Below, in pieces: positions 1 through 64,000 of a stretch of DNA of 64,000 bases. This stretch comes from Egicoccus sp. AB-alg2 (GTDB lineage: Bacteria > Actinomycetota > Nitriliruptoria > Nitriliruptorales > Nitriliruptoraceae). Each line of letters opens with the position of its first letter. The first letter of the stretch is position 1. A program made the translations under genes and the position numbers. The stretch is from positions 1 through 64,000 of the forward strand of contig NZ_JBGUAX010000007.1 of the NCBI RefSeq assembly GCF_041821065.1, written 5' to 3'. The notes under the pieces are model-generated. The model had not been told where the DNA came from and did no database searches. It saw only the letters and a program-made list of their open reading frames with translations.

Positions 1-29
1 TTGCGCTGACCGTTCCACCGTCCACGTCG

Positions 30-57
30 ATCGGCCCCCGCTGCGGCGGGGGTCGAT
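30..57 (-). terminator. hairpin terminator downstream of the Rrf2 gene
   Basis: A 7-bp core stem (CCCCCGC / GCGGGGG, loop TGCG) is extended by one G-T wobble and four more pairs to about 12 bp. It lies 50 bp past the stop of the minus-strand Rrf2 gene. There is no clear U-tract, as is usual for GC-rich actinobacterial terminators. Confidence 0.55.
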
Positions 58-107
58 GCCTGTCCGTCGCACATCGAGTCCGCCGCACCGCCGAGGCGGC
101 CCAACCG

Positions 108-569
108 TCACGTGGCGTGGTGCTCGTGGTGCGGTCGGGCGGCGTCCGCGACCTCCAGCGCCGCGTCACGCGCCACCAACTGCGCGAAGTCGGTCATGGC
201 GAGTGAGGCACGCAACGACTCGCGTGCGGTGGCCAGCGGCTCGTGGACGACGCAGGCGTCCTGCCAGCGGCAGGGGCCACCCCGCAGCACGCACTCGCGG
301 GCCGGCTCCTCCTCGGCGGCCTCGATCACTTCGAGCAGCGAGATCTCTCCGGGGGCGCGGGCCAGTGCGTAGCCGCCGCTGCGGCCCGCCACCGACACGA
401 CCAGGCCGGCGCGGACCAGTTCGGCCAGCAGCGCGGGAAGGAAGTTGACCGGGATGGCCATCGCCTCGGCGATCGCCCGGGTCGTACGTCGCCCGTTGCC
501 GTGATGACGCGCGAGGTCCAGCACGGCACGCACGCTGTAGTCGGCCCGCTTGCCGAGGGTCAGCTTCAT
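108..569 (-). CDS. Rrf2-family regulator, NsrR-like (putative NO-sensing Fe-S repressor)
   Basis: This is a 153-residue Rrf2-family DNA-binding protein. Residues 1-75 carry the winged-helix domain, opening MKLTLGKRADYSVRAVLDLA. Three cysteines at 93, 100 and 106 (C-x6-C-x5-C) match the place where NsrR/IscR members bind an Fe-S cluster; the Streptomyces NsrR cysteines sit at nearly the same residue numbers. GGAGG lies 5 nt before the ATG. It is the last gene of a same-strand run with a copper nitrite reductase, a cupredoxin and a membrane protein. That context favours nitric-oxide or nitrite control of those genes over Fe-S homeostasis (IscR) or cysteine control (CymR). Family assignment is firm; the NO-sensing role is inference from cysteines and context. 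Confidence 0.88.
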   Translation of the reverse strand: MKLTLGKRADYSVRAVLDLARHHGNGRRTTRAIAEAMAIPVNFLPALLAELVRAGLVVSVAGRSGGYALARAPGEISLLEVIEAAEEEPARECVLRGGPCRWQDACVVHEPLATARESLRASLAMTDFAQLVARDAALEVADAARPHHEHHAT

Positions 570-630
570 CCGACCTCCGCGGTCTCGCCGGGGCAGCGTA
601 TCCGTCGGCCCGTCGGGGCCTCCGGCGTCG

Positions 631-1902
631 TCACGCGTCGTCGGGGTGGGGCACGGGCCACAGGGCCGTCAGCAACGTGACGAGCGATACGACCGCCAGC
701 AGCGTCCAGCCAGCGGCGGCCAGCGGCAGTCCGTCGCCGAGACGCGCAGCCCCCAGCGTGCAGGCCAGCACACCGGCCAGGACGAGCCCCGCCCGCGTCC
801 GCGCGCCGACCTCGAGCCGGGCGATCAGCCGGTCGCGGGCGGCCGTGGTCCGACCGCGCAGCATCGGTGCGAGGTAGACGAGCGTGGCGAGGATCGCCTG
901 GGCGAGCACGCCCGTGAGGACGGCGATCCCCAGGGCGTCGAGCCACCGCCAGGCACCGGCGGCCACCACCACGACGTCGGCGGCGACGACCACGGGGAAC
1001 AGTCCCACCACGCCGAGCACCAGTGGCTGGGCCGCCGTCCGGTGCGGTGCCGCGGCGACGGCACGCGCCACCGGCACGCACACGATCGTGGCCCCGACCG
1101 CGTAGACACCGAGCGCGGCGGCGGCGACGACCCGGGCCGAGGCACCGGCCGAGCCCGGCAGACCGGTGGCCAGCAACACGAGGACGGCCACACTCAGGCC
1201 GGTGGCCCCGCGGCGCAGCCAGCGGGCGGCGCGCGCGTCCGCGCCCGGCTCGATGCGGGTACGGGCCATGGTCGGTCCGAAGAACACGAGGGTGGCCAGC
1301 AGCGTCAGTCCGCCCCAGCCGAGGACGTTGGCGTGCAGGTGGGCGATGCGGGCGCCGCCGTACCAGCTTCCGGCCAGCACACCGCTGCCGAGGAGCGCGC
1401 CGAGCACCGCGCCGTGGATGAAGGCACCGTGGGCGCGCTCGTAGATGCGCGCGATCCACCCGAAGCGGGCACCGACGGCGGCCCGCCGCATGGCGCGGAT
1501 ACGCCGGTAGGCGAGGAACACCGAGGTGGTGACCACCGTCGCGCCGGCGACCAGCAACCATCGGTGGCCGCCCGGCAGCCCGATCAGCACGCCGAGGACG
1601 CCGGTATTGGTGACCAGCGGCCACCACGCGGACCGCTCCCCCGTCGTGCGCGTGACCGTCCGACCGAAGTGTTCGCTGAAGGTCAGCACGAGGTTGGTCA
1701 GCACGCCCAGGGTGAACAGGTGCACCGCGAACCAACGCCCACCCGGCAGTACCTCGCCGGCGGCCAGCCAGACCAACAGCGCGAGCAGGTAGGCGAGTGC
1801 GAACAGGATGCTGGGTGCGGCCAGCCCGAAAGGCGAGCGGCCGCGGGGTCGGCCGCCGTGGCCGGGGGGCACGGTGGGAAGCGGCGTCTGCGGGCGGTTC
1901 AC
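631..1902 (-). CDS. multi-spanning membrane protein of the nitrite-reductase locus (NnrS/heme-copper-like)
   Basis: This is a roughly 423-residue polytopic membrane protein with about ten or more hydrophobic segments. Several histidines lie in or next to helices (WFAVHLFTLGVLTN, ERAHGAFIHGAVLG, IAHLHANVLGWGG), as in NnrS and heme-copper-oxidase-like proteins that often accompany NO metabolism. The frame stays open upstream to 2046, but a GTG at 1902 has GGAG 8 nt before it and lies just before the first hydrophobic domain, so it is preferred. The gene sits between the cupredoxin and the Rrf2 regulator in one orientation. A role in NO or copper/heme handling is inferred; no catalytic motif is certain. 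It is not a canonical NorB, because the full set of histidine ligands cannot be assigned. Confidence 0.7.
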   Translation of the reverse strand: MNRPQTPLPTVPPGHGGRPRGRSPFGLAAPSILFALAYLLALLVWLAAGEVLPGGRWFAVHLFTLGVLTNLVLTFSEHFGRTVTRTTGERSAWWPLVTNTGVLGVLIGLPGGHRWLLVAGATVVTTSVFLAYRRIRAMRRAAVGARFGWIARIYERAHGAFIHGAVLGALLGSGVLAGSWYGGARIAHLHANVLGWGGLTLLATLVFFGPTMARTRIEPGADARAARWLRRGATGLSVAVLVLLATGLPGSAGASARVVAAAALGVYAVGATIVCVPVARAVAAAPHRTAAQPLVLGVVGLFPVVVAADVVVVAAGAWRWLDALGIAVLTGVLAQAILATLVYLAPMLRGRTTAARDRLIARLEVGARTRAGLVLAGVLACTLGAARLGDGLPLAAAGWTLLAVVSLVTLLTALWPVPHPDDA

Positions 1903-2097
1903 GGGGTTGCTCCGACTGGGCGAGCGATGGCCCACGGGGTCACGTCGACGGACAGACTGGTCGGGCACGGCGACGCCCGTCGTCGGGCCGGCCGGTTGGC
2001 GACCGGCCCGGACGACGGGCCGCGCGAGGGCGGACGGCGGCTCCATGACGTCTCCTCGCGGGTCGTGACATCGACGGGTGGGCCCAGCCGAGCAGGC

Positions 2098-2478
2098 TCA
2101 GCCGACGTCCAGGACCCCCTCCATCGTGGTGCGGTGCCCGGGGATGCTGCAGTAGAAGGTGTAGGTGCCGGACTCGAGGGTCACGGTGCCGCTCGCCGTC
2201 TCGCCGGGTGCGGCGTGGACCACCTCGGCATCGTCGAGCTCCTCGATCACGAAGTCGTGCTCGGCGGCCCCCACGTTGTCCAGGACGACGGTGATCTCAC
2301 CGGCGCTCGCGCTCAGTTGCTCGGGCGTGAAGTACAGGTCGCCGGCTTCCACCTCGAGGGTCGCGCCGGTCGCGCCGCTGGCCGCGGGCGCCGCCGCCGG
2401 GGAACCGTCGTCGCCGCTGCAGGCGACCGCCAGGAGGGCGGCCGCGGTCAGGGCGGTGAGGGTGGTCCGTCTGCGCAT
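2098..2478 (-). CDS. plastocyanin-like cupredoxin lipoprotein
   Basis: This is a 126-residue exported blue-copper protein. A lipoprotein signal with lipobox LAVAC (Cys20) is followed by an Ala/Gly-rich linker and a single cupredoxin domain. The copper ligands are visible as His74 (AEHDF) and the C-terminal set Cys110-His115-Met119 (YCSIPGHRTTM). It would sit on the outer face of the membrane as a one-electron carrier. It lies 125 bp downstream of nirK on the same strand, so electron donation to nitrite reductase is the natural inference. AAAGG precedes the ATG. Family confidence is high; the redox partner is inferred. Confidence 0.87.
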   Translation of the reverse strand: MRRRTTLTALTAAALLAVACSGDDGSPAAAPAASGATGATLEVEAGDLYFTPEQLSASAGEITVVLDNVGAAEHDFVIEELDDAEVVHAAPGETASGTVTLESGTYTFYCSIPGHRTTMEGVLDVG

Positions 2479-2603
2479 CGGGTCGTGCCTTTCGTGGTCG
2501 GGATCGGACGGGCGGGATCGGAGGAGCGCGTGCCGGCAGCGAGTACGGGGCGAACCGCGGTCCGGGGGCAGTGCCGCCCCCGGACCGGGTCGTCGCGAGG
2601 AAC

Positions 2604-3761
2604 TCAGTGGCCGGAACCGGCGCCCTCGGGGGCGTCGAAGACGGCCGGATCGGCGTCGCCGGTCACGTGGAGGATCCCGACCGCCCCGCCGTCGAGGGCG
2701 CGGGTCAGGGCGTGGTCGACCAAGACGTAGTCACCCGGCACGTCGAGCTCGAACTCGACGTAGGTCGCCCCACCGGCCGGGACGAGGGTGGTCTGCACGT
2801 TCTCGTTGATCAGCGAGCCGCCCTCGATGCTGGCGCGGTCGAAGACCTCGCCGATCACGTGGAAGCTCGACGTCAGGTTGGGGCCGCCGTTGCCGATGTA
2901 GATCCGCACGGTCTCGCCGACCTCGGCCTGCATGGCGTTGTCGCCGGCGAGCGCGCCCACGGCCCCGTTGAACACCACGTGCGTGGGGGCCTCGGCCATC
3001 ATCTTGTCGACGTCGTAGGACAGCAGCCCGGCGGTGCCACGCGCCTGGGCGGTGTAGATCTCGCCCTGCATGACGTAGAACTCACGGTCGACCGCCGGCA
3101 GACCGCCTTCGGGCTCGACGACGATCAGGCCGTACATGCCCATGGCGACGTGCGTGGGGATGTGCGGGGTGGCGCAGTGGTAGACGTACACGCCGGGGTT
3201 CAGGGCCTGGAAGGTGAACGTTCCCACCTCCCCGGGGGCGAGCTGGGTGGCGCCCGCGCCGCCGCCGGGACCGTTGACCGCGTGCAGGTCGATCGAGTGC
3301 GGGTTCTTGCTGCCGTCGTCGTTTCGAAGGGTGAACTCCACCGTGTCGCCTTCGCGGACGCGCACCAGCGGGCCCGGCACCGAGCCGTCGAAGGTCCAGT
3401 AGGTGGTGGTCGAGCCGTCGGCCAGTTGGCCTTCGACCTCGACGGTGGTCAGTTCGACCTCGAGGGTGGTCGCCGCGCGGTCGCGGACGGGCTCGGGGAT
3501 CGTGATTCCGTCGTGCGAGATCCGGTCCGCCGTGCGCGGGCCGGGTTCGAGCGCTTCGACCTCGGCCGCACCGACGGCGCTCGCGTCGGCGACCACGACG
3601 CCACCGGAGCCGGTGTCGCCGATGGCCAGGGTGACGGCGATGGAGGCCAGCACGGCCGTCACGATCAGCAGGAGCGCCCGGCCGCTGCCGAGCGTGGGTC
3701 CGGAGGGCGGGATCGGGGGAGCTTGGGACGGCTTCTCGCGAACTGGAGCCTGGCCGGTCAT
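2604..3761 (-). CDS. nirK: copper-containing nitrite reductase, AniA-type
   Basis: This 385-residue protein has an N-terminal membrane anchor (about residues 29-48) and two cupredoxin domains. It reduces nitrite to nitric oxide outside the membrane. Type-1 copper ligands are His155, Cys196, His204 and Met209; type-2 ligands are His160, His195 and a third His in the VDHAL motif near residue 345. The catalytic Asp (158) is in HSIDLH. The Cys-to-His spacing of 8 followed by Met at +5 is that of the AniA-like class. The frame extends to a TTG at 3794, but ATG 3761 gives a normal anchor. No nitric-oxide reductase gene is in the window. It leads the cupredoxin, membrane-protein and Rrf2 run. Confidence 0.93.
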   Translation of the reverse strand: MTGQAPVREKPSQAPPIPPSGPTLGSGRALLLIVTAVLASIAVTLAIGDTGSGGVVVADASAVGAAEVEALEPGPRTADRISHDGITIPEPVRDRAATTLEVELTTVEVEGQLADGSTTTYWTFDGSVPGPLVRVREGDTVEFTLRNDDGSKNPHSIDLHAVNGPGGGAGATQLAPGEVGTFTFQALNPGVYVYHCATPHIPTHVAMGMYGLIVVEPEGGLPAVDREFYVMQGEIYTAQARGTAGLLSYDVDKMMAEAPTHVVFNGAVGALAGDNAMQAEVGETVRIYIGNGGPNLTSSFHVIGEVFDRASIEGGSLINENVQTTLVPAGGATYVEFELDVPGDYVLVDHALTRALDGGAVGILHVTGDADPAVFDAPEGAGSGH

Positions 3762-3985
3762 GGCGGTCTCTCTTGGTTCCGGCGATGACGCCAACCGTCA
3801 TCACTTAGTAATTCAGTAAACGTTTATCGCGAGGCAACTCGATAGGGCCCTCCGGCCCTTTTCGGGGGACCGAAGGCGTGGCGCCGACTGGTGCGCCGAC
3901 GGGCCGGCGGGCATCTGCCCGGCGACCGCGCTGCCCGCATCGCGGATGGGCGTCGCCATCGCCCCGGCTGCTTGACTGCCCCGGC
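3762..3985. promoter_or_regulatory. divergent promoter region of nirK and the aminotransferase gene
   Basis: This 224-bp gap between divergent genes contains an AT-rich island at 3801-3828, unusual for the surrounding DNA. Inside it is a perfect 10-bp palindrome, TAAACGTTTA (3817-3826). This is where the nirK promoter and an Rrf2 operator would be expected. No sequence match to a known NsrR site is claimed. Confidence 0.45.
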
Positions 3986-5188
3986 ATGGGATACGACGTC
4001 GCCACCATCCGTGCCAGCTTCCCCTCGCTCGCCGAGGGCGCCGCCCACTTCGACGGCCCCGGTGGGTCGCAGGTGCCCCGGCAGGTCGGGGAAGCGGTCG
4101 CCGGCACGCTGGTCGCCGCGATCGCCAACCGCGGCCGGCTCACCCCGGCGGAGCGGCGCGCCGACGGGGTGGTCGTCGAGGCACGCCGCGCCGTCGCGGA
4201 CCTCGTCGGCGGGGAGTCCCGCGGGGTGGTCTTCGGCCGCTCGATGACCGCGCTGGCGTTCCAGTTCGCGCGCACGCTCGCGCAGGACTGGGGACCCGGC
4301 GACGAGGTCCTCGTCACCCGCCTCGACCACGACGCCAACATCCGGCCGTGGGTGCTGGCCGCTGAGGCGGCCGGGGCCACCGTCCGGTGGGCCGCGTTCG
4401 ACCGCGACACCGCCGCACTGCCGGTGGAGGCCGTCACCTCGCTGCTGTCCGAGCGCACCCGCCTGGTGGCCGTGACGGGTGCGTCCAACCTCCTCGGCAC
4501 CCGCCCAGACGTGGCGACCATGGCCGCCGCCGCGCACGAGGTGGGCGCGCTGGTGCACGTCGACGGCGTCCACCTGACGCCCCACGCGCCCGTCGACATG
4601 GTGGCGATGGGCGCCGACCTGTTCAGCTGCTCGCCCTACAAGTTCCTCGGCCCGCACCTGGGGGCCATGATCGGGGCGCCGGAGCTGCTGGAGACGCTGC
4701 GGCCGGAGAAGCTGTTGCCGTCCACGGACGCCGTGCCGGAGCGCTTCGAGCTGGGCACGCTGCCGTACGAACTGCTGGCCGGGACCACCGCGGCGGTCGA
4801 CTTCCTCGCCGCGATCGCGGGCGAGAGCGGGCAGCGGCGCACCCGCCTGCTGGCCGCGATGGAGCTGCTGGAGGCCCACGAGACCGCGCTGGCGGAGCGG
4901 CTGGAGGCCGGCCTGGGCGCGCTCGAGCGGGTGCGGCTGCTCGGCCGTGCGCCCCGGCGCACGCCCACGGTGGCCTTCCTCGTCGACGGGATGGAACCCG
5001 GTGACGTGGCGCAGCACCTCGCGGACGCCGGGGTCAACGCGCCGGCGAGCCACTTCTACGCCATCGAGGCATCACGCTGGCTGGGGCTCGGCGACACCGG
5101 AGCCGTGCGCGCCGGGATCGCGCCGTACACCGACGACAGCGACGTCGACCGGCTGCTCGAGGCGATGCAGGACCTCGTCAGCCGCTGA
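3986..5188 (+). CDS. cysteine desulfurase-like class V aminotransferase
   Basis: This is a 400-residue PLP-dependent fold-type I enzyme of the cysteine-desulfurase-like group. Visible features are the N-terminal FDGPGGSQVP motif, a PLP-contacting Asp193 (HVDGVH) and Schiff-base Lys219 in SCSPYKFLGPHLG. It lacks a typical mobile loop carrying the catalytic cysteine of IscS/SufS, so sulfur delivery is not shown and the substrate is unknown. ATG 3986 begins a normal family N-terminus; the frame is open upstream but not family-like. It is monocistronic, divergent from nirK, and its last 11 bp overlap the end of the convergent HprK-like gene. Confidence 0.85.
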   Translation: MGYDVATIRASFPSLAEGAAHFDGPGGSQVPRQVGEAVAGTLVAAIANRGRLTPAERRADGVVVEARRAVADLVGGESRGVVFGRSMTALAFQFARTLAQDWGPGDEVLVTRLDHDANIRPWVLAAEAAGATVRWAAFDRDTAALPVEAVTSLLSERTRLVAVTGASNLLGTRPDVATMAAAAHEVGALVHVDGVHLTPHAPVDMVAMGADLFSCSPYKFLGPHLGAMIGAPELLETLRPEKLLPSTDAVPERFELGTLPYELLAGTTAAVDFLAAIAGESGQRRTRLLAAMELLEAHETALAERLEAGLGALERVRLLGRAPRRTPTVAFLVDGMEPGDVAQHLADAGVNAPASHFYAIEASRWLGLGDTGAVRAGIAPYTDDSDVDRLLEAMQDLVSR

Positions 5189-6380
5189 CGCGGCCGACGC
5201 CGTCGGCAGACGACCCCGACACGTACGGCGCGATCGCGGCGTACAGCACGTCGAGCGATCCGCCGTACGGGTGGCGCACCCGGTAGGCCGGGGTGCCGGC
5301 CATCGCCGCCGCCATCGGCGGACCGAGCCGTGCCTCCAGGTCGTCGAGCAGCGCGTTGCGGCGGTCGGGGTGGGCGAACCGGAATGCCCGGTAACGGTCG
5401 AGCAGTGGCCGCCACTCGTAGGCGTTGGCGTGAACCATTCGGCGCGCGAGCCGTGCGGGCGGCTCGCGCTCCACCCGGACGTCCGGCGCGGCGTGGCCCT
5501 CGACGAGGAACAGCACGTCGACCGGTGCCGTGACCGGACCGATCCGGTCCGGGAACCACGCCGCCGGCGGGCGGCTCACCCGGAGCTGGCGGCGCAGGGT
5601 CGGGAGCGCCTTGTGCAGCAGCGTGACCGGCTCACTGCGTGCCAGGCGACCTCTTGCCGTCGCCCTCGCGACCCACTCCAGGCCTGCGACGGCGCGGAAG
5701 AGTCGCCGCTTGCCGCCCGGCAGCGTGGCAGGGGCGATGCCGAGGTAGGGCAGCTGCCACGCGGAGACGCTCAATGACAGCGGGAGCCCCAGTACGGCGC
5801 TCCCGTCCGGGCTGAGCAGCACCCATTCGTCCCCCACGAAGCGGGCCCCGTGACCGACGAAGCCGAGCAGCGCCCCGGTCTTGCCACCCTTCGGCCAGCC
5901 CATGAACACGACGCCGCGCCCCTCGTGGACGACGGCGGAGCCGTGCAGCGGCACGTAGCCGCGCGCGAGGAAGGCGAGGCAGATCGCCTCGACCAGGAAC
6001 GGCACCGCGGTCACGTCGCGGCGGCATCGGATCTCGGCCGTGCTGCCGAACTCGTCCAACGGCAGCCGGGCGAGCGCCCTGCCGTCCACCTCGTCGAGCA
6101 CGAACAAGCCGGACTCGTCGACCGCGCACCAGCGTTGTCCGACGAAGCTCGGTGACGGCGGCGCGACGTCCGCGAACCGGACGACCAGGTCCGGATCGGC
6201 ACCCGCGGCCGGCAGCAGGTAGCGCTGCCACCGTGTCGTGAAGCGATCCGCGAACCGCCACGGGGCGTCGACGAACCGGAGTGTGACGACGCCGTGGACC
6301 GACACGTCGAAGGTGCGCGTCCCCGGGACGGCGGCCGCCGTCTCGTCGTCGACCACGACGCCGGACACGGCCGGCGTCAC
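5178..6380 (-). CDS. HPr kinase/phosphorylase-like P-loop kinase
   Basis: This 400-residue protein has a C-terminal half that reads like the HprK fold: LHGSAV (146-151), Walker A GWPKGGKTG (161-169), and a Walker-B-like FVGDEW (181-186). True HPr kinases phosphorylate the PTS protein HPr, but longer relatives with a divergent N-terminus occur in polysaccharide and modified-peptide clusters and act on other substrates. Its GTG start overlaps the preceding kinase stop as GTGA, showing tight translational coupling. No PTS genes are nearby, so a role in carbon catabolite control is unlikely. Substrate unknown. Confidence 0.75.
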   Translation of the reverse strand: MTPAVSGVVVDDETAAAVPGTRTFDVSVHGVVTLRFVDAPWRFADRFTTRWQRYLLPAAGADPDLVVRFADVAPPSPSFVGQRWCAVDESGLFVLDEVDGRALARLPLDEFGSTAEIRCRRDVTAVPFLVEAICLAFLARGYVPLHGSAVVHEGRGVVFMGWPKGGKTGALLGFVGHGARFVGDEWVLLSPDGSAVLGLPLSLSVSAWQLPYLGIAPATLPGGKRRLFRAVAGLEWVARATARGRLARSEPVTLLHKALPTLRRQLRVSRPPAAWFPDRIGPVTAPVDVLFLVEGHAAPDVRVEREPPARLARRMVHANAYEWRPLLDRYRAFRFAHPDRRNALLDDLEARLGPPMAAAMAGTPAYRVRHPYGGSLDVLYAAIAPYVSGSSADGVGRVSG

Positions 6381-7081
6381 GCCCGCGCCCCTGCCGGCAC
6401 CGCCGAGGCCCGGCCGCCCACCGCGGCGACGTGGGTGCGCACCTCGGCGACGACCTCCTCCAGTGGCCGGGTGGCGTCGACGGTCACCACCCGAGCGAAC
6501 TTGGGGGCTTCGGTCCGCAGCAACGTGCGCGCTCGTCGCAGCGAGTCCAGCGTGCCTTCGCCCTTGCGGGCGAGCAGCACCTCGGGCGGGGCGTCCAGGA
6601 CGACGACGAGGTCGGGCGCCGGGAAGAGCGTCGCCAGGACCCAGTGGTAGATGCGGTCGGTCAGGCGCCGGTGCCGTCGGCCGGACGACGTCAGCGACTC
6701 CAGGAGGAAGTGCCGGTCGTAGAGGACGACGACCCCGCGCCGCTGGTGGACGGTCGCCACGGCCTGACGGAACGAGGCCTCCAACAGACGGTTCACCATG
6801 CGCAGGGTGGCTCCGAGCCGACCACGTCGGACCTTGCGGTGGGCGTTGTGGTGCGTGGAGACGAAGCCAGGGTCGGTGATCCCCTCGCGCTTCGCGACCT
6901 GGCGGTACGTGTGCAGTTTGAGGCGTAGGAAGAGGCGCGACCACGGCAGCGCCACGTTGCTGGACTCGATGTTGGGGCCCATGTAGAGATAGGCCATGGG
7001 GATCGGCGACGTGGCCACCAGTCGCCGAGCCACCGTGGTCTTGCCGGAGCCGTCCGCACCCGCCAACGCGATCGTCACCAT
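6377..7081 (-). CDS. thymidylate-kinase-like P-loop kinase
   Basis: This 234-residue P-loop kinase starts immediately with Walker A (GADGSGKTT, residues 8-16) and carries a DRH motif (LYDRHFLLES) and a VVVLDAPPEVLLARK strand-loop typical of dTMP-kinase-like proteins. It is divergent and longer in the middle than housekeeping thymidylate kinase. The ATG at 7081 has AAGGAG 6 nt upstream. It is the middle gene of a three-gene run with an ATP-grasp enzyme upstream and an HprK-like kinase downstream (GTGA overlap). Such divergent dTMP-kinase homologues often phosphorylate something other than dTMP, so I do not call it tmk. Confidence 0.75.
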   Translation of the reverse strand: MVTIALAGADGSGKTTVARRLVATSPIPMAYLYMGPNIESSNVALPWSRLFLRLKLHTYRQVAKREGITDPGFVSTHHNAHRKVRRGRLGATLRMVNRLLEASFRQAVATVHQRRGVVVLYDRHFLLESLTSSGRRHRRLTDRIYHWVLATLFPAPDLVVVLDAPPEVLLARKGEGTLDSLRRARTLLRTEAPKFARVVTVDATRPLEEVVAEVRTHVAAVGGRASAVPAGARA

Positions 7082-7106
7082 GCCGTCTCCTTCGTCCTGC
7101 AGCGGC

Positions 7107-8369
7107 TTATCCGGGCCCGGCAGCCGGCGTCGCGACCGGCGGGACCGGCGGGACCGGCGGGACCGGCGGTTCCGGCGGGACCGCGCCGGTTGCCGGCGCG
7201 TCGCGCACCGCACCGCGCTCCCGCAGGGCGGTGAGGACCGCGCGCAGGAACGGACGCGGGTCGTCACGCGACGCGATGGCATGGGCCCGCGGGCCCTGGA
7301 CGGAACGCCACCAGTCCATGACGTCGAGCTCCCCACGGCGCCAGTGATGGGCGGCAGCCTGCAGGTCCCGGACCGTGTGCACCCAGATCGTCGGCCCGAA
7401 CCGCTGCACGCGTCCCGACGGCAGCGGGAGGCCGACGGCGTCGCAGTACATTGTGTAGAGCAGCGGTACGCCGGCTGCCTCCGCAGACGCCGAGCGGCCC
7501 GTCGGCCGGCCGACGTTCGCCTCGATGATCGCGTACTCGCCGGTCACCTCGTCGCGCTTGGTCTCGAGGTACGCCAGGCCGTGGTAGCCGATGCCGCCGA
7601 ACACCCGCATGGTGAGGTCGACGGCGGCGTCGTCGCGCACTTCCTCGCTGGCGCAGGCCTGCCCGGTCCGCGGCGGCCACTGGCGGACCTTGCGCGTGGT
7701 GAAGACCACGGCGGCCTCGCCGTCACGGTCGAAGTAGGCGTTGCAGGTGACGTGGTTGCGGTCGCCTCCACGGATCAGCTGCTGGGCGAGCAGCACCTCC
7801 GCCCACGGCGCGAAGCGGTCGTAGTGGGCCAGCAGCTCGTCCGGACCGTCCGCGATCAGCGCCTTCGTCCTGGTGTGCCTCGACCATTCGCGCAGACGTA
7901 CGGACGGCTTCAGGATGGCCGGATAGGTCAGCGCCTGCGCCGCGGCCTCCGCGTCGGCACGGTCGCCGAGCACGTGCGTGTCCGGGACCGGGAGTCCGGC
8001 CGCGAGGGCATACGCATGGAACGAAGCCTTGTCCAGCAGCGTCTCGACGGTCTCGTGCGGGGCGAGCGCGAGGCGGTACCAACGCGCGAGACGCTCGCGC
8101 TCGCGCGACACGATCAGCACGTTCTTGTCCTGGCACGGGAGCAGCACCGGTGGGTCGGCGAAGCCGGGCCCGAGCTCCTCCAGGCGGTCCACCAGCCCGG
8201 GACCGCCCGTGTCCGCGACGACGATCCGATGGCACACGCGCGTCGCGGCCGCGTAATGAGCGGCGTCCTTCATGATGCCGACGACGGCCAGGCCCGCCGC
8301 GGCGAGGACGCGCGCGGACTGCAGGCCCTGGAGACAGTCCAGCCCGACGACGACGACAGCCGGGCGCAT
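7107..8369 (-). CDS. ATP-grasp domain protein
   Basis: This protein of about 420 residues has an N-terminal Rossmann-like pre-ATP domain (RPAVVVVGLDCLQGLQSAR) and an ATP-grasp core (YPAILKPSVR, EYAIIEANVGRPTGRS supplying Mg/ATP ligands Glu and Asn). It is of the carboxylate-amine ligase type found in peptide, cell-wall and polysaccharide modification clusters. The C-terminus is a low-complexity PPV repeat. ATG 8369 is chosen because the fold begins right after it; a GTG at 8399 would add ten residues. It heads the run with the two kinases, 25 bp before the next start. The ligated substrates are unknown. Confidence 0.78.
   Translation of the reverse strand: MRPAVVVVGLDCLQGLQSARVLAAAGLAVVGIMKDAAHYAAATRVCHRIVVADTGGPGLVDRLEELGPGFADPPVLLPCQDKNVLIVSRERERLARWYRLALAPHETVETLLDKASFHAYALAAGLPVPDTHVLGDRADAEAAAQALTYPAILKPSVRLREWSRHTRTKALIADGPDELLAHYDRFAPWAEVLLAQQLIRGGDRNHVTCNAYFDRDGEAAVVFTTRKVRQWPPRTGQACASEEVRDDAAVDLTMRVFGGIGYHGLAYLETKRDEVTGEYAIIEANVGRPTGRSASAEAAGVPLLYTMYCDAVGLPLPSGRVQRFGPTIWVHTVRDLQAAAHHWRRGELDVMDWWRSVQGPRAHAIASRDDPRPFLRAVLTALRERGAVRDAPATGAVPPEPPVPPVPPVPPVATPAAGPG
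7134..7185. repeat. 9-bp tandem repeat encoding a Pro-Pro-Val tail
   Basis: About five consecutive copies of the 9-mer GGCGGGACC, one varied, lie in the 3' end of the ATP-grasp gene and encode its PPVPPVPPV tail. Such slippage-prone repeats often vary in copy number. Confidence 0.85.
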
Positions 8370-8679
8370 GACCGCCTGGTTCGGATTCTCGGGTCCCACC
8401 GGTCACCAACCCCGTCCGAGGGCCCGACGCGGCCGGGCCCGTCCACCCCCGTGGACCGAACGGCGGTCGCGGCAGCCGGTGCTCCGTACGGCCGCGGTCG
8501 TCGATCATCGCGAAGTCAACGACCGGCCACCGGGAGCTGGAAGGGACGTGTGTCCCGACCCGAGAGGGGGGCGCGCCGAGGTGGCCCACGGGCCTTCGGA
8601 GGCGGGCACGGACGCGGCTCGCGAACGCGCCCGACGGCGGGCGGCCGTCAACTACCGTCGCCGCCGTACAGGAGGGGTG
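8370..8679. other. divergent intergenic region
   Basis: This stretch of about 310 bp separates the ATP-grasp gene (minus) from the PAS gene (plus). No gene-like ORF is seen. It contains a short inverted repeat, GGGAC-GTGT-GTCCC (8543-8556), and the ribosome binding site of the PAS gene (GGAGGGG, 8671-8677). Promoters for both genes must lie here, but no clear -35/-10 pair was identified. Confidence 0.5.
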
Positions 8680-9681
8680 ATGGTGAACGCGACCCCGCAG
8701 TGGTGGGTGGCCGCCTTCGAGCGGCTGGCCGACATCACCCCGGCCCGCATCGTCGTGCTCCGTGCGCCCGCGGGCGCGGCTCCGACGATCGAGTGGGCGA
8801 ACCCCTCGGCGGCGCGGGTGCTGCACCGCGACCCGCGTGAACTGCCCGGTCTGACCGTCGTCGAGGCCTACGGTGAGCAACTCGGTGGTGACCTGGCCGC
8901 CCGCCTCGAACAGGCCCGCGCCGGCGGTGTGGACTTCGAGGCGGTCCGCGACCTGCCAGCGGGGCGACAGTCGGTACGCGCGTCGCTGCGCGCACTGCCC
9001 GAGGACCGGTTCGTGCTGTTCGCCCTGGACGTCTCCGCCGAACGCGAGGCCACCCGCCGTCTCGACAACGTCACGCGCGTCGCCGGCATCGGCGTCTACC
9101 ACTGGAACACGGTGGAGAACACGGTGTGGTGGTCACCGGAGCTGTACCGACTGTTCGGCTACGACCCTGGCGAGGTCGAGGCGACCTTCGAGCGCTACCT
9201 CGCCGCCATCCACCCCGACGACGCCGACGCCGTCCTGGGCGCCCTCGACGCCGCCCGCGCCGGTCGGCAGATCACCCAGACGCACTACCGGATCCGGCGC
9301 CCGGACGGTGACGTCCGCAACATCGAGGACCGCGCCGAGTACACCTACGACGACGACGGCCGTCCGCTGTACGTGCTCGGCACCGTCCAGGACGTCACCG
9401 ACCGGCTGGAGCTCGAGCGGCAGGCCGCCGCCCTGCGACGTGCCACCGAACGGCAACGCACGGCGCTGCAGGTGCACGACGAGATCGTGCAGGGCCTGAC
9501 CTCGGCCTGGCTCGCCCTGCACCTCGGGGACACCGACGGTGCGCTGGAGGCGATCCAGCGCACGACCATCAGCGCCCAGGGCGTCGTGTCGTCGCTGCTC
9601 GCGGACGTCGCCGACGCGCGCGGCACCATCCGCCCCGGCGACCTCGTCCGCGAGGTCGAGACGGGACGCGACACCCACTGA
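8680..9681 (+). CDS. tandem PAS protein with an orphan histidine-kinase phosphoacceptor motif
   Basis: This 333-residue soluble sensor has a degenerate PAS at about 20-120 and a clear PAS/PAC at about 125-245 (GVYHWNTVENTVWWSPELYRLFGY, then YVLGTVQDVTDR; given here as family signatures). A helical region with the HisKA_3-like motif VHDEIVQGL follows, with phosphoacceptor His266. The protein ends at 333 with no HATPase domain, so it cannot be a complete kinase. GGAGG (8671) suits ATG 8680 or GTG 8683. There is no kinase or response regulator next door. It could be a phosphotransfer or decoy partner, or signal through dimer contacts. Confidence 0.75.
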   Translation: MVNATPQWWVAAFERLADITPARIVVLRAPAGAAPTIEWANPSAARVLHRDPRELPGLTVVEAYGEQLGGDLAARLEQARAGGVDFEAVRDLPAGRQSVRASLRALPEDRFVLFALDVSAEREATRRLDNVTRVAGIGVYHWNTVENTVWWSPELYRLFGYDPGEVEATFERYLAAIHPDDADAVLGALDAARAGRQITQTHYRIRRPDGDVRNIEDRAEYTYDDDGRPLYVLGTVQDVTDRLELERQAAALRRATERQRTALQVHDEIVQGLTSAWLALHLGDTDGALEAIQRTTISAQGVVSSLLADVADARGTIRPGDLVREVETGRDTH

Positions 9682-9707
9682 CTTGCGCAGGCCTGCCGCG
9701 GTGCGGG

Positions 9708-12700
9708 TCAGGAGCCGGCCGGCCGCAGCGCGATCAGCTGTCCGATGTTGACCCCCGGCCGGTTCGTCGCCGTCGCGCTGCGCGTCCCGGACGCCCCCGC
9801 CGCGGGCAGGATCTGGTCCGCGACTTCCAGGGCCAGCTTGTCGCGACCCTGGCCTTGTACGACGTCCGCACGCTCGACCATCTCCTCGGGCGGCTCCAGT
9901 CCGTTCGAGGCGTTGCTGGCCACGCTGAACGCCCCGACCAGCAGCCGGTCGGCCGCGGTGGTGGTCACGCTCGGCGCCGTGATGGTGGTCGACGAGGGGT
10001 TCGCCCGGCCGGCGTCGACCTCGACGGGCGCCGTCGCGTCGACCCCGCGGTAAGCGACGACGACCCCCGTCGCGCTCGCCGCCGCCGCGAACGCGAACGG
10101 ATACACCGACGGTTCGTCGTCACCGGCGACCCGGTGGTAGGTGGCCTGTCGCAGCCCGCCGCTCGCGGCGTCCTCGCGGATCAGCGTCCACCCGGGTGCG
10201 GCGTTGACGGCCGCGCCGCTGACCGCGATCGTGGCCACCAGCACGTCGTCGGCTGCGACGCCTGTGGGACGGTCGACACGGATCTCGCGGGCGTCACGTG
10301 CGGTGGCTTCACTCACCGACCGCAGCACGATCCGGTCCTGCACGGACGTCTCGGCCGGTGGGGATTCGTTCCCGGCCGCGTCGACGGCCGTCACCCGGTA
10401 GTACGACGTCCCCGGTGGCGCGGAGACGTCGGTGAACGTCGTGTCCGTCACCGGCGAGTTCGTCAGCGCGTCGAAGGGACCCGCGGGCGCCTCTCCGCGG
10501 AGGACGTGGTAGCCGACCGCCCCGGCGGCGGCGTCCCACGACAGCAGTACCTCGGTGGAGGTGGACGTCGTGGCCAGTCCGGTCGGTGCGTCCGGCGGCG
10601 CCGCGTCGGTCGTGACCGTCCACCGGAACGTCGCCTCGGCGGCGTCGTCGCCGTCGCTGACCGTCACGGTGACGTCGTGGTCGCCGGCGCTGCCGACGGC
10701 GAGGGTTCCGGCGACCTCGCCCGTCGCCGGGTCGATCGACACGCCGCCCGGCAACCCCGCCGCGGCGTAGGTCAGCTCGTCCTCGTCGGGGTCGCTGGCC
10801 GTGGTCGCGAACGAAACGTCGTCGCCCTCACGGTCGGTGCGGTCCTGCGGCCCCGGGTCGAACGCGGGCGGCGAGTTGACGACCGTCACCTCCGCCGATC
10901 GCACCGGCTCGCTGGACGTCGTGCCGTCGGACGCCACCACCTCGACGGCGATGCGGTCACCCTTGTCTCCGTTGCCCGGTCGCGACAGGTCGAGCGTGTG
11001 GCCGGTCTCGTCATCCAGTGGGCTGTCGTTGCGCAGCCACCGGTAGGTATAGGTCAGCGGGCCGTCGCCGGTGGTCGAGACCGCCGTCGACAGGGTGTCG
11101 TCGGTGCGCGGCGCCGCGGGGGCCACGGTCACGTCGTCGATCACGGGGCCGGTCGGCGGTGTGGTGGTGGTCACGGTCCAGGTGAACGTCTGGGTCGTCT
11201 CGGCCGGCGGCGGCGCCTCCGAGGCGGTCGCGCCCCGGAACGTCAGCAACGAGCCGACCGCGATCCCGACGGTCCGATCGGACCACGACTCGGAGGTCTG
11301 GAACGACCCCGTCGTCGTCACGATCCGCTCGGCCACGGTCTGGCGACGCTCGCTGGTCAGGCGGCGGAAACCGTCGGTCCACGCGTCGTCGAAGCTGCGG
11401 GTGCCGTTGAGGCCGACCGACGCCAACAGGAGCTGGTCGTCCTGTCGGGTCGGCTGGGTGAGCCCGGTCGTCACGGTGCTCACGTCGTTGGCGACGTTGA
11501 AGGCGACCCGGTCGAGGACCTCGGACTGCACCGGATGGAGCCCGGCGTACTCGAAGATCGACAGGCTCATGAACAACGGCGCGCCGCTGGCGCCGAGCTC
11601 GACCTCGGTCGGTTCGTCGACGCCGGCGACCCGGTAGAAGACGACGGTCTCCGCGCCCTGGTTGGTCTCCAGGGCAAGCGTCCAGCCGGGCGGGATCGTC
11701 GGGGTGCGATTGGCGCCGTAGTGACCGAAGGCGACCAGGAGGTTGCCGGGCTGCGGGGTCCGCTCGAAGCTCACGGCGAGGGTGTTCACCCCGCTGAGGT
11801 CGTCGGCGGCCGACTGCACGCGCGAGATCGCCGCCGGCGGCGCCGGGCCGTCGGCCTCACCGTCGCTGACGGTGACCGCGACCTCGTACGGGCTGTCGGC
11901 TGCCGCCCCGGTCGCGAGCGTGCCGGTGATCGCCCCGGTGTCGGGGTCGATGGCGATTCCGGGCGGCAGTCCCTCGGCGCGGTAGGTCAGCAGGTCACCG
12001 TCGGGATCGCTCGCCGACGCCGACAGGCTGACCGTCGCCCCCTCGGGGTCGGTCCGGTCCGGGAGTTGCTCGTCGAACGCCGGCGGCGTGTTCACGATCG
12101 TGACGGCTGCGGAGGACACCGGCGCGCTTTCGAGTTGTCCGTCGGACGCGACCACCTCGACCGAGATGGCATCGCCCTTGTCGCCGTTGCCGGGCCGTGA
12201 CAGGTCCAGGCTCGCGCCGGTCTCGCCGACGAGTTGCTCGCCGTTCCTCGACCAGCGGTGCTGGTAGGTGAGCTCGTCCCCGTCGGGGTCGGAGGCCACC
12301 ACCGTCACCGTGAGGGTGTCGTCGGTTCCCGGCGCGTCCTGGTCGATCGTGACGGACTCGACGACCGGTGGCCGGTTCGGCGTGCCCGGGGGCGCGCCGC
12401 CGCCGCTCGAGCTCACCACCTGGCGGCGCAGGTTCAGCGCGTCGCCGCGGTCGTCGATGAGGATCGGCAGGTTCGACTGCGACGTGACCGGGAAGCGGGG
12501 CAGCGGCATCCGGGTGGTGTAGATGTTCTCGCTCGCCGGGTCGGTGACCTGGAAGACGCGCAGCGTCTCCCAGGCCTCGTCGCGCCCCTGGAGCGCGTCG
12601 ATCGGCGCGTACCACAGATCGGCGTGGGTGCGCTGGGTGGTGCCGCCGGAAACGATGAGCAGTCGGGCGGAGGCGTCCACGGTGATGACCGGCCGCTTGG

Positions 12701-13742
12701 CGTCGTTGATGCCACGGTCGTAGCGCAGGATCACGTGCTTCAACCACCCGCCGCCGGCCTCGCGCTCGTACACGATCAGCTGTGGCCGCCGTGCCGAGCG
12801 TGCGTCGCCCAGCGGTTCGGTCTCGATCGTGATGAAGACCCGGTCCTCGAAGACGACCGCGGACAGTTCGTCGTCGGCGCGTTCGTCACCTTCCCAGTCC
12901 GGTAGCGACGCGGTCTCGTCGGTCCAGCTCGCAGGGTCCGCCCACTGGGACTCGTCCTCGTCGAGGTGCAGGAAGTGCACCCGCGCGTCCGGCGCCACGC
13001 CGTCCTCGGTCGCGGCGAATCCGACCCGCGTGCGGCCGTCCTGGGTGAACGTCACCCAGTGGCCCTCACCGCCGATGGCCGTGTCCTTGATGCGCACCGG
13101 CTCGGGCCAGGTGTCGCCGCCGTCGGTCGACCGCGAGATGAGGATCTCGCGGGTCTCGACGCTGTTCACCCCGGCCCACAGGTGGCCGTTGGGGGACTTG
13201 ATGATCGTGACGCGCTTGCCGCCGCGCAGGCGGGTGGGGGCGTTCGCGCCGCCCGGTCGCCGCTGCTCGACGTAGCGGTCGGTGGTGGGGTCGTACGCGA
13301 ACCGACGGAAGTTGGACGTCCCCGAGTTGCCGCGGGAGAAGAACACGTAGAGCAGCCGCTCATCGGCATCCCAGTAGGCGTCCGGCGTCCGCGCCGGCGC
13401 GTCCTCGACCTCGGTGACCGGCTCCGGTGTCTCGGCCTCCAGGCCGTACCACAGCCACCACGCGGACGAGCGGCTGGCGGGTGGTGACGCGGTGGGCAGG
13501 ATCCCGTCCCAGCGCTGCTGGTACTCGTTCCACCACACGTTGCGCTGGTTGTTCTGGTGGTACTGCTGCCCACCGAGACTGCTGATGTCGGTCCCCACGA
13601 CCGGCACGCCGTCACCGAGGGTGTTCTGCAGCACCGGGACGCTCTCGCCCGGTTCCGCCCACGCCGCGGCCGGTGCCGCCAGCAACGTCAACGTCACGAC
13701 CAGCGTCGTGGCTCGGCACGTCAAGGCCCGCATACCCCGCAT
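9708..13742 (-). CDS. large secreted multidomain protein (BNR-type beta-propeller, Ig-like repeats, FnIII)
   Basis: This is a 1344-residue exported protein. A signal peptide (LLAAPAAAWA) is followed by a sialidase/BNR-like beta-propeller of about 420 residues with STDGGDTW-type motifs. Then come Ig-like and cadherin-like repeats containing DPDGD and LDLSRPGNGDKGD twice, two copies of a lectin-like module sharing PGWTL and YRVAG-x-DEP, and an FnIII domain (PPDAPTGLATTS). The start at 13742 is preceded by GGGGGAG. No SLH, LPXTG or C-terminal membrane anchor is visible, so it is probably released or bound through its repeats. A role in glycan binding or degradation is inferred from the propeller; catalytic residues cannot be assigned. 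It is monocistronic and convergent with the PAS gene. Confidence 0.72.
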   Translation of the reverse strand: MRGMRALTCRATTLVVTLTLLAAPAAAWAEPGESVPVLQNTLGDGVPVVGTDISSLGGQQYHQNNQRNVWWNEYQQRWDGILPTASPPASRSSAWWLWYGLEAETPEPVTEVEDAPARTPDAYWDADERLLYVFFSRGNSGTSNFRRFAYDPTTDRYVEQRRPGGANAPTRLRGGKRVTIIKSPNGHLWAGVNSVETREILISRSTDGGDTWPEPVRIKDTAIGGEGHWVTFTQDGRTRVGFAATEDGVAPDARVHFLHLDEDESQWADPASWTDETASLPDWEGDERADDELSAVVFEDRVFITIETEPLGDARSARRPQLIVYEREAGGGWLKHVILRYDRGINDAKRPVITVDASARLLIVSGGTTQRTHADLWYAPIDALQGRDEAWETLRVFQVTDPASENIYTTRMPLPRFPVTSQSNLPILIDDRGDALNLRRQVVSSSGGGAPPGTPNRPPVVESVTIDQDAPGTDDTLTVTVVASDPDGDELTYQHRWSRNGEQLVGETGASLDLSRPGNGDKGDAISVEVVASDGQLESAPVSSAAVTIVNTPPAFDEQLPDRTDPEGATVSLSASASDPDGDLLTYRAEGLPPGIAIDPDTGAITGTLATGAAADSPYEVAVTVSDGEADGPAPPAAISRVQSAADDLSGVNTLAVSFERTPQPGNLLVAFGHYGANRTPTIPPGWTLALETNQGAETVVFYRVAGVDEPTEVELGASGAPLFMSLSIFEYAGLHPVQSEVLDRVAFNVANDVSTVTTGLTQPTRQDDQLLLASVGLNGTRSFDDAWTDGFRRLTSERRQTVAERIVTTTGSFQTSESWSDRTVGIAVGSLLTFRGATASEAPPPAETTQTFTWTVTTTTPPTGPVIDDVTVAPAAPRTDDTLSTAVSTTGDGPLTYTYRWLRNDSPLDDETGHTLDLSRPGNGDKGDRIAVEVVASDGTTSSEPVRSAEVTVVNSPPAFDPGPQDRTDREGDDVSFATTASDPDEDELTYAAAGLPGGVSIDPATGEVAGTLAVGSAGDHDVTVTVSDGDDAAEATFRWTVTTDAAPPDAPTGLATTSTSTEVLLSWDAAAGAVGYHVLRGEAPAGPFDALTNSPVTDTTFTDVSAPPGTSYYRVTAVDAAGNESPPAETSVQDRIVLRSVSEATARDAREIRVDRPTGVAADDVLVATIAVSGAAVNAAPGWTLIREDAASGGLRQATYHRVAGDDEPSVYPFAFAAAASATGVVVAYRGVDATAPVEVDAGRANPSSTTITAPSVTTTAADRLLVGAFSVASNASNGLEPPEEMVERADVVQGQGRDKLALEVADQILPAAGASGTRSATATNRPGVNIGQLIALRPAGS

Positions 13743-14057
13743 GGCTCCCCCTTCCGTGCGCCCACGCACGGATCGCTCCCGGACGGCATCGTCGACGAGA
13801 GGTCGGGCGCCGGATCGTCGGTGCGTGCGCTGATCACGCCCACGGGAACCGGGGCAGGGCCGACCTCGAATACGTCGAGGCGAGCTCAGCCGGCGGGCGG
13901 GTCGCTGTGGAACGGTGTGCCACCGAGCTTGCGACCTACCACGCCCGTCTCCCCCTCGCCCCGGACGATGCGTCCGACGACCCTACGGGAGCGGCAGGGA
14001 CGCCACCCAGGACACGTGTCCCCATAGAAGGAGGAATCGCCGTTCTACAGCTTTTCG
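13743..14057. other. intergenic region with a 12-bp palindrome
   Basis: About 315 bp lie between the arabinose-transporter permease (ends 14058) and the start of the large secreted protein. No coding signal is seen. A perfect palindrome GGACACGTGTCC lies at 14010-14021. No U-tract terminator is evident. Confidence 0.4.
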
Positions 14058-15239
14058 TCAGAGACCGCTGTTGGCGCGCCGCTTGTTGTAGACGTCGAAG
14101 GCCACGGCGAGCAGCAGCACCAGGCCGCGCACGACCGCCTGCATCGACTGGTTGACCCCCATGAGCTGCATGCCGTTGGCCATGGTGCCCATGATCAGGC
14201 CGCCGACGATCGCGCCGACCACCGTGCCGACGCCGCCCGTCACCGCGGCGCCACCGATGAAGGCGGCCGCGATCGCGTCGAGCTCGAACATGTTGCCCGC
14301 GGCGGGCTGGGCGCCGTTGGAGCGCGACGAATAGACGATGCCGGCGACGGCCGCGAGGAAGCCCATGTTGACGAAGTTCCAGAAGTTGACCTTCCGGACC
14401 TTCACGCCGGACAGCCGGGCGGCCGCGAGGTTGCCACCGATGGCGTACACGTGGCGTCCGAACACCGACTTCTTCGTCAGGGCGCTGTACGACAGGATCA
14501 GGATCGCGAGCAGGATCAGGACGATCGGCAGGCCGCGGCTGCGTGCGAGCTGGTAGGCGAAGGCCATCACGACCGCGCCCACCGCCAGGATCTGCAGGCA
14601 GAACAGCAGGAGCGTCGGCACGGGCTGGTTGTACTCGACGCGGCGCAGACGCGTCCGGTACGCGTTGACGGCGTAGCCGATCACCGCGATCGCGGCGATG
14701 ACCAGCGTGAACACGTCGACCCCGTGCCCGCCGAGCAGACCGTTGAGAAACCCGCTGGCGACCTGCTGGTACTCGCGCGGGAACGGCGAGAGCGAGATGT
14801 TGTTGAGGACCTGCAGGGTCAGCCCGCGGAAGATCAGCATGCCGGCCAGCGTGACGATGAAGGCCGGGATACCGACGTAGGCGACCCAGAACCCCTGCCA
14901 GACACCGACCAGCAACCCGGTCGCGAGCGCGCCGAGGATGCCGACCCACCACGGATAGCCCTGCTGGATCACCAGCACGGCCGACACCGCGCCCGTCAGG
15001 GCGACCACGGAGCCGACCGACAGGTCGATGTGGCCGCCGATGATGATGATCACCATCCCGATCGCGAGGATCAGGATGTAGGAGTACTGCAGGACGATGT
15101 TGGTGAGGTTGCCGGGGCTCAGCAACACGCCGCTGGTCAGCACCGCGAAGAACCCGACGATCGCCACGAACGCGACGTAGATCCCGCTCTGACGCAGGTT
15201 CCCCGTCACGAGCTCCTTCAGGTTGAGTAGTGCCGTCAT
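14058..15239 (-). CDS. sugar ABC transporter permease (XylH/GguB type)
   Basis: This 393-residue integral membrane permease of the ribose/xylose family has about 10-12 helices. Its signatures include [15 protein letters not shown] and [21 protein letters not shown], which contact the ATPase. Length and the long insert between helices match XylH/GguB-like permeases rather than the shorter RbsC. The ATG overlaps the ATPase stop (ATGA). It is the last gene of a run from araB through araD, araA, binding protein and ATPase, so L-arabinose (perhaps also xylose) is the likely cargo. Substrate is inference from the operon. Confidence 0.88.
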
Positions 15240-16774
15240 GGGGTCGCGTCCTTTACCCGCGTCATCAGTTCCATGAGCCGTTCCTGCGTCGCTTCGGCGG
15301 CGGGCACCTCGCCCGTGATCCGACCGGCGGACAGGGTGTAGATCCGGTCGCAGATGCCGAGCAGCTCGGGAAGCTCCGACGAGATGACCAGTACGGCCTT
15401 CCCGAGTTCGGCCAACCGGTTCATGATCGTGTAGATCTCGTACTTGGCGCCGACGTCGATGCCGCGGGTCGGCTCGTCGAGGATCAGCACCTCGGGGTCG
15501 GTGTAGAGCCACTTGCTCAGCACGACCTTTTGCTGGTTGCCGCCGGACAGCTGCCCGACGACCGACAGCACGGACGGGGCGCGGATGTCGAGGTCGCGGC
15601 GGTAGCGCTCGGCGACCGCGATCTCCTCGTTGCCGTTCACCCAGCCGTTGGTCGACAACTTTCCCAGCGCCGACGCGCTGATGTTGCGCCGGATGTCCTC
15701 GATGAGGTTGAGGCCGTAGACCTTGCGGTCCTCGGTGGCGTAGGCGAGACCGCTGTCGATGGCGGCCCGGACCGTACTGGTGTCGACCTCACGGCCGTGC
15801 ATGTACACCGTGCCGGTGACGGCGCGCCCGTAGGTACGCCCGAACACACTCATCGCCAGCTCGGTCCGCCCGGCCCCCATCAGCCCGGCCAGCCCGACGA
15901 TCTCGCCGGCACGCACGACGAGGTTGGCGTCCTGCACGATGACCCGGCCGGCCTGGGTCGGGTGCATGACCGACCAGTCCTCGATGCGGAAGACCTCCTC
16001 GCCGGGCGTCGAGGTGCGTTCCGGGTAGAGGTGCTCGAGGTCGCGGCCGACCATGCCGCGGATCATGCGGGCCTGGGTGGAGCCCGGATCGGACATGTCG
16101 AGGGTCTCGATCGTCCGACCGTCGCGGATGATGGTCGTGTGGTCGGCGATGGCCTCGAGCTCGTTGAGCTTGTGCGAGATCATGATCGAGGTGATGCCCT
16201 CGGCCCTGAGCTGGCGCAGCAGCCCGAGCAGGTGGGCCGAGTCCTGGTCGTTGAGCGCCGCGGTCGGCTCGTCGAGGATCAGCAGCCGGACGTTCTTCGA
16301 CAGCGCCTTGGCGATCTCCACCAGCTGCTGCTTGCCGACGCCGAGCTGGGCGACCGGCGTGGTGGGGTTCTCGTCCAGGCCGACCCGGGCCAGCAGCTCG
16401 CCGGCGGCGCGGTTGGTCTCGTGCCAGTCGATGAAGCCACGGCTGGCCTGCTCGTTGCCCAGGAAGATGTTCTCGGCCACCGACAGGTAGGGCACCAGGG
16501 CGAGCTCCTGGTGGATGATCACGATCCCCTTGGCCTCGGAGTCGTTGATCGAGCTCGGGTGCAGCGGCGTCCCGTCGAAGACGATCTCGCCCTCGTAGCT
16601 GCCGGCCGGGTAGACGCCCGACAGGACCTTCATGAGCGTGGACTTGCCGGCCCCGTTCTCGCCGCAGATCGCGTGGATCTCGCCGCGCTCGACGTCGAGG
16701 TTGACGTCCTCGAGCGCCACGACGCCCGGGAACGTCTTCGTGATCGAGCGCATCTCGAGGATGTGGTCGCTCAT
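15236..16774 (-). CDS. sugar ABC transporter ATP-binding protein (XylG/GguA type)
   Basis: This 512-residue ATPase has two nucleotide-binding domains in one chain. The first is complete: Walker [10 protein letters not shown] (about 38-46), Q-loop, signature-like LGVGKQQ, Walker B LLILDEPT. The second has a degenerate Walker A ([10 protein letters not shown]) but an intact LSGGNQQK signature and [13 protein letters not shown], as is normal for carbohydrate-uptake transporter 2 ATPases. AGGAGG lies 6 nt before the ATG. It follows the binding-protein gene after a strong hairpin and overlaps the permease by 4 nt. Confidence 0.93.
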
Positions 16775-16808
16775 GCCCGCCTCCTGGACCGGGGCTCCGG
16801 CTGGTGAC

Positions 16809-16841
16809 GCGTGGGGGCGGGCGTGCGCACCGCCCCCACGC
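16809..16841 (-). terminator. intercistronic hairpin between binding-protein and ATPase genes
   Basis: A 12-bp perfect stem (GCGTGGGGGCGG / CCGCCCCCACGC, 9-nt loop) lies just after the binding-protein stop and 35 bp before the ATPase start. It probably acts as a partial terminator or RNA stabiliser so that more binding protein than ATPase is made. Confidence 0.65.
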
Positions 16842-16850
16842 GCCCGTCGA

Positions 16851-18029
16851 TCAGGACTGTCCCGACTCGACCTGGTCCTCGGTGTAGTAGCCCGAGTCGA
16901 CGAGGAGGGGCTGGATGCCGTCGGCGTACACGATGTCCGACTCCAGCAGGTAGGACGGCACGACCTTGACCCCGTTCTCGTAGGTCTCGGTGTCGTTGGC
17001 CTCCGGCTCCTCACCTGCCAGGTAGGACTGCGCCGCCGTCACGGCCTGGGCCGCGAGCTTGCGGGTGTCCTTGAAGATCGTGGAGTGCTGGACGTCGTCG
17101 GCGATCAGCTTGACCGAGGCGATCTCGGCGTCCTGGCCGCTGACGATGGGCATGCCGTCCGCGATGGTCGGGCCGTAGCCGGCGTTCTGCAGGGCGGTGA
17201 TGATGCCCCGCGAGATGCCGTCGAACGGCGAGAGCACGCCGTGCAGCTCGGTGTCGCCCGAGTACGCGGCGGTCAGCAGGTCCTCCATGCGCCGCTGGGC
17301 CGTCTCCTGGCTCCAGCGCAGCGTGGCGGCCTGCTCGATGTCCATCTGCCCCGACGGGACGGTCAGCGTGCCGTCGTCGAAGTAGGGCTGGAGGGTGTCG
17401 ATCGCGCCCTGCCAGAAGAAGTGGGCGTTGTTGTCGTCGAGCGAGCCGGCGAACAGCTCCACGTTGAAGGGCCCTTGGGCATCGGCCTCGGTGCCGTCCT
17501 CGTTCAACACGCCGAGACCGACGAGCAGCGCGGTCGCCTGCTGGACGCCGACCTGGTAGTTGTCGAAGGTGACGTAGAAGTCGACGTGCTCGCTGTCGCG
17601 GATCAGGCGGTCGTAGGAGATGACCGGAATCCCGTTGTCCGCGGCGTTCTGCAACTGCCCGGCCAGGGCGGTGCCGTCGATGGCGGCGATGATCAGCAGG
17701 TCCACGCCCTGCGTGATCATCTGGTCGATCTGCTGCGACTGGACCGGGATGTCGTCGCCCGCGTACTGCAGCGACACCTCGTAGCCGGCTTCCTCGAGGC
17801 CCTGCTTGACGGCGTTGCCGTCGGCGATCCAGCGCTCGGAGGTCTCGGTCGGCATGGCGACGCCGATCAGGCCGCCCTCGCCACCGCCCTCGGCCTCGCC
17901 GCTGGCGGTCTCGCCTTCCACCGTGGCTCCGGTCCCGCCCCCGCCCGCGCCTTCGCCGCCGCAGGCGACGAGGCCGAGCACGAGGGCGAGCCCCACCGCC
18001 GTCGTGCGTAGTGTCTTCTTGCGGTTCAT
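16851..18029 (-). CDS. sugar-binding lipoprotein of the ABC importer (ChvE/XylF type)
   Basis: This 392-residue periplasmic-binding-protein type 1 lipoprotein has lipobox GLVAC and a Gly-rich linker. The mature domain begins [19 protein letters not shown] and contains [21 protein letters not shown], a signature of the ChvE/GguE-like binding proteins for arabinose, xylose, galactose and glucose. It would be anchored on the outer membrane face and feed the downstream permease. It lies 123 bp downstream of araA on the same strand, so L-arabinose is the best substrate guess. Confidence 0.9.
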
Positions 18030-18152
18030 CGTCCTGTGCTCCTTGTGGTGCCTGCACGGTCAACCCTCGCGGGCTGGCGCTCCCCTCGACCTGCAGGCGC
18101 CGGGCGAGGGCGTCGATCTGGCCGGCGAACGGCCGGAACGGTGTTCGTCGTC

Positions 18153-19661
18153 TCACATCCCCTGTGCGAGTCGGTGGTAGGCCTGGTTCCAACGCAGCTC
18201 GCGGGTGAAGCCGCGCGTGGTCGTGTCCTGGTCGATGACCGCCAACTCCATGCCGGCGATCTCGGCGAGGTCGTCGAAGACGTCCACCCCCAGCGCCGTC
18301 GTGAGCACGGTGTGGTGCGCCGCCCCGGCGGTGAGCCAGCACTCCGCGGACGTGGCGAGGTCCGGCCGCGGCTGCCACACGGCGCGGGCCACCGGCAGGT
18401 TCGGAAGCTCCGCGTCGGGCGGCACGACGTCCACGACGTTCGCCGTCAGGCGGAACCGTTCGCGCAGGTCGCTCATCGCCACCACGACCCCCGTCCCCGG
18501 GTCGGTGTCGAACACCAGCCGCACGGGGTCCTCGCGGCCGCCGATGCCCAGCGGGTGGATCTCCAGGCGTGGCGTGGACGTGGTCAGTGACGGGCAGATC
18601 TCGAGCATGTGGGCGCCGAGGATCTTCTCCCGTCCCGGCGTGAGCTCGTAGGTGTAGTCCTCCATCAGCGAGGCACCGCCGGGCAGGCCGTAACCCATCA
18701 CCTTGGCGGCCCGGACCAGCAGCGCGGTCTTCCAGTCGCCCTCGGCGCCGAATCCGTAGCCGTCGGCCATGAGCCGCTGGACCGCCAGGCCGGGCAGTTG
18801 CCGCAGGCCGCCGAGATCCTCGAAGTTGGTGGTGAACGCCCCGAATCCGCCGTCGTCGAGGAAGGCGCGGAGTCCGAGTTCGATGCGGGCGCCGTAGCGC
18901 AGCGAGTCGTGACGCTCCCCGTCGGAACGCAGTTCCTTGGCGACCTCGTAGCGTTGCTCGTAGTCCGCGACCAGCGCGTCCACCTCGGCGTCGGTGGCGG
19001 CTTCGACCGCCGCCACCAGGTCGTTGACGCCCCAGGTGTTGACCGAGACGCCCAGCTGCAGCTCGGCCTCGGTCTTGTCGCCCTCGGTCACGGCGACGTT
19101 GCGCATGTTGTCGCCGAAGCGGGCCAAGCGGAGCTGCTGCAGGGCGTCCCAGCCGGCGGTCGCGCGGGCCCACGAACCCACCTTCGCGCGCACGGCGGCG
19201 TGGGTGGCGTGCCCCACCACGGTCTTGCGTCGAACCGACAGGCGCGACGCGACGTACCCGAACTCGCGGTCGCCGTGTGCGGCCTGGTTCAGGTTCATGA
19301 AGTCCATGTCGATGGTGGCCCACGGCAACGCCTCGTTGGCCTGCGTGTGCAGGTGCAACAGCGGCTTGCGCAGCGCGTCGAGCCCGACGATCCACATCTT
19401 CGCGGGCGAGAAGGTGTGCATCCAGACGATGACGCCGAGGCAGCGGTCGTCGGCGTTGGCGTCCAGCGCCGCACGCCGGATCGCGTCACGATCCTTCAGC
19501 ACCGGCTTCCAGACGATGCGGACCGGCACCTGCGGCGCGTCGTCGAGGGCGGCGGCGACCTGCTGGGACTGCTCGGCGACCTGCCGGAGCGTCTCCTCGC
19601 CGTACAGGTCCTGGCTCCCGGTCAGGAACCAGATCTCGCGGCCCGCGAACGGGTCCTTCAT
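18153..19661 (-). CDS. araA: L-arabinose isomerase
   Basis: This 502-residue protein matches the usual 500-residue AraA length and sequence throughout, beginning [21 protein letters not shown] after the start (20-residue core ending GEET). It converts L-arabinose to L-ribulose in the cytoplasm. The family's metal and catalytic region is present ([26 protein letters not shown], and a C-terminal AAHHTVLT). The ATG has GAGGAG about 9 nt upstream and overlaps the araD stop (ATGA). Order is araB-araD-araA, all coupled. Confidence 0.97.
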
Positions 19662-20389
19662 ACGTGTGACTCCTCGGCACGCTCGTCGCGCTGGCCGTAG
19701 ACGTTCTGGTAGCGGTCGTGGAGCCGGTCGATGTCCGGCCCCGCGATCGGCACGGGGGTGCCCAGCTGCCGGGACAGGTGCACGGTGCGGGCGACGTCCT
19801 CGCACATCACGGCGGCTTTCACCGCGGACCTGGCGTCCTTGCCGACGGTGAACGGCCCGTGGTTCTGCATCAGCACCGCCGGCGAGCGCGAGCCCCGCAG
19901 CGTCTCGACGATGCCGCGGCCGATCGAGTCGTCACCGATCAGCGCGAACGGCCCGATCGGGATGTCGCCGCCGAACTCGTCGGCCATGGCGGTCAGCACG
20001 CACGGCACGGGCTCGGCACGGGCCGCCCAGGCCACCGCGTACGGCGAATGGGTGTGGACCACGCCGCCGACCTCGGGCATGTGCCGGTAGACGTAGGCGT
20101 GCGCGGCGGTGTCCGACGAGGGCTGCAGACGGTCGGCCGTGCCGTCCTCGATCTTTCCGCCGTCGAGGTCGCAGACGACCATGCTGGCGGCGTCGAGTTC
20201 GTCGTACGAGACCCCCGACGGCTTGATGACGAACAGGTCGGCGCCGGCCACCCGCTCGGACACGTTGCCGGCGGTCCACACGACCAGTCCGTTGCGCGGC
20301 AGCTCGGCGTGCAGGGCGGCGACCCGCTCGCGGGTGTCGGCGACGCTGCGCTGCACCTCGCGGTCGAGGTCGGCCAGTCGCAGGGTCAT
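19658..20389 (-). CDS. araD: L-ribulose-5-phosphate 4-epimerase
   Basis: This 243-residue class II aldolase-family epimerase converts L-ribulose 5-phosphate to D-xylulose 5-phosphate. Zinc-ligand histidines are visible in [13 protein letters not shown] and [11 protein letters not shown], with the SGVSYDEL phosphate-site motif upstream. Length is close to the 231 residues of the E. coli enzyme. The start overlaps the araB stop and the stop overlaps the araA start, both as ATGA. The placement next to araB and araA excludes the related L-fuculose aldolase. Confidence 0.95.
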
Positions 20390-22086
20390 GCCGGCACCTC
20401 CGCGGTCGTGGCCGTCGCGGCGGCACGGGCCTCACGACGGATCGTCTTCAGCCGGCGCATGACGTCGTTCTCGCCGCGGCCGAAATAGTCGTGCAGGCGG
20501 CTGTACTCGGCGTAGAGCGCGTCGTAGCGCAGCGCGGCGTCCTCGTCGGGCGTGTAGGCGGCCACGACCCGGCGACCCATGACCCGGGCCGCGTCGCGCA
20601 CGTCGGTGTAGGCGCCGGCGGCGACGGCGGCGTGGATCGCCGACCCGAGCGCCGGCCCCTGCTCCGAGACGATCGTCGACAGCGGCAGGCGGGTGACGTC
20701 GGCGTACAGCTGCATCAGGAACCGGTTCTTGAGCAGGCCACCGGCCACGATCAGCTCGGTCACCGGCACACCCGCGTCGGCGAAGGTCTCCACGATCTTG
20801 CGGGTGCCGAAGGCGGTCGCCTCGAGCAGTGCCCGATAGACGTCCTCGGGCTTGGTGGTCAGCGTGAGGCCGACGACCAGGCCGGACAGCTCGTGGTCGA
20901 CGAGGACCGAACGGTTGCCGGAGTGCCAGTCGAGGGCGACCAGTCCGTGGGCGCCGACCGGCTGGGCGGCCGCCTTCTCCGTCAGCAGGTCGTGCAGCGA
21001 GCAGCCGCGTGCCTCGGCCTCCGCCGCGTAGGCGGCCGGGACCTGGTGGTCGACGTACCAGGCGAAGACGTCGCCGACGCCGGACTGACCGGCCTCGTAG
21101 CCCCAGTAGCCCTCGAGGATGCCGCCGTCGACGACGCCGCAGATGCCCGGTACCGCCGCGAGGCGGTCACCGTTCATGACGTGGCAGGTCGAGGTGCCCA
21201 TGATGGCGACCATCTGCCCCGGTTCGAGCGCGTTGGCCGCGGCCGCGGTGACGTGGGCGTCGACGTTGCCGACCGCGACCGCGATCCCCTCGGGCAACCC
21301 GGTCCAGGCCGCCGCCTCGGCGCACAGCTTCCCGGCGGCGTGGCCGAGCTGGCCGATCTCGTGATCGAGCTTGGTGTCGGCGAAGTCGGCGAAGTCGGGG
21401 TTCAGTGCGGCGAGGTAGTCGCGCGAGGGGTAGCGGCCGTCCTGGCGGATGCCCTTGTAGCCCGCCGTGCAGGCGTTTCGCACGTAGTGGCCGGTCAGCT
21501 GCCAGACGATCCAGTCGGCGGCCTCCACCCAGTGGACCGTCGCGTCGTAGACCTCCGGGTCCTCCTCGAGCAGTTGCAGGCCCTTGGCGAACTCCCACTC
21601 CGAGGAGATGGCTCCGCCGTAGCGGTCGATCCAGGACTCGCCGCGCGCGTGGGCGAGCGCCGTGATCCGGTCGGCCTGGCCCTGGGCCGCGTGGTGCTTC
21701 CAGAGCTTGACGTAGGCGTGCGGCCGGTCGCGGTAGCCGTCGACCTCGTTGAGCGGCGTGCCGTCTGCCGTGGTGGGCACCATCGTGCAGGCGGTGAAGT
21801 CCGTGCCGATGCCGATGACGTCGGCCGGATCGATGCCAGCGGCGGCGACCGCGCCGGGAACGGCGTGGCGAAGCACCTCGACGTAGTCGCCGGGCACCTG
21901 CAGGGCCCAGTCCGGCGGCAGGAAGCGGCCGTCACCCGCGTCGAGGCGCTCGTCCATGACCCCGTGGGGGTACGCGTGGACGGCGCTGCCGAGTTCCGCC
22001 CCGTCGCGCACGCGCACGACGACCGCGCGGCCGGACAGCGTGCCGAAGTCGACACCGATCACGAACGCATCGCCGCGGTGGGCCAC
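20386..22086 (-). CDS. araB: L-ribulokinase
   Basis: This is a 566-residue FGGY-family sugar kinase, the same length as E. coli AraB. The N-terminal GVDFGTLSGRAVVV phosphate-binding motif and the C-terminal ELIVAGGLLKNRFLMQ are both present, with GTDFTACTMVP between. It phosphorylates L-ribulose. The frame is open to 22188, across the LacI operator, but GTG 22086 has GAGAAGGG 6 nt upstream and gives the family N-terminus, so it is chosen. It is the first gene of the arabinose operon. Confidence 0.95.
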   Translation of the reverse strand: MAHRGDAFVIGVDFGTLSGRAVVVRVRDGAELGSAVHAYPHGVMDERLDAGDGRFLPPDWALQVPGDYVEVLRHAVPGAVAAAGIDPADVIGIGTDFTACTMVPTTADGTPLNEVDGYRDRPHAYVKLWKHHAAQGQADRITALAHARGESWIDRYGGAISSEWEFAKGLQLLEEDPEVYDATVHWVEAADWIVWQLTGHYVRNACTAGYKGIRQDGRYPSRDYLAALNPDFADFADTKLDHEIGQLGHAAGKLCAEAAAWTGLPEGIAVAVGNVDAHVTAAAANALEPGQMVAIMGTSTCHVMNGDRLAAVPGICGVVDGGILEGYWGYEAGQSGVGDVFAWYVDHQVPAAYAAEAEARGCSLHDLLTEKAAAQPVGAHGLVALDWHSGNRSVLVDHELSGLVVGLTLTTKPEDVYRALLEATAFGTRKIVETFADAGVPVTELIVAGGLLKNRFLMQLYADVTRLPLSTIVSEQGPALGSAIHAAVAAGAYTDVRDAARVMGRRVVAAYTPDEDAALRYDALYAEYSRLHDYFGRGENDVMRRLKTIRREARAAATATTAEVPA

Positions 22087-22188
22087 GTGGCGCCCTTCTC
22101 TCCCGGGTCGCGACCGGCTCCGCCAGGCCGTCGGTCGCGCCGTTCCACCGGGCAGTTCCCGTTGCCCTGCCCGGATGTTCGCGTTCAC

Positions 22189-22204
22189 ATGTTAACGCTA
22201 ACAT
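22189..22204. promoter_or_regulatory. LacI-family operator before araB
   Basis: ATGTTAACGCTAACAT is a symmetric site (ATGTTA / TAACAT arms around ACGC) typical of LacI/GalR-family operators. It is the AT-richest part of the gap between the LacI-type gene and araB, about 100 bp before the araB start. The adjacent LacI regulator is the obvious ligand-responsive repressor. Confidence 0.82.
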
Positions 22205-22270
22205 TCAGTTCCTGGCAAGGGCCCGGCGAAGTTCCGCACGGGGCCACCCACGGGGCGGCGCCGTCGTGGG

Positions 22271-23302
22271 TCAGCGTGGCGGGCCGCAGGAGCCGCGCAC
22301 CACCAGTTCCGGGGCGATCAGGGTCCGCGACGACGGGGCGCCCTCGAGCGCGGCCAGCAGCACCTCGATCGCCCGCTGTCCCACGGCCGCGAACGGTTGG
22401 CGCACCGTGGTCATCGGCGGCTCCCAGTACCCCGCGCCGTCGATGTCGTCGAAGCCGACCACCGACACGTCGCCGGGGACGTGCACGCCCGCCTCGTGGA
22501 AGGCGCGCACGAGCCCGAGCGCGAGCAGGTCGTTGGCCGCGAAGATCGCCGAGGGCAGCCGTCGCTCGGCGACCAGCCTCCTGCCGATCTCGTAGCCGTC
22601 CTCCGGAGCCCACGAGCCGGTGATGATCGGTGGCGCCTCCAGGCCCGCCTCGAGCAGTTCGTCCCGCCAGCCCACGATGCGCGATCTGGCGTCGAACCAG
22701 TCGTTCGGGCCGGCGACGTGCAGGATGTCGCGGTGCCCGAGGTCGATCAGATGACGCGTCGCCGTCCGGGCGCCGACCTCCTGGTCGACCGCGACGACGT
22801 AGAGGGAGCTGTTCTCCCGCAGGCCGGCGGCGACCATCACCACGGGCAGCGTGGTCGCCAACTCCTTGGCGGCCAGCGCGATCTGTGTCACCGGGGCGAC
22901 CACGACGATGCCTTCGACGTCGAGTTCGCGGAACGACTCGAGCACACCCTGGATGCTGCCGGTGTCGACGTCGGGCATCATGGCCAGCGTGGTGGCGTAG
23001 CCCGCCAGCCGGGCGGCCTGTTCGATCGCCATCGTGGTGCTCGCCGGCCCGAACAGTGCCTCGCCGGGACTGACGACGCCGATGAGCCGCGTGCGGCGGG
23101 TGACCAGCGCCCGGGCCGCCGTGTTGCGCACGTAGCCGAGTTGCCGGATCGCCGACTCGACGCGTCGTCGGGTCTCCGGCCGAACCGCCTCGGGCGAGTT
23201 CAGCACCCGCGAGACCGTCTGATGGGACACGCCGGCGACCGCGGCGACGTCGGCCATGGAGGGCCGTCGCTCCGGCGGGGTCCCGGCCGACGCACGCACC
23301 AT
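22271..23302 (-). CDS. LacI-family transcriptional regulator of the arabinose operon
   Basis: This 343-residue LacI/GalR repressor has an N-terminal helix-turn-helix (MADVAAVAGVSHQTVSRVLN, residues 16-35), a hinge helix (NTAARALVTRRT) and a periplasmic-binding-protein-like effector domain to the C-terminus. AGGAGAG lies 6 nt before the ATG. It sits immediately upstream of and in the same direction as araBAD, with a consensus LacI-type operator between. Effector L-arabinose or L-ribulose is inferred. In many bacteria AraC or AraR fills this role, so this is an alternative regulator type. Confidence 0.92.
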   Translation of the reverse strand: MVRASAGTPPERRPSMADVAAVAGVSHQTVSRVLNSPEAVRPETRRRVESAIRQLGYVRNTAARALVTRRTRLIGVVSPGEALFGPASTTMAIEQAARLAGYATTLAMMPDVDTGSIQGVLESFRELDVEGIVVVAPVTQIALAAKELATTLPVVMVAAGLRENSSLYVVAVDQEVGARTATRHLIDLGHRDILHVAGPNDWFDARSRIVGWRDELLEAGLEAPPIITGSWAPEDGYEIGRRLVAERRLPSAIFAANDLLALGLVRAFHEAGVHVPGDVSVVGFDDIDGAGYWEPPMTTVRQPFAAVGQRAIEVLLAALEGAPSSRTLIAPELVVRGSCGPPR

Positions 23303-23410
23303 GGAAGCTCTCCTGACACCCGGCGAACGAGCCTACTTCGCGTCGACGCACGCAGGCACCACACACCGACTGGGTAGCGTCCGCGGCGCCTCCCGCCGGA
23401 AAGTGCCTCC

Positions 23411-24085
23411 GTGGACCCTCGCTGCACCGTGACGGCCGACGCCGTGCTCTTCGACCTCGACGGCGTGCTCGTGGACTCCACCGCCGCGGTGGAAGGCCAC
23501 TGGCGCGCCTTCGCGGCCCGCAATCGGCTGGACCCGGTCGCGTTGCTCGAGGACCTCCACGGTCGTCGGATGGTCGACATCATCGCCCGGGCGCTGCCGG
23601 AGTTCTCGCCCGGCGAACTGGCCCGCGAGGCCGCCTGGATGGAGGACACCGAGGCCCGCGGCGCCCGCACCGGAACGCGGCCGCAACCGGGTGCGCTGGC
23701 GCTCACCCGCGCGCTCGCCGGGCGGCCGTGGGCCGTCGTGACCTCGGGCACCGCGCCGGTGGCGACGGCACGCATGAACGCGGTGGGCCTACCGGCGCCG
23801 CCGGTGCTGGTCACCGGTGAGCAGGTCGAGCACGGCAAACCGCATCCCGCGCCCTACCTCCTGGCGGCCGAGCGTCTGGGCGTCGCCGCCCAGGACTGCC
23901 TCGTCGTCGAGGACGCCCCCGCCGGGCTCGCCGCCGGCCGGGCGGCCGGCAGCATCACGCTCGCCTTCACGACGTCGCACGCCCCTGCCGAGCTCCATGC
24001 CGACCACGTCGCCGCGACCCCCGCCGACGTGGTCGTGGTTCCGGGCGAGCCGCTGACGCTGGCCCTCGACTGCCGCCCGCACTGA
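23411..24085 (+). CDS. HAD-superfamily sugar-phosphatase-like hydrolase
   Basis: This 224-residue HAD subfamily IA enzyme has motif I FDLDGVLVDST (nucleophile Asp), motif II VVTSG, a lysine in EHGKPHPAPYLLAA and motif IV VVEDAPAGLAAG. It resembles glycerol/sugar-phosphate phosphatases and beta-phosphoglucomutase relatives. The GTG start has GGAAAG upstream. It diverges from the LacI-type regulator and ends before a strong hairpin. Substrate unknown; co-regulation with arabinose genes is possible but not shown. Confidence 0.88.
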   Translation: MDPRCTVTADAVLFDLDGVLVDSTAAVEGHWRAFAARNRLDPVALLEDLHGRRMVDIIARALPEFSPGELAREAAWMEDTEARGARTGTRPQPGALALTRALAGRPWAVVTSGTAPVATARMNAVGLPAPPVLVTGEQVEHGKPHPAPYLLAAERLGVAAQDCLVVEDAPAGLAAGRAAGSITLAFTTSHAPAELHADHVAATPADVVVVPGEPLTLALDCRPH

Positions 24086-24126
24086 ATGCCGACCCCTTCG
24101 ATCCGATCGCAGGAGCCGAGTGTGCG

Positions 24127-24154
24127 GGAGGGGGCGCCCGTAGGCGCCCCCTCC
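24127..24154. terminator. bidirectional hairpin terminator
   Basis: A perfect 12-bp stem GGAGGGGGCGCC / GGCGCCCCCTCC with loop CGTA lies between two convergent genes, the HAD hydrolase (ends 24085) and the LVIVD protein (ends 24190). Confidence 0.85.
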
Positions 24155-24189
24155 GCGTGTCGCTCCTCAGGCGATCATCCGCCAGCCGG

Positions 24190-26013
24190 TCAGTCGAGCG
24201 TGTCCAGCAGTTCGCGCAGGGCCTGCGCCACCTGCTCGGCACCCTCGGTCCGCTCCAGCTGACCGGCGAGCCCGGTCAGGGTCGCGACCGCGGCACGCCG
24301 CTGCGGACCGGACGAGAACCGCTCCGCCCGCTCCACGAACCGGTCGACCTGCTCCCAGGTCTTCTGGTCGAGCACGCCGGCCCGCAGCGCCTGGTCGTTG
24401 TAGGCGCGGGTCACGTTGAAGCTCGGCTGCCATGTGATCGTGGTCTGCATCATGGGCATGTGCTGGTCGTACACCACCTCGTTGGCCGCGGCGATCTCGT
24501 TCGCGGTCAACTCGTCGGTCGGCGTCAGGTCGAACACGTCGAAGCCGCGGGCGATCTCCGAACCGTAGATCTGGCCGTTGTACCAGTACCCGGACCAGAA
24601 GCCGCCCAGCGTCAGCTGGTTGGCGAAGATCGGCCCACGGTCGAAGTAGCCGATCTCGCGCGGGTTCGCGGTGTCGGTCCAGTCGAACATCGACAGCCCG
24701 CCCTGGTACCACGCCTGGATCATGATGTCGCGACCCGGGACGGGCACGATGTTGGCCTGGTGGGCGACGCAGTTCTCGGTGCTCGTCTGCACGGCCGGCA
24801 TCTTGTAGTAGCTCGCGAACTCGAGCCGCTTGCCCTCCGCCGTGTCGACGATGTCGTAGATCGCATTGGCGCCCCACTCGAGCCGGTCGGTGTCACGGCA
24901 CCGAGCGCCGCTGCCGCCGCCCCACTCGTCGGTGAACAGCACGGCCGAACCGTCGTTCTTGAAGTTCGCCGAGTGCCAGAACGAGAAGTTGTCGTCCTGG
25001 ACGTAGGTGATGCGCTCCGGGTTGGCCGGGTCCGAGATGTCGATCAGCAGCCCGTTGCCCATGCAGGCACCGGCGGCCAGGCCGATCTCCGGGTACGCGG
25101 TGATGTCGTGGCAGCCGTTGGTGTTGCGGTTCAGCCCGGTGTTCGACGGATGCTGGTTCGGCTCGTTCAGCAGGCCGTTGAGCGCGCCGGTCTCCTCGTC
25201 CATGAACAGGCGCGCCTCGTTGATGACCTCGGCCTCCTCCGGCGCGTCGAGGGGCACCTCGATGACCTCGATCTGGTAGCGGCCGGACTCGAAGATCGGC
25301 TCCGCGCTCGGACCCGTGTCCACGCAGCCGATCCGGGTCTGGATCGGCGAGTTGTAGCCCGAGTTGTAGACGTACACCGTCGACGGGTCGTTCAGGTCCT
25401 CGACGACCCGGTGGGTGTGCGAGCCGCGGCAGGTGCGGACGGCCGCGACCTGTTCCGGTGCGGTGATGTCGGAGATGTCGAAGATGCGCACGCCGACGAA
25501 CATCTCGGGATCGTTGTTGCCCGTGGTGCCCTGCGTGCCACAGTCGTAGCGGGCACGGGTCTGCTCGACCGAGAAGAACAACAGGTCGCCGTGGACGCTC
25601 GGGTCACCCTGCCCGCCAGGACACAGCACCTCGGTCACCAGCTCCGGCGACGAGGGGTCCGAGAGGTCGAAGATCTGGAACCCGGAGAAGTTGCCCTGCA
25701 CGGCGTAGTGGTCGAAGAACGTGAGGTCCGAGTTCGCCCAGCTGAACGACCCGACGCTGTCCGGATCGAAGAAGCCACCGTCGGGCTTCTGGAACTGCCC
25801 GACCAGGTCCATGCCCAGCGACGTCTCCTCGGCGTCGAGGAACCCCGCGTCGAGGCCGACCCGGGGGTCGTCGGTGGTCGGCTCGCCGGTCCCCGGCACG
25901 TCGGCCAGTGCGGCGGCCGGCAGCAGGCTCGCGATCATCGCGGCGGACGCGGCGACGCCGAGTATGCGCCTGACCCGCGTCCTGCGGGTCGAGCGAAGTG
26001 AACGGTCTCCCAT
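24190..26013 (-). CDS. secreted LVIVD-repeat beta-propeller protein
   Basis: This 607-residue exported protein has a signal peptide (LLPAAALA) and a propeller built of LVIVD-like blades such as GFQIFDLSDPSSPELV, GVRIFDISDITAPEQV and GLLIDISDPANPERI. The C-terminal 90 residues are helical (VDRFVERAERFSS). There is no anchor motif. Such proteins are common in actinobacteria and have no established function. It is flanked downstream by a bidirectional terminator, and the next upstream genes are tRNAs, so it is probably monocistronic. Confidence 0.8.
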   Translation of the reverse strand: MGDRSLRSTRRTRVRRILGVAASAAMIASLLPAAALADVPGTGEPTTDDPRVGLDAGFLDAEETSLGMDLVGQFQKPDGGFFDPDSVGSFSWANSDLTFFDHYAVQGNFSGFQIFDLSDPSSPELVTEVLCPGGQGDPSVHGDLLFFSVEQTRARYDCGTQGTTGNNDPEMFVGVRIFDISDITAPEQVAAVRTCRGSHTHRVVEDLNDPSTVYVYNSGYNSPIQTRIGCVDTGPSAEPIFESGRYQIEVIEVPLDAPEEAEVINEARLFMDEETGALNGLLNEPNQHPSNTGLNRNTNGCHDITAYPEIGLAAGACMGNGLLIDISDPANPERITYVQDDNFSFWHSANFKNDGSAVLFTDEWGGGSGARCRDTDRLEWGANAIYDIVDTAEGKRLEFASYYKMPAVQTSTENCVAHQANIVPVPGRDIMIQAWYQGGLSMFDWTDTANPREIGYFDRGPIFANQLTLGGFWSGYWYNGQIYGSEIARGFDVFDLTPTDELTANEIAAANEVVYDQHMPMMQTTITWQPSFNVTRAYNDQALRAGVLDQKTWEQVDRFVERAERFSSGPQRRAAVATLTGLAGQLERTEGAEQVAQALRELLDTLD

Positions 26014-26222
26014 GCGTGATGCTCCCTCCCTGATCCCGATGACCGCGCGACCTGCAGGGCCGGACCTCCGGCGGCGACCCCTGGCGGCCAGGACGCATCT
26101 AGTCCGAAGCGCCCAGGTCGAACGTTAGTGGCCGTGGGGTCCGCAGGCCATGCCTTCGTAGCTCGGTCGGGCCATACGCCCGCGGACCGCACGAAAACCC
26201 GCCATGCCCCGGGAACGCGAGA

Positions 26223-26254
26223 AACGGCCCGCCACTGGTGCGTGGCGGGCCGTT
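26223..26254 (-). terminator. terminator downstream of the tRNA pair
   Basis: A perfect 13-bp stem AACGGCCCGCCAC / GTGGCGGGCCGTT with a 6-nt loop lies 12 bp past the 3' end of tRNA-Arg on the minus strand. The right arm ends in TTCC. Confidence 0.8.
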
Positions 26255-26265
26255 CCTGGGTCTCG

Positions 26266-26340
26266 CGCGCGGGGAGGGATTCGAACCCCCGGCCGCCTGA
26301 TCCGTAGTCAGGTGCTCTATCCGGACTGAGCTACCCGCGC
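26266..26340 (-). tRNA. tRNA-Arg (anticodon ACG)
   Basis: The cloverleaf is complete: acceptor GCGCGGG / CCCGCGC with discriminator G, anticodon stem CCTGA / TCAGG with loop CTACGGA (anticodon ACG), and T-loop TTCGAAT. CCA is not encoded. Reads CGN arginine codons after A34 deamination. Confidence 0.95.
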
Positions 26341-26341
26341 G

Positions 26342-26435
26342 TGGCGGAGGCTGAGGGATTCGAACCCTCGAGGGCCGTGAACGACCCAACGGGATTAGCA
26401 ATCCCGCGCCATAGACCAGACTAGGCGAAGCCTCC
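26342..26435 (-). tRNA. tRNA-Ser (anticodon GCT)
   Basis: This class II tRNA has acceptor GGAGGCT / AGCCTCC, anticodon stem CGGGA / TCCCG with loop TTGCTAA (anticodon GCT) and a long variable arm. The 3' GCCA (discriminator plus CCA) is encoded. It is one base upstream of tRNA-Arg, so the two are surely co-transcribed. Confidence 0.95.
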
Positions 26436-26636
26436 AGGCGCCCGCGAACCGGGGTGGCCCGGCGCGCGGCTCGCGCAGGGTAGCAACGGATGCCGGGTAC
26501 TGCGATCCGAGGGCGGTCGAGCCTCGCCGACGGCCGGCACCTTTCGAGACACGCGGCCGGGGAGATCGGCGCGAAGGGTCGTCGTCGGGCGGGAAACCGG
26601 GCATCTACGCTCGGGGCGTCCGACGCTCGGGTTCTC

Positions 26637-27734
26637 GTGCATGCCGTCACCCGCCGTGTGATCGACCGCACGCCCCGCCGCCTGCGGCCGGGAGTGCACC
26701 TCGTGGTGTCCACGGCGGACCGCGCGGTCGGCGAACGCCTGCCCGGCCTGGCGGCCGAGGTCGCGTTCTGGACGGTCCTGTCGCTTCCGGCGCTGCTGCT
26801 GACCGTGCTGGCCGCCGGGACCGTGTTCGGCGGCGCGGTGGCCGACGACTGGCGGATGACGCTCATCGACCGGCTCACCGAGGTGGCGACCGTCGCGCTC
26901 ACCAGCCAGACGATCGACACCGTCGTCCGCCCGGTGCTGGAACAACTCGTCCAGGAGGGCGGCGTCGGGCTGGCCTCCACCGCCTTCGTCGCCACGCTGT
27001 GGGTGGCGTCGCGCGCCGTGAAGGTCGTCGTGACCGCGCTGACGATCGTCTACGACCGCCCCGGCCAGCGGGCGGCCTGGCAGACCCGGCTGCTCGGTCT
27101 CGGCCTGACGCTCGGCGCCCTGGTCGTGGGAACGGTGCTGCTGCCGCTGCTGCTGGCGGGCCCGAACTTCGGCGAGCAACTGTCGACCTGGCTCGGCGGG
27201 GAGATCCCGGGCGTCGCGCAGATCTGGCGCCTGGCGTACTGGCCGGCCACGGTCGTCGCGGCGGCGCTCGCCCTCACGGTCCTCTACCACCTCGCCGTGC
27301 CGGGCTCCACGCCGTGGCGGCGCGACCTGCCCGGCGCCGCCCTGGCGACCCTCGTGTGGCTGCTGGGCAGCGGCGCCCTGCGCCTGTACGGAACCTGGGT
27401 CATGGACGGTGACACCGTCTACGGCCCGCTGGCCGGCCCGATCGTCGGGTTGCTGTGGTTGTGGCTCACCGGCTTCGCCGTCCTGCTCGGCGGCGCACTC
27501 AACGCCCAGATCGAGCACCTGTGGCCCGTCGACGGCGGCCAACCCATCCGGCTGCGTACGGCCGACGTCCCGGCCGCCGCGCCCGTACCCGTCGCGTCCG
27601 GCACCGACGAGTCATCCGGAGTCGGCCCCGGTGAGCGTGACGGGCCGACGCCACCCGCAGCCCCGTCGGCGTCCGATGGCGACGACGAACCCGCGCTGCC
27701 GGCCGTGCGCCCGCGCCGCCGTCCCACCCGGTGA
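26637..27734 (+). CDS. YihY/BrkB-family integral membrane protein
   Basis: This protein of about 365 residues has six hydrophobic segments and family motifs (AAEVAFWTVLSLPALLLTV, RDLPGAALATLVWLLGSGALR, GLLWLWLTGFAVLLGGALNAQ; each a fragment of the conserved core) and a Pro/Asp-rich cytoplasmic tail. Once called ribonuclease BN, the family is now seen as membrane proteins of unclear function. The frame is open from 26490, but GTG 26637 (GTG CAT GCC) directly precedes the family-like N-terminus. No strong Shine-Dalgarno is seen for either, so the start is uncertain. It diverges from the tRNA pair. Confidence 0.82.
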   Translation: MHAVTRRVIDRTPRRLRPGVHLVVSTADRAVGERLPGLAAEVAFWTVLSLPALLLTVLAAGTVFGGAVADDWRMTLIDRLTEVATVALTSQTIDTVVRPVLEQLVQEGGVGLASTAFVATLWVASRAVKVVVTALTIVYDRPGQRAAWQTRLLGLGLTLGALVVGTVLLPLLLAGPNFGEQLSTWLGGEIPGVAQIWRLAYWPATVVAAALALTVLYHLAVPGSTPWRRDLPGAALATLVWLLGSGALRLYGTWVMDGDTVYGPLAGPIVGLLWLWLTGFAVLLGGALNAQIEHLWPVDGGQPIRLRTADVPAAAPVPVASGTDESSGVGPGERDGPTPPAAPSASDGDDEPALPAVRPRRRPTR

Positions 27735-27788
27735 GCCCACCGGGCTGCATGCCGGCGGCGGGCCGCGGGTCGTGACCAGTGGGAACGG

Positions 27789-27876
27789 CGGAGGGTGGGG
27801 GATTCGAACCCCCGGGACGCGCGAGGCGCCCGCCGGTTTTCAAGACCGGTGCATTCGTCCGCTCTGCCAACCCTCC
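27789..27876 (-). tRNA. tRNA-Ser (anticodon TGA)
   Basis: This class II tRNA has acceptor GGAGGGT / ACCCTCC, anticodon stem CCGGT / ACCGG with loop CTTGAAA (anticodon TGA) and a long variable arm (GCGGGCGCCTCGCGC region). CCA is not encoded. It lies between two plus-strand protein genes. Confidence 0.95.
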
Positions 27877-28080
27877 AGTGGCCCAGAACGCTACCGCACG
27901 CCTCGCCGAGCCCGCCCGAGCAGGACGGTCGGCAGCAAGGACCCGCGGACCTTCGGGTGGCCCCCGCGAACCGTCACGAGATCTCGCCGGTCCACGTGAC
28001 CCGGCGACCTCGAAACCTCTTCGTGGGGGGTGGTGGGCGACCACGGCCGTCCCCACGTCTGTCGAGAGGAGGAGAGCCCG

Positions 28081-29292
28081 ATGAGTCCATCCCTGCCACC
28101 GTTGCGCGCCCGCGTGGCCGGCCGCACCGCCCTGATCGTGCTGATGCTGGGAGCCCTGCTCGCCGCGCTGTCGGCGACACCAGCGAGCGCCCAGACCGCA
28201 GAACTCCCCGACGTCTTCACCGAGGCCGTCGACAGCCCGACGTCCGACGACGTGGCCGAGGTCGTGGTCGTCCACGGTGTTCCCGGGCTGGTCGTCGACG
28301 TCCTCGTCGACGGTGACGCCGCCATCGAGGACTTCCGGTACGGCGACACCGTCGTGACCGAGCTGCCCGCCGGGACCTACGACCTCGGCGTCGCCGCCGC
28401 CGGCACCACCACCCCGATCCTCACCCTCGACGACGTCGAGGTGGCCGCCGGCACGAGCTACTCCGTGGTCGCCCACCTCGACGCGGACGGCGACCCGGTC
28501 CTGACCCCGTTCACCAACGAGACGGCCGACAGCGGGATCCAGGCCTTCCACGTGGCGGCCTTCCCCGAGGTCGTGCTCCTCAGTGGCCAGAGCGTCCTCG
28601 CCGACGACGTCGCCAACGGTGACACCGCCAAGTTCGACCTCCCCGGCGGCGCAGTCGTCGACGACGTCGGCATCGGACTCGCGGGCACCACGGACGCGGC
28701 CATCTCGCTCGGCGACGTGACCGTCCCCGACGACACCGTGCTGCTGGTCTACGCGGTGGGCCCCGGCCTCGACTTCCCCGACGTCAGCGCCGACAACGTC
28801 CACCGTGACAACATCCTCCTGCTCGCCAACCGGGGCGTGCTGCTGGGATCCGAGGACGGGACGTTCCGTCCCGCGAGGTCGGTGACCCGCGGGCAGCTCG
28901 CCTCGATCATGGCGCGCACCGCCGGGCTCGAGCCGGCCACCGGCCCCTACGACTTCGAGGACATCGCTGACAGCGTCCATGCCGGCAACATCCAGGTGCT
29001 CGCGGACGCCGGCATCGTCGCCGGGTTCGCGGACGGCACCTTCCGTCCGTCGCAGCCCGTCACCCGTGCCCAGGCCGCATCGCTGATCGGCCGCTGGCTC
29101 GAGGTCGACGAGGTGGCCGACGGACCCTTCACCGACGTGCCGGCCGGCGCCGAGCACAGCGGCTACATCAACGCGCTGGCCGCGGCCGGGATCGTCAACG
29201 GCCGCACCGACACGACCTTCGAACCGAAGGCGTCGTTGCGACGCGACCAGACCGCCTCGATCATCGGCCGCAGCCTCGACCAGCTGCCCTGA
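28081..29292 (+). CDS. exported DUF4397 protein with three SLH domains
   Basis: This 403-residue cell-surface protein has a signal peptide (ATPASA), then a DUF4397 beta-sandwich (about 60-230; VVVHGVPGLVVDVLVDG is its start signature). Three S-layer-homology repeats follow (FPDVSADNVHRDNILLL, YDFEDIADSVHAGNIQVL, FTDVPAGAEHSGYINAL), each with a GSEDGTFRP-like loop. SLH repeats attach proteins to secondary cell-wall polymers. ATG 28081 has GGAGGAG 7 nt upstream. SLH domains are frequent only in certain deep actinobacterial lineages, so this gene helps place the organism. Confidence 0.88.
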   Translation: MSPSLPPLRARVAGRTALIVLMLGALLAALSATPASAQTAELPDVFTEAVDSPTSDDVAEVVVVHGVPGLVVDVLVDGDAAIEDFRYGDTVVTELPAGTYDLGVAAAGTTTPILTLDDVEVAAGTSYSVVAHLDADGDPVLTPFTNETADSGIQAFHVAAFPEVVLLSGQSVLADDVANGDTAKFDLPGGAVVDDVGIGLAGTTDAAISLGDVTVPDDTVLLVYAVGPGLDFPDVSADNVHRDNILLLANRGVLLGSEDGTFRPARSVTRGQLASIMARTAGLEPATGPYDFEDIADSVHAGNIQVLADAGIVAGFADGTFRPSQPVTRAQAASLIGRWLEVDEVADGPFTDVPAGAEHSGYINALAAAGIVNGRTDTTFEPKASLRRDQTASIIGRSLDQLP

Positions 29293-29301
29293 CGGGTTGG
29301 T

Positions 29302-29339
29302 GGGTCGGCCGCCGGCGCGGGGGAACCGGCGGCCGACCC
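29302..29339. terminator. bidirectional hairpin terminator
   Basis: A perfect 14-bp stem GGGTCGGCCGCCGG / CCGGCGGCCGACCC with a 10-nt loop lies exactly between the convergent SLH gene (ends 29292) and the LLM oxidoreductase gene (ends 29347). Confidence 0.87.
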
Positions 29340-29346
29340 GGCCTGG

Positions 29347-30399
29347 TCAGCTCAGGGCCGGCATCACGCGCTCCGCGATCAGCCGCAGCTGGTCCTGCAC
29401 GACGGGGACACCCTCGATGCTCTTGCCCGAGAACGTCTCCACGAGCTTCGCGTCGGTGACGGCCGCGATCACGTGGTTGACACCGGTCGGCAGGATGTCG
29501 CGCTTGAGTTGCTCGATGCACTCCTCGGGCGTGCCGGCGACCGACAGCTTGGCGGCGATCTCCGGCGAGGTCAGCTCGATCGCGCGGTCGATCTCGCCCT
29601 GCCCGAGCGCGTCGAGGATCGGTTGCATCCCCTCACGGCTCAGGCCGTGCCGCTGCAGCTGGCTCTCCGGCATCGACGAGATGTAGAACGCGACCATGAT
29701 GCGCGCGGCCTGCTTGGCCACCTCGCCGTCCTCGGCGACCGACCAGCACAGCCAGGCGCCGAGGTCGAGCTCCTCGGGGTTGCGGCCGGCCTTCTCCGCC
29801 CCGATGCGGAAGTGCTCGGCCACGTAGTCGTAGTTCTCGCGCGAGTACCCGAGCGCATGGTGCAGCCCGTCGGAGATCTCGCCGGCCAGCTCGAACGACT
29901 TGGGGCCACCCATGCCGCCGAGCTTGATCGGCACGTGCTCCTGCACCGGCCGTGCGAAGGTGAACAGGCCCGTGTAGTTGAAGAACTCGCCCTCGTGATT
30001 GATCACGCCCTCGTCGAGGAAGGTGCGCATGACGTCGTGACCCTCCCGCAGCCGGGCCAGCGGACGCTGCTTCGACCAGTCGATGTGGTACTGCTCGAGC
30101 ATCCCGAGGTTGCCGAAGCTGACCACCGCCTCGGCGCGACCGTTCGTGAGCTCGTCCAGCGTCGCGAGCTGCTGGGCGAGGATCGTCGGCTCCTTGAGGA
30201 TCACGTGCGTGACGTTGGGACCCATGCGGATGTTGCGGGTCTTGTCCGCGGCGGCCGCGAACAGCAGCCACATGTCCTTGTGCCACGTCTCGTCGACGCT
30301 GTAGGCGGCGTAGAAGCCGAGTTCGTCGGCGGTCTTGATCATGTCGATGCAGTCGTCGAGCGGGTAGTCGGGCAACTGCACGTAGCTGAAGCGGACCAT
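29347..30399 (-). CDS. LLM-class (luciferase-like) flavin/F420-dependent oxidoreductase
   Basis: This 350-residue TIM-barrel protein has typical bacterial-luciferase-family motifs (DELGFYAAYSVDETWHKDMW, RNIRMGPNVTHV, VVSFGNLGMLEQY, VPIKLGGMGGPKSFELA). Members use reduced FMN or F420; the MGPNV and GGMGG region is like that of F420-dependent mer-type reductases, but the cofactor cannot be fixed by reading. It is the last gene of a six-gene minus-strand run with an NCS1 permease and an FAD/Fe-S oxidase pair. This suggests oxidation or ring-opening of a transported N-containing compound (inference). Confidence 0.87.
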   Translation of the reverse strand: MVRFSYVQLPDYPLDDCIDMIKTADELGFYAAYSVDETWHKDMWLLFAAAADKTRNIRMGPNVTHVILKEPTILAQQLATLDELTNGRAEAVVSFGNLGMLEQYHIDWSKQRPLARLREGHDVMRTFLDEGVINHEGEFFNYTGLFTFARPVQEHVPIKLGGMGGPKSFELAGEISDGLHHALGYSRENYDYVAEHFRIGAEKAGRNPEELDLGAWLCWSVAEDGEVAKQAARIMVAFYISSMPESQLQRHGLSREGMQPILDALGQGEIDRAIELTSPEIAAKLSVAGTPEECIEQLKRDILPTGVNHVIAAVTDAKLVETFSGKSIEGVPVVQDQLRLIAERVMPALS

Positions 30400-30465
30400 G
30401 GCGTGTTCCTTCTCCCTCGGTGGTTCGCCGGCGCCTCGACTCCCGTCCGGGCCGGCGGACGCGGC

Positions 30466-31926
30466 TCACGCGGGCGTGAGCCGGTCGTCGCTCGCCGGCG
30501 GCCGTTCCGTCGGCACATCGCCACGCCGCTCGTCCAGCCGCGGCAGCACCCAGGCGCGCATCAGCGCGGCGTAGACGACGAACGCCACGAAGAACGACGG
30601 CAGGCCCGCGGTGATGTAGGGGAACAGCCCGTTGCCGCTGGTCCAGGACAGCGGGTCGAGCGTCCACAGGTAGAACAGCGCACCGGCCCCGGTGGCGACG
30701 AGCGCCGCCGGGTTCACCCCGGCCCAGTACCAGTAGCGGCTCTTCGGTCCGGTGACGTACAGGTCGCGCAGGTACCAGGCGTGCCGGCCGCGGCTGACCA
30801 GGTAGTAGTCGGCCATCATGATGCCGCCGTACGTACCGGTCAGCAGCGCGATGTAGGCGAGGTAGGTCCCGAACGACTCGAAGACGGTCGGGTTCTCCAA
30901 CGCAAGCGCCGGGACCGAGCAGATCAGGACCGCCACGCCCCACTTGAGGTTCGGGAAGCGGGTCCGCAGGGTGATCGACATCGGGTAGACCAGCGCCGTC
31001 ACCGACGACACGTTGGCGACCGCGAACAGCAGCAGGCCGAGCGCCGCCAGGCCGCCGCCGAGGGTCACGATCCACTCGGTGGGGTCGTACAGGTCCAGGG
31101 TCAGCGCCAGGAACGCGGAGAAGATGCCGGCGGTGGCGGCCAGCACGCCCCAGCCCCACAGACAGCCGTGGAACGCGCCGGACTCCGAGCGCGACAGGCG
31201 CGTCCACTGGCCGTACCAGAACGCCCACGAGAACCCGAGTCCGACGTTGAACTCGATCGCCGACGCGCGGCTCCACGCCACGGTCTCGAACGGTTCGGCC
31301 GGCTCGGCGGCGAAGATCTCCGGCAGCCCGAAGCGCGTCAGCACCGACCAGGTGAAGTAGCCCAGCACGAGCAGCAGGAACACCGCCGAGGTGCGGGTGA
31401 ACCACTTCAGCACCTGCGGGCCGAGGAACGCCACGAACGCGCCGACCGCGGTGGCCAGCATGGCGAACGTGATCGCGCCCGGCGTGCCGGTGACCGCTTC
31501 GGGGGCGCCGAAGACCTGCAGGAAGCGGACCGCGCTCTGCCCGAACAGGAACGAGGCGTAGGCGATCCAGCCGAAGCTGGAGCTGATGTAGATCAGCAGC
31601 CACACGTCCTTCAGGCGATGCCCGAAGACGGCCGACGAACCCTGCCACTGCTCGACGCCGTAGCGCGCGAACATCACGGCCATGGGCGCGATCAGGACCA
31701 GCGGCACCGAGTTGCCGAACAGGATGATCGGCAGCGCCTCACGGGCCGGCACCGTCAGACCGGTGAGGCTGCCGGTCAGGAAGAACCACGCCGCGATGCC
31801 GAAGCAGATCTGCACGGCGAGGAAGTCCCAGCCGCCGTAGATGCGCTCGCCGCGTCGCAGCGGCAGCAGGTTGACGTACATCTCCTCGCGGATCGCCTTC
31901 GCGCGACCCTCGGTTGCGTGCGCCAT
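30466..31926 (-). CDS. NCS1-family (purine/pyrimidine/hydantoin-type) permease
   Basis: This 486-residue transporter has about 12 helices and NCS1 signatures (EEMYVNLLPLRRGERIYGGWD at the N-terminus in fragment form, GTYGGIMMADYYLVSRG near helix 10). NCS1 proteins import nucleobases, allantoin, hydantoins or thiamine by Na+ or H+ symport. GGGAG lies 8 nt before the ATG, inside the end of the preceding 73-residue gene (3-bp gap). Cargo cannot be read from sequence; the neighbouring oxidases suggest a catabolic substrate. Confidence 0.88.
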   Translation of the reverse strand: MAHATEGRAKAIREEMYVNLLPLRRGERIYGGWDFLAVQICFGIAAWFFLTGSLTGLTVPAREALPIILFGNSVPLVLIAPMAVMFARYGVEQWQGSSAVFGHRLKDVWLLIYISSSFGWIAYASFLFGQSAVRFLQVFGAPEAVTGTPGAITFAMLATAVGAFVAFLGPQVLKWFTRTSAVFLLLVLGYFTWSVLTRFGLPEIFAAEPAEPFETVAWSRASAIEFNVGLGFSWAFWYGQWTRLSRSESGAFHGCLWGWGVLAATAGIFSAFLALTLDLYDPTEWIVTLGGGLAALGLLLFAVANVSSVTALVYPMSITLRTRFPNLKWGVAVLICSVPALALENPTVFESFGTYLAYIALLTGTYGGIMMADYYLVSRGRHAWYLRDLYVTGPKSRYWYWAGVNPAALVATGAGALFYLWTLDPLSWTSGNGLFPYITAGLPSFFVAFVVYAALMRAWVLPRLDERRGDVPTERPPASDDRLTPA

Positions 31927-31929
31927 CGC

Positions 31930-32151
31930 TCAGTCTCCCGTGAACGCGATGATCAGCCACAGCACGAACAGCAGGTTCACGCCGAACGCGATCGCGTAGT
32001 CGATGCCCCGGATGCGCGGCACCCAGCCGGGGCCGTCCCTGAGCACGTCCGCCTGGTGCTGGAGCTCGAACTGGGCGACGCGTTCCTCGATGTCCTGGCG
32101 CAGGTCCTCGGCGATGCCGGGCAGGTTGACCTCGGCGATGTCGTCCGCCAT
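31930..32151 (-). CDS. small single-span membrane protein paired with the NCS1 permease
   Basis: This 73-residue protein has a charged N-terminal helical half (about 1-45) and one C-terminal transmembrane helix (IAFGVNLLFVLWLIIAF). It sits 3 bp before the permease start, which implies translational coupling and a possible accessory-subunit role, like small partner subunits of other secondary transporters. I recognise no named family. Confidence 0.68.
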   Translation of the reverse strand: MADDIAEVNLPGIAEDLRQDIEERVAQFELQHQADVLRDGPGWVPRIRGIDYAIAFGVNLLFVLWLIIAFTGD

Positions 32152-32197
32152 GACGACGACCTCCTCCCGCCTCGATCGGCGGTGGGATCGAGCACGA

Positions 32198-32258
32198 ACG
32201 TCGGCGCCGCCCGCCGGCGTCGTGCGGGTTGGTCCGGTGACGTCGGCGCCGCCCGCCG
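32198..32258. repeat. pair of 19-bp direct repeats
   Basis: ACGTCGGCGCCGCCCGCCG occurs at 32198-32216 and again at 32240-32258, in the 117-bp gap between the two small genes. It may be a duplicated regulatory element or the remnant of a local duplication. Confidence 0.75.
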
Positions 32259-32268
32259 ACGCGTCGAC

Positions 32269-32562
32269 TCAGTGCCCGGGGCCGGCGCCGTGCTCGTCGG
32301 CGTCGTCACCGAGCAGTTCCGCCGGCAGACCGAGTTCTGCAGCGGACACGACCCGATCGGCGAAGTGCTGGTGCATCCAGGCGAGGTGGTCCCACCTGCT
32401 GTCGACGATGCGGTGGGTGTCCCAGGCCGGGATGTGCTGCTGCGGATAGATCTCCATCAGCGCGGGGTCGACCTCGTAGACGTGGTCGAACCGCATGATG
32501 ACGTCGTGCTTGATGCGCCGGGCCGCGGGCGGCACCTGGGCCGAGAGCCGGAACCCCAACAT
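32269..32562 (-). CDS. small hypothetical protein of the FAD/Fe-S oxidase operon
   Basis: This 97-residue soluble protein starts MLGFRLSAQVPPAARRIKHD. The ATG has GGAGGGAG about 7 nt upstream and lies 14 bp after the oxidase stop, so it belongs to the operon. It is rich in His, Trp and Asp in the middle (IPAWDTHRIVDSRWDHLAWMHQHF), which might bind a metal or cofactor. No family recognised. It could be a small subunit of the oxidase complex. Confidence 0.65.
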   Translation of the reverse strand: MLGFRLSAQVPPAARRIKHDVIMRFDHVYEVDPALMEIYPQQHIPAWDTHRIVDSRWDHLAWMHQHFADRVVSAAELGLPAELLGDDADEHGAGPGH

Positions 32563-32576
32563 CGTCGCGCTCCCTC

Positions 32577-34112
32577 CTAGGGCCGCTGCTCGCCCACGTC
32601 GGGGACGTCCTCGCCGTAGGCCTGGTCGAACAGGTACTTGCCCGGGTTCATCACGTGATTGGGATCGAGCATGCGCTTGATCGACTTCATCACCTCGAAG
32701 GTGGCGCCGAGCTCGAGCGGGACGAGGTCGACCTCGCCGGCGCGGGTGGCGCCGTGGCAGGCCGTGATGGAGCCGCCGTGGTCGATGGCGACCTGCGCGA
32801 TCTCCTTCTTGCACTCGCTCCAGGCGGTCCAGGTCTCGTCGTCGAGCTTCTGCTCCCAGATGCCGATGTCGATCTCCACGAGGTAGTCGCCGTACGGCTG
32901 GTGCGAGCCGTTGGTGTAGGCGAACATCCCCCAGTCGTCGAAGATGCCGTACTTCTCGATGTAGCGGTCGGCGATGGCGTGCCACTTCTCGCGGACCGCC
33001 GGCAGCTCGCTGTAGTTGATCGCCGCGTCCTCGCAGTGCCACGACATCGGCACGACCTGGCCCGTGTCGCGCAGGCGGCCGTGCAGCGGGATCGCGTAGC
33101 GGTCGTGGCGCGCCGCCCAGTCGCCCTGCGACACCTCGTCGCCGAGGTAGCGCCCGCCCGTCTCGTGGCCGATCTCCAGGATCCGCCGCGCGGCCGGCAC
33201 GACCTCGGCCTCCGTGCCGTAGAGCGCGACGGCGTTGACGGCGACGACGTCGTGGGGCTGCTCGATGTAGGCCTCGTCGTCACGCCGCAGGTACTCGAGC
33301 TTCTTCTCGTCGAACAGCACGACCCCGGCCAGCGTGGCCAGTCCGGACTTCGACAGCGCCCCGCACGAGCGGTAGGCGGTGTCGTAGTCGGGATAGGCGA
33401 AGAACGCGGCGAACTCGGCCTCGGGCCGCGGGACCAGTCCCAGCGTCGCCTCGGTCGTGATCCCGAGCGTGCCCTGGTGGCCGAAGAACAGCTCCTTCAG
33501 CGTCAGTGCCGTGGACGCCTTGCGCAGCTTGCGGCCACCGCCGGAGCCGACCTCGATCACGTCGCCGGTCGGCAGCACGACCTCCATGGACAGCACGAGG
33601 TCCTTCGTGTGGCCGTACCGGGCCCCGATCAGCGACCAGCCGCTCGTGCCGATCCGACCGCCCACCATCGAGCAGGGGTAGGACGCCGGGTCGTCGGGGT
33701 AGAACACGCCGTGCGGCTGCAGCTCCTGGTTGAGCTTGAGCATGTTGATGCCCGGCTGCACCGTGACGGTGTAGTTGTCCAGGTCGAGGTCGCGGATGCG
33801 GTTCATCCGCTTGACGTCCAGCAGGATGCCGTGGCGCAGCGGCACCGCGCCGTCCGACAACCCGGTGCCCGCCGCCCGCGGCACGATCGGCGTGCGGGTC
33901 CGGTTGGCGAGCTTGACGATCTCCACCACCTCGGCGGTGGTCGACGGCAGCACGACGATGTCCGGGACGTGGTCCGCCCACCGATGCACCGGGAAGGGCG
34001 CCGGCACCCGCGTGCGGTTGGTGCGGGCCGAGACCTCCGGGAGCACGTGCTCCTCACCGAGGATGTCGACCAGCTCGTCGTAGAGGGCGTCTCCGACCGA
34101 GGTCCGGCTCAT
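32577..34112 (-). CDS. FAD-linked oxidase (GlcD / vanillyl-alcohol oxidase family)
   Basis: This 511-residue flavoprotein has an N-terminal PCMH-type FAD-binding domain (VVLPSTTAEVVEIVKLANRT; PRAAGTGLSDGAVPL; GHTKDLVLSMEVVLPTGDVI as its three signatures) and a C-terminal oxidase domain ending LDPNHVMNPGKYLFD. It should oxidise an alpha-hydroxy acid or alcohol and pass electrons to the Fe-S protein encoded just upstream, whose stop overlaps this ATG (ATGA). This is the GlcD-GlcF or D-lactate-dehydrogenase arrangement. The substrate is not known. The presence of an NCS1 transporter and LLM enzyme downstream argues for something more specialised than glycolate. Confidence 0.88.
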   Translation of the reverse strand: MSRTSVGDALYDELVDILGEEHVLPEVSARTNRTRVPAPFPVHRWADHVPDIVVLPSTTAEVVEIVKLANRTRTPIVPRAAGTGLSDGAVPLRHGILLDVKRMNRIRDLDLDNYTVTVQPGINMLKLNQELQPHGVFYPDDPASYPCSMVGGRIGTSGWSLIGARYGHTKDLVLSMEVVLPTGDVIEVGSGGGRKLRKASTALTLKELFFGHQGTLGITTEATLGLVPRPEAEFAAFFAYPDYDTAYRSCGALSKSGLATLAGVVLFDEKKLEYLRRDDEAYIEQPHDVVAVNAVALYGTEAEVVPAARRILEIGHETGGRYLGDEVSQGDWAARHDRYAIPLHGRLRDTGQVVPMSWHCEDAAINYSELPAVREKWHAIADRYIEKYGIFDDWGMFAYTNGSHQPYGDYLVEIDIGIWEQKLDDETWTAWSECKKEIAQVAIDHGGSITACHGATRAGEVDLVPLELGATFEVMKSIKRMLDPNHVMNPGKYLFDQAYGEDVPDVGEQRP

Positions 34113-35386
34113 GCCTGCGCCCCCTCCGCCGCGGTGCTGCCGTGCGTCGTGGCGGCGTGCCCGTCGACCCGGTCGACCTGCAGGCCGGCCGACTCGGCCA
34201 CCAGCTCCATGATGTCGCGGACCTCGATCTGCGGGTCGCGGGCGTAGCCGGCGTTGGTCAGCGGGCGCTCGGACCACACGCACGCGCTGACGAGGAGGTC
34301 GACGTCCAGCTCGGCGGCACGTGCCAGGCGCTGGTCGCTGATGGCGGCCGTGATGTGCGGTTTCTCGATCATCAGGCCACCGCCGGCGCCCGAACAGTAC
34401 GACCACTGGGTGACGTGGTCGACGTCACGGAACTCCAGGCCCGGGATCGCGCGCAGGATCTCGCGCGGGGCCTGGTGGATCCCCTTGCGCTTGTTGAGCC
34501 GGCACGGGTCGTGGTAGGTCGCGACCCGCGGGATCGGGACGGTCAGCTCCAGGCGGCCTTCGCGGATCGCCTCGGCGACCACGTCCAGGACGTGCACCAC
34601 CTCGAGGTCGAAGTCATCCCCGAAGTAGCGCGGGTAGTCCTCGGTGAAGTGCACGTAGTCGTGCGGCTCGAGCGTGATCAGCCGCTTCGTGCCGGTGGCG
34701 CGCCAGTCGGCGAGGTTGTGCTCGGCGAGGAAGCGGGACTGGTCGACGTAGCCCATCTCCAGCGCCGGGCCGCCACAGCACCACTGCTCACCCATCAGGC
34801 CGAACTCGACGCCGGCGAGCTGCAGGACCTGGGCCACGGCCCGCGGCAGCGAGGTCCGGTAGAACGCCGCCTCGCAGTCGACGAACAGCACGGTCTCGCC
34901 GCCGATCGGCAGGTCGAGGTCCTTGGCCCAGGTGCGCACGTTCTCCTGGGCGACCGGGACGTCGAGCACCGGCTCGTTCTTGTGCTCGAGGGTGGCCTCG
35001 ACCCAGCGCTTCCAGTTGGGCCGGTCGGCGCCCTGCTCGACGGCGAACGCCCGCATGGACTTCACGACGTCGACGGTGCGGGTCCGCGCCCGGTAGAACT
35101 CGCCGGCCATGAGCGTGTTGGGGCACCGCAGCTCGCACGCGCCGCACTGGGTGCAGTGGACGTAGTCGTCGGCGACGTCGTCGATCTTCAGCAGGCCCTG
35201 CTCCATCGCCACCACGTTGGCGTGGAACGCCGTCGGCGAGTGGTTCTCGTTCTGCGTGACCTGCATGACCGGGCACACGTTGCGGCAGAACTTGTGCCCG
35301 GAGCTGAAGCAGCCGTACGCGAGATCCCGCAGCTTGCCGGCCTGCTCCGCGTGGGCTGGGTCGACCTGACCGTTGCCTGGCTCCAT
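34109..35386 (-). CDS. CCG-domain iron-sulfur protein (GlcF/HdrD-like)
   Basis: This 425-residue electron-transfer subunit has a classical 4Fe-4S motif at Cys78-x2-Cys81-x2-Cys84-x3-Cys88 and two cysteine-rich (CCG-type) regions, EQWCCGGPALEMGY and the variant YCSGAGGGLMIEKP. The first ferredoxin-like position is non-standard: only Cys26, Cys34 and Cys38 (C-x7-C-x3-C). So it probably holds one normal cluster plus the CCG cofactor. GGGAGG precedes ATG 35386. It leads the operon and overlaps the FAD oxidase by 4 nt, so the two form one complex. Confidence 0.88.
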   Translation of the reverse strand: MEPGNGQVDPAHAEQAGKLRDLAYGCFSSGHKFCRNVCPVMQVTQNENHSPTAFHANVVAMEQGLLKIDDVADDYVHCTQCGACELRCPNTLMAGEFYRARTRTVDVVKSMRAFAVEQGADRPNWKRWVEATLEHKNEPVLDVPVAQENVRTWAKDLDLPIGGETVLFVDCEAAFYRTSLPRAVAQVLQLAGVEFGLMGEQWCCGGPALEMGYVDQSRFLAEHNLADWRATGTKRLITLEPHDYVHFTEDYPRYFGDDFDLEVVHVLDVVAEAIREGRLELTVPIPRVATYHDPCRLNKRKGIHQAPREILRAIPGLEFRDVDHVTQWSYCSGAGGGLMIEKPHITAAISDQRLARAAELDVDLLVSACVWSERPLTNAGYARDPQIEVRDIMELVAESAGLQVDRVDGHAATTHGSTAAEGAQA

Positions 35387-35672
35387 ACGGGACCTCCCGA
35401 TACCCGTGATGCGCCGTTCACTGGCCGTCGCACGTGCGCCCCTGCCGCAAGGCGGCGGCACCCCTCGCGGGGCACGCGAGCATCCGACCGTCGGCCGGAC
35501 CCTGCCAGGGACACCCGCCCTCCGTGGGTGGCGGCACTCCCGAGCCGTCACCGGAGGGCCACGACGTTAAGGGCCGTCCAGCGGGGCGTCGTTGTCCGCT
35601 TGTCCCAAGCTGGCCGGCGTCGCCTGGACAGCTGGAACAGACAGACGGGCCGGGCGCGCCCGGAGGCGCGAC

Positions 35673-35703
35673 GGCACCGGCCGGGTCGAGCCCGGCCGGT
35701 GCC
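35673..35703 (-). terminator. hairpin terminator of the SLH-beta-helix gene
   Basis: A 13-bp perfect stem GGCACCGGCCGGG / CCCGGCCGGTGCC with a 5-nt loop lies 21 bp beyond the stop at 35724 on the minus strand. Confidence 0.8.
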
Positions 35704-35723
35704 GATCATGGACGTGCGGAGCG

Positions 35724-37568
35724 CTAGCTGGCGGTGTTGTTGGTGACGGTGGCGCTCACGCCCGAGCGCAGCCGGATCGGCTCGCCCCCGATACGCGCCA
35801 GCCGGTTGCCCACGATCCGGTTGTCCGTCCCGGCCGCGTTGCCCAGGCTGATGCCCTCGTCACCGGTGCGCTCGATCCGGTTGTCCAACACGTGCGTGGA
35901 ACGCGGGAAGTCCGGCGTCTCCGGGTTCGTGCGCGACTGGTTGCCCTCACGCACGTTGATCCCGACCTCGCCCGAGTCCAACACCGTGTTGCGCGCGATC
36001 ACCTGCCCGTGCAGGCCCTGGTCGTAGATGCCCGACCGCGGCGAACGCTCCACCCGGTTGCCGACGACGTCGCACGCCGCACCCCGGTTGACGATGATCC
36101 CGAACTCGTGCGAGCTCTCGCCGTTGCGGCCCGTGTCACGCACCACGTTGTCCGCGATCCGGCAGTTCCACGGCGCCGAGCCGACCTGGATCCCGTCCCG
36201 CCCGGTGCGCACCACCAGGTTGCGGGTGATCTCCACCCCGTCCAACAGCGGCGCCTCACCCGCGGTGTACTTCGACGAGCCGTGGTAGTGGCCCTCCGTA
36301 CCGATGTCGTGCACGTACAGGTCCCGGAACGCCACGTTGCGCTGCACCCACGAACGCGACTGGGTCTTGTCGTGCACCCCCAGCCCCGACGACGAGACGT
36401 TGCCGACCTCCACGTGATCCACGACCAGATGCTCGGTCCGCACCTTGCCCGTCAACCCGTTGCCCGACTCCGAGATCCGGATCCCACACCGCTGCTCGGA
36501 CTCGCCGACCCCCGCACCACACTGCGAGACCACCCCGGTCCCCGTGATCCGCAGATGCGACGAATCCCGAATCTCGATCCCCGCATACGCACCACGCGCC
36601 CGGATGTCGACCACCCCACCATCGTTCACGATCGTGATCGGCGCCGCCGCCGTGCCCTGCAACCCGAACAGACGCAACTCACCACGCGTCCCCGGCTCCA
36701 GACACAACACCTCACCCGCCGCCGCACGCGACACCTCACGCTGCCCACGCGGCACCACCCGATCACACGCCAGCGAGGTGCCCGGCGGCGGGGTGCGCTG
36801 CGGGAGCGTGACCTCGGGCGGGTCGAACGCGCCGTGCCAGGCGTCCTGCTCGTGCTGGACACCGGCCCCGCCGACGACGAACTGGGACAGTTGCTGGCGG
36901 GTGACCGGGTTGCCGGGACGGAACGTGCCGTCGCCGTAGCCCCGCAGGACGCCGGCTTCCGCCAGCGCCCGTACGTTGCGGGTGTGGTCGGTCCCGGACT
37001 CGAGGTCGGAGAACCGCGCCGACCCCGCGGCGAGCGTCGCACCGGCCTCGCGCATCGCGCGGGCGATGAACGACGCCATCTGCTGGCGGGTGACCACGGC
37101 GTTGGGCCGGTAGGTCCCGTCAGCCCGCCCGGTCACGACGCCACGCGCGGTGAGGTAGTCGATGGCGGCCCGTGCCTCGACGGTTGCCGTGCCCCGGTCG
37201 GGGTAGTCGGCCCGCGGGGCGGCCGGCACGTCCAGCGTCCCGTCCTCGGCCTGGGTGAGGAAGCGGGCGACGAACAGCGCCATCTGCTGGCGGGTCACGG
37301 ACCGCCCGGGCCGGAAGGACCCGTCGGGGTGGCCGACCGTGATCCCGTACGCCGCCATGCAGGCGACGGTGGTGCGGAAGGCCGGGTCGATGCGGTCGCT
37401 GTCGGCGAACGTCACCGTCGGCGCGTCGGCACAGACCGCTTCCGGGCTCGCGCCCGCGGCACCAGCGGCCGAGTCGGCACTGGCGACGGTGGCGGGCACG
37501 AGGGTCGCGAGCAGCGCGGCACCCCCGACGGCGGCGCGGACCCGGGGTCTGCGGTTTCGGAAGGACAT
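35724..37568 (-). CDS. SLH-anchored right-handed beta-helix protein
   Basis: This 614-residue surface protein has a signal peptide (ATVASA), three SLH repeats at about 50-230 (FADSDRIDPAF, DYPDRGTATVEARAAIDYL, FSDLESGTDHTRNVRAL, each followed by a GHPDGSFRP-like loop and VTRQQM) and a short Pro-rich linker. A parallel beta-helix domain of about 345 residues follows, made of NRIVGNRLARIGG-type rungs. The beta-helix begins at LACDRVVPRGQREV and is identical in sequence to that of the next gene upstream. Such domains bind or cleave polysaccharides, but no lyase catalytic residues can be assigned. Probably a glycan-interacting wall protein. Confidence 0.87.
   Translation of the reverse strand: MSFRNRRPRVRAAVGGAALLATLVPATVASADSAAGAAGASPEAVCADAPTVTFADSDRIDPAFRTTVACMAAYGITVGHPDGSFRPGRSVTRQQMALFVARFLTQAEDGTLDVPAAPRADYPDRGTATVEARAAIDYLTARGVVTGRADGTYRPNAVVTRQQMASFIARAMREAGATLAAGSARFSDLESGTDHTRNVRALAEAGVLRGYGDGTFRPGNPVTRQQLSQFVVGGAGVQHEQDAWHGAFDPPEVTLPQRTPPPGTSLACDRVVPRGQREVSRAAAGEVLCLEPGTRGELRLFGLQGTAAAPITIVNDGGVVDIRARGAYAGIEIRDSSHLRITGTGVVSQCGAGVGESEQRCGIRISESGNGLTGKVRTEHLVVDHVEVGNVSSSGLGVHDKTQSRSWVQRNVAFRDLYVHDIGTEGHYHGSSKYTAGEAPLLDGVEITRNLVVRTGRDGIQVGSAPWNCRIADNVVRDTGRNGESSHEFGIIVNRGAACDVVGNRVERSPRSGIYDQGLHGQVIARNTVLDSGEVGINVREGNQSRTNPETPDFPRSTHVLDNRIERTGDEGISLGNAAGTDNRIVGNRLARIGGEPIRLRSGVSATVTNNTAS
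35732..36775. repeat. 1044-bp direct repeat, copy A
   Basis: This segment matches 37657-38700 at a constant offset of 1925 bp with no indels, and every line compared is identical. The reading frames on both strands also give identical translations across it. It covers the whole beta-helix domain and stops at the domain boundary at one end and a few bases before the stop codon at the other. Confidence 0.95.
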
Positions 37569-37648
37569 GGCAGGCTCCTCACGGTCGCCGGCCGACGAGC
37601 TCGAGGCGTGCTTTCGAGAACCCGTCGACCGCGACCTCGGTCGGTGAA

Positions 37649-39004
37649 TCAGTCGACGGTGTTGTTGGTGACGGTGGCGCTCACGCCCGAGCGCAGCCGG
37701 ATCGGCTCGCCCCCGATACGCGCCAGCCGGTTGCCCACGATCCGGTTGTCCGTCCCGGCCGCGTTGCCCAGGCTGATGCCCTCGTCACCGGTGCGCTCGA
37801 TCCGGTTGTCCAACACGTGCGTGGAACGCGGGAAGTCCGGCGTCTCCGGGTTCGTGCGCGACTGGTTGCCCTCACGCACGTTGATCCCGACCTCGCCCGA
37901 GTCCAACACCGTGTTGCGCGCGATCACCTGCCCGTGCAGGCCCTGGTCGTAGATGCCCGACCGCGGCGAACGCTCCACCCGGTTGCCGACGACGTCGCAC
38001 GCCGCACCCCGGTTGACGATGATCCCGAACTCGTGCGAGCTCTCGCCGTTGCGGCCCGTGTCACGCACCACGTTGTCCGCGATCCGGCAGTTCCACGGCG
38101 CCGAGCCGACCTGGATCCCGTCCCGCCCGGTGCGCACCACCAGGTTGCGGGTGATCTCCACCCCGTCCAACAGCGGCGCCTCACCCGCGGTGTACTTCGA
38201 CGAGCCGTGGTAGTGGCCCTCCGTACCGATGTCGTGCACGTACAGGTCCCGGAACGCCACGTTGCGCTGCACCCACGAACGCGACTGGGTCTTGTCGTGC
38301 ACCCCCAGCCCCGACGACGAGACGTTGCCGACCTCCACGTGATCCACGACCAGATGCTCGGTCCGCACCTTGCCCGTCAACCCGTTGCCCGACTCCGAGA
38401 TCCGGATCCCACACCGCTGCTCGGACTCGCCGACCCCCGCACCACACTGCGAGACCACCCCGGTCCCCGTGATCCGCAGATGCGACGAATCCCGAATCTC
38501 GATCCCCGCATACGCACCACGCGCCCGGATGTCGACCACCCCACCATCGTTCACGATCGTGATCGGCGCCGCCGCCGTGCCCTGCAACCCGAACAGACGC
38601 AACTCACCACGCGTCCCCGGCTCCAGACACAACACCTCACCCGCCGCCGCACGCGACACCTCACGCTGCCCACGCGGCACCACCCGATCACACGCCAGCG
38701 GTGCCTCGGGCTCGGGCTCCGGGTCGGGCGTCGGCTCCGGGCCGGGGTCGGGCGTCGGCTCCGGATCCGGGTCCGGGTCGGGCGTCGGGTCCGGGTCCGG
38801 GTCCGGTGCCGGGTCCGGTGCCGGGTCCGGTGCCGGGTCCGGGTCGGGCGTCGGGTCCGGGTCCGGCGTCGGATCGTCCGGTGTACACCGGCCCTGCTTC
38901 TCGAGTCCCGGGGGACAGTGCCCCTCGGGGCGGGCCGAGGCCGCCGGTGCGAGGGCCACGACGGCCAGGACGGTGACGAGCAGGAAGGACCACAGGCGTC
39001 GCAT
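37649..39004 (-). CDS. secreted beta-helix protein with a Pro-Asp repeat linker
   Basis: This 451-residue protein has a signal peptide (APAASA), a short Cys-containing segment (HCPPGLEKQGRC) and about 55 residues of PDPDPTPDPDP-type linker. Its beta-helix domain is sequence-identical to that of the neighbouring SLH protein, differing only in the last two residues (VD against AS). It has no SLH domains, so it would be secreted or wall-associated through the linker rather than bound to the secondary polymer. ATG 39004 has only a weak GGAAG upstream. The DNA identity of the C-terminal domain indicates a very recent copy or gene conversion. Confidence 0.87.
   Translation of the reverse strand: MRRLWSFLLVTVLAVVALAPAASARPEGHCPPGLEKQGRCTPDDPTPDPDPTPDPDPAPDPAPDPAPDPDPDPTPDPDPDPEPTPDPGPEPTPDPEPEPEAPLACDRVVPRGQREVSRAAAGEVLCLEPGTRGELRLFGLQGTAAAPITIVNDGGVVDIRARGAYAGIEIRDSSHLRITGTGVVSQCGAGVGESEQRCGIRISESGNGLTGKVRTEHLVVDHVEVGNVSSSGLGVHDKTQSRSWVQRNVAFRDLYVHDIGTEGHYHGSSKYTAGEAPLLDGVEITRNLVVRTGRDGIQVGSAPWNCRIADNVVRDTGRNGESSHEFGIIVNRGAACDVVGNRVERSPRSGIYDQGLHGQVIARNTVLDSGEVGINVREGNQSRTNPETPDFPRSTHVLDNRIERTGDEGISLGNAAGTDNRIVGNRLARIGGEPIRLRSGVSATVTNNTVD
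37657..38700. repeat. 1044-bp direct repeat, copy B
   Basis: Second copy of the segment at 35732-36775, same orientation. No transposase or terminal inverted repeats flank either copy, so unequal recombination or gene conversion is more likely than an insertion sequence. Confidence 0.95.
38703..38880. repeat. GGGTCC/GGGTCG low-complexity repeat encoding the Pro-Asp linker
   Basis: Short 6-bp and 12-bp periodic repeats (gggtcc, gggtcg, gccggg) fill the linker-coding part of the 451-residue protein gene. Length variation between strains is likely. Confidence 0.8.
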
Positions 39005-39472
39005 GGGTTCGAGGACTTCCGGTCGGGGGCATGACTGACGACACGACCGTGTGCGGTCGCGTGCGCGTCGCCGAGCACGGCGAGGTACCGCGCGGTCGGG
39101 TGGACCCGACCGGCGCGGGGCCGCGGTGCTGGCGGCGGGGGGTCCGCCGGCCACCCAACGGGGGAGGTGGCCGTCGGCGACGCCGGCACTACCAACGTTT
39201 CGGAGGCCTCCGACTGCGCTGCGTAGCCGGAATCGGCCGCGGAACGGGACCGGGTGTCCGCCCGGGCGCACGGATCTCGCCAGATCCGCGCTGCCGGGAA
39301 CCTCGCGACCGGCGGCCGGATGGCCGTCGACGTGCGCTGTCAAGGCTGATGCGTGCCGGGCGCGCTACGCACCACGGCGCGGCGGGGGGACGCGGCGGCG
39401 AGACCGGCGACGGGACGCGGCGGCGAGACCGGCGACGGGACGCGGCGAACGGGACGCGGTTCCGCCCCGCGG
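39005..39472. other. 468-bp intergenic region with tandem repeats
   Basis: No gene-like ORF is seen between two beta-helix genes of the same strand. Two perfect tandem copies of a 25-bp unit lie at 39387-39411 and 39412-39436 (unit begins GGGACGCGGCGGCGAGACCG). A partial third copy starts at 39437, and a further GGGACGCGG lies at 39451-39459. The promoter of the 451-residue protein gene must lie in the right half, toward lower coordinates from here, but none is clear. Confidence 0.6.
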
Positions 39473-40705
39473 TCACTGCTCGCGGTTGTCGCCGACCTCG
39501 GCGCGCACGCCGTCGTCGAGCTCGACCGCCGCACCGGACACGTCGGCGAGCCGGTTGCCGGTGACGCGGTTGTCCGTGCCCGCCGTGTTGCCGAGCCGGA
39601 TGCCGCCCGCCGCCCCCTGGATGCGGTTGTCGACGACGTGCGTGGAGCGCGGGAAGTCCGGCGTCTGGGGGTCGTCGGCCGCCTGGTCGCCCTCGGTCAC
39701 CTGGATGCCGAGCTCACCCGAGTCGAGCACCGTGTTCCGGGCGATCACCTGTCCGTGCAGGCCCTGGTCGTAGATGCCCGACCGCGGCGAACGCTCGACG
39801 CGGTTGCCGATGACGTCGCAGGAGGAGCCGCGGTTCACGATGATCCCGAACTCGTGCTTGCTCTCGCCGTTGCGCCCCGTGTCCCGCACCACGTTCTGCG
39901 CGATCCGGCAGTTCCGGGGCGCCGAGCCGACCTGGATGCCGTCACGCCCGGTCCGAACGACGAGGTTGCGGGTGATCTCGACCCCGTCGAGCAGGTGTTG
40001 GTCACCGGAGGTGTAGTCGGAGGACCCGTGGTAGTGCCCCTCGGTCCCGATGTCGTGCACGTACAGGTCCCGGAAGGCGACGTCTCGCTGGAGCCACTCG
40101 TCCCGGTCGAGTTCCTTGTCATGGGTCCCGAGTCCGGCGCTCTCCACGTCGCCGACCTCGACGTGATCGACGGTGAGGTTCGTCGTGCGCGTCTTGCCGG
40201 CGATGCCGTTGAACGATCCGGTGACCCGGATCCCGCACCGTTGTTCGTCCTCGCCGAAGTGCGCACCGCAGCGGCCCGTCGTCCCGGTCCCGGTGACGTG
40301 CACGTGTGCGACGTCACGCAGTTCGAGACCGGCGTAGGCACCGGGCGCGTCGATCTCCACGACGCCACCGTGGTTCACGACCGTGATCGGTCGGCTGGCC
40401 GTGCCCTGCAGCCCGGTCAGTCGCAGCGCGCCGCGACGGCCGGCGGCGAGGCAGATCACCTCACCGGGGGCGGCCTGGTCGACCTCTGCCTGCGTCACCG
40501 GCACGACCTGGTCGCAGGCCAGCAGTCGCGCGGCGACGCCCTCGGGCCGTACCTGCCCGCCGAGGCCGTCGGGCGCGGCCCCGGCGTCCGGCGGCGTCCG
40601 GTCGCTCGAGCGTGCCGCGGGCAGGGAGAACGCGACGAGCACGACGACAGCCAGCGACAGGAGCGTGCGCAGCACCGGAGCGGATCGGTCGGCCCGCCCC
40701 CTCAC
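39473..40705 (-). CDS. third beta-helix paralogue, secreted
   Basis: This 410-residue protein has a signal-like N-terminus (LLSLAVVVLVAFSLPAARS) joined by a short linker to the same beta-helix domain (LLACDQVVPVTQAEVDQ onward), clearly homologous to the two identical copies but diverged. Long blocks remain identical (DLYVHDIGTEGHYHGSS, RVERSPRSGIYDQGLHG), which is stronger conservation than the rest and may mark the functional face. GTG 40705 overlaps the phosphoribosyltransferase stop as GTGA. The frame is open further upstream but would run inside that gene. It lacks SLH and Pro-Asp modules. Confidence 0.83.
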   Translation of the reverse strand: MRGRADRSAPVLRTLLSLAVVVLVAFSLPAARSSDRTPPDAGAAPDGLGGQVRPEGVAARLLACDQVVPVTQAEVDQAAPGEVICLAAGRRGALRLTGLQGTASRPITVVNHGGVVEIDAPGAYAGLELRDVAHVHVTGTGTTGRCGAHFGEDEQRCGIRVTGSFNGIAGKTRTTNLTVDHVEVGDVESAGLGTHDKELDRDEWLQRDVAFRDLYVHDIGTEGHYHGSSDYTSGDQHLLDGVEITRNLVVRTGRDGIQVGSAPRNCRIAQNVVRDTGRNGESKHEFGIIVNRGSSCDVIGNRVERSPRSGIYDQGLHGQVIARNTVLDSGELGIQVTEGDQAADDPQTPDFPRSTHVVDNRIQGAAGGIRLGNTAGTDNRVTGNRLADVSGAAVELDDGVRAEVGDNREQ

Positions 40706-41373
40706 AGCGGCACGTTCCCGGTGGGGTTGCCGTCGCCGACGGGTGGCCGGGCGGCGGCCAACGCGGCCGCCACCTCCTCGTCGGTCGTCTGCGAGAAGTC
40801 GGCGTAGAACTGTCCGACGGACCCGAAGTCCTCGGTGCTCAGCAGGCACACGGCGGCGTCCACCAACGTCTGCACCCTCGCCAGCGTCCGCGGCGGGGCG
40901 ACCGGCACCGCCAGCAGCAGGTGGCGCGGCATCCAGGTCCGCACGACGTCCAGCGCGGCGCGCATGGTGGAGCCGGTGGCGATGCCGTCGTCGACGACCA
41001 CGGCGGTGCGTCCGTGCACCTGCGCGTGCGTGCGACCGGCCCGGTAGCGCTCGACGCGACGCCGCAGTTCGGCCTGCTCCTGTTCGGCGACCTGCTCCAG
41101 CTCGTCGGGCCGGATGCCCAACTGGCGGATCAGGCGGCGATCCAGCACCCGGATGCCGTCCTCGCCGATCGCGCCGACCCCCAGTTCCGGCTGCCAGGGG
41201 CAGCCGAGCTTGCGGACGACGACGACGTCCAGGGGCGCGTCCAGCACGGACGCCACCTCGGCCGCGACGGGCACGCCACCTCGGGGCAGCCCGAACACCA
41301 CCGGCGCGTGCAGGTGCTTGCGCCGCAGTCGCTCGCCGAGCAGGCGCCCGGCCTCGCGACGGTCCCGGAACAT
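40702..41373 (-). CDS. phosphoribosyltransferase-domain protein
   Basis: This 223-residue type I PRTase fold protein has the PRPP-binding motif VVVDDGIATGSTMRAAL and an N-terminal FGLPRGGVPVAAEVA segment typical of the group often found as putative PRTases in actinobacteria. GGAG lies 9 nt before the ATG. The base it uses is unknown; it is not an upp, apt or hpt by its surrounding motifs. Its stop overlaps the start of a secreted beta-helix gene, an odd operon partner. Confidence 0.85.
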   Translation of the reverse strand: MFRDRREAGRLLGERLRRKHLHAPVVFGLPRGGVPVAAEVASVLDAPLDVVVVRKLGCPWQPELGVGAIGEDGIRVLDRRLIRQLGIRPDELEQVAEQEQAELRRRVERYRAGRTHAQVHGRTAVVVDDGIATGSTMRAALDVVRTWMPRHLLLAVPVAPPRTLARVQTLVDAAVCLLSTEDFGSVGQFYADFSQTTDEEVAAALAAARPPVGDGNPTGNVPL

Positions 41374-41448
41374 GGCGACGTCTCCGCTCGTCGCCGACGT
41401 CGAGTGGCGCCAGCGTTCCGCGCCGGGCCGTTCGTGACCAGGGACGAA

Positions 41449-41811
41449 CTACCCGCCGACCTCGGGCGGCGACGGTGGTGCGGGAACGTCCGGTGGGATG
41501 TCGGGCACGGGCGGCTCGCCCGGCCGGCGCGGCACCTCGGGCGGCAGCTCCGGCACGGGCGGTGGCGGCGTCGGTGGCGTCTCCGGCGGCGGCGCGGGGA
41601 CGGGGACCTCCGGGATCCAGGGCGGCTGCTCGGGAGCGGGCTCCGGCTGTGGTGGCGGCACCTCGTCGGGTGGGACCGGCGGCAGTTCCTCGGGCCGTGC
41701 CGGCGGCTCCGGCTCGACCGGTAGCGGTAGCTCGTCGGGTCGCGCCGGCGGCTCGACGTCGGGTGCGGGCGGCGGCACCTCGTCCGGCCGCTCGGGCTCC
41801 GGCTCGGGCAC
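41449..41811 (-). CDS. proline-rich low-complexity protein (tentative)
   Basis: This possible 120-residue protein is made almost wholly of Pro, Glu, Val and Asp (PPARPDELPLPVEPEPP and similar imperfect repeats), with no signal peptide or membrane helix. GTG 41811 has GGAGGT 9 nt upstream, the best support that it is real; the frame is open to 41871, where the start codon would lie in a hairpin. The opposite strand gives a glycine-rich frame, so low complexity alone could keep either open. Function unknown. Confidence 0.45.
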   Translation of the reverse strand: MPEPEPERPDEVPPPAPDVEPPARPDELPLPVEPEPPARPEELPPVPPDEVPPPQPEPAPEQPPWIPEVPVPAPPPETPPTPPPPVPELPPEVPRRPGEPPVPDIPPDVPAPPSPPEVGG

Positions 41812-41866
41812 GGGTCGGCTACCTCCGCGGCGGTCGCGACCGACGGTACGCCCGGACTCGGGGTCC

Positions 41867-41891
41867 GTCACCCGGGAGTTCCCCGGGTGAC
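41867..41891. other. 10-bp inverted repeat
   Basis: Perfect arms GTCACCCGGG / CCCGGGTGAC with a 5-nt loop lie in the region upstream of the ABC genes and the proline-rich ORF. Could be a terminator or an operator; no gene ends directly before it. Confidence 0.5.
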
Positions 41892-42006
41892 ACCGGGGTG
41901 CGGGTCAGGGTCCGGTCGGGGTGCGGTTCCGGGTCGGTCCCCGAGGGCAGCGGCCACGCCCGTCCTTAGCGTCCGCCGCAGTCCCCTCCACCACGAAGGA
42001 CCGCAC

Positions 42007-42762
42007 ATGCACTCGGAGAACGAACCACCCCTGCTCTCCGCGACGGGCGTCGTCAAGACGTACCGGAGCGGCCACCTCGAGGTCCCGGCGCTGCGCGGCG
42101 TGGACCTCCGGATCGGCGCCGGCGAACTGGTCATGGTGATGGGCCCGTCCGGCAACGGCAAGACGACGCTGCTCAACTGCCTCTCCGGCCTGGACGAGAT
42201 CGACGGCGGCACGGTGCACGTCGGCGGTCGCGACCTGTTCGCGATGTCGGACGCCGACCGGACCCGCCACCGTGCCACGACCATGGGCTTCGTCTTCCAG
42301 GCCTTCAACCTGATCCCGGTCCTGTCGGCCGTGGAGAACGTCGAGTTGCCGCTGCTGGTCACCGGGGTGGCGCCCAAGGTCGCGCGTGAGCGGGCACGTG
42401 ACTTGCTCGCCCGCGTCGGGCTCGCCGACCGCGCCGGCCACCGGCCGGGCGAGCTGTCCGGGGGCGAGCAGCAGCGGGTGACCGTCGCCCGGGCGCTGGT
42501 GGCGGAGCCGGCGATCGTGTGGGCCGACGAACCGACCGGTGCCCTCGACAGCCGCACCGCCGGCGAGATCGTCGAGCTGCTCCACGAGGTGCACGCCGGC
42601 GGGCAGACGCTGGTGGTCGTCACCCACGACGACCAGCTCGGCCGCTCCGGGCAGCGGCTCGTGCAGGTCCGCGACGGACGTGTCGTCCACGACGGCCCGC
42701 CGCACACCGCACCCGACGCCCGCGCCCTCGAGGCCGCCGCGAGCGTGGAGGCCGTCCGATGA
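42007..42762 (+). CDS. ABC transporter ATP-binding protein (MacB/LolD type)
   Basis: This 251-residue single ATPase domain has Walker A GPSGNGKTTLLN, Q-loop FVFQAFNLIPVLSAVENVELPL (as separate fragments), signature LSGGEQQRVTVARAL and Walker B VWADEPTGALDS. This is the type that partners FtsX-like permeases in lipoprotein, peptide or antibiotic export and mechanotransmission. GAAGGA lies 7 nt before the ATG. Its stop overlaps the permease start as ATGA. Confidence 0.93.
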   Translation: MHSENEPPLLSATGVVKTYRSGHLEVPALRGVDLRIGAGELVMVMGPSGNGKTTLLNCLSGLDEIDGGTVHVGGRDLFAMSDADRTRHRATTMGFVFQAFNLIPVLSAVENVELPLLVTGVAPKVARERARDLLARVGLADRAGHRPGELSGGEQQRVTVARALVAEPAIVWADEPTGALDSRTAGEIVELLHEVHAGGQTLVVVTHDDQLGRSGQRLVQVRDGRVVHDGPPHTAPDARALEAAASVEAVR

Positions 42763-45620
42763 CCGCGGTCCTCGTACTGGCGGCCGTCGCCGCCGGGCTC
42801 CTGCTGCCGCTGGGCGTCTCGGCGGTCCGGCACCGCGAGGTCGCCCGCCTCGCGGCCCGCAACGTCACCCGCCGCCGGACGGAGGCGGCGCTGGTCGTCG
42901 CCGGCTCGCTGCTCGGCACCGCGATCATCACGTCCGCGTTCGTGGTCGGCGACGTCGTCGACGGTTCGATCGCCGACGTCGCCCGCACCCAGCTCGGCCC
43001 CGTCGACGTCACCGTCACCCCCGCGGACGGGGACCTCGATGCCGTCGCGGCCGCCGTTGCCGCAGCTGCGCCCGCGGACGTCGACGGGACGCTGCCCGTC
43101 CGCCGCACGACCGCGGCGCTCGAGCTGCCGGCCGGCGGCGGGCAGGCCGCACGCGCCGTGCCACGGGCCGGCATCGTGGAGCTCGACCTCGCGGCCGCAC
43201 GCGCGTTCGGGGACGACCCGGCCAGCACGGGCCTCGACCTGGTGGCCGGCGACCTCGGACACAACGAGGTGGTGCTGAACGAGCGCACCGCCGAACGCCT
43301 GGCGGCGCGGCCCGGGGACCGCATCCGCCTGCACGCCTACGGCACGGCGACCGAGCTCACCCTCACGCAGGTGGTCCCGGAGGTCGGCCTGGCCGGGTAC
43401 GGGGGCGCGCTCGTCGCCGCCGGCACGCTGGAGGCCCTGGCGGGCGCCGGCGACCTGGACGCCGCGCCACCACAGGCGCAGCTGCTGGTCTCGCTGGCCG
43501 GCGGTGTCTTCGACACCCGGGACGCGTCACCGGCGGCGGTCGCCGCCCTGCGCGACGCCACTGCCGGACTCGAGGGCGTGGAGGTCGACGCCGTGAAGGC
43601 GACCCTGCTCGACGACGCGGAGCGCCAGGGGGCGAGCCTCGCCGAGCTGTTCACCACCATCGGCTCGTTCAGCGTCATGGCGGGGATCCTGCTGCTGGTG
43701 AACCTGTTCGTGATGCTGGCCGAGGAACGCAAGACGGAGCTCGGCATGCTGCGTGCGCTGGGCTTCACCCGGCGGCGGCTCTCGGGCGCGTTCGCGTTCG
43801 AGGGTGCGCTGTACGCCGTCACGGCCGCGGCCGCCGGCACGGTGCTGGGCGTCGGCATCGGCTGGGTGGTCGCCCGGACCGCGGGGGCCATCTTCGGCAT
43901 CGGCGACCAGGGGATCGTGTTCCGGCTGGTCGTGGAGCCGACCAGCCTGGCGCTGGGCGGACTCCTCGGCCTGACCATGTCGCTGATCACGATCTGGCTG
44001 ACCAGCCTGCGTATCGGCCGCCTGAACGTGATCCGCGCCATCCGTGACCTGCCCGAACCGAGCCGGTCGACGGTGTCGCTGCGCCGGCTGATCGGCGCTG
44101 GCCTTGGCGTGCTCGCCGGCATCGCCGTCAGCGTCGTCGGGGTGGGCCAGGAGCAGCCGATCCCGTTGCTCGTCGGTGTCCCCGTGGCGGCGTTCGCCGC
44201 CGGGCCGTTGCTGCGGCGCGTGCTGCCCGAGCGGCCCGCACGGCTGCTGAGCGCCGGCACCGCACTCGCCTGGGGTGTGGGCGCCTTCCCGCTGTTCGGC
44301 GACGTCATGAGCGTGGCCGAACTGCCGGTCTTCGTCGTCCAGGGCGTCGTGCTGACGGCGGCGGCCGTCTCGCTCGTGGCGACGCTGGACGCGGTGTGGG
44401 CGAGGGTGCTCGGTCGGGTCGCACCGCGCGGCGGGCGCCTGGCCGTGCGGCTGGGCATGGCCTACCCGCTCGCGCGGCGCGTGCGGACCTCGCTGCTGCT
44501 CGGCATGTTCTCGCTGGTGATCTTCACCATGACCTTCATCGCGTCGTTGTCGGCCGCCTTCGACGGGCAGCGCACCGACCTGACCGCGGCGGCCCGCGGC
44601 GGCTTCGACGTCGTGCTGGACGCCAACCCGGCCAACCCGGCGACGACCGAGGCGCTGCTGGCACGCGACGACGTCGCGGACGCGGCCGCGCTGCGGCGCG
44701 GCCACGCGATGTTCGAGGCCGCCGGCCTCGACGGGCCGCGTCCGTGGACGATCACGGGGTTCGACGAGGACCTCGTGACGGGCGGCGCCCCGGAGCTCGC
44801 GTCGCGGGCCGACGGGTACGCCGACGACCGGGCGGTCTGGGACGCCGTGGCGTCCGATCCGTCGCTGGCGATCGTGCCCGACGGCTTCCTCGGCGACGGC
44901 GGGCCACAGGCCTCACGGGTCGGCGTCGGCGACACCTTCGAGGTGCTCGACCCGGCCGGCGGCGCGCCGCGCACCCTCACCGTCGCCGCGGTGGGCAGTC
45001 CGGACTTCGCCTGGAACGGGGCCCTGGTTTCGTCACAGGTCACCGGCGCGCTGTTCGGCGCGCAGGACGTGCCCTCGCGCCACTATCTCGTCGCCGCCGA
45101 CGGCACGGGCTCGGAGACCCTGGCATCGCGCCTGGGCGCCGACCTGTTGGCCAATGGCGCCGAGGCGACCAGCTTCACCACGATGGTCGACGAGGCGATG
45201 CGGCAGGAGAACGCGTTCCTCACCCTGCTGCAGGGCTTCCTCGGCCTGGGCCTGCTGGTCGGAATCGCCGGCCTCGGCGTGGTGATGATCCGGGCCGTGC
45301 GCGAACGCCGGCAGCAGGTCGGCATGCTGCGGGCGCTGGGCTTCTCCACGACGCTGGTGCGCCGGGCGTTCCTGACCGAGGCGGGCCTGATCGCCACGCA
45401 GGGCACGGCGATCGGCGCGGCGCTCGGGCTCGTCACGGTGCGGCAGGTCCTGACCAGCTCGCAGGCCTTCGGCGACGGCACCATCGGGTTCACGGTGCCG
45501 TGGGCGGGCCTGGCCGTGGTGGCGGCGCTGCCTCTGGCCGCCTCGCTGGTGGCGACGGCCTGGCCCGCGATCCGGGCGGCACGGATCACCCCGGCCGTCG
45601 CGCTGCGGGTGGGTGACTGA
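42759..45620 (+). CDS. FtsX-like ABC transporter permease (duplicated)
   Basis: This 953-residue permease has an N-terminal helix, a large extracytoplasmic domain, three helices of a first FtsX domain (VMLAEERKTELGMLRALGFT), then further helices and a second FtsX unit (VRERRQQVGMLRALGFST) at the C-terminus. The two halves are a tandem duplication, the usual layout of big actinobacterial permeases of this class. It is coupled to the ATPase by a 4-nt overlap. It probably moves hydrophobic or peptide substrates outward; no substrate is indicated by neighbours. Confidence 0.9.
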   Translation: MTAVLVLAAVAAGLLLPLGVSAVRHREVARLAARNVTRRRTEAALVVAGSLLGTAIITSAFVVGDVVDGSIADVARTQLGPVDVTVTPADGDLDAVAAAVAAAAPADVDGTLPVRRTTAALELPAGGGQAARAVPRAGIVELDLAAARAFGDDPASTGLDLVAGDLGHNEVVLNERTAERLAARPGDRIRLHAYGTATELTLTQVVPEVGLAGYGGALVAAGTLEALAGAGDLDAAPPQAQLLVSLAGGVFDTRDASPAAVAALRDATAGLEGVEVDAVKATLLDDAERQGASLAELFTTIGSFSVMAGILLLVNLFVMLAEERKTELGMLRALGFTRRRLSGAFAFEGALYAVTAAAAGTVLGVGIGWVVARTAGAIFGIGDQGIVFRLVVEPTSLALGGLLGLTMSLITIWLTSLRIGRLNVIRAIRDLPEPSRSTVSLRRLIGAGLGVLAGIAVSVVGVGQEQPIPLLVGVPVAAFAAGPLLRRVLPERPARLLSAGTALAWGVGAFPLFGDVMSVAELPVFVVQGVVLTAAAVSLVATLDAVWARVLGRVAPRGGRLAVRLGMAYPLARRVRTSLLLGMFSLVIFTMTFIASLSAAFDGQRTDLTAAARGGFDVVLDANPANPATTEALLARDDVADAAALRRGHAMFEAAGLDGPRPWTITGFDEDLVTGGAPELASRADGYADDRAVWDAVASDPSLAIVPDGFLGDGGPQASRVGVGDTFEVLDPAGGAPRTLTVAAVGSPDFAWNGALVSSQVTGALFGAQDVPSRHYLVAADGTGSETLASRLGADLLANGAEATSFTTMVDEAMRQENAFLTLLQGFLGLGLLVGIAGLGVVMIRAVRERRQQVGMLRALGFSTTLVRRAFLTEAGLIATQGTAIGAALGLVTVRQVLTSSQAFGDGTIGFTVPWAGLAVVAALPLAASLVATAWPAIRAARITPAVALRVGD

Positions 45621-45634
45621 CGCCGTGGAAGCGG

Positions 45635-45666
45635 CTGCGGCGGCACGGGATCCCGCGCCGCCGCAG
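45635..45666. terminator. hairpin between convergent genes
   Basis: Arms CTGCGGCGG / CCGCCGCAG pair around an inner CGGGATCCCG palindrome, between the FtsX permease (ends 45620) and the oxidoreductase (ends 45679). Confidence 0.8.
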
Positions 45667-45678
45667 TCGTGGTGGAGG

Positions 45679-46944
45679 TCAGCGGATCCGGCGGCCCGCC
45701 GAGCGCGGGTCCCAGGTGCCCTTGGCCACCTGCGGCACGAAGTCGGACAGGTCGAGACCGTCGAGCTCGACGGTCTCGCCCGTCTCGGCGGACAGGTAGG
45801 CGGCCATCATCAGCTCGGTGACGACCAGGCCCTCGCGCACCGACTCGCGGGGCGTGGTGCCCGCCCGGAACGCGCCGACCATGTGGCGGTTCTCGTCGGT
45901 GTAGCCGTAGGTCATGGCCTCGTCCTCGAGCAGCGGCATGAGGCCGTTCTCCGCGTTCTGCTTCTCCACGAGGTCCTCGCCCTGGTCGCCCTGCAGCTCG
46001 CGGCTGAGGAAGATGCGGGCGGGCGTGTCCAGCGTGTTGACCTGCATGGAGTACTCGGGGCCGAGCAGCTCGAACGACAGCCGCAGACCGGCGCCGACGT
46101 AGCTCCAGGAGGTCGTCGCCTCGATGACGACGATCTCGCCGTCGCCGTTCTCCAGGTGCACGGTGGCGCGGGCGTAGTCCTCGGCGGGGTGGTTGCGGTA
46201 GTCGACCTGCTGGTCGTACTCCGCGGCCAGCCGGTCGGCGTAGGCCGGCCGGCTCCACTTCAGCCCGGCGATGGAGGCGTTGACCGAGATCGGCTTCAGC
46301 CACGTGGAGGCGTTCACGTCCGGCGGCGAGAGCAGGAAGCGTCCCGCCTCGACCGAGTGGCACATCATGTCGCTGAGCACGCCGCCGCCCTGCTCCTGGC
46401 CGTTCCAGAACCACGAGCGGTGGGGGCCGGAGTGCTCCTCCGCGGCGCGGGCCAGGTACGGCGAGCCGGCCAGCGCGGCGCCGCGGGCCCAGATGATCTC
46501 CTTGGACCGCGTCAGGCCCGGCGCGAACACCTGGTTCTCCAGGTAGCCGCCGAGGATGCCGGCGCCCTCGATGGCGTCGACCACCCGCTTGGCCTCGGCG
46601 ACGGTGCGCGCGAGCGGCTTCTCCACCGCGATGCCGATCAGCTCGGCCCGGCCGGAGGCGACCTCCTCGCAGATGGTCTCGATCATCTCGACGCGGACGT
46701 GGTTCGGCGCGGTCACCCAGATCGCCTGGACGCGCGGGTCGCGGACCAGGGCCACGAGGTCGTCGGTGACGGTGGGGTCGCCGACACCGAGGCGGCGGCA
46801 GCGTTCCGCGAGCTGCTTGGCGGTGGCCTCGTTGCGGCTCTGCACCGCGACGATGTCCGCACCGCGGACGCCGACCCAGCTCTGCACGTGGAAATTGCCG
46901 ATGAAGCCGCTGCCGACGATGCCGACTCCGAGCGGTTGGTTCAC
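45679..46944 (-). CDS. Gfo/Idh/MocA-family oxidoreductase
   Basis: This NAD(P)-dependent sugar or cyclitol dehydrogenase of about 421 residues has an N-terminal Rossmann motif VGIVGSGFIGNFHV, catalytic-loop EKPLARTVAEAKRVVD (Lys of the EKP motif) and a GGGVLSDMMCHSVEAG His region. GTG 46944 has GGAG at ideal spacing; an ATG at 46971 overlaps the permease stop (ATGA) and would add nine residues. It is the last gene of a sugar ABC-transporter operon led by a ROK regulator, so it probably oxidises the imported sugar or cyclitol. Substrate unknown. Confidence 0.88.
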   Translation of the reverse strand: MNQPLGVGIVGSGFIGNFHVQSWVGVRGADIVAVQSRNEATAKQLAERCRRLGVGDPTVTDDLVALVRDPRVQAIWVTAPNHVRVEMIETICEEVASGRAELIGIAVEKPLARTVAEAKRVVDAIEGAGILGGYLENQVFAPGLTRSKEIIWARGAALAGSPYLARAAEEHSGPHRSWFWNGQEQGGGVLSDMMCHSVEAGRFLLSPPDVNASTWLKPISVNASIAGLKWSRPAYADRLAAEYDQQVDYRNHPAEDYARATVHLENGDGEIVVIEATTSWSYVGAGLRLSFELLGPEYSMQVNTLDTPARIFLSRELQGDQGEDLVEKQNAENGLMPLLEDEAMTYGYTDENRHMVGAFRAGTTPRESVREGLVVTELMMAAYLSAETGETVELDGLDLSDFVPQVAKGTWDPRSAGRRIR

Positions 46945-46967
46945 ACCTGTCTCCGTTTCCTCGAGTT

Positions 46968-47957
46968 TCATTGCCTGAGGCGACGCTGCCGGCCGTACGC
47001 CGACAGCAGCGCGATGAGGATCAGGCCGTTGACCACCTGCCGGCCGGCGGCGCCGATGTTGAGCGCCACGAGCAGGCTGGTGAGGGTTTGCAGGACGACG
47101 GCACCGATGACGGTGCCCAGGTAGCCGCCGACGCCGCCCGCCAGGGTCGTGCCGCCGATGACCACCGCCGCGATGGAGATCAGCTGGTACTGGTCGGCGA
47201 GGCTGATGGACGCCGCGCCGCTGTAGCCGATCAGCATGACGCCGCCGAGCGCGGCGAACAGGCTGGACGCGACGTAGACCAGCACGAGGTTGCGCTGGAC
47301 GTTGATGCCGGACAGGAAGGCGGTCTCGCGGTTGGCGCCCAGCGCGTAGACGCGGCGGCCGAAGGTGGTCCGGCGCAGCAGCAGGATCACGAACACGGCG
47401 ATGACCAGCCACACCCACACTGAGCCGCGGATGCCGAAGACCGTGCGGGCATTGATGAGCTGCGAGAGCGCGGCCGGGGCCCGGCCCTCGGGCTGCCCGC
47501 CCGAGTACACCCGCACGATGCCCTGCACGACCGCGACCATGCCCAGCGTCATGACCAGCGGCGGGATGCGCAGGTAGGCGACGCCGATCCCGTTGACGGC
47601 CCCGACCAGCCCGCAGTACAGCAGCGCGGTGGCGACGGCGATCAGCAGCCGGTCGTCGGCGCCGCCGCTCACCTGCGCGACGATGATGGCCGAGAAGGTG
47701 GCGACCTTGCCGACGGAGAGGTCGATGCCCTCGCCGCCGGCCAGGATGACGATGGTCTGTCCGGCCGCGATGACGCCGAGGAACGCCGCGACGCGCAGCA
47801 CGTTCATGATCGTGCCGTAGGCCCCGAAGCCGGGAACCAGCAGGTTGCCGACGACGAACAGCAGGACGGCCACGACGCCGGCGAGCACCACCGGGTTGCG
47901 CACGAGTTCCTGAACGCTGGGCATCCCGCCGGTGTCGGTGACGGTGGTCGTGCTCAT
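46968..47957 (-). CDS. sugar ABC transporter permease 2 (RbsC type)
   Basis: This 329-residue ribose-type permease has about ten helices and the family signatures GEGIDLSVGKVATF and VIGGTTLAGGVGGYLGTVIGA. The start overlaps the first permease stop as ATGA. Unlike the arabinose importer in this window, this system has two separate permeases, as in autoinducer-2 and rhamnose transporters. Confidence 0.92.
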   Translation of the reverse strand: MSTTTVTDTGGMPSVQELVRNPVVLAGVVAVLLFVVGNLLVPGFGAYGTIMNVLRVAAFLGVIAAGQTIVILAGGEGIDLSVGKVATFSAIIVAQVSGGADDRLLIAVATALLYCGLVGAVNGIGVAYLRIPPLVMTLGMVAVVQGIVRVYSGGQPEGRAPAALSQLINARTVFGIRGSVWVWLVIAVFVILLLRRTTFGRRVYALGANRETAFLSGINVQRNLVLVYVASSLFAALGGVMLIGYSGAASISLADQYQLISIAAVVIGGTTLAGGVGGYLGTVIGAVVLQTLTSLLVALNIGAAGRQVVNGLILIALLSAYGRQRRLRQ

Positions 47958-48970
47958 CGGCCGCCCTTTCGCTGGGACCACAGACCGGCCAGGGCCAGGG
48001 CCGCGATGACCAGCAGTCCGTCGATCAGTTGGCGCATCTCCGTCGGCGGGCGCAGTGCCACCACGACGTTGCTGAGCAACTGCAGGACCAGCACGCCGAC
48101 CACGGTGCCGCCCGCGCCGCCGGCCCCGCCGGACAGGCGGGTACCGCCGATGACCAGCGCCGCGATGGAGATCAGGGTCAGCCCGCCACCGGCCAGTGCG
48201 TCGCCGGACCCGCTGTTGGCCAGCATCGCGAACGACGCGAGTCCGGCGAAGGCGCCGCCGACGACGTAGGTCAGGACCTGGATCCGTACGACCCGGACCC
48301 CGGTCGCGTAGGCGGCCAGCTCGTCGCCGCCGACGGCGTACACGTGGCGCATGAAGCGGGTCCGCTTGAGGACCAGCCACACGCCGACGAGCGCGAGCAG
48401 CAGCCAGGCGACGTTGGGCAGGCCCAGCGTGGACTCGCGGAAGCCCTGCACGAACCCCTCGGGCATGCGCGGCGCGGCCTCGCCGCCCCCGGCCGGCGGG
48501 AGCACGTACAGCGCCAGGCCGGCCCACACGAAGCTGGTGGCGAAGGTGGCCACGATCGGTTGCAGGCGAAGGATGCCGACCAGCAGCCCGTTCGCGAGCC
48601 CGCACGCCGCGCCGACGCCCAGGCCGACGAGCATGGCGGGCAGCATGCCGAGCGGCTCGACCAGCGTGACCGTCACGACGCTGGACAGCGCCGCGATGAT
48701 GCCGATGGACAGGTCGATCCCACGGCCGAGGACGATGATGGTCTGCCCGACGGCCACCGCCGCCAGGGGCAGCGCGTTGGCGAGGATCGAGCGCAGGTTG
48801 AACGCGGTCAGGAACCGGTCGTTGATGGCGAGGTTCACGACGAACGCGATCGCGAGCAGCACGAACGCGGTCGCGGTCGGCAGGCGGCCGGCCAGCAGCC
48901 AGTCACCCGCACCGCGGAGACGCTCGCCGAGGTCGGGGTCGGTGCGGGACTCGGTACGGGTGTCGCTCAT
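47954..48970 (-). CDS. sugar ABC transporter permease 1 (RbsC type)
   Basis: This 338-residue permease is homologous to the next gene, with GRGIDLSIGIIAALS and VIGGTRLSGGAGGAGGTVVG motifs. The ATG overlaps the ATPase stop (ATGA) and its stop overlaps the second permease start, so ATPase and both permeases are translationally coupled. The two permeases likely form a heterodimer. Confidence 0.92.
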   Translation of the reverse strand: MSDTRTESRTDPDLGERLRGAGDWLLAGRLPTATAFVLLAIAFVVNLAINDRFLTAFNLRSILANALPLAAVAVGQTIIVLGRGIDLSIGIIAALSSVVTVTLVEPLGMLPAMLVGLGVGAACGLANGLLVGILRLQPIVATFATSFVWAGLALYVLPPAGGGEAAPRMPEGFVQGFRESTLGLPNVAWLLLALVGVWLVLKRTRFMRHVYAVGGDELAAYATGVRVVRIQVLTYVVGGAFAGLASFAMLANSGSGDALAGGGLTLISIAALVIGGTRLSGGAGGAGGTVVGVLVLQLLSNVVVALRPPTEMRQLIDGLLVIAALALAGLWSQRKGGR

Positions 48971-50484
48971 CGGTCCACCACCTGCAGGGACGAGGCGACG
49001 AGGCGGTCACGGCTGAGGTCCTCACGCTGGAGCTCGTCCACGACCTGGCCCTCGTAGAAGACCAGCACGCGGTGGCTCAGCCCGAGCAGCTCCTCGTCGT
49101 CGCTGGAGTTGAGGATGACGGCCACGCCCTCGTCGGTGAGGCGGGCGATGACCTCGTAGAGCTCTTCCTTGGCGGCCACGTCGATGCCCTTGGTCGGGTC
49201 GTCGAGCAGCACGACCCGGGGCGATTCCAGCAGCCACTTGCCGACGACGACCTTCTGCTGGTTGCCGCCGGAGAGCGTGCTGACGGGGTCACGCACCGAG
49301 CCGAGCTTGATGCGCAGCTGTTCGACCGCCGCCTGCGCGGCCGCGATCTCACGCCGCTGCCTGAGCAGGCCGACACCGACGGCGCGACCGCGCATGCTGG
49401 CGATCGTCAGGTTCTCCAGGATGGGCCGCACCGGCAGCAGGCCCTCGCGGGCACGGTTGCCGGGCACGAAGGCGATGCCGGCCTTCACGGCGTGGCTCGG
49501 ACGCCGGACGCGGATCTCGCGCCCGTCGAGCAGCAGGCGCCCGCCGCGGTGCCGCTCGGCACCGAAGATGGCGGCGAGCAGGTCGGACTGGCCCTGCCCG
49601 GCCAGACCCCCGAGGCCCAGCACCTCGCCGGCACGGACCTCCAGCGAGATGCCCTGGAGTCGGCTGGTGGTGAAGTCCTCGACGGTGAGCACGACCGGCT
49701 GCTCGCCGACGGTGTGGCTCTCCACGACCTCACCGGCCGCCTCGGCGGCGCCGGCGAACTGGCCGACCATGAGTTCGACGAGCTGCTGCTCGGAGGTCTC
49801 CGCGAGATCGACCGCGCCGACGAGCTCGCCGTTGCGCAGGATCGTCGCCCGGTCGCAGACCGCGTAGATCTCTCCCATGCGGTGCGACGTGAAGATGACG
49901 AGGGTTCCGGCGTCGCGCAGCTCCCGGACGACGTCGAACAGGACCTCGACCTGGGCCGCGTGCAGCGAGGCGGTGGCCTCGTCGAGCACCAGCACCTGCG
50001 GATGCCGCGCGATGGCCTTGCAGATCTCCACGATCTGCTGTTCACCCGGGGAGAGCTGGGCGACCGGGACGTCCACCGGCAGCCGGCCCCGGAAGGCGGC
50101 GGCGAACCGCTGCAGCACCGCCTCGGCGCGTTCCCGGATCGAGCCCGGACGGAGGAAGCCGGCCCTGGTCTCCTCGAACGCCAGGGCGATGTTCGCCGCG
50201 ACGGTCAGGTCGGGGATCAGACTCAGTTCCTGGTAGACGGCCGCGATGCCGTGCTCGTGGGCGTCCTGCGGGCGCGCGACGCGCAGCGGCTCGCCGTCGA
50301 GCGAGATCTCGGCCCGGTCGGGCGCCGCGACGCCGGTGAGGATCTTGTTGAGGGTGCTCTTGCCGGAGCCGTTGGCGCCGAGCAGCGCGTGGACCTCGCC
50401 GCGCTCGGCGGACAGGCTCGCGCCACGGAGGGCGACGACGCCCCCGTAGCGCTTGTGCACGTCGTGCATCTCGAGGAAGGACAC
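48967..50484 (-). CDS. sugar ABC transporter ATP-binding protein (RbsA type)
   Basis: This 505-residue double ATPase has a complete first domain (Walker A GANGSGKSTLNK, LSPGEQQIVEICKA, VLVLDEATAS) and a second with degenerate Walker A (GLAGQGQSDLL) and [18 protein letters not shown] 50484 has GGAG 6 nt upstream. It follows the binding-protein gene after a hairpin, matching the arrangement of the arabinose system. Confidence 0.92.
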   Translation of the reverse strand: MSFLEMHDVHKRYGGVVALRGASLSAERGEVHALLGANGSGKSTLNKILTGVAAPDRAEISLDGEPLRVARPQDAHEHGIAAVYQELSLIPDLTVAANIALAFEETRAGFLRPGSIRERAEAVLQRFAAAFRGRLPVDVPVAQLSPGEQQIVEICKAIARHPQVLVLDEATASLHAAQVEVLFDVVRELRDAGTLVIFTSHRMGEIYAVCDRATILRNGELVGAVDLAETSEQQLVELMVGQFAGAAEAAGEVVESHTVGEQPVVLTVEDFTTSRLQGISLEVRAGEVLGLGGLAGQGQSDLLAAIFGAERHRGGRLLLDGREIRVRRPSHAVKAGIAFVPGNRAREGLLPVRPILENLTIASMRGRAVGVGLLRQRREIAAAQAAVEQLRIKLGSVRDPVSTLSGGNQQKVVVGKWLLESPRVVLLDDPTKGIDVAAKEELYEVIARLTDEGVAVILNSSDDEELLGLSHRVLVFYEGQVVDELQREDLSRDRLVASSLQVVDR

Positions 50485-50531
50485 GGCTCGCTCCGTCGGA
50501 CGGCCACGCGTGACGGCCGGTGGCAGGTGGT

Positions 50532-50580
50532 GAGGGGCGCCGGTGCGCGGTGGACTCACGATGAGTGTCCGGCGCCCCTC
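50532..50580 (-). terminator. intercistronic hairpin after the binding-protein gene
   Basis: A 12-bp stem GAGGGGCGCCGG / CCGGCGCCCCTC encloses a 25-nt loop with an inner ACTCA / TGAGT stem. It starts 10 bp past the binding-protein stop and precedes the ATPase start by about 50 bp, probably reducing read-through. Confidence 0.65.
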
Positions 50581-50589
50581 GTGCGTCGG

Positions 50590-51696
50590 CTACTGCAGGT
50601 AGCCGCGCACCTCCTCCTCGGAGAGGATGACGTCGACGGAGTAGCCGTCGGGCTGGCCTTCGACGTCGGCCAGCCACTCGTCGAGCTCGTCGCTGGTCAC
50701 GTCGTCGGGCAGGGGCAGGAACAGCGTGTTGCCGTTCTCGAGGTTGTCCTCGGCGATGGCCTCGCCCTGGAGCTCCAGCAGCGCGAAGCGCAGCGCGGTG
50801 GCGCCGACGCCCGGCGGGTTCACGACCCCGATGGTGTCGATGCCGGCCTCGTCCCACAGCCGCAGGTAGCCGGCGCGGGCCTCACCCGTGGTGGTCAGGT
50901 CGAGCCGGTCCTCGTCGATGAGCGCCCGCAGCACGCCCTCGGCGACGCCGTCCTGGGCCCAGACACCGTCGATGGTGTCACCGTGCTGACCCAGCAGCTC
51001 CTGCATGACGGTCTGGCCCTCGGCCTGGCTCCAGTTGGCGTTGCCCTGGGCCACGACCTCGATGCCGGCCTCCTCGAAGACCTCCTGCGCACCGCCCCAT
51101 CGGGCCTCGTTGGCCGGGTGGCCGGCGATGCCGTTGACGCCCACGATCTGGGCGCCCTCGCCGAGCTGCTCGGCGAGCCAGCGGGCGCTGATCTTGGCCC
51201 ATTCGGCCTGGTCGATGACGACGTTGGTGACGGCCTCGCTGGTCACCGCCTGGTCGACGGCGTAGATGCGCACGCCCTCGGCCGCGGCCTCCTCGAACGC
51301 GGCGTTCAGCGCGTCCGGCGAGTTCGGGTTGATGATGATGGCGTCGACGCCCTGGTTGACGAGGTTGCGGATCTGCTCGATCTGCCCGGCTTCGTCGACG
51401 TCGTCGCTCTCGATGATGAGGTCGTCGACGAGCCCCTGCTCCTCGTACTCCGCGAACACCTCCTGGATGTTGTCGAGCATCTGGGTGCGCCACTCGCTGC
51501 CGGTGAAGCCGTTGCTCACCCCGATGGTGAAGGGACCGGCGGCTGCCTCGCCGCCGTCACCCGCTTCCTCGCCGGCCTCCTCGCCGGTGCCGGCGGCGGT
51601 GCCGTCGTCCCCGTTGCCGCCGCATGCCGTCAGGACCAGCGCCACAGCGGTGCTGATGCCCAGCAGCAGTCGGCCTCTCGAACGCGTCGAGCGCAT
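50590..51696 (-). CDS. sugar-binding lipoprotein of the second ABC importer
   Basis: This 368-residue type 1 binding protein is a lipoprotein (lipobox ALVLTAC) with an acidic Gly/Glu linker and mature start GPFTIGVSNGFTGSEWRTQM. The SNGFTGSEWR segment resembles ribose-type binding proteins, but ligand residues cannot be assigned. GGGAGGAA lies about 5 nt before ATG 51696. It follows the ROK regulator gene and precedes the ATPase. Confidence 0.9.
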   Translation of the reverse strand: MRSTRSRGRLLLGISTAVALVLTACGGNGDDGTAAGTGEEAGEEAGDGGEAAAGPFTIGVSNGFTGSEWRTQMLDNIQEVFAEYEEQGLVDDLIIESDDVDEAGQIEQIRNLVNQGVDAIIINPNSPDALNAAFEEAAAEGVRIYAVDQAVTSEAVTNVVIDQAEWAKISARWLAEQLGEGAQIVGVNGIAGHPANEARWGGAQEVFEEAGIEVVAQGNANWSQAEGQTVMQELLGQHGDTIDGVWAQDGVAEGVLRALIDEDRLDLTTTGEARAGYLRLWDEAGIDTIGVVNPPGVGATALRFALLELQGEAIAEDNLENGNTLFLPLPDDVTSDELDEWLADVEGQPDGYSVDVILSEEEVRGYLQ

Positions 51697-51741
51697 GCCG
51701 TTCCTCCCTGTTCTTCTCCCGCGTCTCACGCGGGTTGTCTG

Positions 51742-51784
51742 CCACGACCGCCGATGCCGGGACGTGTCCCCGACGCGGTCGTGG
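51742..51784 (-). terminator. hairpin between the ROK gene and the binding-protein gene
   Basis: A 10-bp stem CCACGACCGC / GCGGTCGTGG with inner GGGAC / GTCCC pairing begins 4 bp past the ROK stop. A second small hairpin (CCCGCGT / ACGCGGG, 51718-51734) follows. It could terminate or attenuate before the transporter genes. Confidence 0.6.
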
Positions 51785-51787
51785 TGA

Positions 51788-52993
51788 TCACGTCACCCCG
51801 TTCACGAGGCGATCCACCGCCCCCGGTGCCAGCACCTCGGCGAGCACCATCGCGCTGGCGCCGGTGATGCCGGCGCGATCGCCCAGCTGCGCGGGCACCA
51901 CCCGGAGGTGGCGCGTCGCCAGCGGCAACGACCGTCGGTAGACGACCTCGCGGACGCCCGCGAGCAGTTGCTCGTGCGCGTTCGCCATGTCACCCCCGAT
52001 GACGATCACGGCGGGGTTGAAGAAGTTCACGGCCGCGGCCAGGACGGCACCGAGCTCGCGGCCCGCCTCGCGCACCGCGCGGGTGGCCTCGCGGTCCCCC
52101 GCCAGGACCAGGTTCACCACGTCGCGGGCGTCACGGGCGGAGGAGCCGAGCGAGCGCAGCCGTTCGGCGATCGCCTGGCCGCCGGCGACGGCCTCCACGC
52201 AGCCGGTGTTGCCGCAACGGCACAGCGCGTCGTCGGCACCGGGCACCCGGACGTGCCCGAGGTCGCCGGCGGCGCCCTGCGCGCCGCGGTGGACCCGCCC
52301 GGAGGCGATCACGCCGCAGCCGATGCCCGTGCCGACCTTGATGAACAGCAGGTCGTCCACCTCGTGGCGCCAGGCCGCCCAGTACTCGCCCAACGCCATG
52401 ATGTTCACGTCGTTGTCGACCAGGACCGGGACGTCGTAGTCGGCGAAGTGGGCCGGCACGGGATAGCCGTCCCACCCCGGCATGATCGGCGGTGAGACCG
52501 CCCGTCCCGAGCCGTGCTCGACCGGGCCGGGCAGCCCGATGCCGATGCCCCGCACGTCGGCGCGCCCACGGCCCAGTTCGTCGAGCAGCTGCTCGAAGCC
52601 GGCACGAACCCAGTCGAGCACGGGGCCGGGACCTTCGGCGATCGCCCGGTCCTCGGCCCGCTCGACGAGCAACTCGCCGGCCAGGTCGGTCACGGCGAGG
52701 CGGGCGTGGGTCGCCCCGAGGTCCGCGACGAGCACCAGACCGTGGTCGTGGTTGAACCGCAGCCGCACCGCCGGACGTCCGCCCGTCGAGGCGCCGGCCC
52801 CGTCCTGGACCACCAGGCCGGCCGCCAGCAGCGCGTCGACGCGCTGGGAGACCGCCGTCCGGGAGATCCCGCTGAGCTCGACCAGCTGCGGACGGGTCGA
52901 GGCGGCGCCCTCCCGCAGCAACTGCAGCAGGTGCCCCGGTGAGCCCGGCGCGGTCGTCGGCCACCCGTTGGTGGTGGTCAGCAGTTCTCCCAT
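51788..52993 (-). CDS. ROK-family transcriptional regulator 1
   Basis: This 401-residue NagC/XylR-type regulator has an N-terminal winged helix (RPQLVELSGISRTAVSQRVD) and a ROK sugar-kinase-like domain with DLGATHARLAVTD, GIGIGLPGPVE, VLVDNDVNIMALGEY and the zinc motif CRCGNTGCVE. The ATG lies 8 nt after a TTATCA -10 box, so the mRNA is probably leaderless. It drives leftward with the ABC transporter and diverges from the ebo-like operon. It is a close paralogue of the ROK gene at the right end (VDNDVNIMALGEY and SPPIMPGW identical). Confidence 0.93.
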   Translation of the reverse strand: MGELLTTTNGWPTTAPGSPGHLLQLLREGAASTRPQLVELSGISRTAVSQRVDALLAAGLVVQDGAGASTGGRPAVRLRFNHDHGLVLVADLGATHARLAVTDLAGELLVERAEDRAIAEGPGPVLDWVRAGFEQLLDELGRGRADVRGIGIGLPGPVEHGSGRAVSPPIMPGWDGYPVPAHFADYDVPVLVDNDVNIMALGEYWAAWRHEVDDLLFIKVGTGIGCGVIASGRVHRGAQGAAGDLGHVRVPGADDALCRCGNTGCVEAVAGGQAIAERLRSLGSSARDARDVVNLVLAGDREATRAVREAGRELGAVLAAAVNFFNPAVIVIGGDMANAHEQLLAGVREVVYRRSLPLATRHLRVVPAQLGDRAGITGASAMVLAEVLAPGAVDRLVNGVT

Positions 52994-53001
52994 GGCGGTA
53001 G

Positions 53002-53030
53002 TGATAACCGACCCGACTTCCGTCTGTCAA
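53002..53030 (-). promoter_or_regulatory. promoter of ROK regulator 1 with an embedded shared 12-mer
   Basis: On the minus strand TTGACA (53025-53030) and TTATCA (53002-53007) are separated by exactly 17 bp, a near-consensus housekeeping promoter. The -10 box ends 8 nt before the ATG. The spacer carries GACGGAAGTCGG (53013-53024), which also occurs upstream of the second ROK gene. Confidence 0.8.
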
Positions 53031-53169
53031 CATCAAAAGCCCGAGGTAGTAGGGACGCAAGTCCCGCAGATCCCACCGAAGCCTTCCGCCAGGACCGCTT
53101 CGCGCATCAGCATGGCTCGGAGTGCCTACGGAAACCCGGCGCGCTCATGACCTTTTCGGGCCACCGGCA

Positions 53170-53215
53170 TTGACCTTGCGTCGGTTGTATGGCTTAACTT
53201 CGTGTGTCAACCGAC
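53170..53215 (+). promoter_or_regulatory. promoter and operator-like repeat of the ebo-like operon
   Basis: TTGACC (53170-53175) and TTAACT (53194-53199) are spaced 18 bp on the plus strand. An inverted repeat GTCGGTTG (53180-53187) / CAACCGAC (53208-53215) overlaps the -10 region, and GTCGGTTA also covers the -10 of the divergent ROK promoter. Likely site of transcription start and repression. Confidence 0.6.
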
Positions 53216-53292
53216 AGAAGCAGCCCGTGGCGGTAGTCGGTCCCGGCGTGAGGGAGCGAGCCACGCCGCCACCCCGAGGGAGAGGAACGGGA

Positions 53293-53337
53293 ATGCCGCA
53301 CCGCACCACCACCCCCGACCGGACGGTGACGCGATGA
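53293..53337 (+). CDS. 14-codon leader peptide overlapping the isomerase-like gene
   Basis: ATG 53293 opens MPHRTTTPDRTVTR and stops at 53335-53337. It has a strong purine-rich binding site (GGGAGAGGAACGGGA) right before it. Its stop overlaps the ATG of the next gene as ATGA, while that ATG itself has only a weak site. Translational coupling through a leader is plausible. Four threonines and three arginines in 14 residues might also support attenuation, but no matching biosynthesis is nearby. Confidence 0.45.
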   Translation: MPHRTTTPDRTVTR

Positions 53338-54281
53338 CGAACGCGAACACGGGCGTCCTGCGCCGCGTCTGGCTGAGCCTGGCCGCCGTCGGCCTCGCCG
53401 TGGCGATGGCCATGGCCGGCACCACCTCGGCCGAAGCCGCCGCCGAGCGGGCGACGCCGAACAAGCCCGACCACGCCAAGTGCAGCACCGGCCGCAACAT
53501 CCCGCTGAACCACGTCTCGATCCAGCTGTGGACGTTCAACTCGGCCATCAACCAGCACGGCATCGAGCACGTGCTGACCGAGCTGGCCGACATGGGCTAT
53601 CGCAACATCGAGCCCTTCAGCTACCACGGACTGTCCGCCCAGGAGTTCAAGGACCTCGCCGACGACCTCGGCCTGCGGATCCGCAGCCGTCACGGCAGCA
53701 CCAACGAGGCCAACTGGGACAGCCACCTGGCGGACGCCAAACTGTTCAACCAGCGCTGGACCGGCTCGGGCGGCTTCGCCTCGCCGGGCATCAACAGCTA
53801 CGAGAACGTCCTGGCCACCGCCGAGACCCTCAACCGGCTCGGTGAGCGCTCGGTGAAGAACGGCACCGGCAAGATCTTCGGCCACAACCACGCCGTCGAG
53901 TTCGAGACGCAGTACGTGGACGTCGAGGGTGACGGCGAGCTCAAGAGCGCCTGGCAGATCCTGGTCGAGAACACCGACCCGCGTTGGGTGACCTTCCAGC
54001 TCGACGTCGGCTGGGCCGACCGCGCGGGCGAGGACAGCGTCGCGCTGCTCGAGGAGTTCGGCGACCGCATCGAGCTCCTGCACGTGAAGGACTTCGTCAC
54101 GGACGAGGACGGCAACTGGGTCTCGTGGGTCCCCGTCGGTGACGGCGAGATCGACTGGCCGGCCGTCTTCCGCGCCGCCCAGGGCAACGTGAAGCTGTAC
54201 GTCGTCGAGCAGGACTTCCCCGCCGACGCGTTCGAGACCGCCCAGCGCAGCATCGACTACCTCGACTGCCTGAGCTTCTGA
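53334..54281 (+). CDS. secreted xylose-isomerase-like TIM-barrel protein
   Basis: This 315-residue sugar-phosphate isomerase/epimerase-family barrel has a clear signal peptide (VGLAVAMAMAGTTSAEA), which is unusual because most family members are cytoplasmic. Motifs include VSIQLWTFNSAINQHG, GYRNIEPFSYHGLS, GHNHAVEFETQ, FQLDVGWADRAG (Asp metal ligand) and LLHVKDF; these provide the usual Glu, Asp and His ligands. The ATG overlaps a 14-codon leader ORF. Between it and the inositol-phosphate-synthase gene lies a hairpin, so it may be expressed more strongly than the rest. Probable extracellular sugar epimerase or isomerase. Confidence 0.85.
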   Translation: MTNANTGVLRRVWLSLAAVGLAVAMAMAGTTSAEAAAERATPNKPDHAKCSTGRNIPLNHVSIQLWTFNSAINQHGIEHVLTELADMGYRNIEPFSYHGLSAQEFKDLADDLGLRIRSRHGSTNEANWDSHLADAKLFNQRWTGSGGFASPGINSYENVLATAETLNRLGERSVKNGTGKIFGHNHAVEFETQYVDVEGDGELKSAWQILVENTDPRWVTFQLDVGWADRAGEDSVALLEEFGDRIELLHVKDFVTDEDGNWVSWVPVGDGEIDWPAVFRAAQGNVKLYVVEQDFPADAFETAQRSIDYLDCLSF

Positions 54282-54289
54282 TCCATCCC

Positions 54290-54329
54290 GACGGCCCCGT
54301 CCCCGGTCATCCCGGAGGGCGGGGCCGTC
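54290..54329 (+). terminator. hairpin after the secreted isomerase-like gene
   Basis: A 10-bp outer stem GACGGCCCCG / CGGGGCCGTC encloses TCC / GGA and CCGG / CCGG inner pairs. It begins 8 bp past the stop and ends 46 bp before the next start, so it is a terminator or attenuator inside the operon. Confidence 0.75.
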
Positions 54330-54375
54330 CCTGTCCCCGCACCACCGCCGCACCACCATCGAGAAAGGACGCACC

Positions 54376-55515
54376 GTGACACGCACCGGGGTCTGGCTGG
54401 TCGGCGGACGCGGCTCGGTCGCCACCACGGCCATGGTCGGCGCGGCCGCGGTCGCCGCTGGCGCCGCGCGGCCCGAAGGCATGGTCACGGCCTCGGCAGG
54501 CTTCGACCAGGCGCGGCTGGCACCCGTCGACGACCTGGTCTTCGGCGGGCAGGACGTCGTCTCCACGCCACTGGTCAAGCGCGCCGAACAGCTCGCGCAG
54601 GGTGGCGTGTTCCCGGCCCCGCTGGTCGGTGTCGTCGAGGACCGGCTGTCCGTGCTCGACGAGCGCGTGCGCACCTGCCCCGCCGCGGGCGACACCTCGC
54701 CACGCACCGCCGTCGACGCCATGCGCCACGACCTCCACGCCTTCCGCGCCGCCGAGGACGTCGAGCGCCTCGTCGTCGTCAACCTCGCCTCGACCGAGGC
54801 ACCGGCGGCGTGGGAACAGCCGCCGCTGCGCACCGAGGACCTCGACCGCAGCTTCGACGCCGGTTGGGACGCGGCCACGCCCAGCCTGGTCGCGGCGATC
54901 GCCGCCCTGGAGGCCGGCGCCGCGTTCGTCGACTTCACCCCCGGCGCCGCTCTGACGGCGCCGGCCGTACTGGCGCTCGCCGAGGAGCGGGGCCTGCCCG
55001 TCGCCGGTCGCGACGGCAAGACCGGCGAGACGCTGCTGAAGTCCGTGCTGGCCCCCATGTTCGCCCACCGCCACCTGCCGGTGCACTCCTGGGCCGGGAC
55101 CAACCTGCTCGGCGGCGGTGACGGCGCCCGGCTGGCCGACCCGGCCCACGCCTCCAGCAAGCTGGCCAGCAAGGGCCGCACGCTGGAGACCATCCTCGGC
55201 CCCGACGTCACCCAGCCCGTCCACATCGACTGCGTGCCGGACCTCGGCGAGTGGAAGACGGCCTGGAACCACGTCCACTTCACCGGCTTCCTGGGCACCG
55301 GGATGCAACTGCAGCTGACGTGGCAGGGCTGCGACTCGGCCCTGGCCGCGCCGCTCGTGCTCGACCTCGCCCGCCTGCTCGACCTCGCGCTGCAGCGGGG
55401 TGATCGCGGCGCACAGGCCGGGCTCGGCTACTTCTTCAAGGACCCCGTAGGCACCGACGACCACGGGTTCTGGTCGCAGCTGTCCACGCTGGAGCGCTGG
55501 GTGGCCGGCGCATGA
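54376..55515 (+). CDS. inositol-3-phosphate synthase family protein (ebo-associated)
   Basis: This 379-residue protein resembles myo-inositol-1-phosphate synthase: an N-terminal NAD motif VWLVGGRGSVATTAMVG and the core GRDGKTGETLLKSVLAP, SWAGTNLLGGGDG and SSKLASKGRTLETIL with catalytic lysines. It would cyclise a hexose 6-phosphate to an inositol phosphate or a related cyclitol. AAAGGA lies 6 nt before the GTG. It is the first of seven tightly coupled genes, where cyanobacterial ebo clusters carry the dehydroquinate-synthase-like EboD. A special product rather than bulk inositol is inferred from the operon. Confidence 0.88.
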   Translation: MTRTGVWLVGGRGSVATTAMVGAAAVAAGAARPEGMVTASAGFDQARLAPVDDLVFGGQDVVSTPLVKRAEQLAQGGVFPAPLVGVVEDRLSVLDERVRTCPAAGDTSPRTAVDAMRHDLHAFRAAEDVERLVVVNLASTEAPAAWEQPPLRTEDLDRSFDAGWDAATPSLVAAIAALEAGAAFVDFTPGAALTAPAVLALAEERGLPVAGRDGKTGETLLKSVLAPMFAHRHLPVHSWAGTNLLGGGDGARLADPAHASSKLASKGRTLETILGPDVTQPVHIDCVPDLGEWKTAWNHVHFTGFLGTGMQLQLTWQGCDSALAAPLVLDLARLLDLALQRGDRGAQAGLGYFFKDPVGTDDHGFWSQLSTLERWVAGA

Positions 55516-56396
55516 CCGCCCGCCACCCCGCCCCCGCCGACCTCGCCGACCTCGTCCGCCTGCCCGCGGTGCTCAGTGTGCCCGGCGACGTGCTCGCCGG
55601 CGCCTCGCTGGCCGTCGACGACCGGCGCCTGCCGGCCCGGGCCGCGGCCCTGGCCAGCGCGTCGTGCCTGCTCTACCTCGGCGGCATGGCGCTCAACGAC
55701 GTCGCCGACCACCGGATCGACCAGGACGAACGGCCCCACCGGCCGATCCCGTCGGGGCGGGTCCCGCTGGCGACCGCCACCCGTCTCGGCCACGGGCTGA
55801 TGGCGGCCGGGCTCGGGCTGTCGGCGCTCGCGGGCCGTCGCTCGCTGGCGGTCGCGCTGCCGCTGGCCGGCGCCGTCTACGCCTACGACTTCGCGCTCAA
55901 GGACACCGCGGCGGGGCCGGCGGCGATGGCGGCCTGCCGGGTGCTCGACGTGCTGCTGGGCGCCAGCATCGGTCACACGCGGCGGGCGGCCCCCGCTGCC
56001 GCGGCCGTGGGACTGCACACCTACGCGCTCACCACGGTGAGCCGCCACGAGACGACCGGCGACCGGCCCGACGTCGTCCGCGGCGCCGCCCTGGCCGGCC
56101 TGGCCGCTGCCGCCCTCACCGGCGGGACCGTCCGGCGCCGTGGCCGCAGCGGCGGCCGCCTGCTCGCCGCGGCACCGTTGCTGGCGCACGGGGCCCTGCA
56201 GGCCCGCGCCGCCCAGCGGGCGGTGCGGACGCCCACGCCGGCCGCGACTCAGCAGCTCGTCGGCACGAGCGTGCTCGGGTTCGTCCCCTTGCAGAGCGCC
56301 GTCTCGATCGCCTGCGGTCGACGCGTCCTGGGTGCGGGACTGTTGTCGTTGTGGCCGGTCGCACACCGCCTCGCCCGGCGCCGGGCCGTGACGTGA
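55512..56396 (+). CDS. UbiA-family prenyltransferase (EboC-like)
   Basis: This 294-residue integral membrane prenyltransferase has about eight helices. The first aspartate motif is NDVADHRIDQDERPHRPI and the second is YDFALKDTAAGP, both needed to bind prenyl diphosphate and Mg2+. The ATG overlaps the previous stop (ATGA). It should attach an isoprenoid to a polar acceptor at the inner membrane face, and the adjacent cyclitol synthase suggests a cyclitol acceptor (inference). A polyprenyl diphosphate synthase gene is found at the end of the operon, on the opposite strand. Confidence 0.92.
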   Translation: MTARHPAPADLADLVRLPAVLSVPGDVLAGASLAVDDRRLPARAAALASASCLLYLGGMALNDVADHRIDQDERPHRPIPSGRVPLATATRLGHGLMAAGLGLSALAGRRSLAVALPLAGAVYAYDFALKDTAAGPAAMAACRVLDVLLGASIGHTRRAAPAAAAVGLHTYALTTVSRHETTGDRPDVVRGAALAGLAAAALTGGTVRRRGRSGGRLLAAAPLLAHGALQARAAQRAVRTPTPAATQQLVGTSVLGFVPLQSAVSIACGRRVLGAGLLSLWPVAHRLARRRAVT

Positions 56397-57244
56397 GCCG
56401 CCTGCGCTTCGCCTACGGCACCAACGGGCTGGCGGACCACCGGCTCGGCGACGCGCTGGCCCTGCTCGCCCACCACGGCTACGACGGCGTCGCGCTCACG
56501 CTCGACCACCACCACCTCGACCCGCACGCGCCCGACCTGCGCGCGCGGGTCCGGGCCGTGCGCCGCGACCTCGAACGCCACGGGCTGACGGCGGTCGTGG
56601 AGACCGGCGGAAGGTTCGTCCTGGATCCATTCCGCAAGCACGAGCCGACGCTGCTGTCCGACGACGGCCGCGAGCAGCGCCTGGCATTGCTGATGACCGC
56701 CGTCGAGGTGGCCGCCGACCTGGGCAGCGAGGTCGTGCACCTGTGGTCGGGTCGGCGCCCCGACGAGGTGTCTCCCGCGGTCGCCTGGGACCGGCTGGTG
56801 GCCGGCTGCGCGCAGCTGCTGGCCGCAGCCGAGGACCACGGGATCCGGCTGGCCTTCGAGCCCGAGCCCGGCATGCTCGTCGACCGCCTCGACGCCTGGG
56901 AGCGCCTGCGCGACGTGCTGGACCGGCATCCGCGCTTCGGCGTCACGCTCGACCTCGGCCACTGCGTGTGCCTGGAGGACGATCCCGTCGCCACCTGCGT
57001 GCGCCGCGCCGGCGACGCGCTGTTCCACGTCCAGGTCGAGGACATGCGCCGCGGAGTCCACGAGCACCTGCCCTTCGGCACGGGTGAGCTGGACCTGCCC
57101 GCCGCCCTGGCCGCCCTGCACGACCTCGACTACCGCGGGCTCGTGTCCGTGGAGCTGCCGCGTCACAGCCACACGGCGCACACGCTGGTGCCCACGTCCC
57201 TGTCCGCGTTGCACGCCGCCGACCGGGAGGTCGCCCACCGATGA
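56393..57244 (+). CDS. sugar phosphate isomerase/epimerase (TIM barrel)
   Basis: This 283-residue AP-endonuclease-2-type TIM barrel starts at a GTG that overlaps the prenyltransferase stop (GTGA). Conserved metal ligands are suggested by LAFEPEPGMLVD, TLDLGHCVC, HVQVEDMRRGVHEHLPFGTGEL (in parts) and VSVELPRH. It has no signal peptide. It is distinct from EboE two genes on, though both share the fold. It probably isomerises or epimerises the cyclitol or sugar precursor. The stop overlaps the EboA start. Confidence 0.87.
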   Translation: MSRLRFAYGTNGLADHRLGDALALLAHHGYDGVALTLDHHHLDPHAPDLRARVRAVRRDLERHGLTAVVETGGRFVLDPFRKHEPTLLSDDGREQRLALLMTAVEVAADLGSEVVHLWSGRRPDEVSPAVAWDRLVAGCAQLLAAAEDHGIRLAFEPEPGMLVDRLDAWERLRDVLDRHPRFGVTLDLGHCVCLEDDPVATCVRRAGDALFHVQVEDMRRGVHEHLPFGTGELDLPAALAALHDLDYRGLVSVELPRHSHTAHTLVPTSLSALHAADREVAHR

Positions 57245-57984
57245 CCACCACCTCCGACACGCCCGTACCCGACGCGGCCGCGCTGCTGGCGATGCTCGAC
57301 CGGCGCCTCGAACCCGACGGCCGCGCCTGGTACGAAGCCGCCGTCGCCGCGGTCCGCGCCGACCCCACGGCCGTCCGTGCCCGCTTCCCCGCCGTCGGCC
57401 GTGAGCTGGGCCGCCGCCCGCTGGCCCCCGACGCCGACCCGCAGGACCTGCACATCTGGTGGGTGGAGGACGCCGGGCGCGCGGGCCTGCTGCTCGCGCT
57501 CGGGCCGGCCGTCGAGGCAGAGCTGGCCGACCTGTACCGCTTCGGCGACGCGGCCGAGCGGCGCGGGATCCTGCGGGCACTGCCGTACCTCGACCTCGCC
57601 GACCACGGTGTCGGGCTGGTCGAGGACGCGCTGCGGACCAACGACCTGCGCCTGATCGCCGCCGCGCTGGGGCCGGCCGCGGACCACCTCGACGACCACG
57701 CCTTCGCGCAAGCGGTGCTGAAGGCCGTGTTCGTCGGCCTGCCACTGCACGGCGTGAGCGGCCTCGACAGGCGGGTCACGCCGGACCTGTCGCGGATGCT
57801 GGCCGGCTACGTGCACGAGCGGATCGCCGCCGGTCGCGACGTCCCCGCCGAGGTGTGGCCGCTGATCGACCGGCATCCGCCCGCCGACGAGCTCGCGGCC
57901 ATCACCGCCGAGCTCGACCATCCCGTCGCCGACCGCCGTGACGCCGCCCGCGCCGCCCTGCGCCAGCGGGCCGTCCGTACCTGA
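57241..57984 (+). CDS. eboA: EboA-domain protein
   Basis: This 247-residue soluble all-helical protein is recognisable as EboA by its conserved core (AGRAGLLLAL, RRGILRALPYLDL and FAQAVLKAVFVGLPLHGVSGLDRR, given as fragments) and by its position between the isomerase and the TatD-like hydrolase. EboA has no known catalytic activity; in cyanobacteria the cluster is needed for moving a scytonemin precursor to the periplasm. The start overlaps the preceding stop (ATGA). Confidence 0.82.
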   Translation: MTTTSDTPVPDAAALLAMLDRRLEPDGRAWYEAAVAAVRADPTAVRARFPAVGRELGRRPLAPDADPQDLHIWWVEDAGRAGLLLALGPAVEAELADLYRFGDAAERRGILRALPYLDLADHGVGLVEDALRTNDLRLIAAALGPAADHLDDHAFAQAVLKAVFVGLPLHGVSGLDRRVTPDLSRMLAGYVHERIAAGRDVPAEVWPLIDRHPPADELAAITAELDHPVADRRDAARAALRQRAVRT

Positions 57985-57997
57985 TCGGAAAACCCAG

Positions 57998-58867
57998 ATG
58001 CGCCTGTTCGACCCGCACGTCCACATGACCTCCCGCACGACCGACGACTACGAGGCCATGGCGGCCGCCGGGGTGCGCGCGATCGTCGAGCCCGCGTTCT
58101 GGCTCGGCCAGCCGCGCACGAACGTCGGCAGCTTCGTCGACTACTTCGACGGCCTGCTCGGGTGGGAGCCGTTCCGGGCCTCGCAGTTCGGCATCCGCCA
58201 CTTCTGCACGATCGCGCTCAACCCGAAGGAGGCCAACGATCCCGGGCTGCGGCGCGACGTCCTGGAGCTCCTGCCGCGCTACCTCGCCAAGGACGGGGTC
58301 GTCGCGGTCGGCGAGGTGGGCTACGACAGCGCGACGCCCGAGGAGGACGAGGCGTTCGCGGCACAGCTCGAACTCGCCAAGGCCCACCGGCTGCCCGTGC
58401 TGGTCCACACCCCGCATCGCGACAAGCTCGCCGGCACCCGCCGCACGCTGGACGTCGTGCGCGAGGCGGGGATCGATCCGGCGGACGTCATCGTCGACCA
58501 CAACAACGAGCTGACCGTCGACGTCGTCCGTGAGCACGGTTGCTGGGCGGCGTTCTCCATCTATCCCGACACCAAGATGGACGAGGTGCGGATGGTGCGC
58601 CTGCTCCAGCAGCACGGCACCGAGCGCATGCTCGTCAACTCCGCCGCCGACTGGGGCCGCAGCGACGCGCTGAAGGTCGCCAAGACGGCGCGGGCCATGC
58701 TCGACGCCGGCTTCGACGAGGACACCGTCGACCAGGTGGTGTGGCGCAACCCGGTCGAGGTCTTCGGACGCAGCGGGCGGCTCGACCTCGACACCCCGGC
58801 CGACGGCTTCGACGCGACGGCGACCTTCGCGGGCAACTCGGTGCTGCGGGGCGAACGGCCCGCCTGA
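57998..58867 (+). CDS. eboB: TatD-family metal-dependent hydrolase (EboB-like)
   Basis: This 289-residue TIM-barrel amidohydrolase-type protein has the HxH motif DPHVHMTSR, metal-ligand candidates VGEVGYDS, VLVHTPHRDKL and VDHNNELTVD, and a terminal NSAADWGRSDAL Asp. TatD relatives are nucleases or hydrolases, but the ebo version is thought to act on a small molecule. It follows EboA by 13 bp and overlaps EboE by one base (TGATG). The HxH, Glu, His, His, Asp set is intact, so it should be active. Confidence 0.88.
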   Translation: MRLFDPHVHMTSRTTDDYEAMAAAGVRAIVEPAFWLGQPRTNVGSFVDYFDGLLGWEPFRASQFGIRHFCTIALNPKEANDPGLRRDVLELLPRYLAKDGVVAVGEVGYDSATPEEDEAFAAQLELAKAHRLPVLVHTPHRDKLAGTRRTLDVVREAGIDPADVIVDHNNELTVDVVREHGCWAAFSIYPDTKMDEVRMVRLLQQHGTERMLVNSAADWGRSDALKVAKTARAMLDAGFDEDTVDQVVWRNPVEVFGRSGRLDLDTPADGFDATATFAGNSVLRGERPA

Positions 58868-60033
58868 TGCGCCTGCGACACGCGGACGGCAGCACGCTCC
58901 ACCTGGCCTACTGCAGCAACGTCCACGCCGAGGAGACCCCGGACGCGATCGCCCGCCGCCTGGCGACGATCGCCGGCCGCATCCGTGCGCGGACGGACAT
59001 GGCGCGCATCGGCGTCGGGCTGTGGCTCCCGGCGGCCGCCGCCCACCACCTGCGCCGCGACGGCGACGCCCGTGCCCGGTTCCGCGACGACCTCGAACAG
59101 GCGGGCGTCGAGGTGGTGACCTGCAACGCGTTCCCGTACGCGGCCTTCCACGCCCCGGTGGTCAAGCGCGATGTCTACCGGCCGGACTGGGCCGATCCCC
59201 GGCGCGCTGCGTTCACCGTCGACGTCGCCCACGTCCTGGCCGACCTGCTGCCCGACGACGTCGCGCAGGGCTCGATCTCCACGCTGCCGCTGGGCTGGCG
59301 GGCGTGGCTGGACGCCGACGGCCGGCGGGCGGCCGCCGAGGCACTCACCGACCTGGGTCGCGCGCTGCAGGACCTGGCCGAGCAGCGCGGGCGCACCGTC
59401 CGCGTCGGCCTGGAGCCGGAGCCCGGCTGCACCCTGGCGACCGCGGCAGCCGTCACCGAGTGGGTGGCGGACCTGAGCCAGCCGATGATCGGGGTCGCGC
59501 TGGACGCCTGCCACCTCGCGGTGGAGTTCGAGGACCCCGCGAAGACGGTGCGCCGGCTCGCGCAGGCCGCCACGCCGGTGGTCAAGCTGCAGGTCGCCAG
59601 CGCGATGCGCTCGGCCGACGGGCGCCTCGACGACCACCGCGAGCGTCTCGGGCCCTACGTCGAACCCCGCTTCCTGCACCAGACCCGGGCCGCCCCCGCC
59701 CCCGACGACGGCCGCGTGCCGGGGACCGACGACCTGCCCGAGGCGCTGGCCGGCGGCCTGCCGGACGGGCGCGAGTGGCGCTCGCACGTCCATGCCCCGG
59801 TGCACCGTGCCGAGGGCACGACCCAGGACGTGCTGATCGCGCTGCTGGACGAGGTCGTCGGCGGGCCGGCGCCGGTCACCACGCACCTCGAGGTGGAGAC
59901 CTACACCTGGACCGTGCTGCCGCCCGCCGAGCGGCCGGTCACGGACCACGACCTCGCCGACGCCCTCGCGAGGGAACTGACCTGGACGCGCGACGCCCTG
60001 CTCGCGCGCGGATGCACGGAGATCACGCCATGA
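58867..60033 (+). CDS. eboE: EboE-like metabolite traffic protein (xylose-isomerase-like TIM barrel)
   Basis: This 388-residue protein carries EboE hallmarks: YCSNVHAEETPD near the N-terminus, CNAFPYAAFHAPVVKRDVY then RPDWADPRRAAFT (together the EboE fingerprint), VGLEPEPGCTL, ALDACHLAVEFEDP and a C-terminal HLEVETYTW. Family members lack a known reaction but resemble xylose-isomerase-like enzymes. Its stop overlaps the next start (ATGA). No signal peptide. Confidence 0.87.
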   Translation: MRLRHADGSTLHLAYCSNVHAEETPDAIARRLATIAGRIRARTDMARIGVGLWLPAAAAHHLRRDGDARARFRDDLEQAGVEVVTCNAFPYAAFHAPVVKRDVYRPDWADPRRAAFTVDVAHVLADLLPDDVAQGSISTLPLGWRAWLDADGRRAAAEALTDLGRALQDLAEQRGRTVRVGLEPEPGCTLATAAAVTEWVADLSQPMIGVALDACHLAVEFEDPAKTVRRLAQAATPVVKLQVASAMRSADGRLDDHRERLGPYVEPRFLHQTRAAPAPDDGRVPGTDDLPEALAGGLPDGREWRSHVHAPVHRAEGTTQDVLIALLDEVVGGPAPVTTHLEVETYTWTVLPPAERPVTDHDLADALARELTWTRDALLARGCTEITP

Positions 60034-61415
60034 CCACCCCCGTCGTCGTCCTCGACGTGGTCGGCCTGACGCCGGCGCTGCTGCGGTCCATGCCGCGGCT
60101 GCAGGCGCTGGCCGCCGAGGGGTTCGCCGCCCCGCTGGACACGGTGCTGCCGGCCGTGACCTGCACGGTCCAGTCCACGCTGCTGACCGGCCGGCTGCCC
60201 CGCGACCACGGCGCCGTCGCCAACGGCTGGTACTTCCGCGACCTCGGCGAGATCCTGTTCTGGCGCCAGCACAACGCGCTCGTCCAGGGCGACAAGGTGT
60301 GGGAGCAGGCCCGCCGTGCCCGCCCCGACCACCGCACGGCCAACCTGTGCTGGTGGTATGCGATGGGCGCGAGCACCGACCTGACCCTCACCCCCCGGCC
60401 CGTCTACCACGCCGACGGGCGCAAGTCCCCGGACTGCTACACCTCGCCGCCGGAGCTGCGCGAGCGACTGCAGGCGAAGCTCGGTCCCTTCCCGCTGTTC
60501 CACTACTGGGGCCCGACCGCCGACCTCACCTCCTCGCGCTGGATCGCGGACGCCGCCCGACACGTGCTGCGCGATGACCCGGTCGACCTGCTGTTGGTCT
60601 ACCTGCCGCACCTCGACTACGACCTGCAGCGCTACGGCCCCGACGACCCGCGCGTGGTCACGGCCGCCCGCGAGATCGACGGTGTCGCCGGCGCCCTCGC
60701 CGACGAGGCGCGGTCGGCCGGAGCGGCGGTCGTCGTGCTGTCGGAGTACGGGATCACCGCGGCCGACCGCCCCGTCGACGTCAACCAGCACCTGCGTCGG
60801 GCGGGGCTCCTGGACGTGTACACGCAGGATGGGATGGAGTACCTCGACCCGTGGACGTCGTCGGCCTTCGCGGTCGCCGACCACCAGGTCGCCCACGTCT
60901 ACGTGCCGCACGCGGACCTCGTCCCGAAGGTCGCCGACCTGCTGCGCGGCCTCGATGGCGTCGAGGAGGTGCTCGACGAGGACGGCAAGCGGCGGGCCGG
61001 ACTCGACCACCCCCGGTCGGGCGAGCTGGTCCTCGTCGCCGAGCCCGGCGCCTGGTTCACCTACCGGTACTGGCTGGACGAGGCCCGGGCACCGGACTTC
61101 GCCCGCACCGTGGAGATCCACCGCAAGCCCGGCTACGACCCCGCGGAACTGTTCTTCGACCCGGCCGACCGGTTCGCGAAGGCACGCGCCGGGCTGACGC
61201 TGGCGCGGCGCAAGCTGGGCTTCCGTGGCGTCCTGGACGTCGTCCCGCTCGACCCGTCGCACGTCCGCGGCTCGCACGGCCGACTGCCGGACAGCGACGA
61301 CGAGGGGCCGATGCTGCTGTGCAGTGACCCGCGCTTCGGCCGGGACCGGTTCGCCGCCACCGACGTCGCGTCGTTGCTGCTGGCCCTGTCCGGGCTGGAG
61401 GCGCCGGTCGGCTGA
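60030..61415 (+). CDS. eboF: alkaline-phosphatase-superfamily phosphodiesterase (EboF-like)
   Basis: This 461-residue member of the nucleotide pyrophosphatase/phosphodiesterase fold has metal Asp9 (VLDVVGLTP), a nucleophile Thr in PAVTCTVQSTLLTGRLPRDHG (around Thr44, given as two overlapping parts of the family motif), a His/Asp pair in LPHLDYDLQRYG and a late RGSHG. The usual SDHG metal motif reads SEYG here, a variant that may alter metal binding. No signal peptide is seen, so it is cytoplasmic by sequence. It is the last gene of the coupled run. It may release a phospho-group from the product (inference). Confidence 0.85.
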   Translation: MTTPVVVLDVVGLTPALLRSMPRLQALAAEGFAAPLDTVLPAVTCTVQSTLLTGRLPRDHGAVANGWYFRDLGEILFWRQHNALVQGDKVWEQARRARPDHRTANLCWWYAMGASTDLTLTPRPVYHADGRKSPDCYTSPPELRERLQAKLGPFPLFHYWGPTADLTSSRWIADAARHVLRDDPVDLLLVYLPHLDYDLQRYGPDDPRVVTAAREIDGVAGALADEARSAGAAVVVLSEYGITAADRPVDVNQHLRRAGLLDVYTQDGMEYLDPWTSSAFAVADHQVAHVYVPHADLVPKVADLLRGLDGVEEVLDEDGKRRAGLDHPRSGELVLVAEPGAWFTYRYWLDEARAPDFARTVEIHRKPGYDPAELFFDPADRFAKARAGLTLARRKLGFRGVLDVVPLDPSHVRGSHGRLPDSDDEGPMLLCSDPRFGRDRFAATDVASLLLALSGLEAPVG

Positions 61416-61455
61416 CGTCACGCCGGTCGGGCTGGTCGGCGGCCGGCCACGTCGG

Positions 61456-62532
61456 TCAGCGGTCGCGGTCGACCACCAGGCGCAGCAGGTCGAGCAGCGG
61501 CTCCCGGGCCGCCGGCGGCAGGTCCTCGACGGCACGCCGCGCGCGGTCGGTGCAGCGCTCGATCTGCGCGTGGACCTCGGCCAGGGCCCCGCTCGTGACG
61601 ACGAGGTCCCGTACCGCCGTCAGGGCGGCCTCGCCGGCCTCCGGCGTCGCCAACAGCTGCTGCAGCCGTCGACGTGCGTCGTCTCGCGCCCGTGCCCGCG
61701 CGAGCACGAAGAGCGCGGTCGGGCGCCCCTGGCGCAGGTCCTCCAGCACACCCTTGCCGGTCCGGCCGGGACCACCGAACAGCCCGAGGACGTCGTCACG
61801 GAGCTGGAACGCCAGCCCGGCCGCGTCCCCGAAGCGGGCGAGTACCCCGCACCACGGGCCGTCGTCGGCGACGACGGCCGCGCCCAGTTGCAGCGGCCGG
61901 GTCACGGTGTAGCGGCCGGACTTCAGCACCGCGATCCGCAGCGCCTCCTCGGGCCGGTCGACGACCCCGCCGGAACCACGAACCTCGAGGTACTGCCCCG
62001 CGATCACCTCGGCGCGCAGGCGCCGCATCGCGCGCAACAGCGCGAGGCGGCGGGCGGGCGGCAGGTCGACGTCCTCGAGCAGGTCGTCGGCCCACGTCAT
62101 GGCGAGGTCACCGACCAGGATGGCGCCACTCGCGCCGAACCACGCCGCGTCGTCGCGGACGTGGGCGTGCTCGCCCCGCGACGCGGCCAGCGACGCGTGC
62201 ACCGACGGCACGCCGCGGCGGCGCGGCGAGCCGTCCATGACGTCGTCGTGCACCAGCGCGAACAGGTGCGTGAGTTCCACGGCGGCCCCGACCGTCGCGA
62301 CCGCATCCTCGGGCACCCCCTCGCCCGATGACGCCGCTGCGGCGTGGGCACCGGCCGCGACGAAAGCGGGCCGCAGGTGCTTGCCGCCGGCCCCCGCCAA
62401 CCGCTGGAGCTCGGTGCCGAGCCGGGCGGCGGCCGCGTCCAGCTCGGTCAGTTCGCGGGTGCGCTCGGCCAGGAACGCCTGGAGGCGGCGCGACGCCGCG
62501 AGGCTCACCGCGGGCGCCGCCGTCCCGAGCAC
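61456..62532 (-). CDS. polyprenyl (geranylgeranyl-type) diphosphate synthase
   Basis: This 358-residue class I isoprenyl diphosphate synthase has first aspartate motif LVHDDVMDGSPRRRG (DDxxD) and second motif FQLRDDVLGLFGG. There the last Asp is replaced, as in many actinobacterial GGPP synthases. Product chain length cannot be fixed. GTG 62532 has an AAGGGGGG site. It is convergent with the ebo-like operon and divergent from ROK regulator 2. Supply of prenyl diphosphate to the UbiA enzyme is the natural inference. Confidence 0.92.
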   Translation of the reverse strand: MLGTAAPAVSLAASRRLQAFLAERTRELTELDAAAARLGTELQRLAGAGGKHLRPAFVAAGAHAAAASSGEGVPEDAVATVGAAVELTHLFALVHDDVMDGSPRRRGVPSVHASLAASRGEHAHVRDDAAWFGASGAILVGDLAMTWADDLLEDVDLPPARRLALLRAMRRLRAEVIAGQYLEVRGSGGVVDRPEEALRIAVLKSGRYTVTRPLQLGAAVVADDGPWCGVLARFGDAAGLAFQLRDDVLGLFGGPGRTGKGVLEDLRQGRPTALFVLARARARDDARRRLQQLLATPEAGEAALTAVRDLVVTSGALAEVHAQIERCTDRARRAVEDLPPAAREPLLDLLRLVVDRDR

Positions 62533-62547
62533 CGTTCCCCCCTTCTG

Positions 62548-62581
62548 CCGAACTTATGGCCGAAGTTTGCCGACTTCCGTC
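62548..62581. promoter_or_regulatory. operator-like cluster between prenyl synthase and ROK regulator 2
   Basis: Three half-sites (AACTT, AAGTT, ACTTC) are spaced over 34 bp. The 12-mer CCGACTTCCGTC (62570-62581) is an exact reverse complement of the GACGGAAGTCGG in the first ROK promoter. Best guess is the binding site of one or both ROK proteins; this is inference from the shared sequence. Confidence 0.5.
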
Positions 62582-62720
62582 GAAGCTAGCCGGTCGCGGG
62601 TGCGCAGGGAAGGGTGAACCGCAGAACCACCCGCCGTTCCCGGCCGACCGCCGGACCGGGTCGCTTACAGTGCCGCTCCGCGTGCGGCAGCGCGCGTCGT
62701 CCACCATGAGAAGGCGAGGC

Positions 62721-63956
62721 ATGACGGCAAGCGGCAGGCGCAGCGGACGACGCGGTGGCAGCTCCCCCGGCGAGTTGCTGCGGCTGATCATGGACGGGCG
62801 CGCGACCACACGCACCGCGCTCGCCGAGGTCACCGGCCTGGCCCGCTCGACGATCGCCCAACGCCTGGAACCGCTGGTCAGCAGTGGCCTCGTGCAGGAG
62901 ACGGAGACCGGCGTGTCGACCGGCGGTCGGCCGCCGATGGTGCTGACCTTCAACCGCGCCGCCGGCGTCATCCTCGTCGCGGACATCGGCGCCACGCTGG
63001 TCCGGGTGGCGCTCACCGACCTGGCCGGCACGGTCCTGGCACGCACGTCACAGGAGCTGGCCGTCGCCGCCGGACCGGAGATCGTGCTGGGCGAGGTGCA
63101 GGCGCGCTTCGACGAACTGCTCGCCCAGGTGGGCCGCGCCGACACGGACGTGCGCGGCATCGGCATCGGCGTGCCCGGGCCGGTGGAGTTCGCGCGTGGC
63201 GTCGCGGTCAGCCCGCCGATCATGCCCGGCTGGAACGACTACCCGATCCCCGTACCGTTCGCGGCGCGCTTCCATGCGCCGGTGCTGGTCGACAACGACG
63301 TGAACATCATGGCGTTGGGCGAATACGAACGCTGCTGGCGCGACAAGGTCAACGACCTGCTGTTCGTGAAGATCGGCACGGGGATCGGGGCCGGCCTGAT
63401 CGTCGACGGACGGATCCGCCGCGGCGCCCAGGGGGCGGCCGGCGACATCGGCCACATCCGCGTCGTGGGCGCCGACCACGTCGTGTGCCCGTGCTCGAAC
63501 GTGGGCTGCCTGGAGGCGGTGGCGGGCGGCGGCGCGCTGGCACGCCAGTTGCGCGAACACGGCAAGCAGGCGGCCGGTCCCGCCGAGGTCGTCGACCTGG
63601 TGCGACAGGGCGACCCGGACGCCGTCGGCCTGGTGCGCGGTGCGGGGCGACAGCTGGGCATCGTGCTGGCCGGGCTGGTGAACCTGCTCAACCCGGCGGT
63701 CATCGTGGTCGGCGGGCGCCTCGCCAACGTCGACCAGCAGCTGCTGGCCGGCGTCCGCGAGTCGATCTACTCGCGCTCGCTGCCGCTGGCGACCCGCAAC
63801 CTGCAGATCGTGCGCAGCCAACTGGGCGAGAACGCCGGCATCGCGGGCGCCGCCGCGCTGGTGCTCGAGCACCTGCTGACGCCCGACGCGGTCGACGCCC
63901 GCCTGGCCAGCGGGGGCCTCGCCGGCGTGACCGGCGCATCGGCCGCCACCGGCTGA
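62721..63956 (+). CDS. ROK-family transcriptional regulator 2
   Basis: This 411-residue paralogue of the ROK regulator at 52 kb has a winged helix (RTALAEVTGLARSTIAQRLE) and ROK domain (DIGATLVRVALTDLAGTV, GIGIGVPGPVE, SPPIMPGW, VLVDNDVNIMALGEY). The zinc motif is CPCSNVGCLE, with Ser where the first ROK has Gly. ATG 62721 has AAGGCGAGG upstream; an in-frame ATG at 62706 would add five residues. It closes the locus and diverges from the prenyl synthase gene. Confidence 0.93.
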   Translation: MTASGRRSGRRGGSSPGELLRLIMDGRATTRTALAEVTGLARSTIAQRLEPLVSSGLVQETETGVSTGGRPPMVLTFNRAAGVILVADIGATLVRVALTDLAGTVLARTSQELAVAAGPEIVLGEVQARFDELLAQVGRADTDVRGIGIGVPGPVEFARGVAVSPPIMPGWNDYPIPVPFAARFHAPVLVDNDVNIMALGEYERCWRDKVNDLLFVKIGTGIGAGLIVDGRIRRGAQGAAGDIGHIRVVGADHVVCPCSNVGCLEAVAGGGALARQLREHGKQAAGPAEVVDLVRQGDPDAVGLVRGAGRQLGIVLAGLVNLLNPAVIVVGGRLANVDQQLLAGVRESIYSRSLPLATRNLQIVRSQLGENAGIAGAAALVLEHLLTPDAVDARLASGGLAGVTGASAATG

Positions 63957-63958
63957 CG

Positions 63959-63979
63959 GCGACCCGCGCGCCGGGTCGC
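63959..63979 (+). terminator. hairpin downstream of ROK regulator 2
   Basis: Arms GCGACCC / GGGTCGC with a 7-nt loop start 3 bp past the stop codon. Confidence 0.6.
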
Positions 63980-64000
63980 GCGCGTCGATCCGAGGGCTGC

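Follow-up and report, generated by a model that had tools for sequence, protein, structure and literature searches.

An ebo-type operon, widespread in Actinobacteria, with an inositol-phosphate-synthase-family cyclase and a TIM-barrel protein in place of EboD and with linked sugar import and oxidation genes

In cyanobacteria, Bacteroidota, Pseudomonadota, Deinococcota and eustigmatophyte plastids, the ebo cluster combines the dehydroquinate-synthase-like cyclase EboD with EboA, EboB, EboE, EboF and an EboC-related UbiA protein. A prenylated cyclitol has already been proposed as the product of this EboD form (PMC5133447, PMC6092422). The scytonemin monomer needs Ebo to reach the periplasm (PMC6282210), and in vitro an EboC relative transfers farnesyl to quinoline acids (PMC9235831); the paper reporting this activity pictures Saccharomonospora clusters, and inositol is absent from its text. 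Actinobacterial EboA has also been described as fused to a xylose-isomerase-like domain (PMC5133447). Our literature search found no paper on a form of the cluster that encodes an inositol-phosphate synthase (IPS). Such a form is present in the window, the whole stretch of 64,000 nucleotides of Egicoccus sp. AB-alg2 that was analysed here.

Seven genes lie on the forward strand between 54376 and 61415 in the order IPS, UbiA, TIM, EboA, EboB, EboE, EboF. The first starts with GTG, stands in the position of EboD and encodes an IPS-family NAD-dependent sugar-phosphate cyclase (54376-55515; PF07994 and PF01658). It overlaps by 4 nt with the gene for a UbiA-superfamily membrane prenyltransferase of the SCO3242 family, the counterpart of EboC (55512-56396; NF045897), which overlaps by 4 nt with that of a TIM-barrel sugar isomerase/epimerase-like protein, hereafter the TIM protein (56393-57244; PF01261). 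Another 4-nt overlap leads to the EboA-domain protein (57241-57984), and a 13-nt gap separates EboA from EboB, a TatD-like metal hydrolase (57998-58867; PF01026). EboE, a xylose-isomerase-like TIM barrel (58867-60033; NF035939), overlaps EboB by 1 nt; EboF, which has a nucleotide pyrophosphatase/phosphodiesterase (NPP) fold with altered metal ligands (60030-61415; PF01663), overlaps EboE by 4 nt. Sequence and profile searches bore out the preliminary description in its coordinates, its families and its account of seven genes coupled by 1-4 nt overlaps and a single gap.

The operon is recognizable as ebo by EboE, which scores well above its curated cut-off (NF035939, 360.3 bits against 250), and by the presence within one operon of an EboA domain (NF035938, 148.7 bits against 50) with homologues of EboB and EboF; the latter two are 40-63% and 44-57% identical, respectively, to their counterparts from EboD-type clusters. 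The UbiA protein exceeds the SCO3242-family cut-off (NF045897, 277.6 bits against 260) and falls below that of the sister EboC equivalog (NF035940, 138.8 bits against 250). For EboD, we found a single distant gene of the dehydroquinate-synthase (DHQS) family in the window genome, on another contig, and none at the 65 homologous loci described below; on these grounds a hidden EboD is rejected. The IPS carries both Pfam domains and the catalytic Lys/Asp/Asn set, as expected by sequence of a myo-inositol-1-phosphate synthase. With the profile of the mycothiol-type INO1 (TIGR03450), whose cut-off is 638, it scores only 25.8 bits, and a second IPS is encoded on another contig of this genome (98.5% complete); a role as the housekeeping mycothiol-type inositol synthase is thus out.

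A scan with an IPS alignment returned at least 568 relatives in bacterial and archaeal genomes; the best 80 of these, nearly all labelled actinobacterial, were kept, and the 65 full-length loci examined among them span 28 genera and 14 families. The gene order of the window is preserved in most loci, with IPS before UbiA in nearly all, and at 54 of the 65 the six genes other than EboA are all within reach. The identical order is found in tens of genera, far more than chance could explain. Among 396 actinobacterial genomes sampled evenly, EboE exceeded its cut-off in 17; it adjoins IPS in 16 of these and EboD in the remaining one (G381), which has no IPS there, while one further genome (G269) has an EboE under the cut-off in a decayed cluster. 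The preliminary description called the form actinobacterial, but a Gemmatirosa plasmid also carries an IPS-type cluster, haloarchaeal plasmids carry a more distant one with two TIM proteins and no recognized EboA or EboE, and the EboD form occurs in one Actinobacterium; phyla other than Actinobacteria were sampled through plasmid records. One actinobacterial cluster (L157) has UbiA and the TIM protein with no adjacent IPS. Many streptomycetes carry relatives too, one of them within the CDA cluster of the model species Streptomyces coelicolor.

EboD was absent near all 65 full-length IPS-type loci, which bears out the earlier claim that an IPS-family cyclase takes its place; the finding named there as contrary, a separate eboD beside homologous operons, was made at none of them. 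Conversely, all ten EboD-type clusters compared, from four phyla (Pseudomonadota of the Alpha- and Betaproteobacteria, Deinococcota, Bacteroidota and one Actinobacterium), are without IPS and without the TIM protein. The latter occurs in 61/65 IPS-type and 0/10 EboD-type loci (p = 1.2e-9). As no cluster compared has both IPS and EboD, and TIM accompanies IPS, it is well supported that IPS and TIM together replace EboD; the exchange is of two genes for one and not, as previously described, one for one. The pair recurs elsewhere: IPS and a closely related TIM protein, 47-49% identical to that of the window, co-occur in an unrelated YcaO-containing operon, and this recurrence suggests a shared substrate series for both proteins. 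We conclude that the IPS-form cluster is a real and widespread variant of the known ebo cluster.

The operon is strongly linked to genes of sugar import and oxidation, an association that is new here and that the preliminary description had missed. Several kinds of gene recur in the flanks. One encodes a large secreted protein that combines ThuA, GSDH, CBM6 and 3-keto-disaccharide hydrolase domains; others encode an RbsABC-like importer, a regulator of the ROK family, a Gfo/Idh/MocA dehydrogenase and additional TIM barrels. With fixed score thresholds, one or more of five queries (ThuA/GSDH/CBM6, sugar ABC importer, Gfo/Idh, ROK) matched beside 56 of 65 operons and in none of 39 control stretches taken from elsewhere in operon-carrying genomes; the queries were picked for their recurrence, which inflates p-values, but the control was clean. 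At least one of six neighbour queries was found in 26 of the 28 genera. At 32 loci, IPS is closely preceded on its own strand by the end of a Gfo/Idh or ThuA gene. Two haloarchaeal clusters adjoin a PQQ sugar dehydrogenase or ThuA protein together with an ABC importer, and several EboD-type clusters are without such neighbours. A search by k-mer enrichment for an operator common to the upstream regions of the ROK, transporter, ThuA and IPS genes gave nothing convincing.

In the window, the importer lies upstream of the operon as an ATPase and a periplasmic binding protein (48967-51729, reverse strand; PF00005 and PF13407) with two permeases recognized by importer matches (about 46971-49006). 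It is followed by a ROK-family regulator (51788-52993, reverse), which shares 43-44% identity with the recurrent ROK neighbour. Downstream of the operon is a second ROK-like gene (about 62772-63956, forward), and a GSDH-PKD-CBM6 protein is encoded just beyond the window end. Immediately upstream of IPS, a secreted TIM-barrel protein of the xylose-isomerase-like type (53334-54281, forward; PF01261), its signal peptide predicted from the sequence, is separated by 94 nt with a hairpin, and its gene probably forms a separate transcript; relatives of this protein occur near 21 of the 65 homologous loci. On the other side, a short-chain polyprenyl diphosphate synthase (61456-62532, reverse; PF00348) may supply the prenyl donor. 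A polyprenyl synthase is found near 5/65 operons and 2/9 other operons.

Phylogenies suggest how the cyclase was exchanged. On the EboB/EboF tree the EboD-type clusters do not form one group (AU p = 3.9e-55), and a single cyclase switch, with EboD types monophyletic, is rejected on this tree and on that of EboB/E/F. On the UbiA tree, EboD-type and IPS-type proteins fall on opposite sides of one branch (support 81, with long branches). The IPS-type cluster of Gemmatirosa combines both signals: its EboB/E/F proteins nest with EboD-type proteins of Deinococcus and the EboD-bearing Actinobacterium G381, and its UbiA is kept apart from theirs (p = 0.003). With moderate support from few exchanges, this suggests that cyclase, TIM and UbiA were exchanged together on a chassis of EboA, EboB, EboE and EboF. 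On the simplest reading UbiA changes with the cyclase, which one would expect were the product of the cyclase to serve as prenyl acceptor, an assignment that the trees support, short of proof. The prenylated cyclic polyol put forward in the preliminary description is not a new idea (PMC5133447, PMC6092422).

The closest solved relative of the window IPS is that of Archaeoglobus fulgidus (1u1i, E 7e-57), in which we take D225, K274, K278, K306 and D332 to be catalytic. Lys 367 and Asn 255 of that enzyme are catalytic as well (PMC11348189), and the positions of all seven residues are kept in 91/91 actinobacterial family sequences. At the position of A. fulgidus D259, however, the actinobacterial operon family has Gly throughout (G247 in the window), within a conserved NxLGNxDG stretch where Gly is unusual, whereas every other IPS compared has Asn, or Asp in A. 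fulgidus; because this Gly is family-wide, the substrate of the operon IPS may differ from the usual one. In UbiA, the motif NDxxDxxxD is invariant and Arg143 conserved, and the best solved match is digeranylgeranylglyceryl phosphate synthase. The modelled TIM protein (pLDDT 95) is nearest in fold to sugar 3-epimerases and conserves E156, D187, H190 and E254, the usual Glu/Asp/His/Glu set. For EboF, Foldseek places a Xac NPP nearest (2e-18), and in an alignment to phosphonoacetate hydrolase all forms have Glu, Tyr and mostly Gln at the usual metal-ligand positions.

From gene content, order, replacement, conserved residues and linkage, we tentatively favor a reading in which the operon makes a membrane-anchored prenylated cyclitol that serves the linked surface sugar system; substrates, product and role are inferred. 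IPS would cyclize a hexose phosphate, in the likeliest case converting glucose 6-phosphate to inositol phosphate, and the TIM protein, perhaps with EboE, would alter the stereochemistry or position on the ring. UbiA would then prenylate a hydroxyl of the ring with a C15-C20 chain, much as digeranylgeranylglyceryl phosphate synthase does on glycerol phosphate, EboF and EboB would act on the phosphate and the head group, and EboA may serve as scaffold. The product would function at the cell surface together with the linked machinery that imports sugars and oxidizes them outside the cytoplasm. A bolder extension, which we regard as speculative and quite improbable, treats cyclase, TIM and UbiA as an exchangeable head-group cassette on an unchanging set of Ebo proteins; in Actinobacteria, Gemmatimonadota and haloarchaea, a prenylated inositol-type lipid would then serve in the membrane as a cofactor or carrier when sugars are imported or oxidized outside the cytoplasm.

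Other readings fit parts of the same evidence. The IPS may have changed its substrate or product in the manner of Ari2 of aristeromycin biosynthesis, a solved relative within the family (6k96), so that the prenylated cyclitol is something other than inositol. The invariant Gly where the other IPS compared have Asn or Asp would agree with this, as would the thought that EboD-type clusters use a C7 sugar phosphate (PMC5133447) and the separate IPS in 14 of 16 IPS-type host genomes (G268 and the incomplete G318 have none). Nevertheless, the sequence is nearest to a true archaeal inositol synthase and matches Ari2 at only E 7e-10, and the IPS-type UbiA proteins of three groups occur beside IPS enzymes both with and without the Gly, so that we consider a non-inositol product somewhat unlikely. 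If the prenylated compound were instead a carrier that moves another metabolite or an intermediate of the sugar locus, as proposed for the scytonemin monomer in Nostoc, the linkage to secreted sugar-oxidizing proteins and importers would agree with it; yet no flippase or glycosyltransferase recurs as a neighbor among the clusters identified, and the linked transporter is an importer, which makes transport help unlikely.

Alternatively, IPS might merely feed inositol to the adjoining sugar locus, its proximity to the ebo genes being incidental. IPS does lie apart from the ebo genes at two loci each of Lentzea and Micromonospora, that of Lentzea staying with the sugar locus, and the operon copy is the sole IPS of one complete genome. 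The preliminary description named as contrary evidence that the IPS be the sole housekeeping inositol synthase; this does not hold in the window genome, with its second IPS, while two other operon genomes show no second copy. An incidental pairing is hard to reconcile with the 4-nt overlap of IPS and UbiA in the window, their near-constant order and the mutual exclusion of IPS and EboD, and we judge simple inositol supply very improbable. Against the cyclitol reading itself, the only published assay of an EboD-type relative is the farnesylation of quinoline acids (PMC9235831), the L157 cluster keeps UbiA and TIM with no IPS adjacent, the Gly at the D259 position leaves room for a different substrate, and the UbiA grouping, at a support of 81 and with long branches, is less than strong.

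The cyclase swap is a natural experiment that renders the question of the ebo product testable, since the substrates of the IPS type can be purchased: glucose 6-phosphate, inositol phosphate and GGPP could be used instead of guessed C7 sugars. In Actinobacteria and archaea, the connection with sugar uptake and secreted sugar oxidation adds a setting for ebo function other than scytonemin and nematode repulsion.

In summary, the window operon differs from the EboD-type ebo cluster in having IPS and an epimerase-like TIM protein for EboD, a UbiA of a sister family, and linked sugar genes. The SCO3242-SCO3243 pair of the S. coelicolor CDA cluster is related through SCO3242, which names the window UbiA family, and SCO3243, annotated as a myo-inositol phosphate synthase (PMC3610822); in our literature search the pair appeared only in an expression table, with no study of it as an ebo-type unit. 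The A. fulgidus inositol-1-phosphate synthase is of one fold family with the window IPS and agrees with it at the seven catalytic positions compared, but the latter has Gly at the D259 position and an operon context of UbiA and Ebo proteins. We know of no prenyltransferase partner for Ari2, a synthase of five-membered cyclitol phosphates; although much more distant in sequence than the A. fulgidus enzyme, it resembles the window IPS as an IPS-family enzyme recruited to secondary metabolism.

EboF from both IPS-type clusters (those with an inositol-phosphate-synthase family cyclase, IPS) and EboD-type clusters, including the window copy (60030-61415), carries Glu, Tyr and mostly Gln at the metal-ligand positions of phosphonoacetate hydrolase, whereas that enzyme has metal-binding Asp, His and His there. 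Further conserved His residues lie close to the altered positions.

IPS-type ebo-like clusters are also found on haloarchaeal plasmids (L200, 5109-11659; L201, 4933-11606; L206, 5229-11530). These comprise IPS, UbiA, EboB and EboF together with two TIM-barrel (TIM) proteins. Close to the L201 and L206 clusters there is also an ABC importer, as well as a gene for either a PQQ sugar dehydrogenase or a ThuA protein. IPS and a TIM protein additionally occur with a Gfo/Idh dehydrogenase in a distinct operon on plasmids of Methylobacterium (L202), Hymenobacter (L203) and Roseomonas (L204); the TIM protein of this operon is 47-49% identical to that of the window. YcaO and a PIG-L deacetylase are also listed in the Hymenobacter and Roseomonas operons, the two of the three that are annotated.

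The second ebo cluster of genome G128 (L157) is without an adjacent cyclase, and the ebo cluster of genome G269 (L147) has decayed, with UbiA and EboE broken.

Finally, on a Streptomyces plasmid (L114), the operon has as neighbours an NRPS gene and one for a phosphopantetheinyl transferase (L114 1-1630 and 12591-13379). This setting resembles the placement of SCO3242-SCO3243, a UbiA/IPS-annotated gene pair, inside the CDA cluster of Streptomyces coelicolor.
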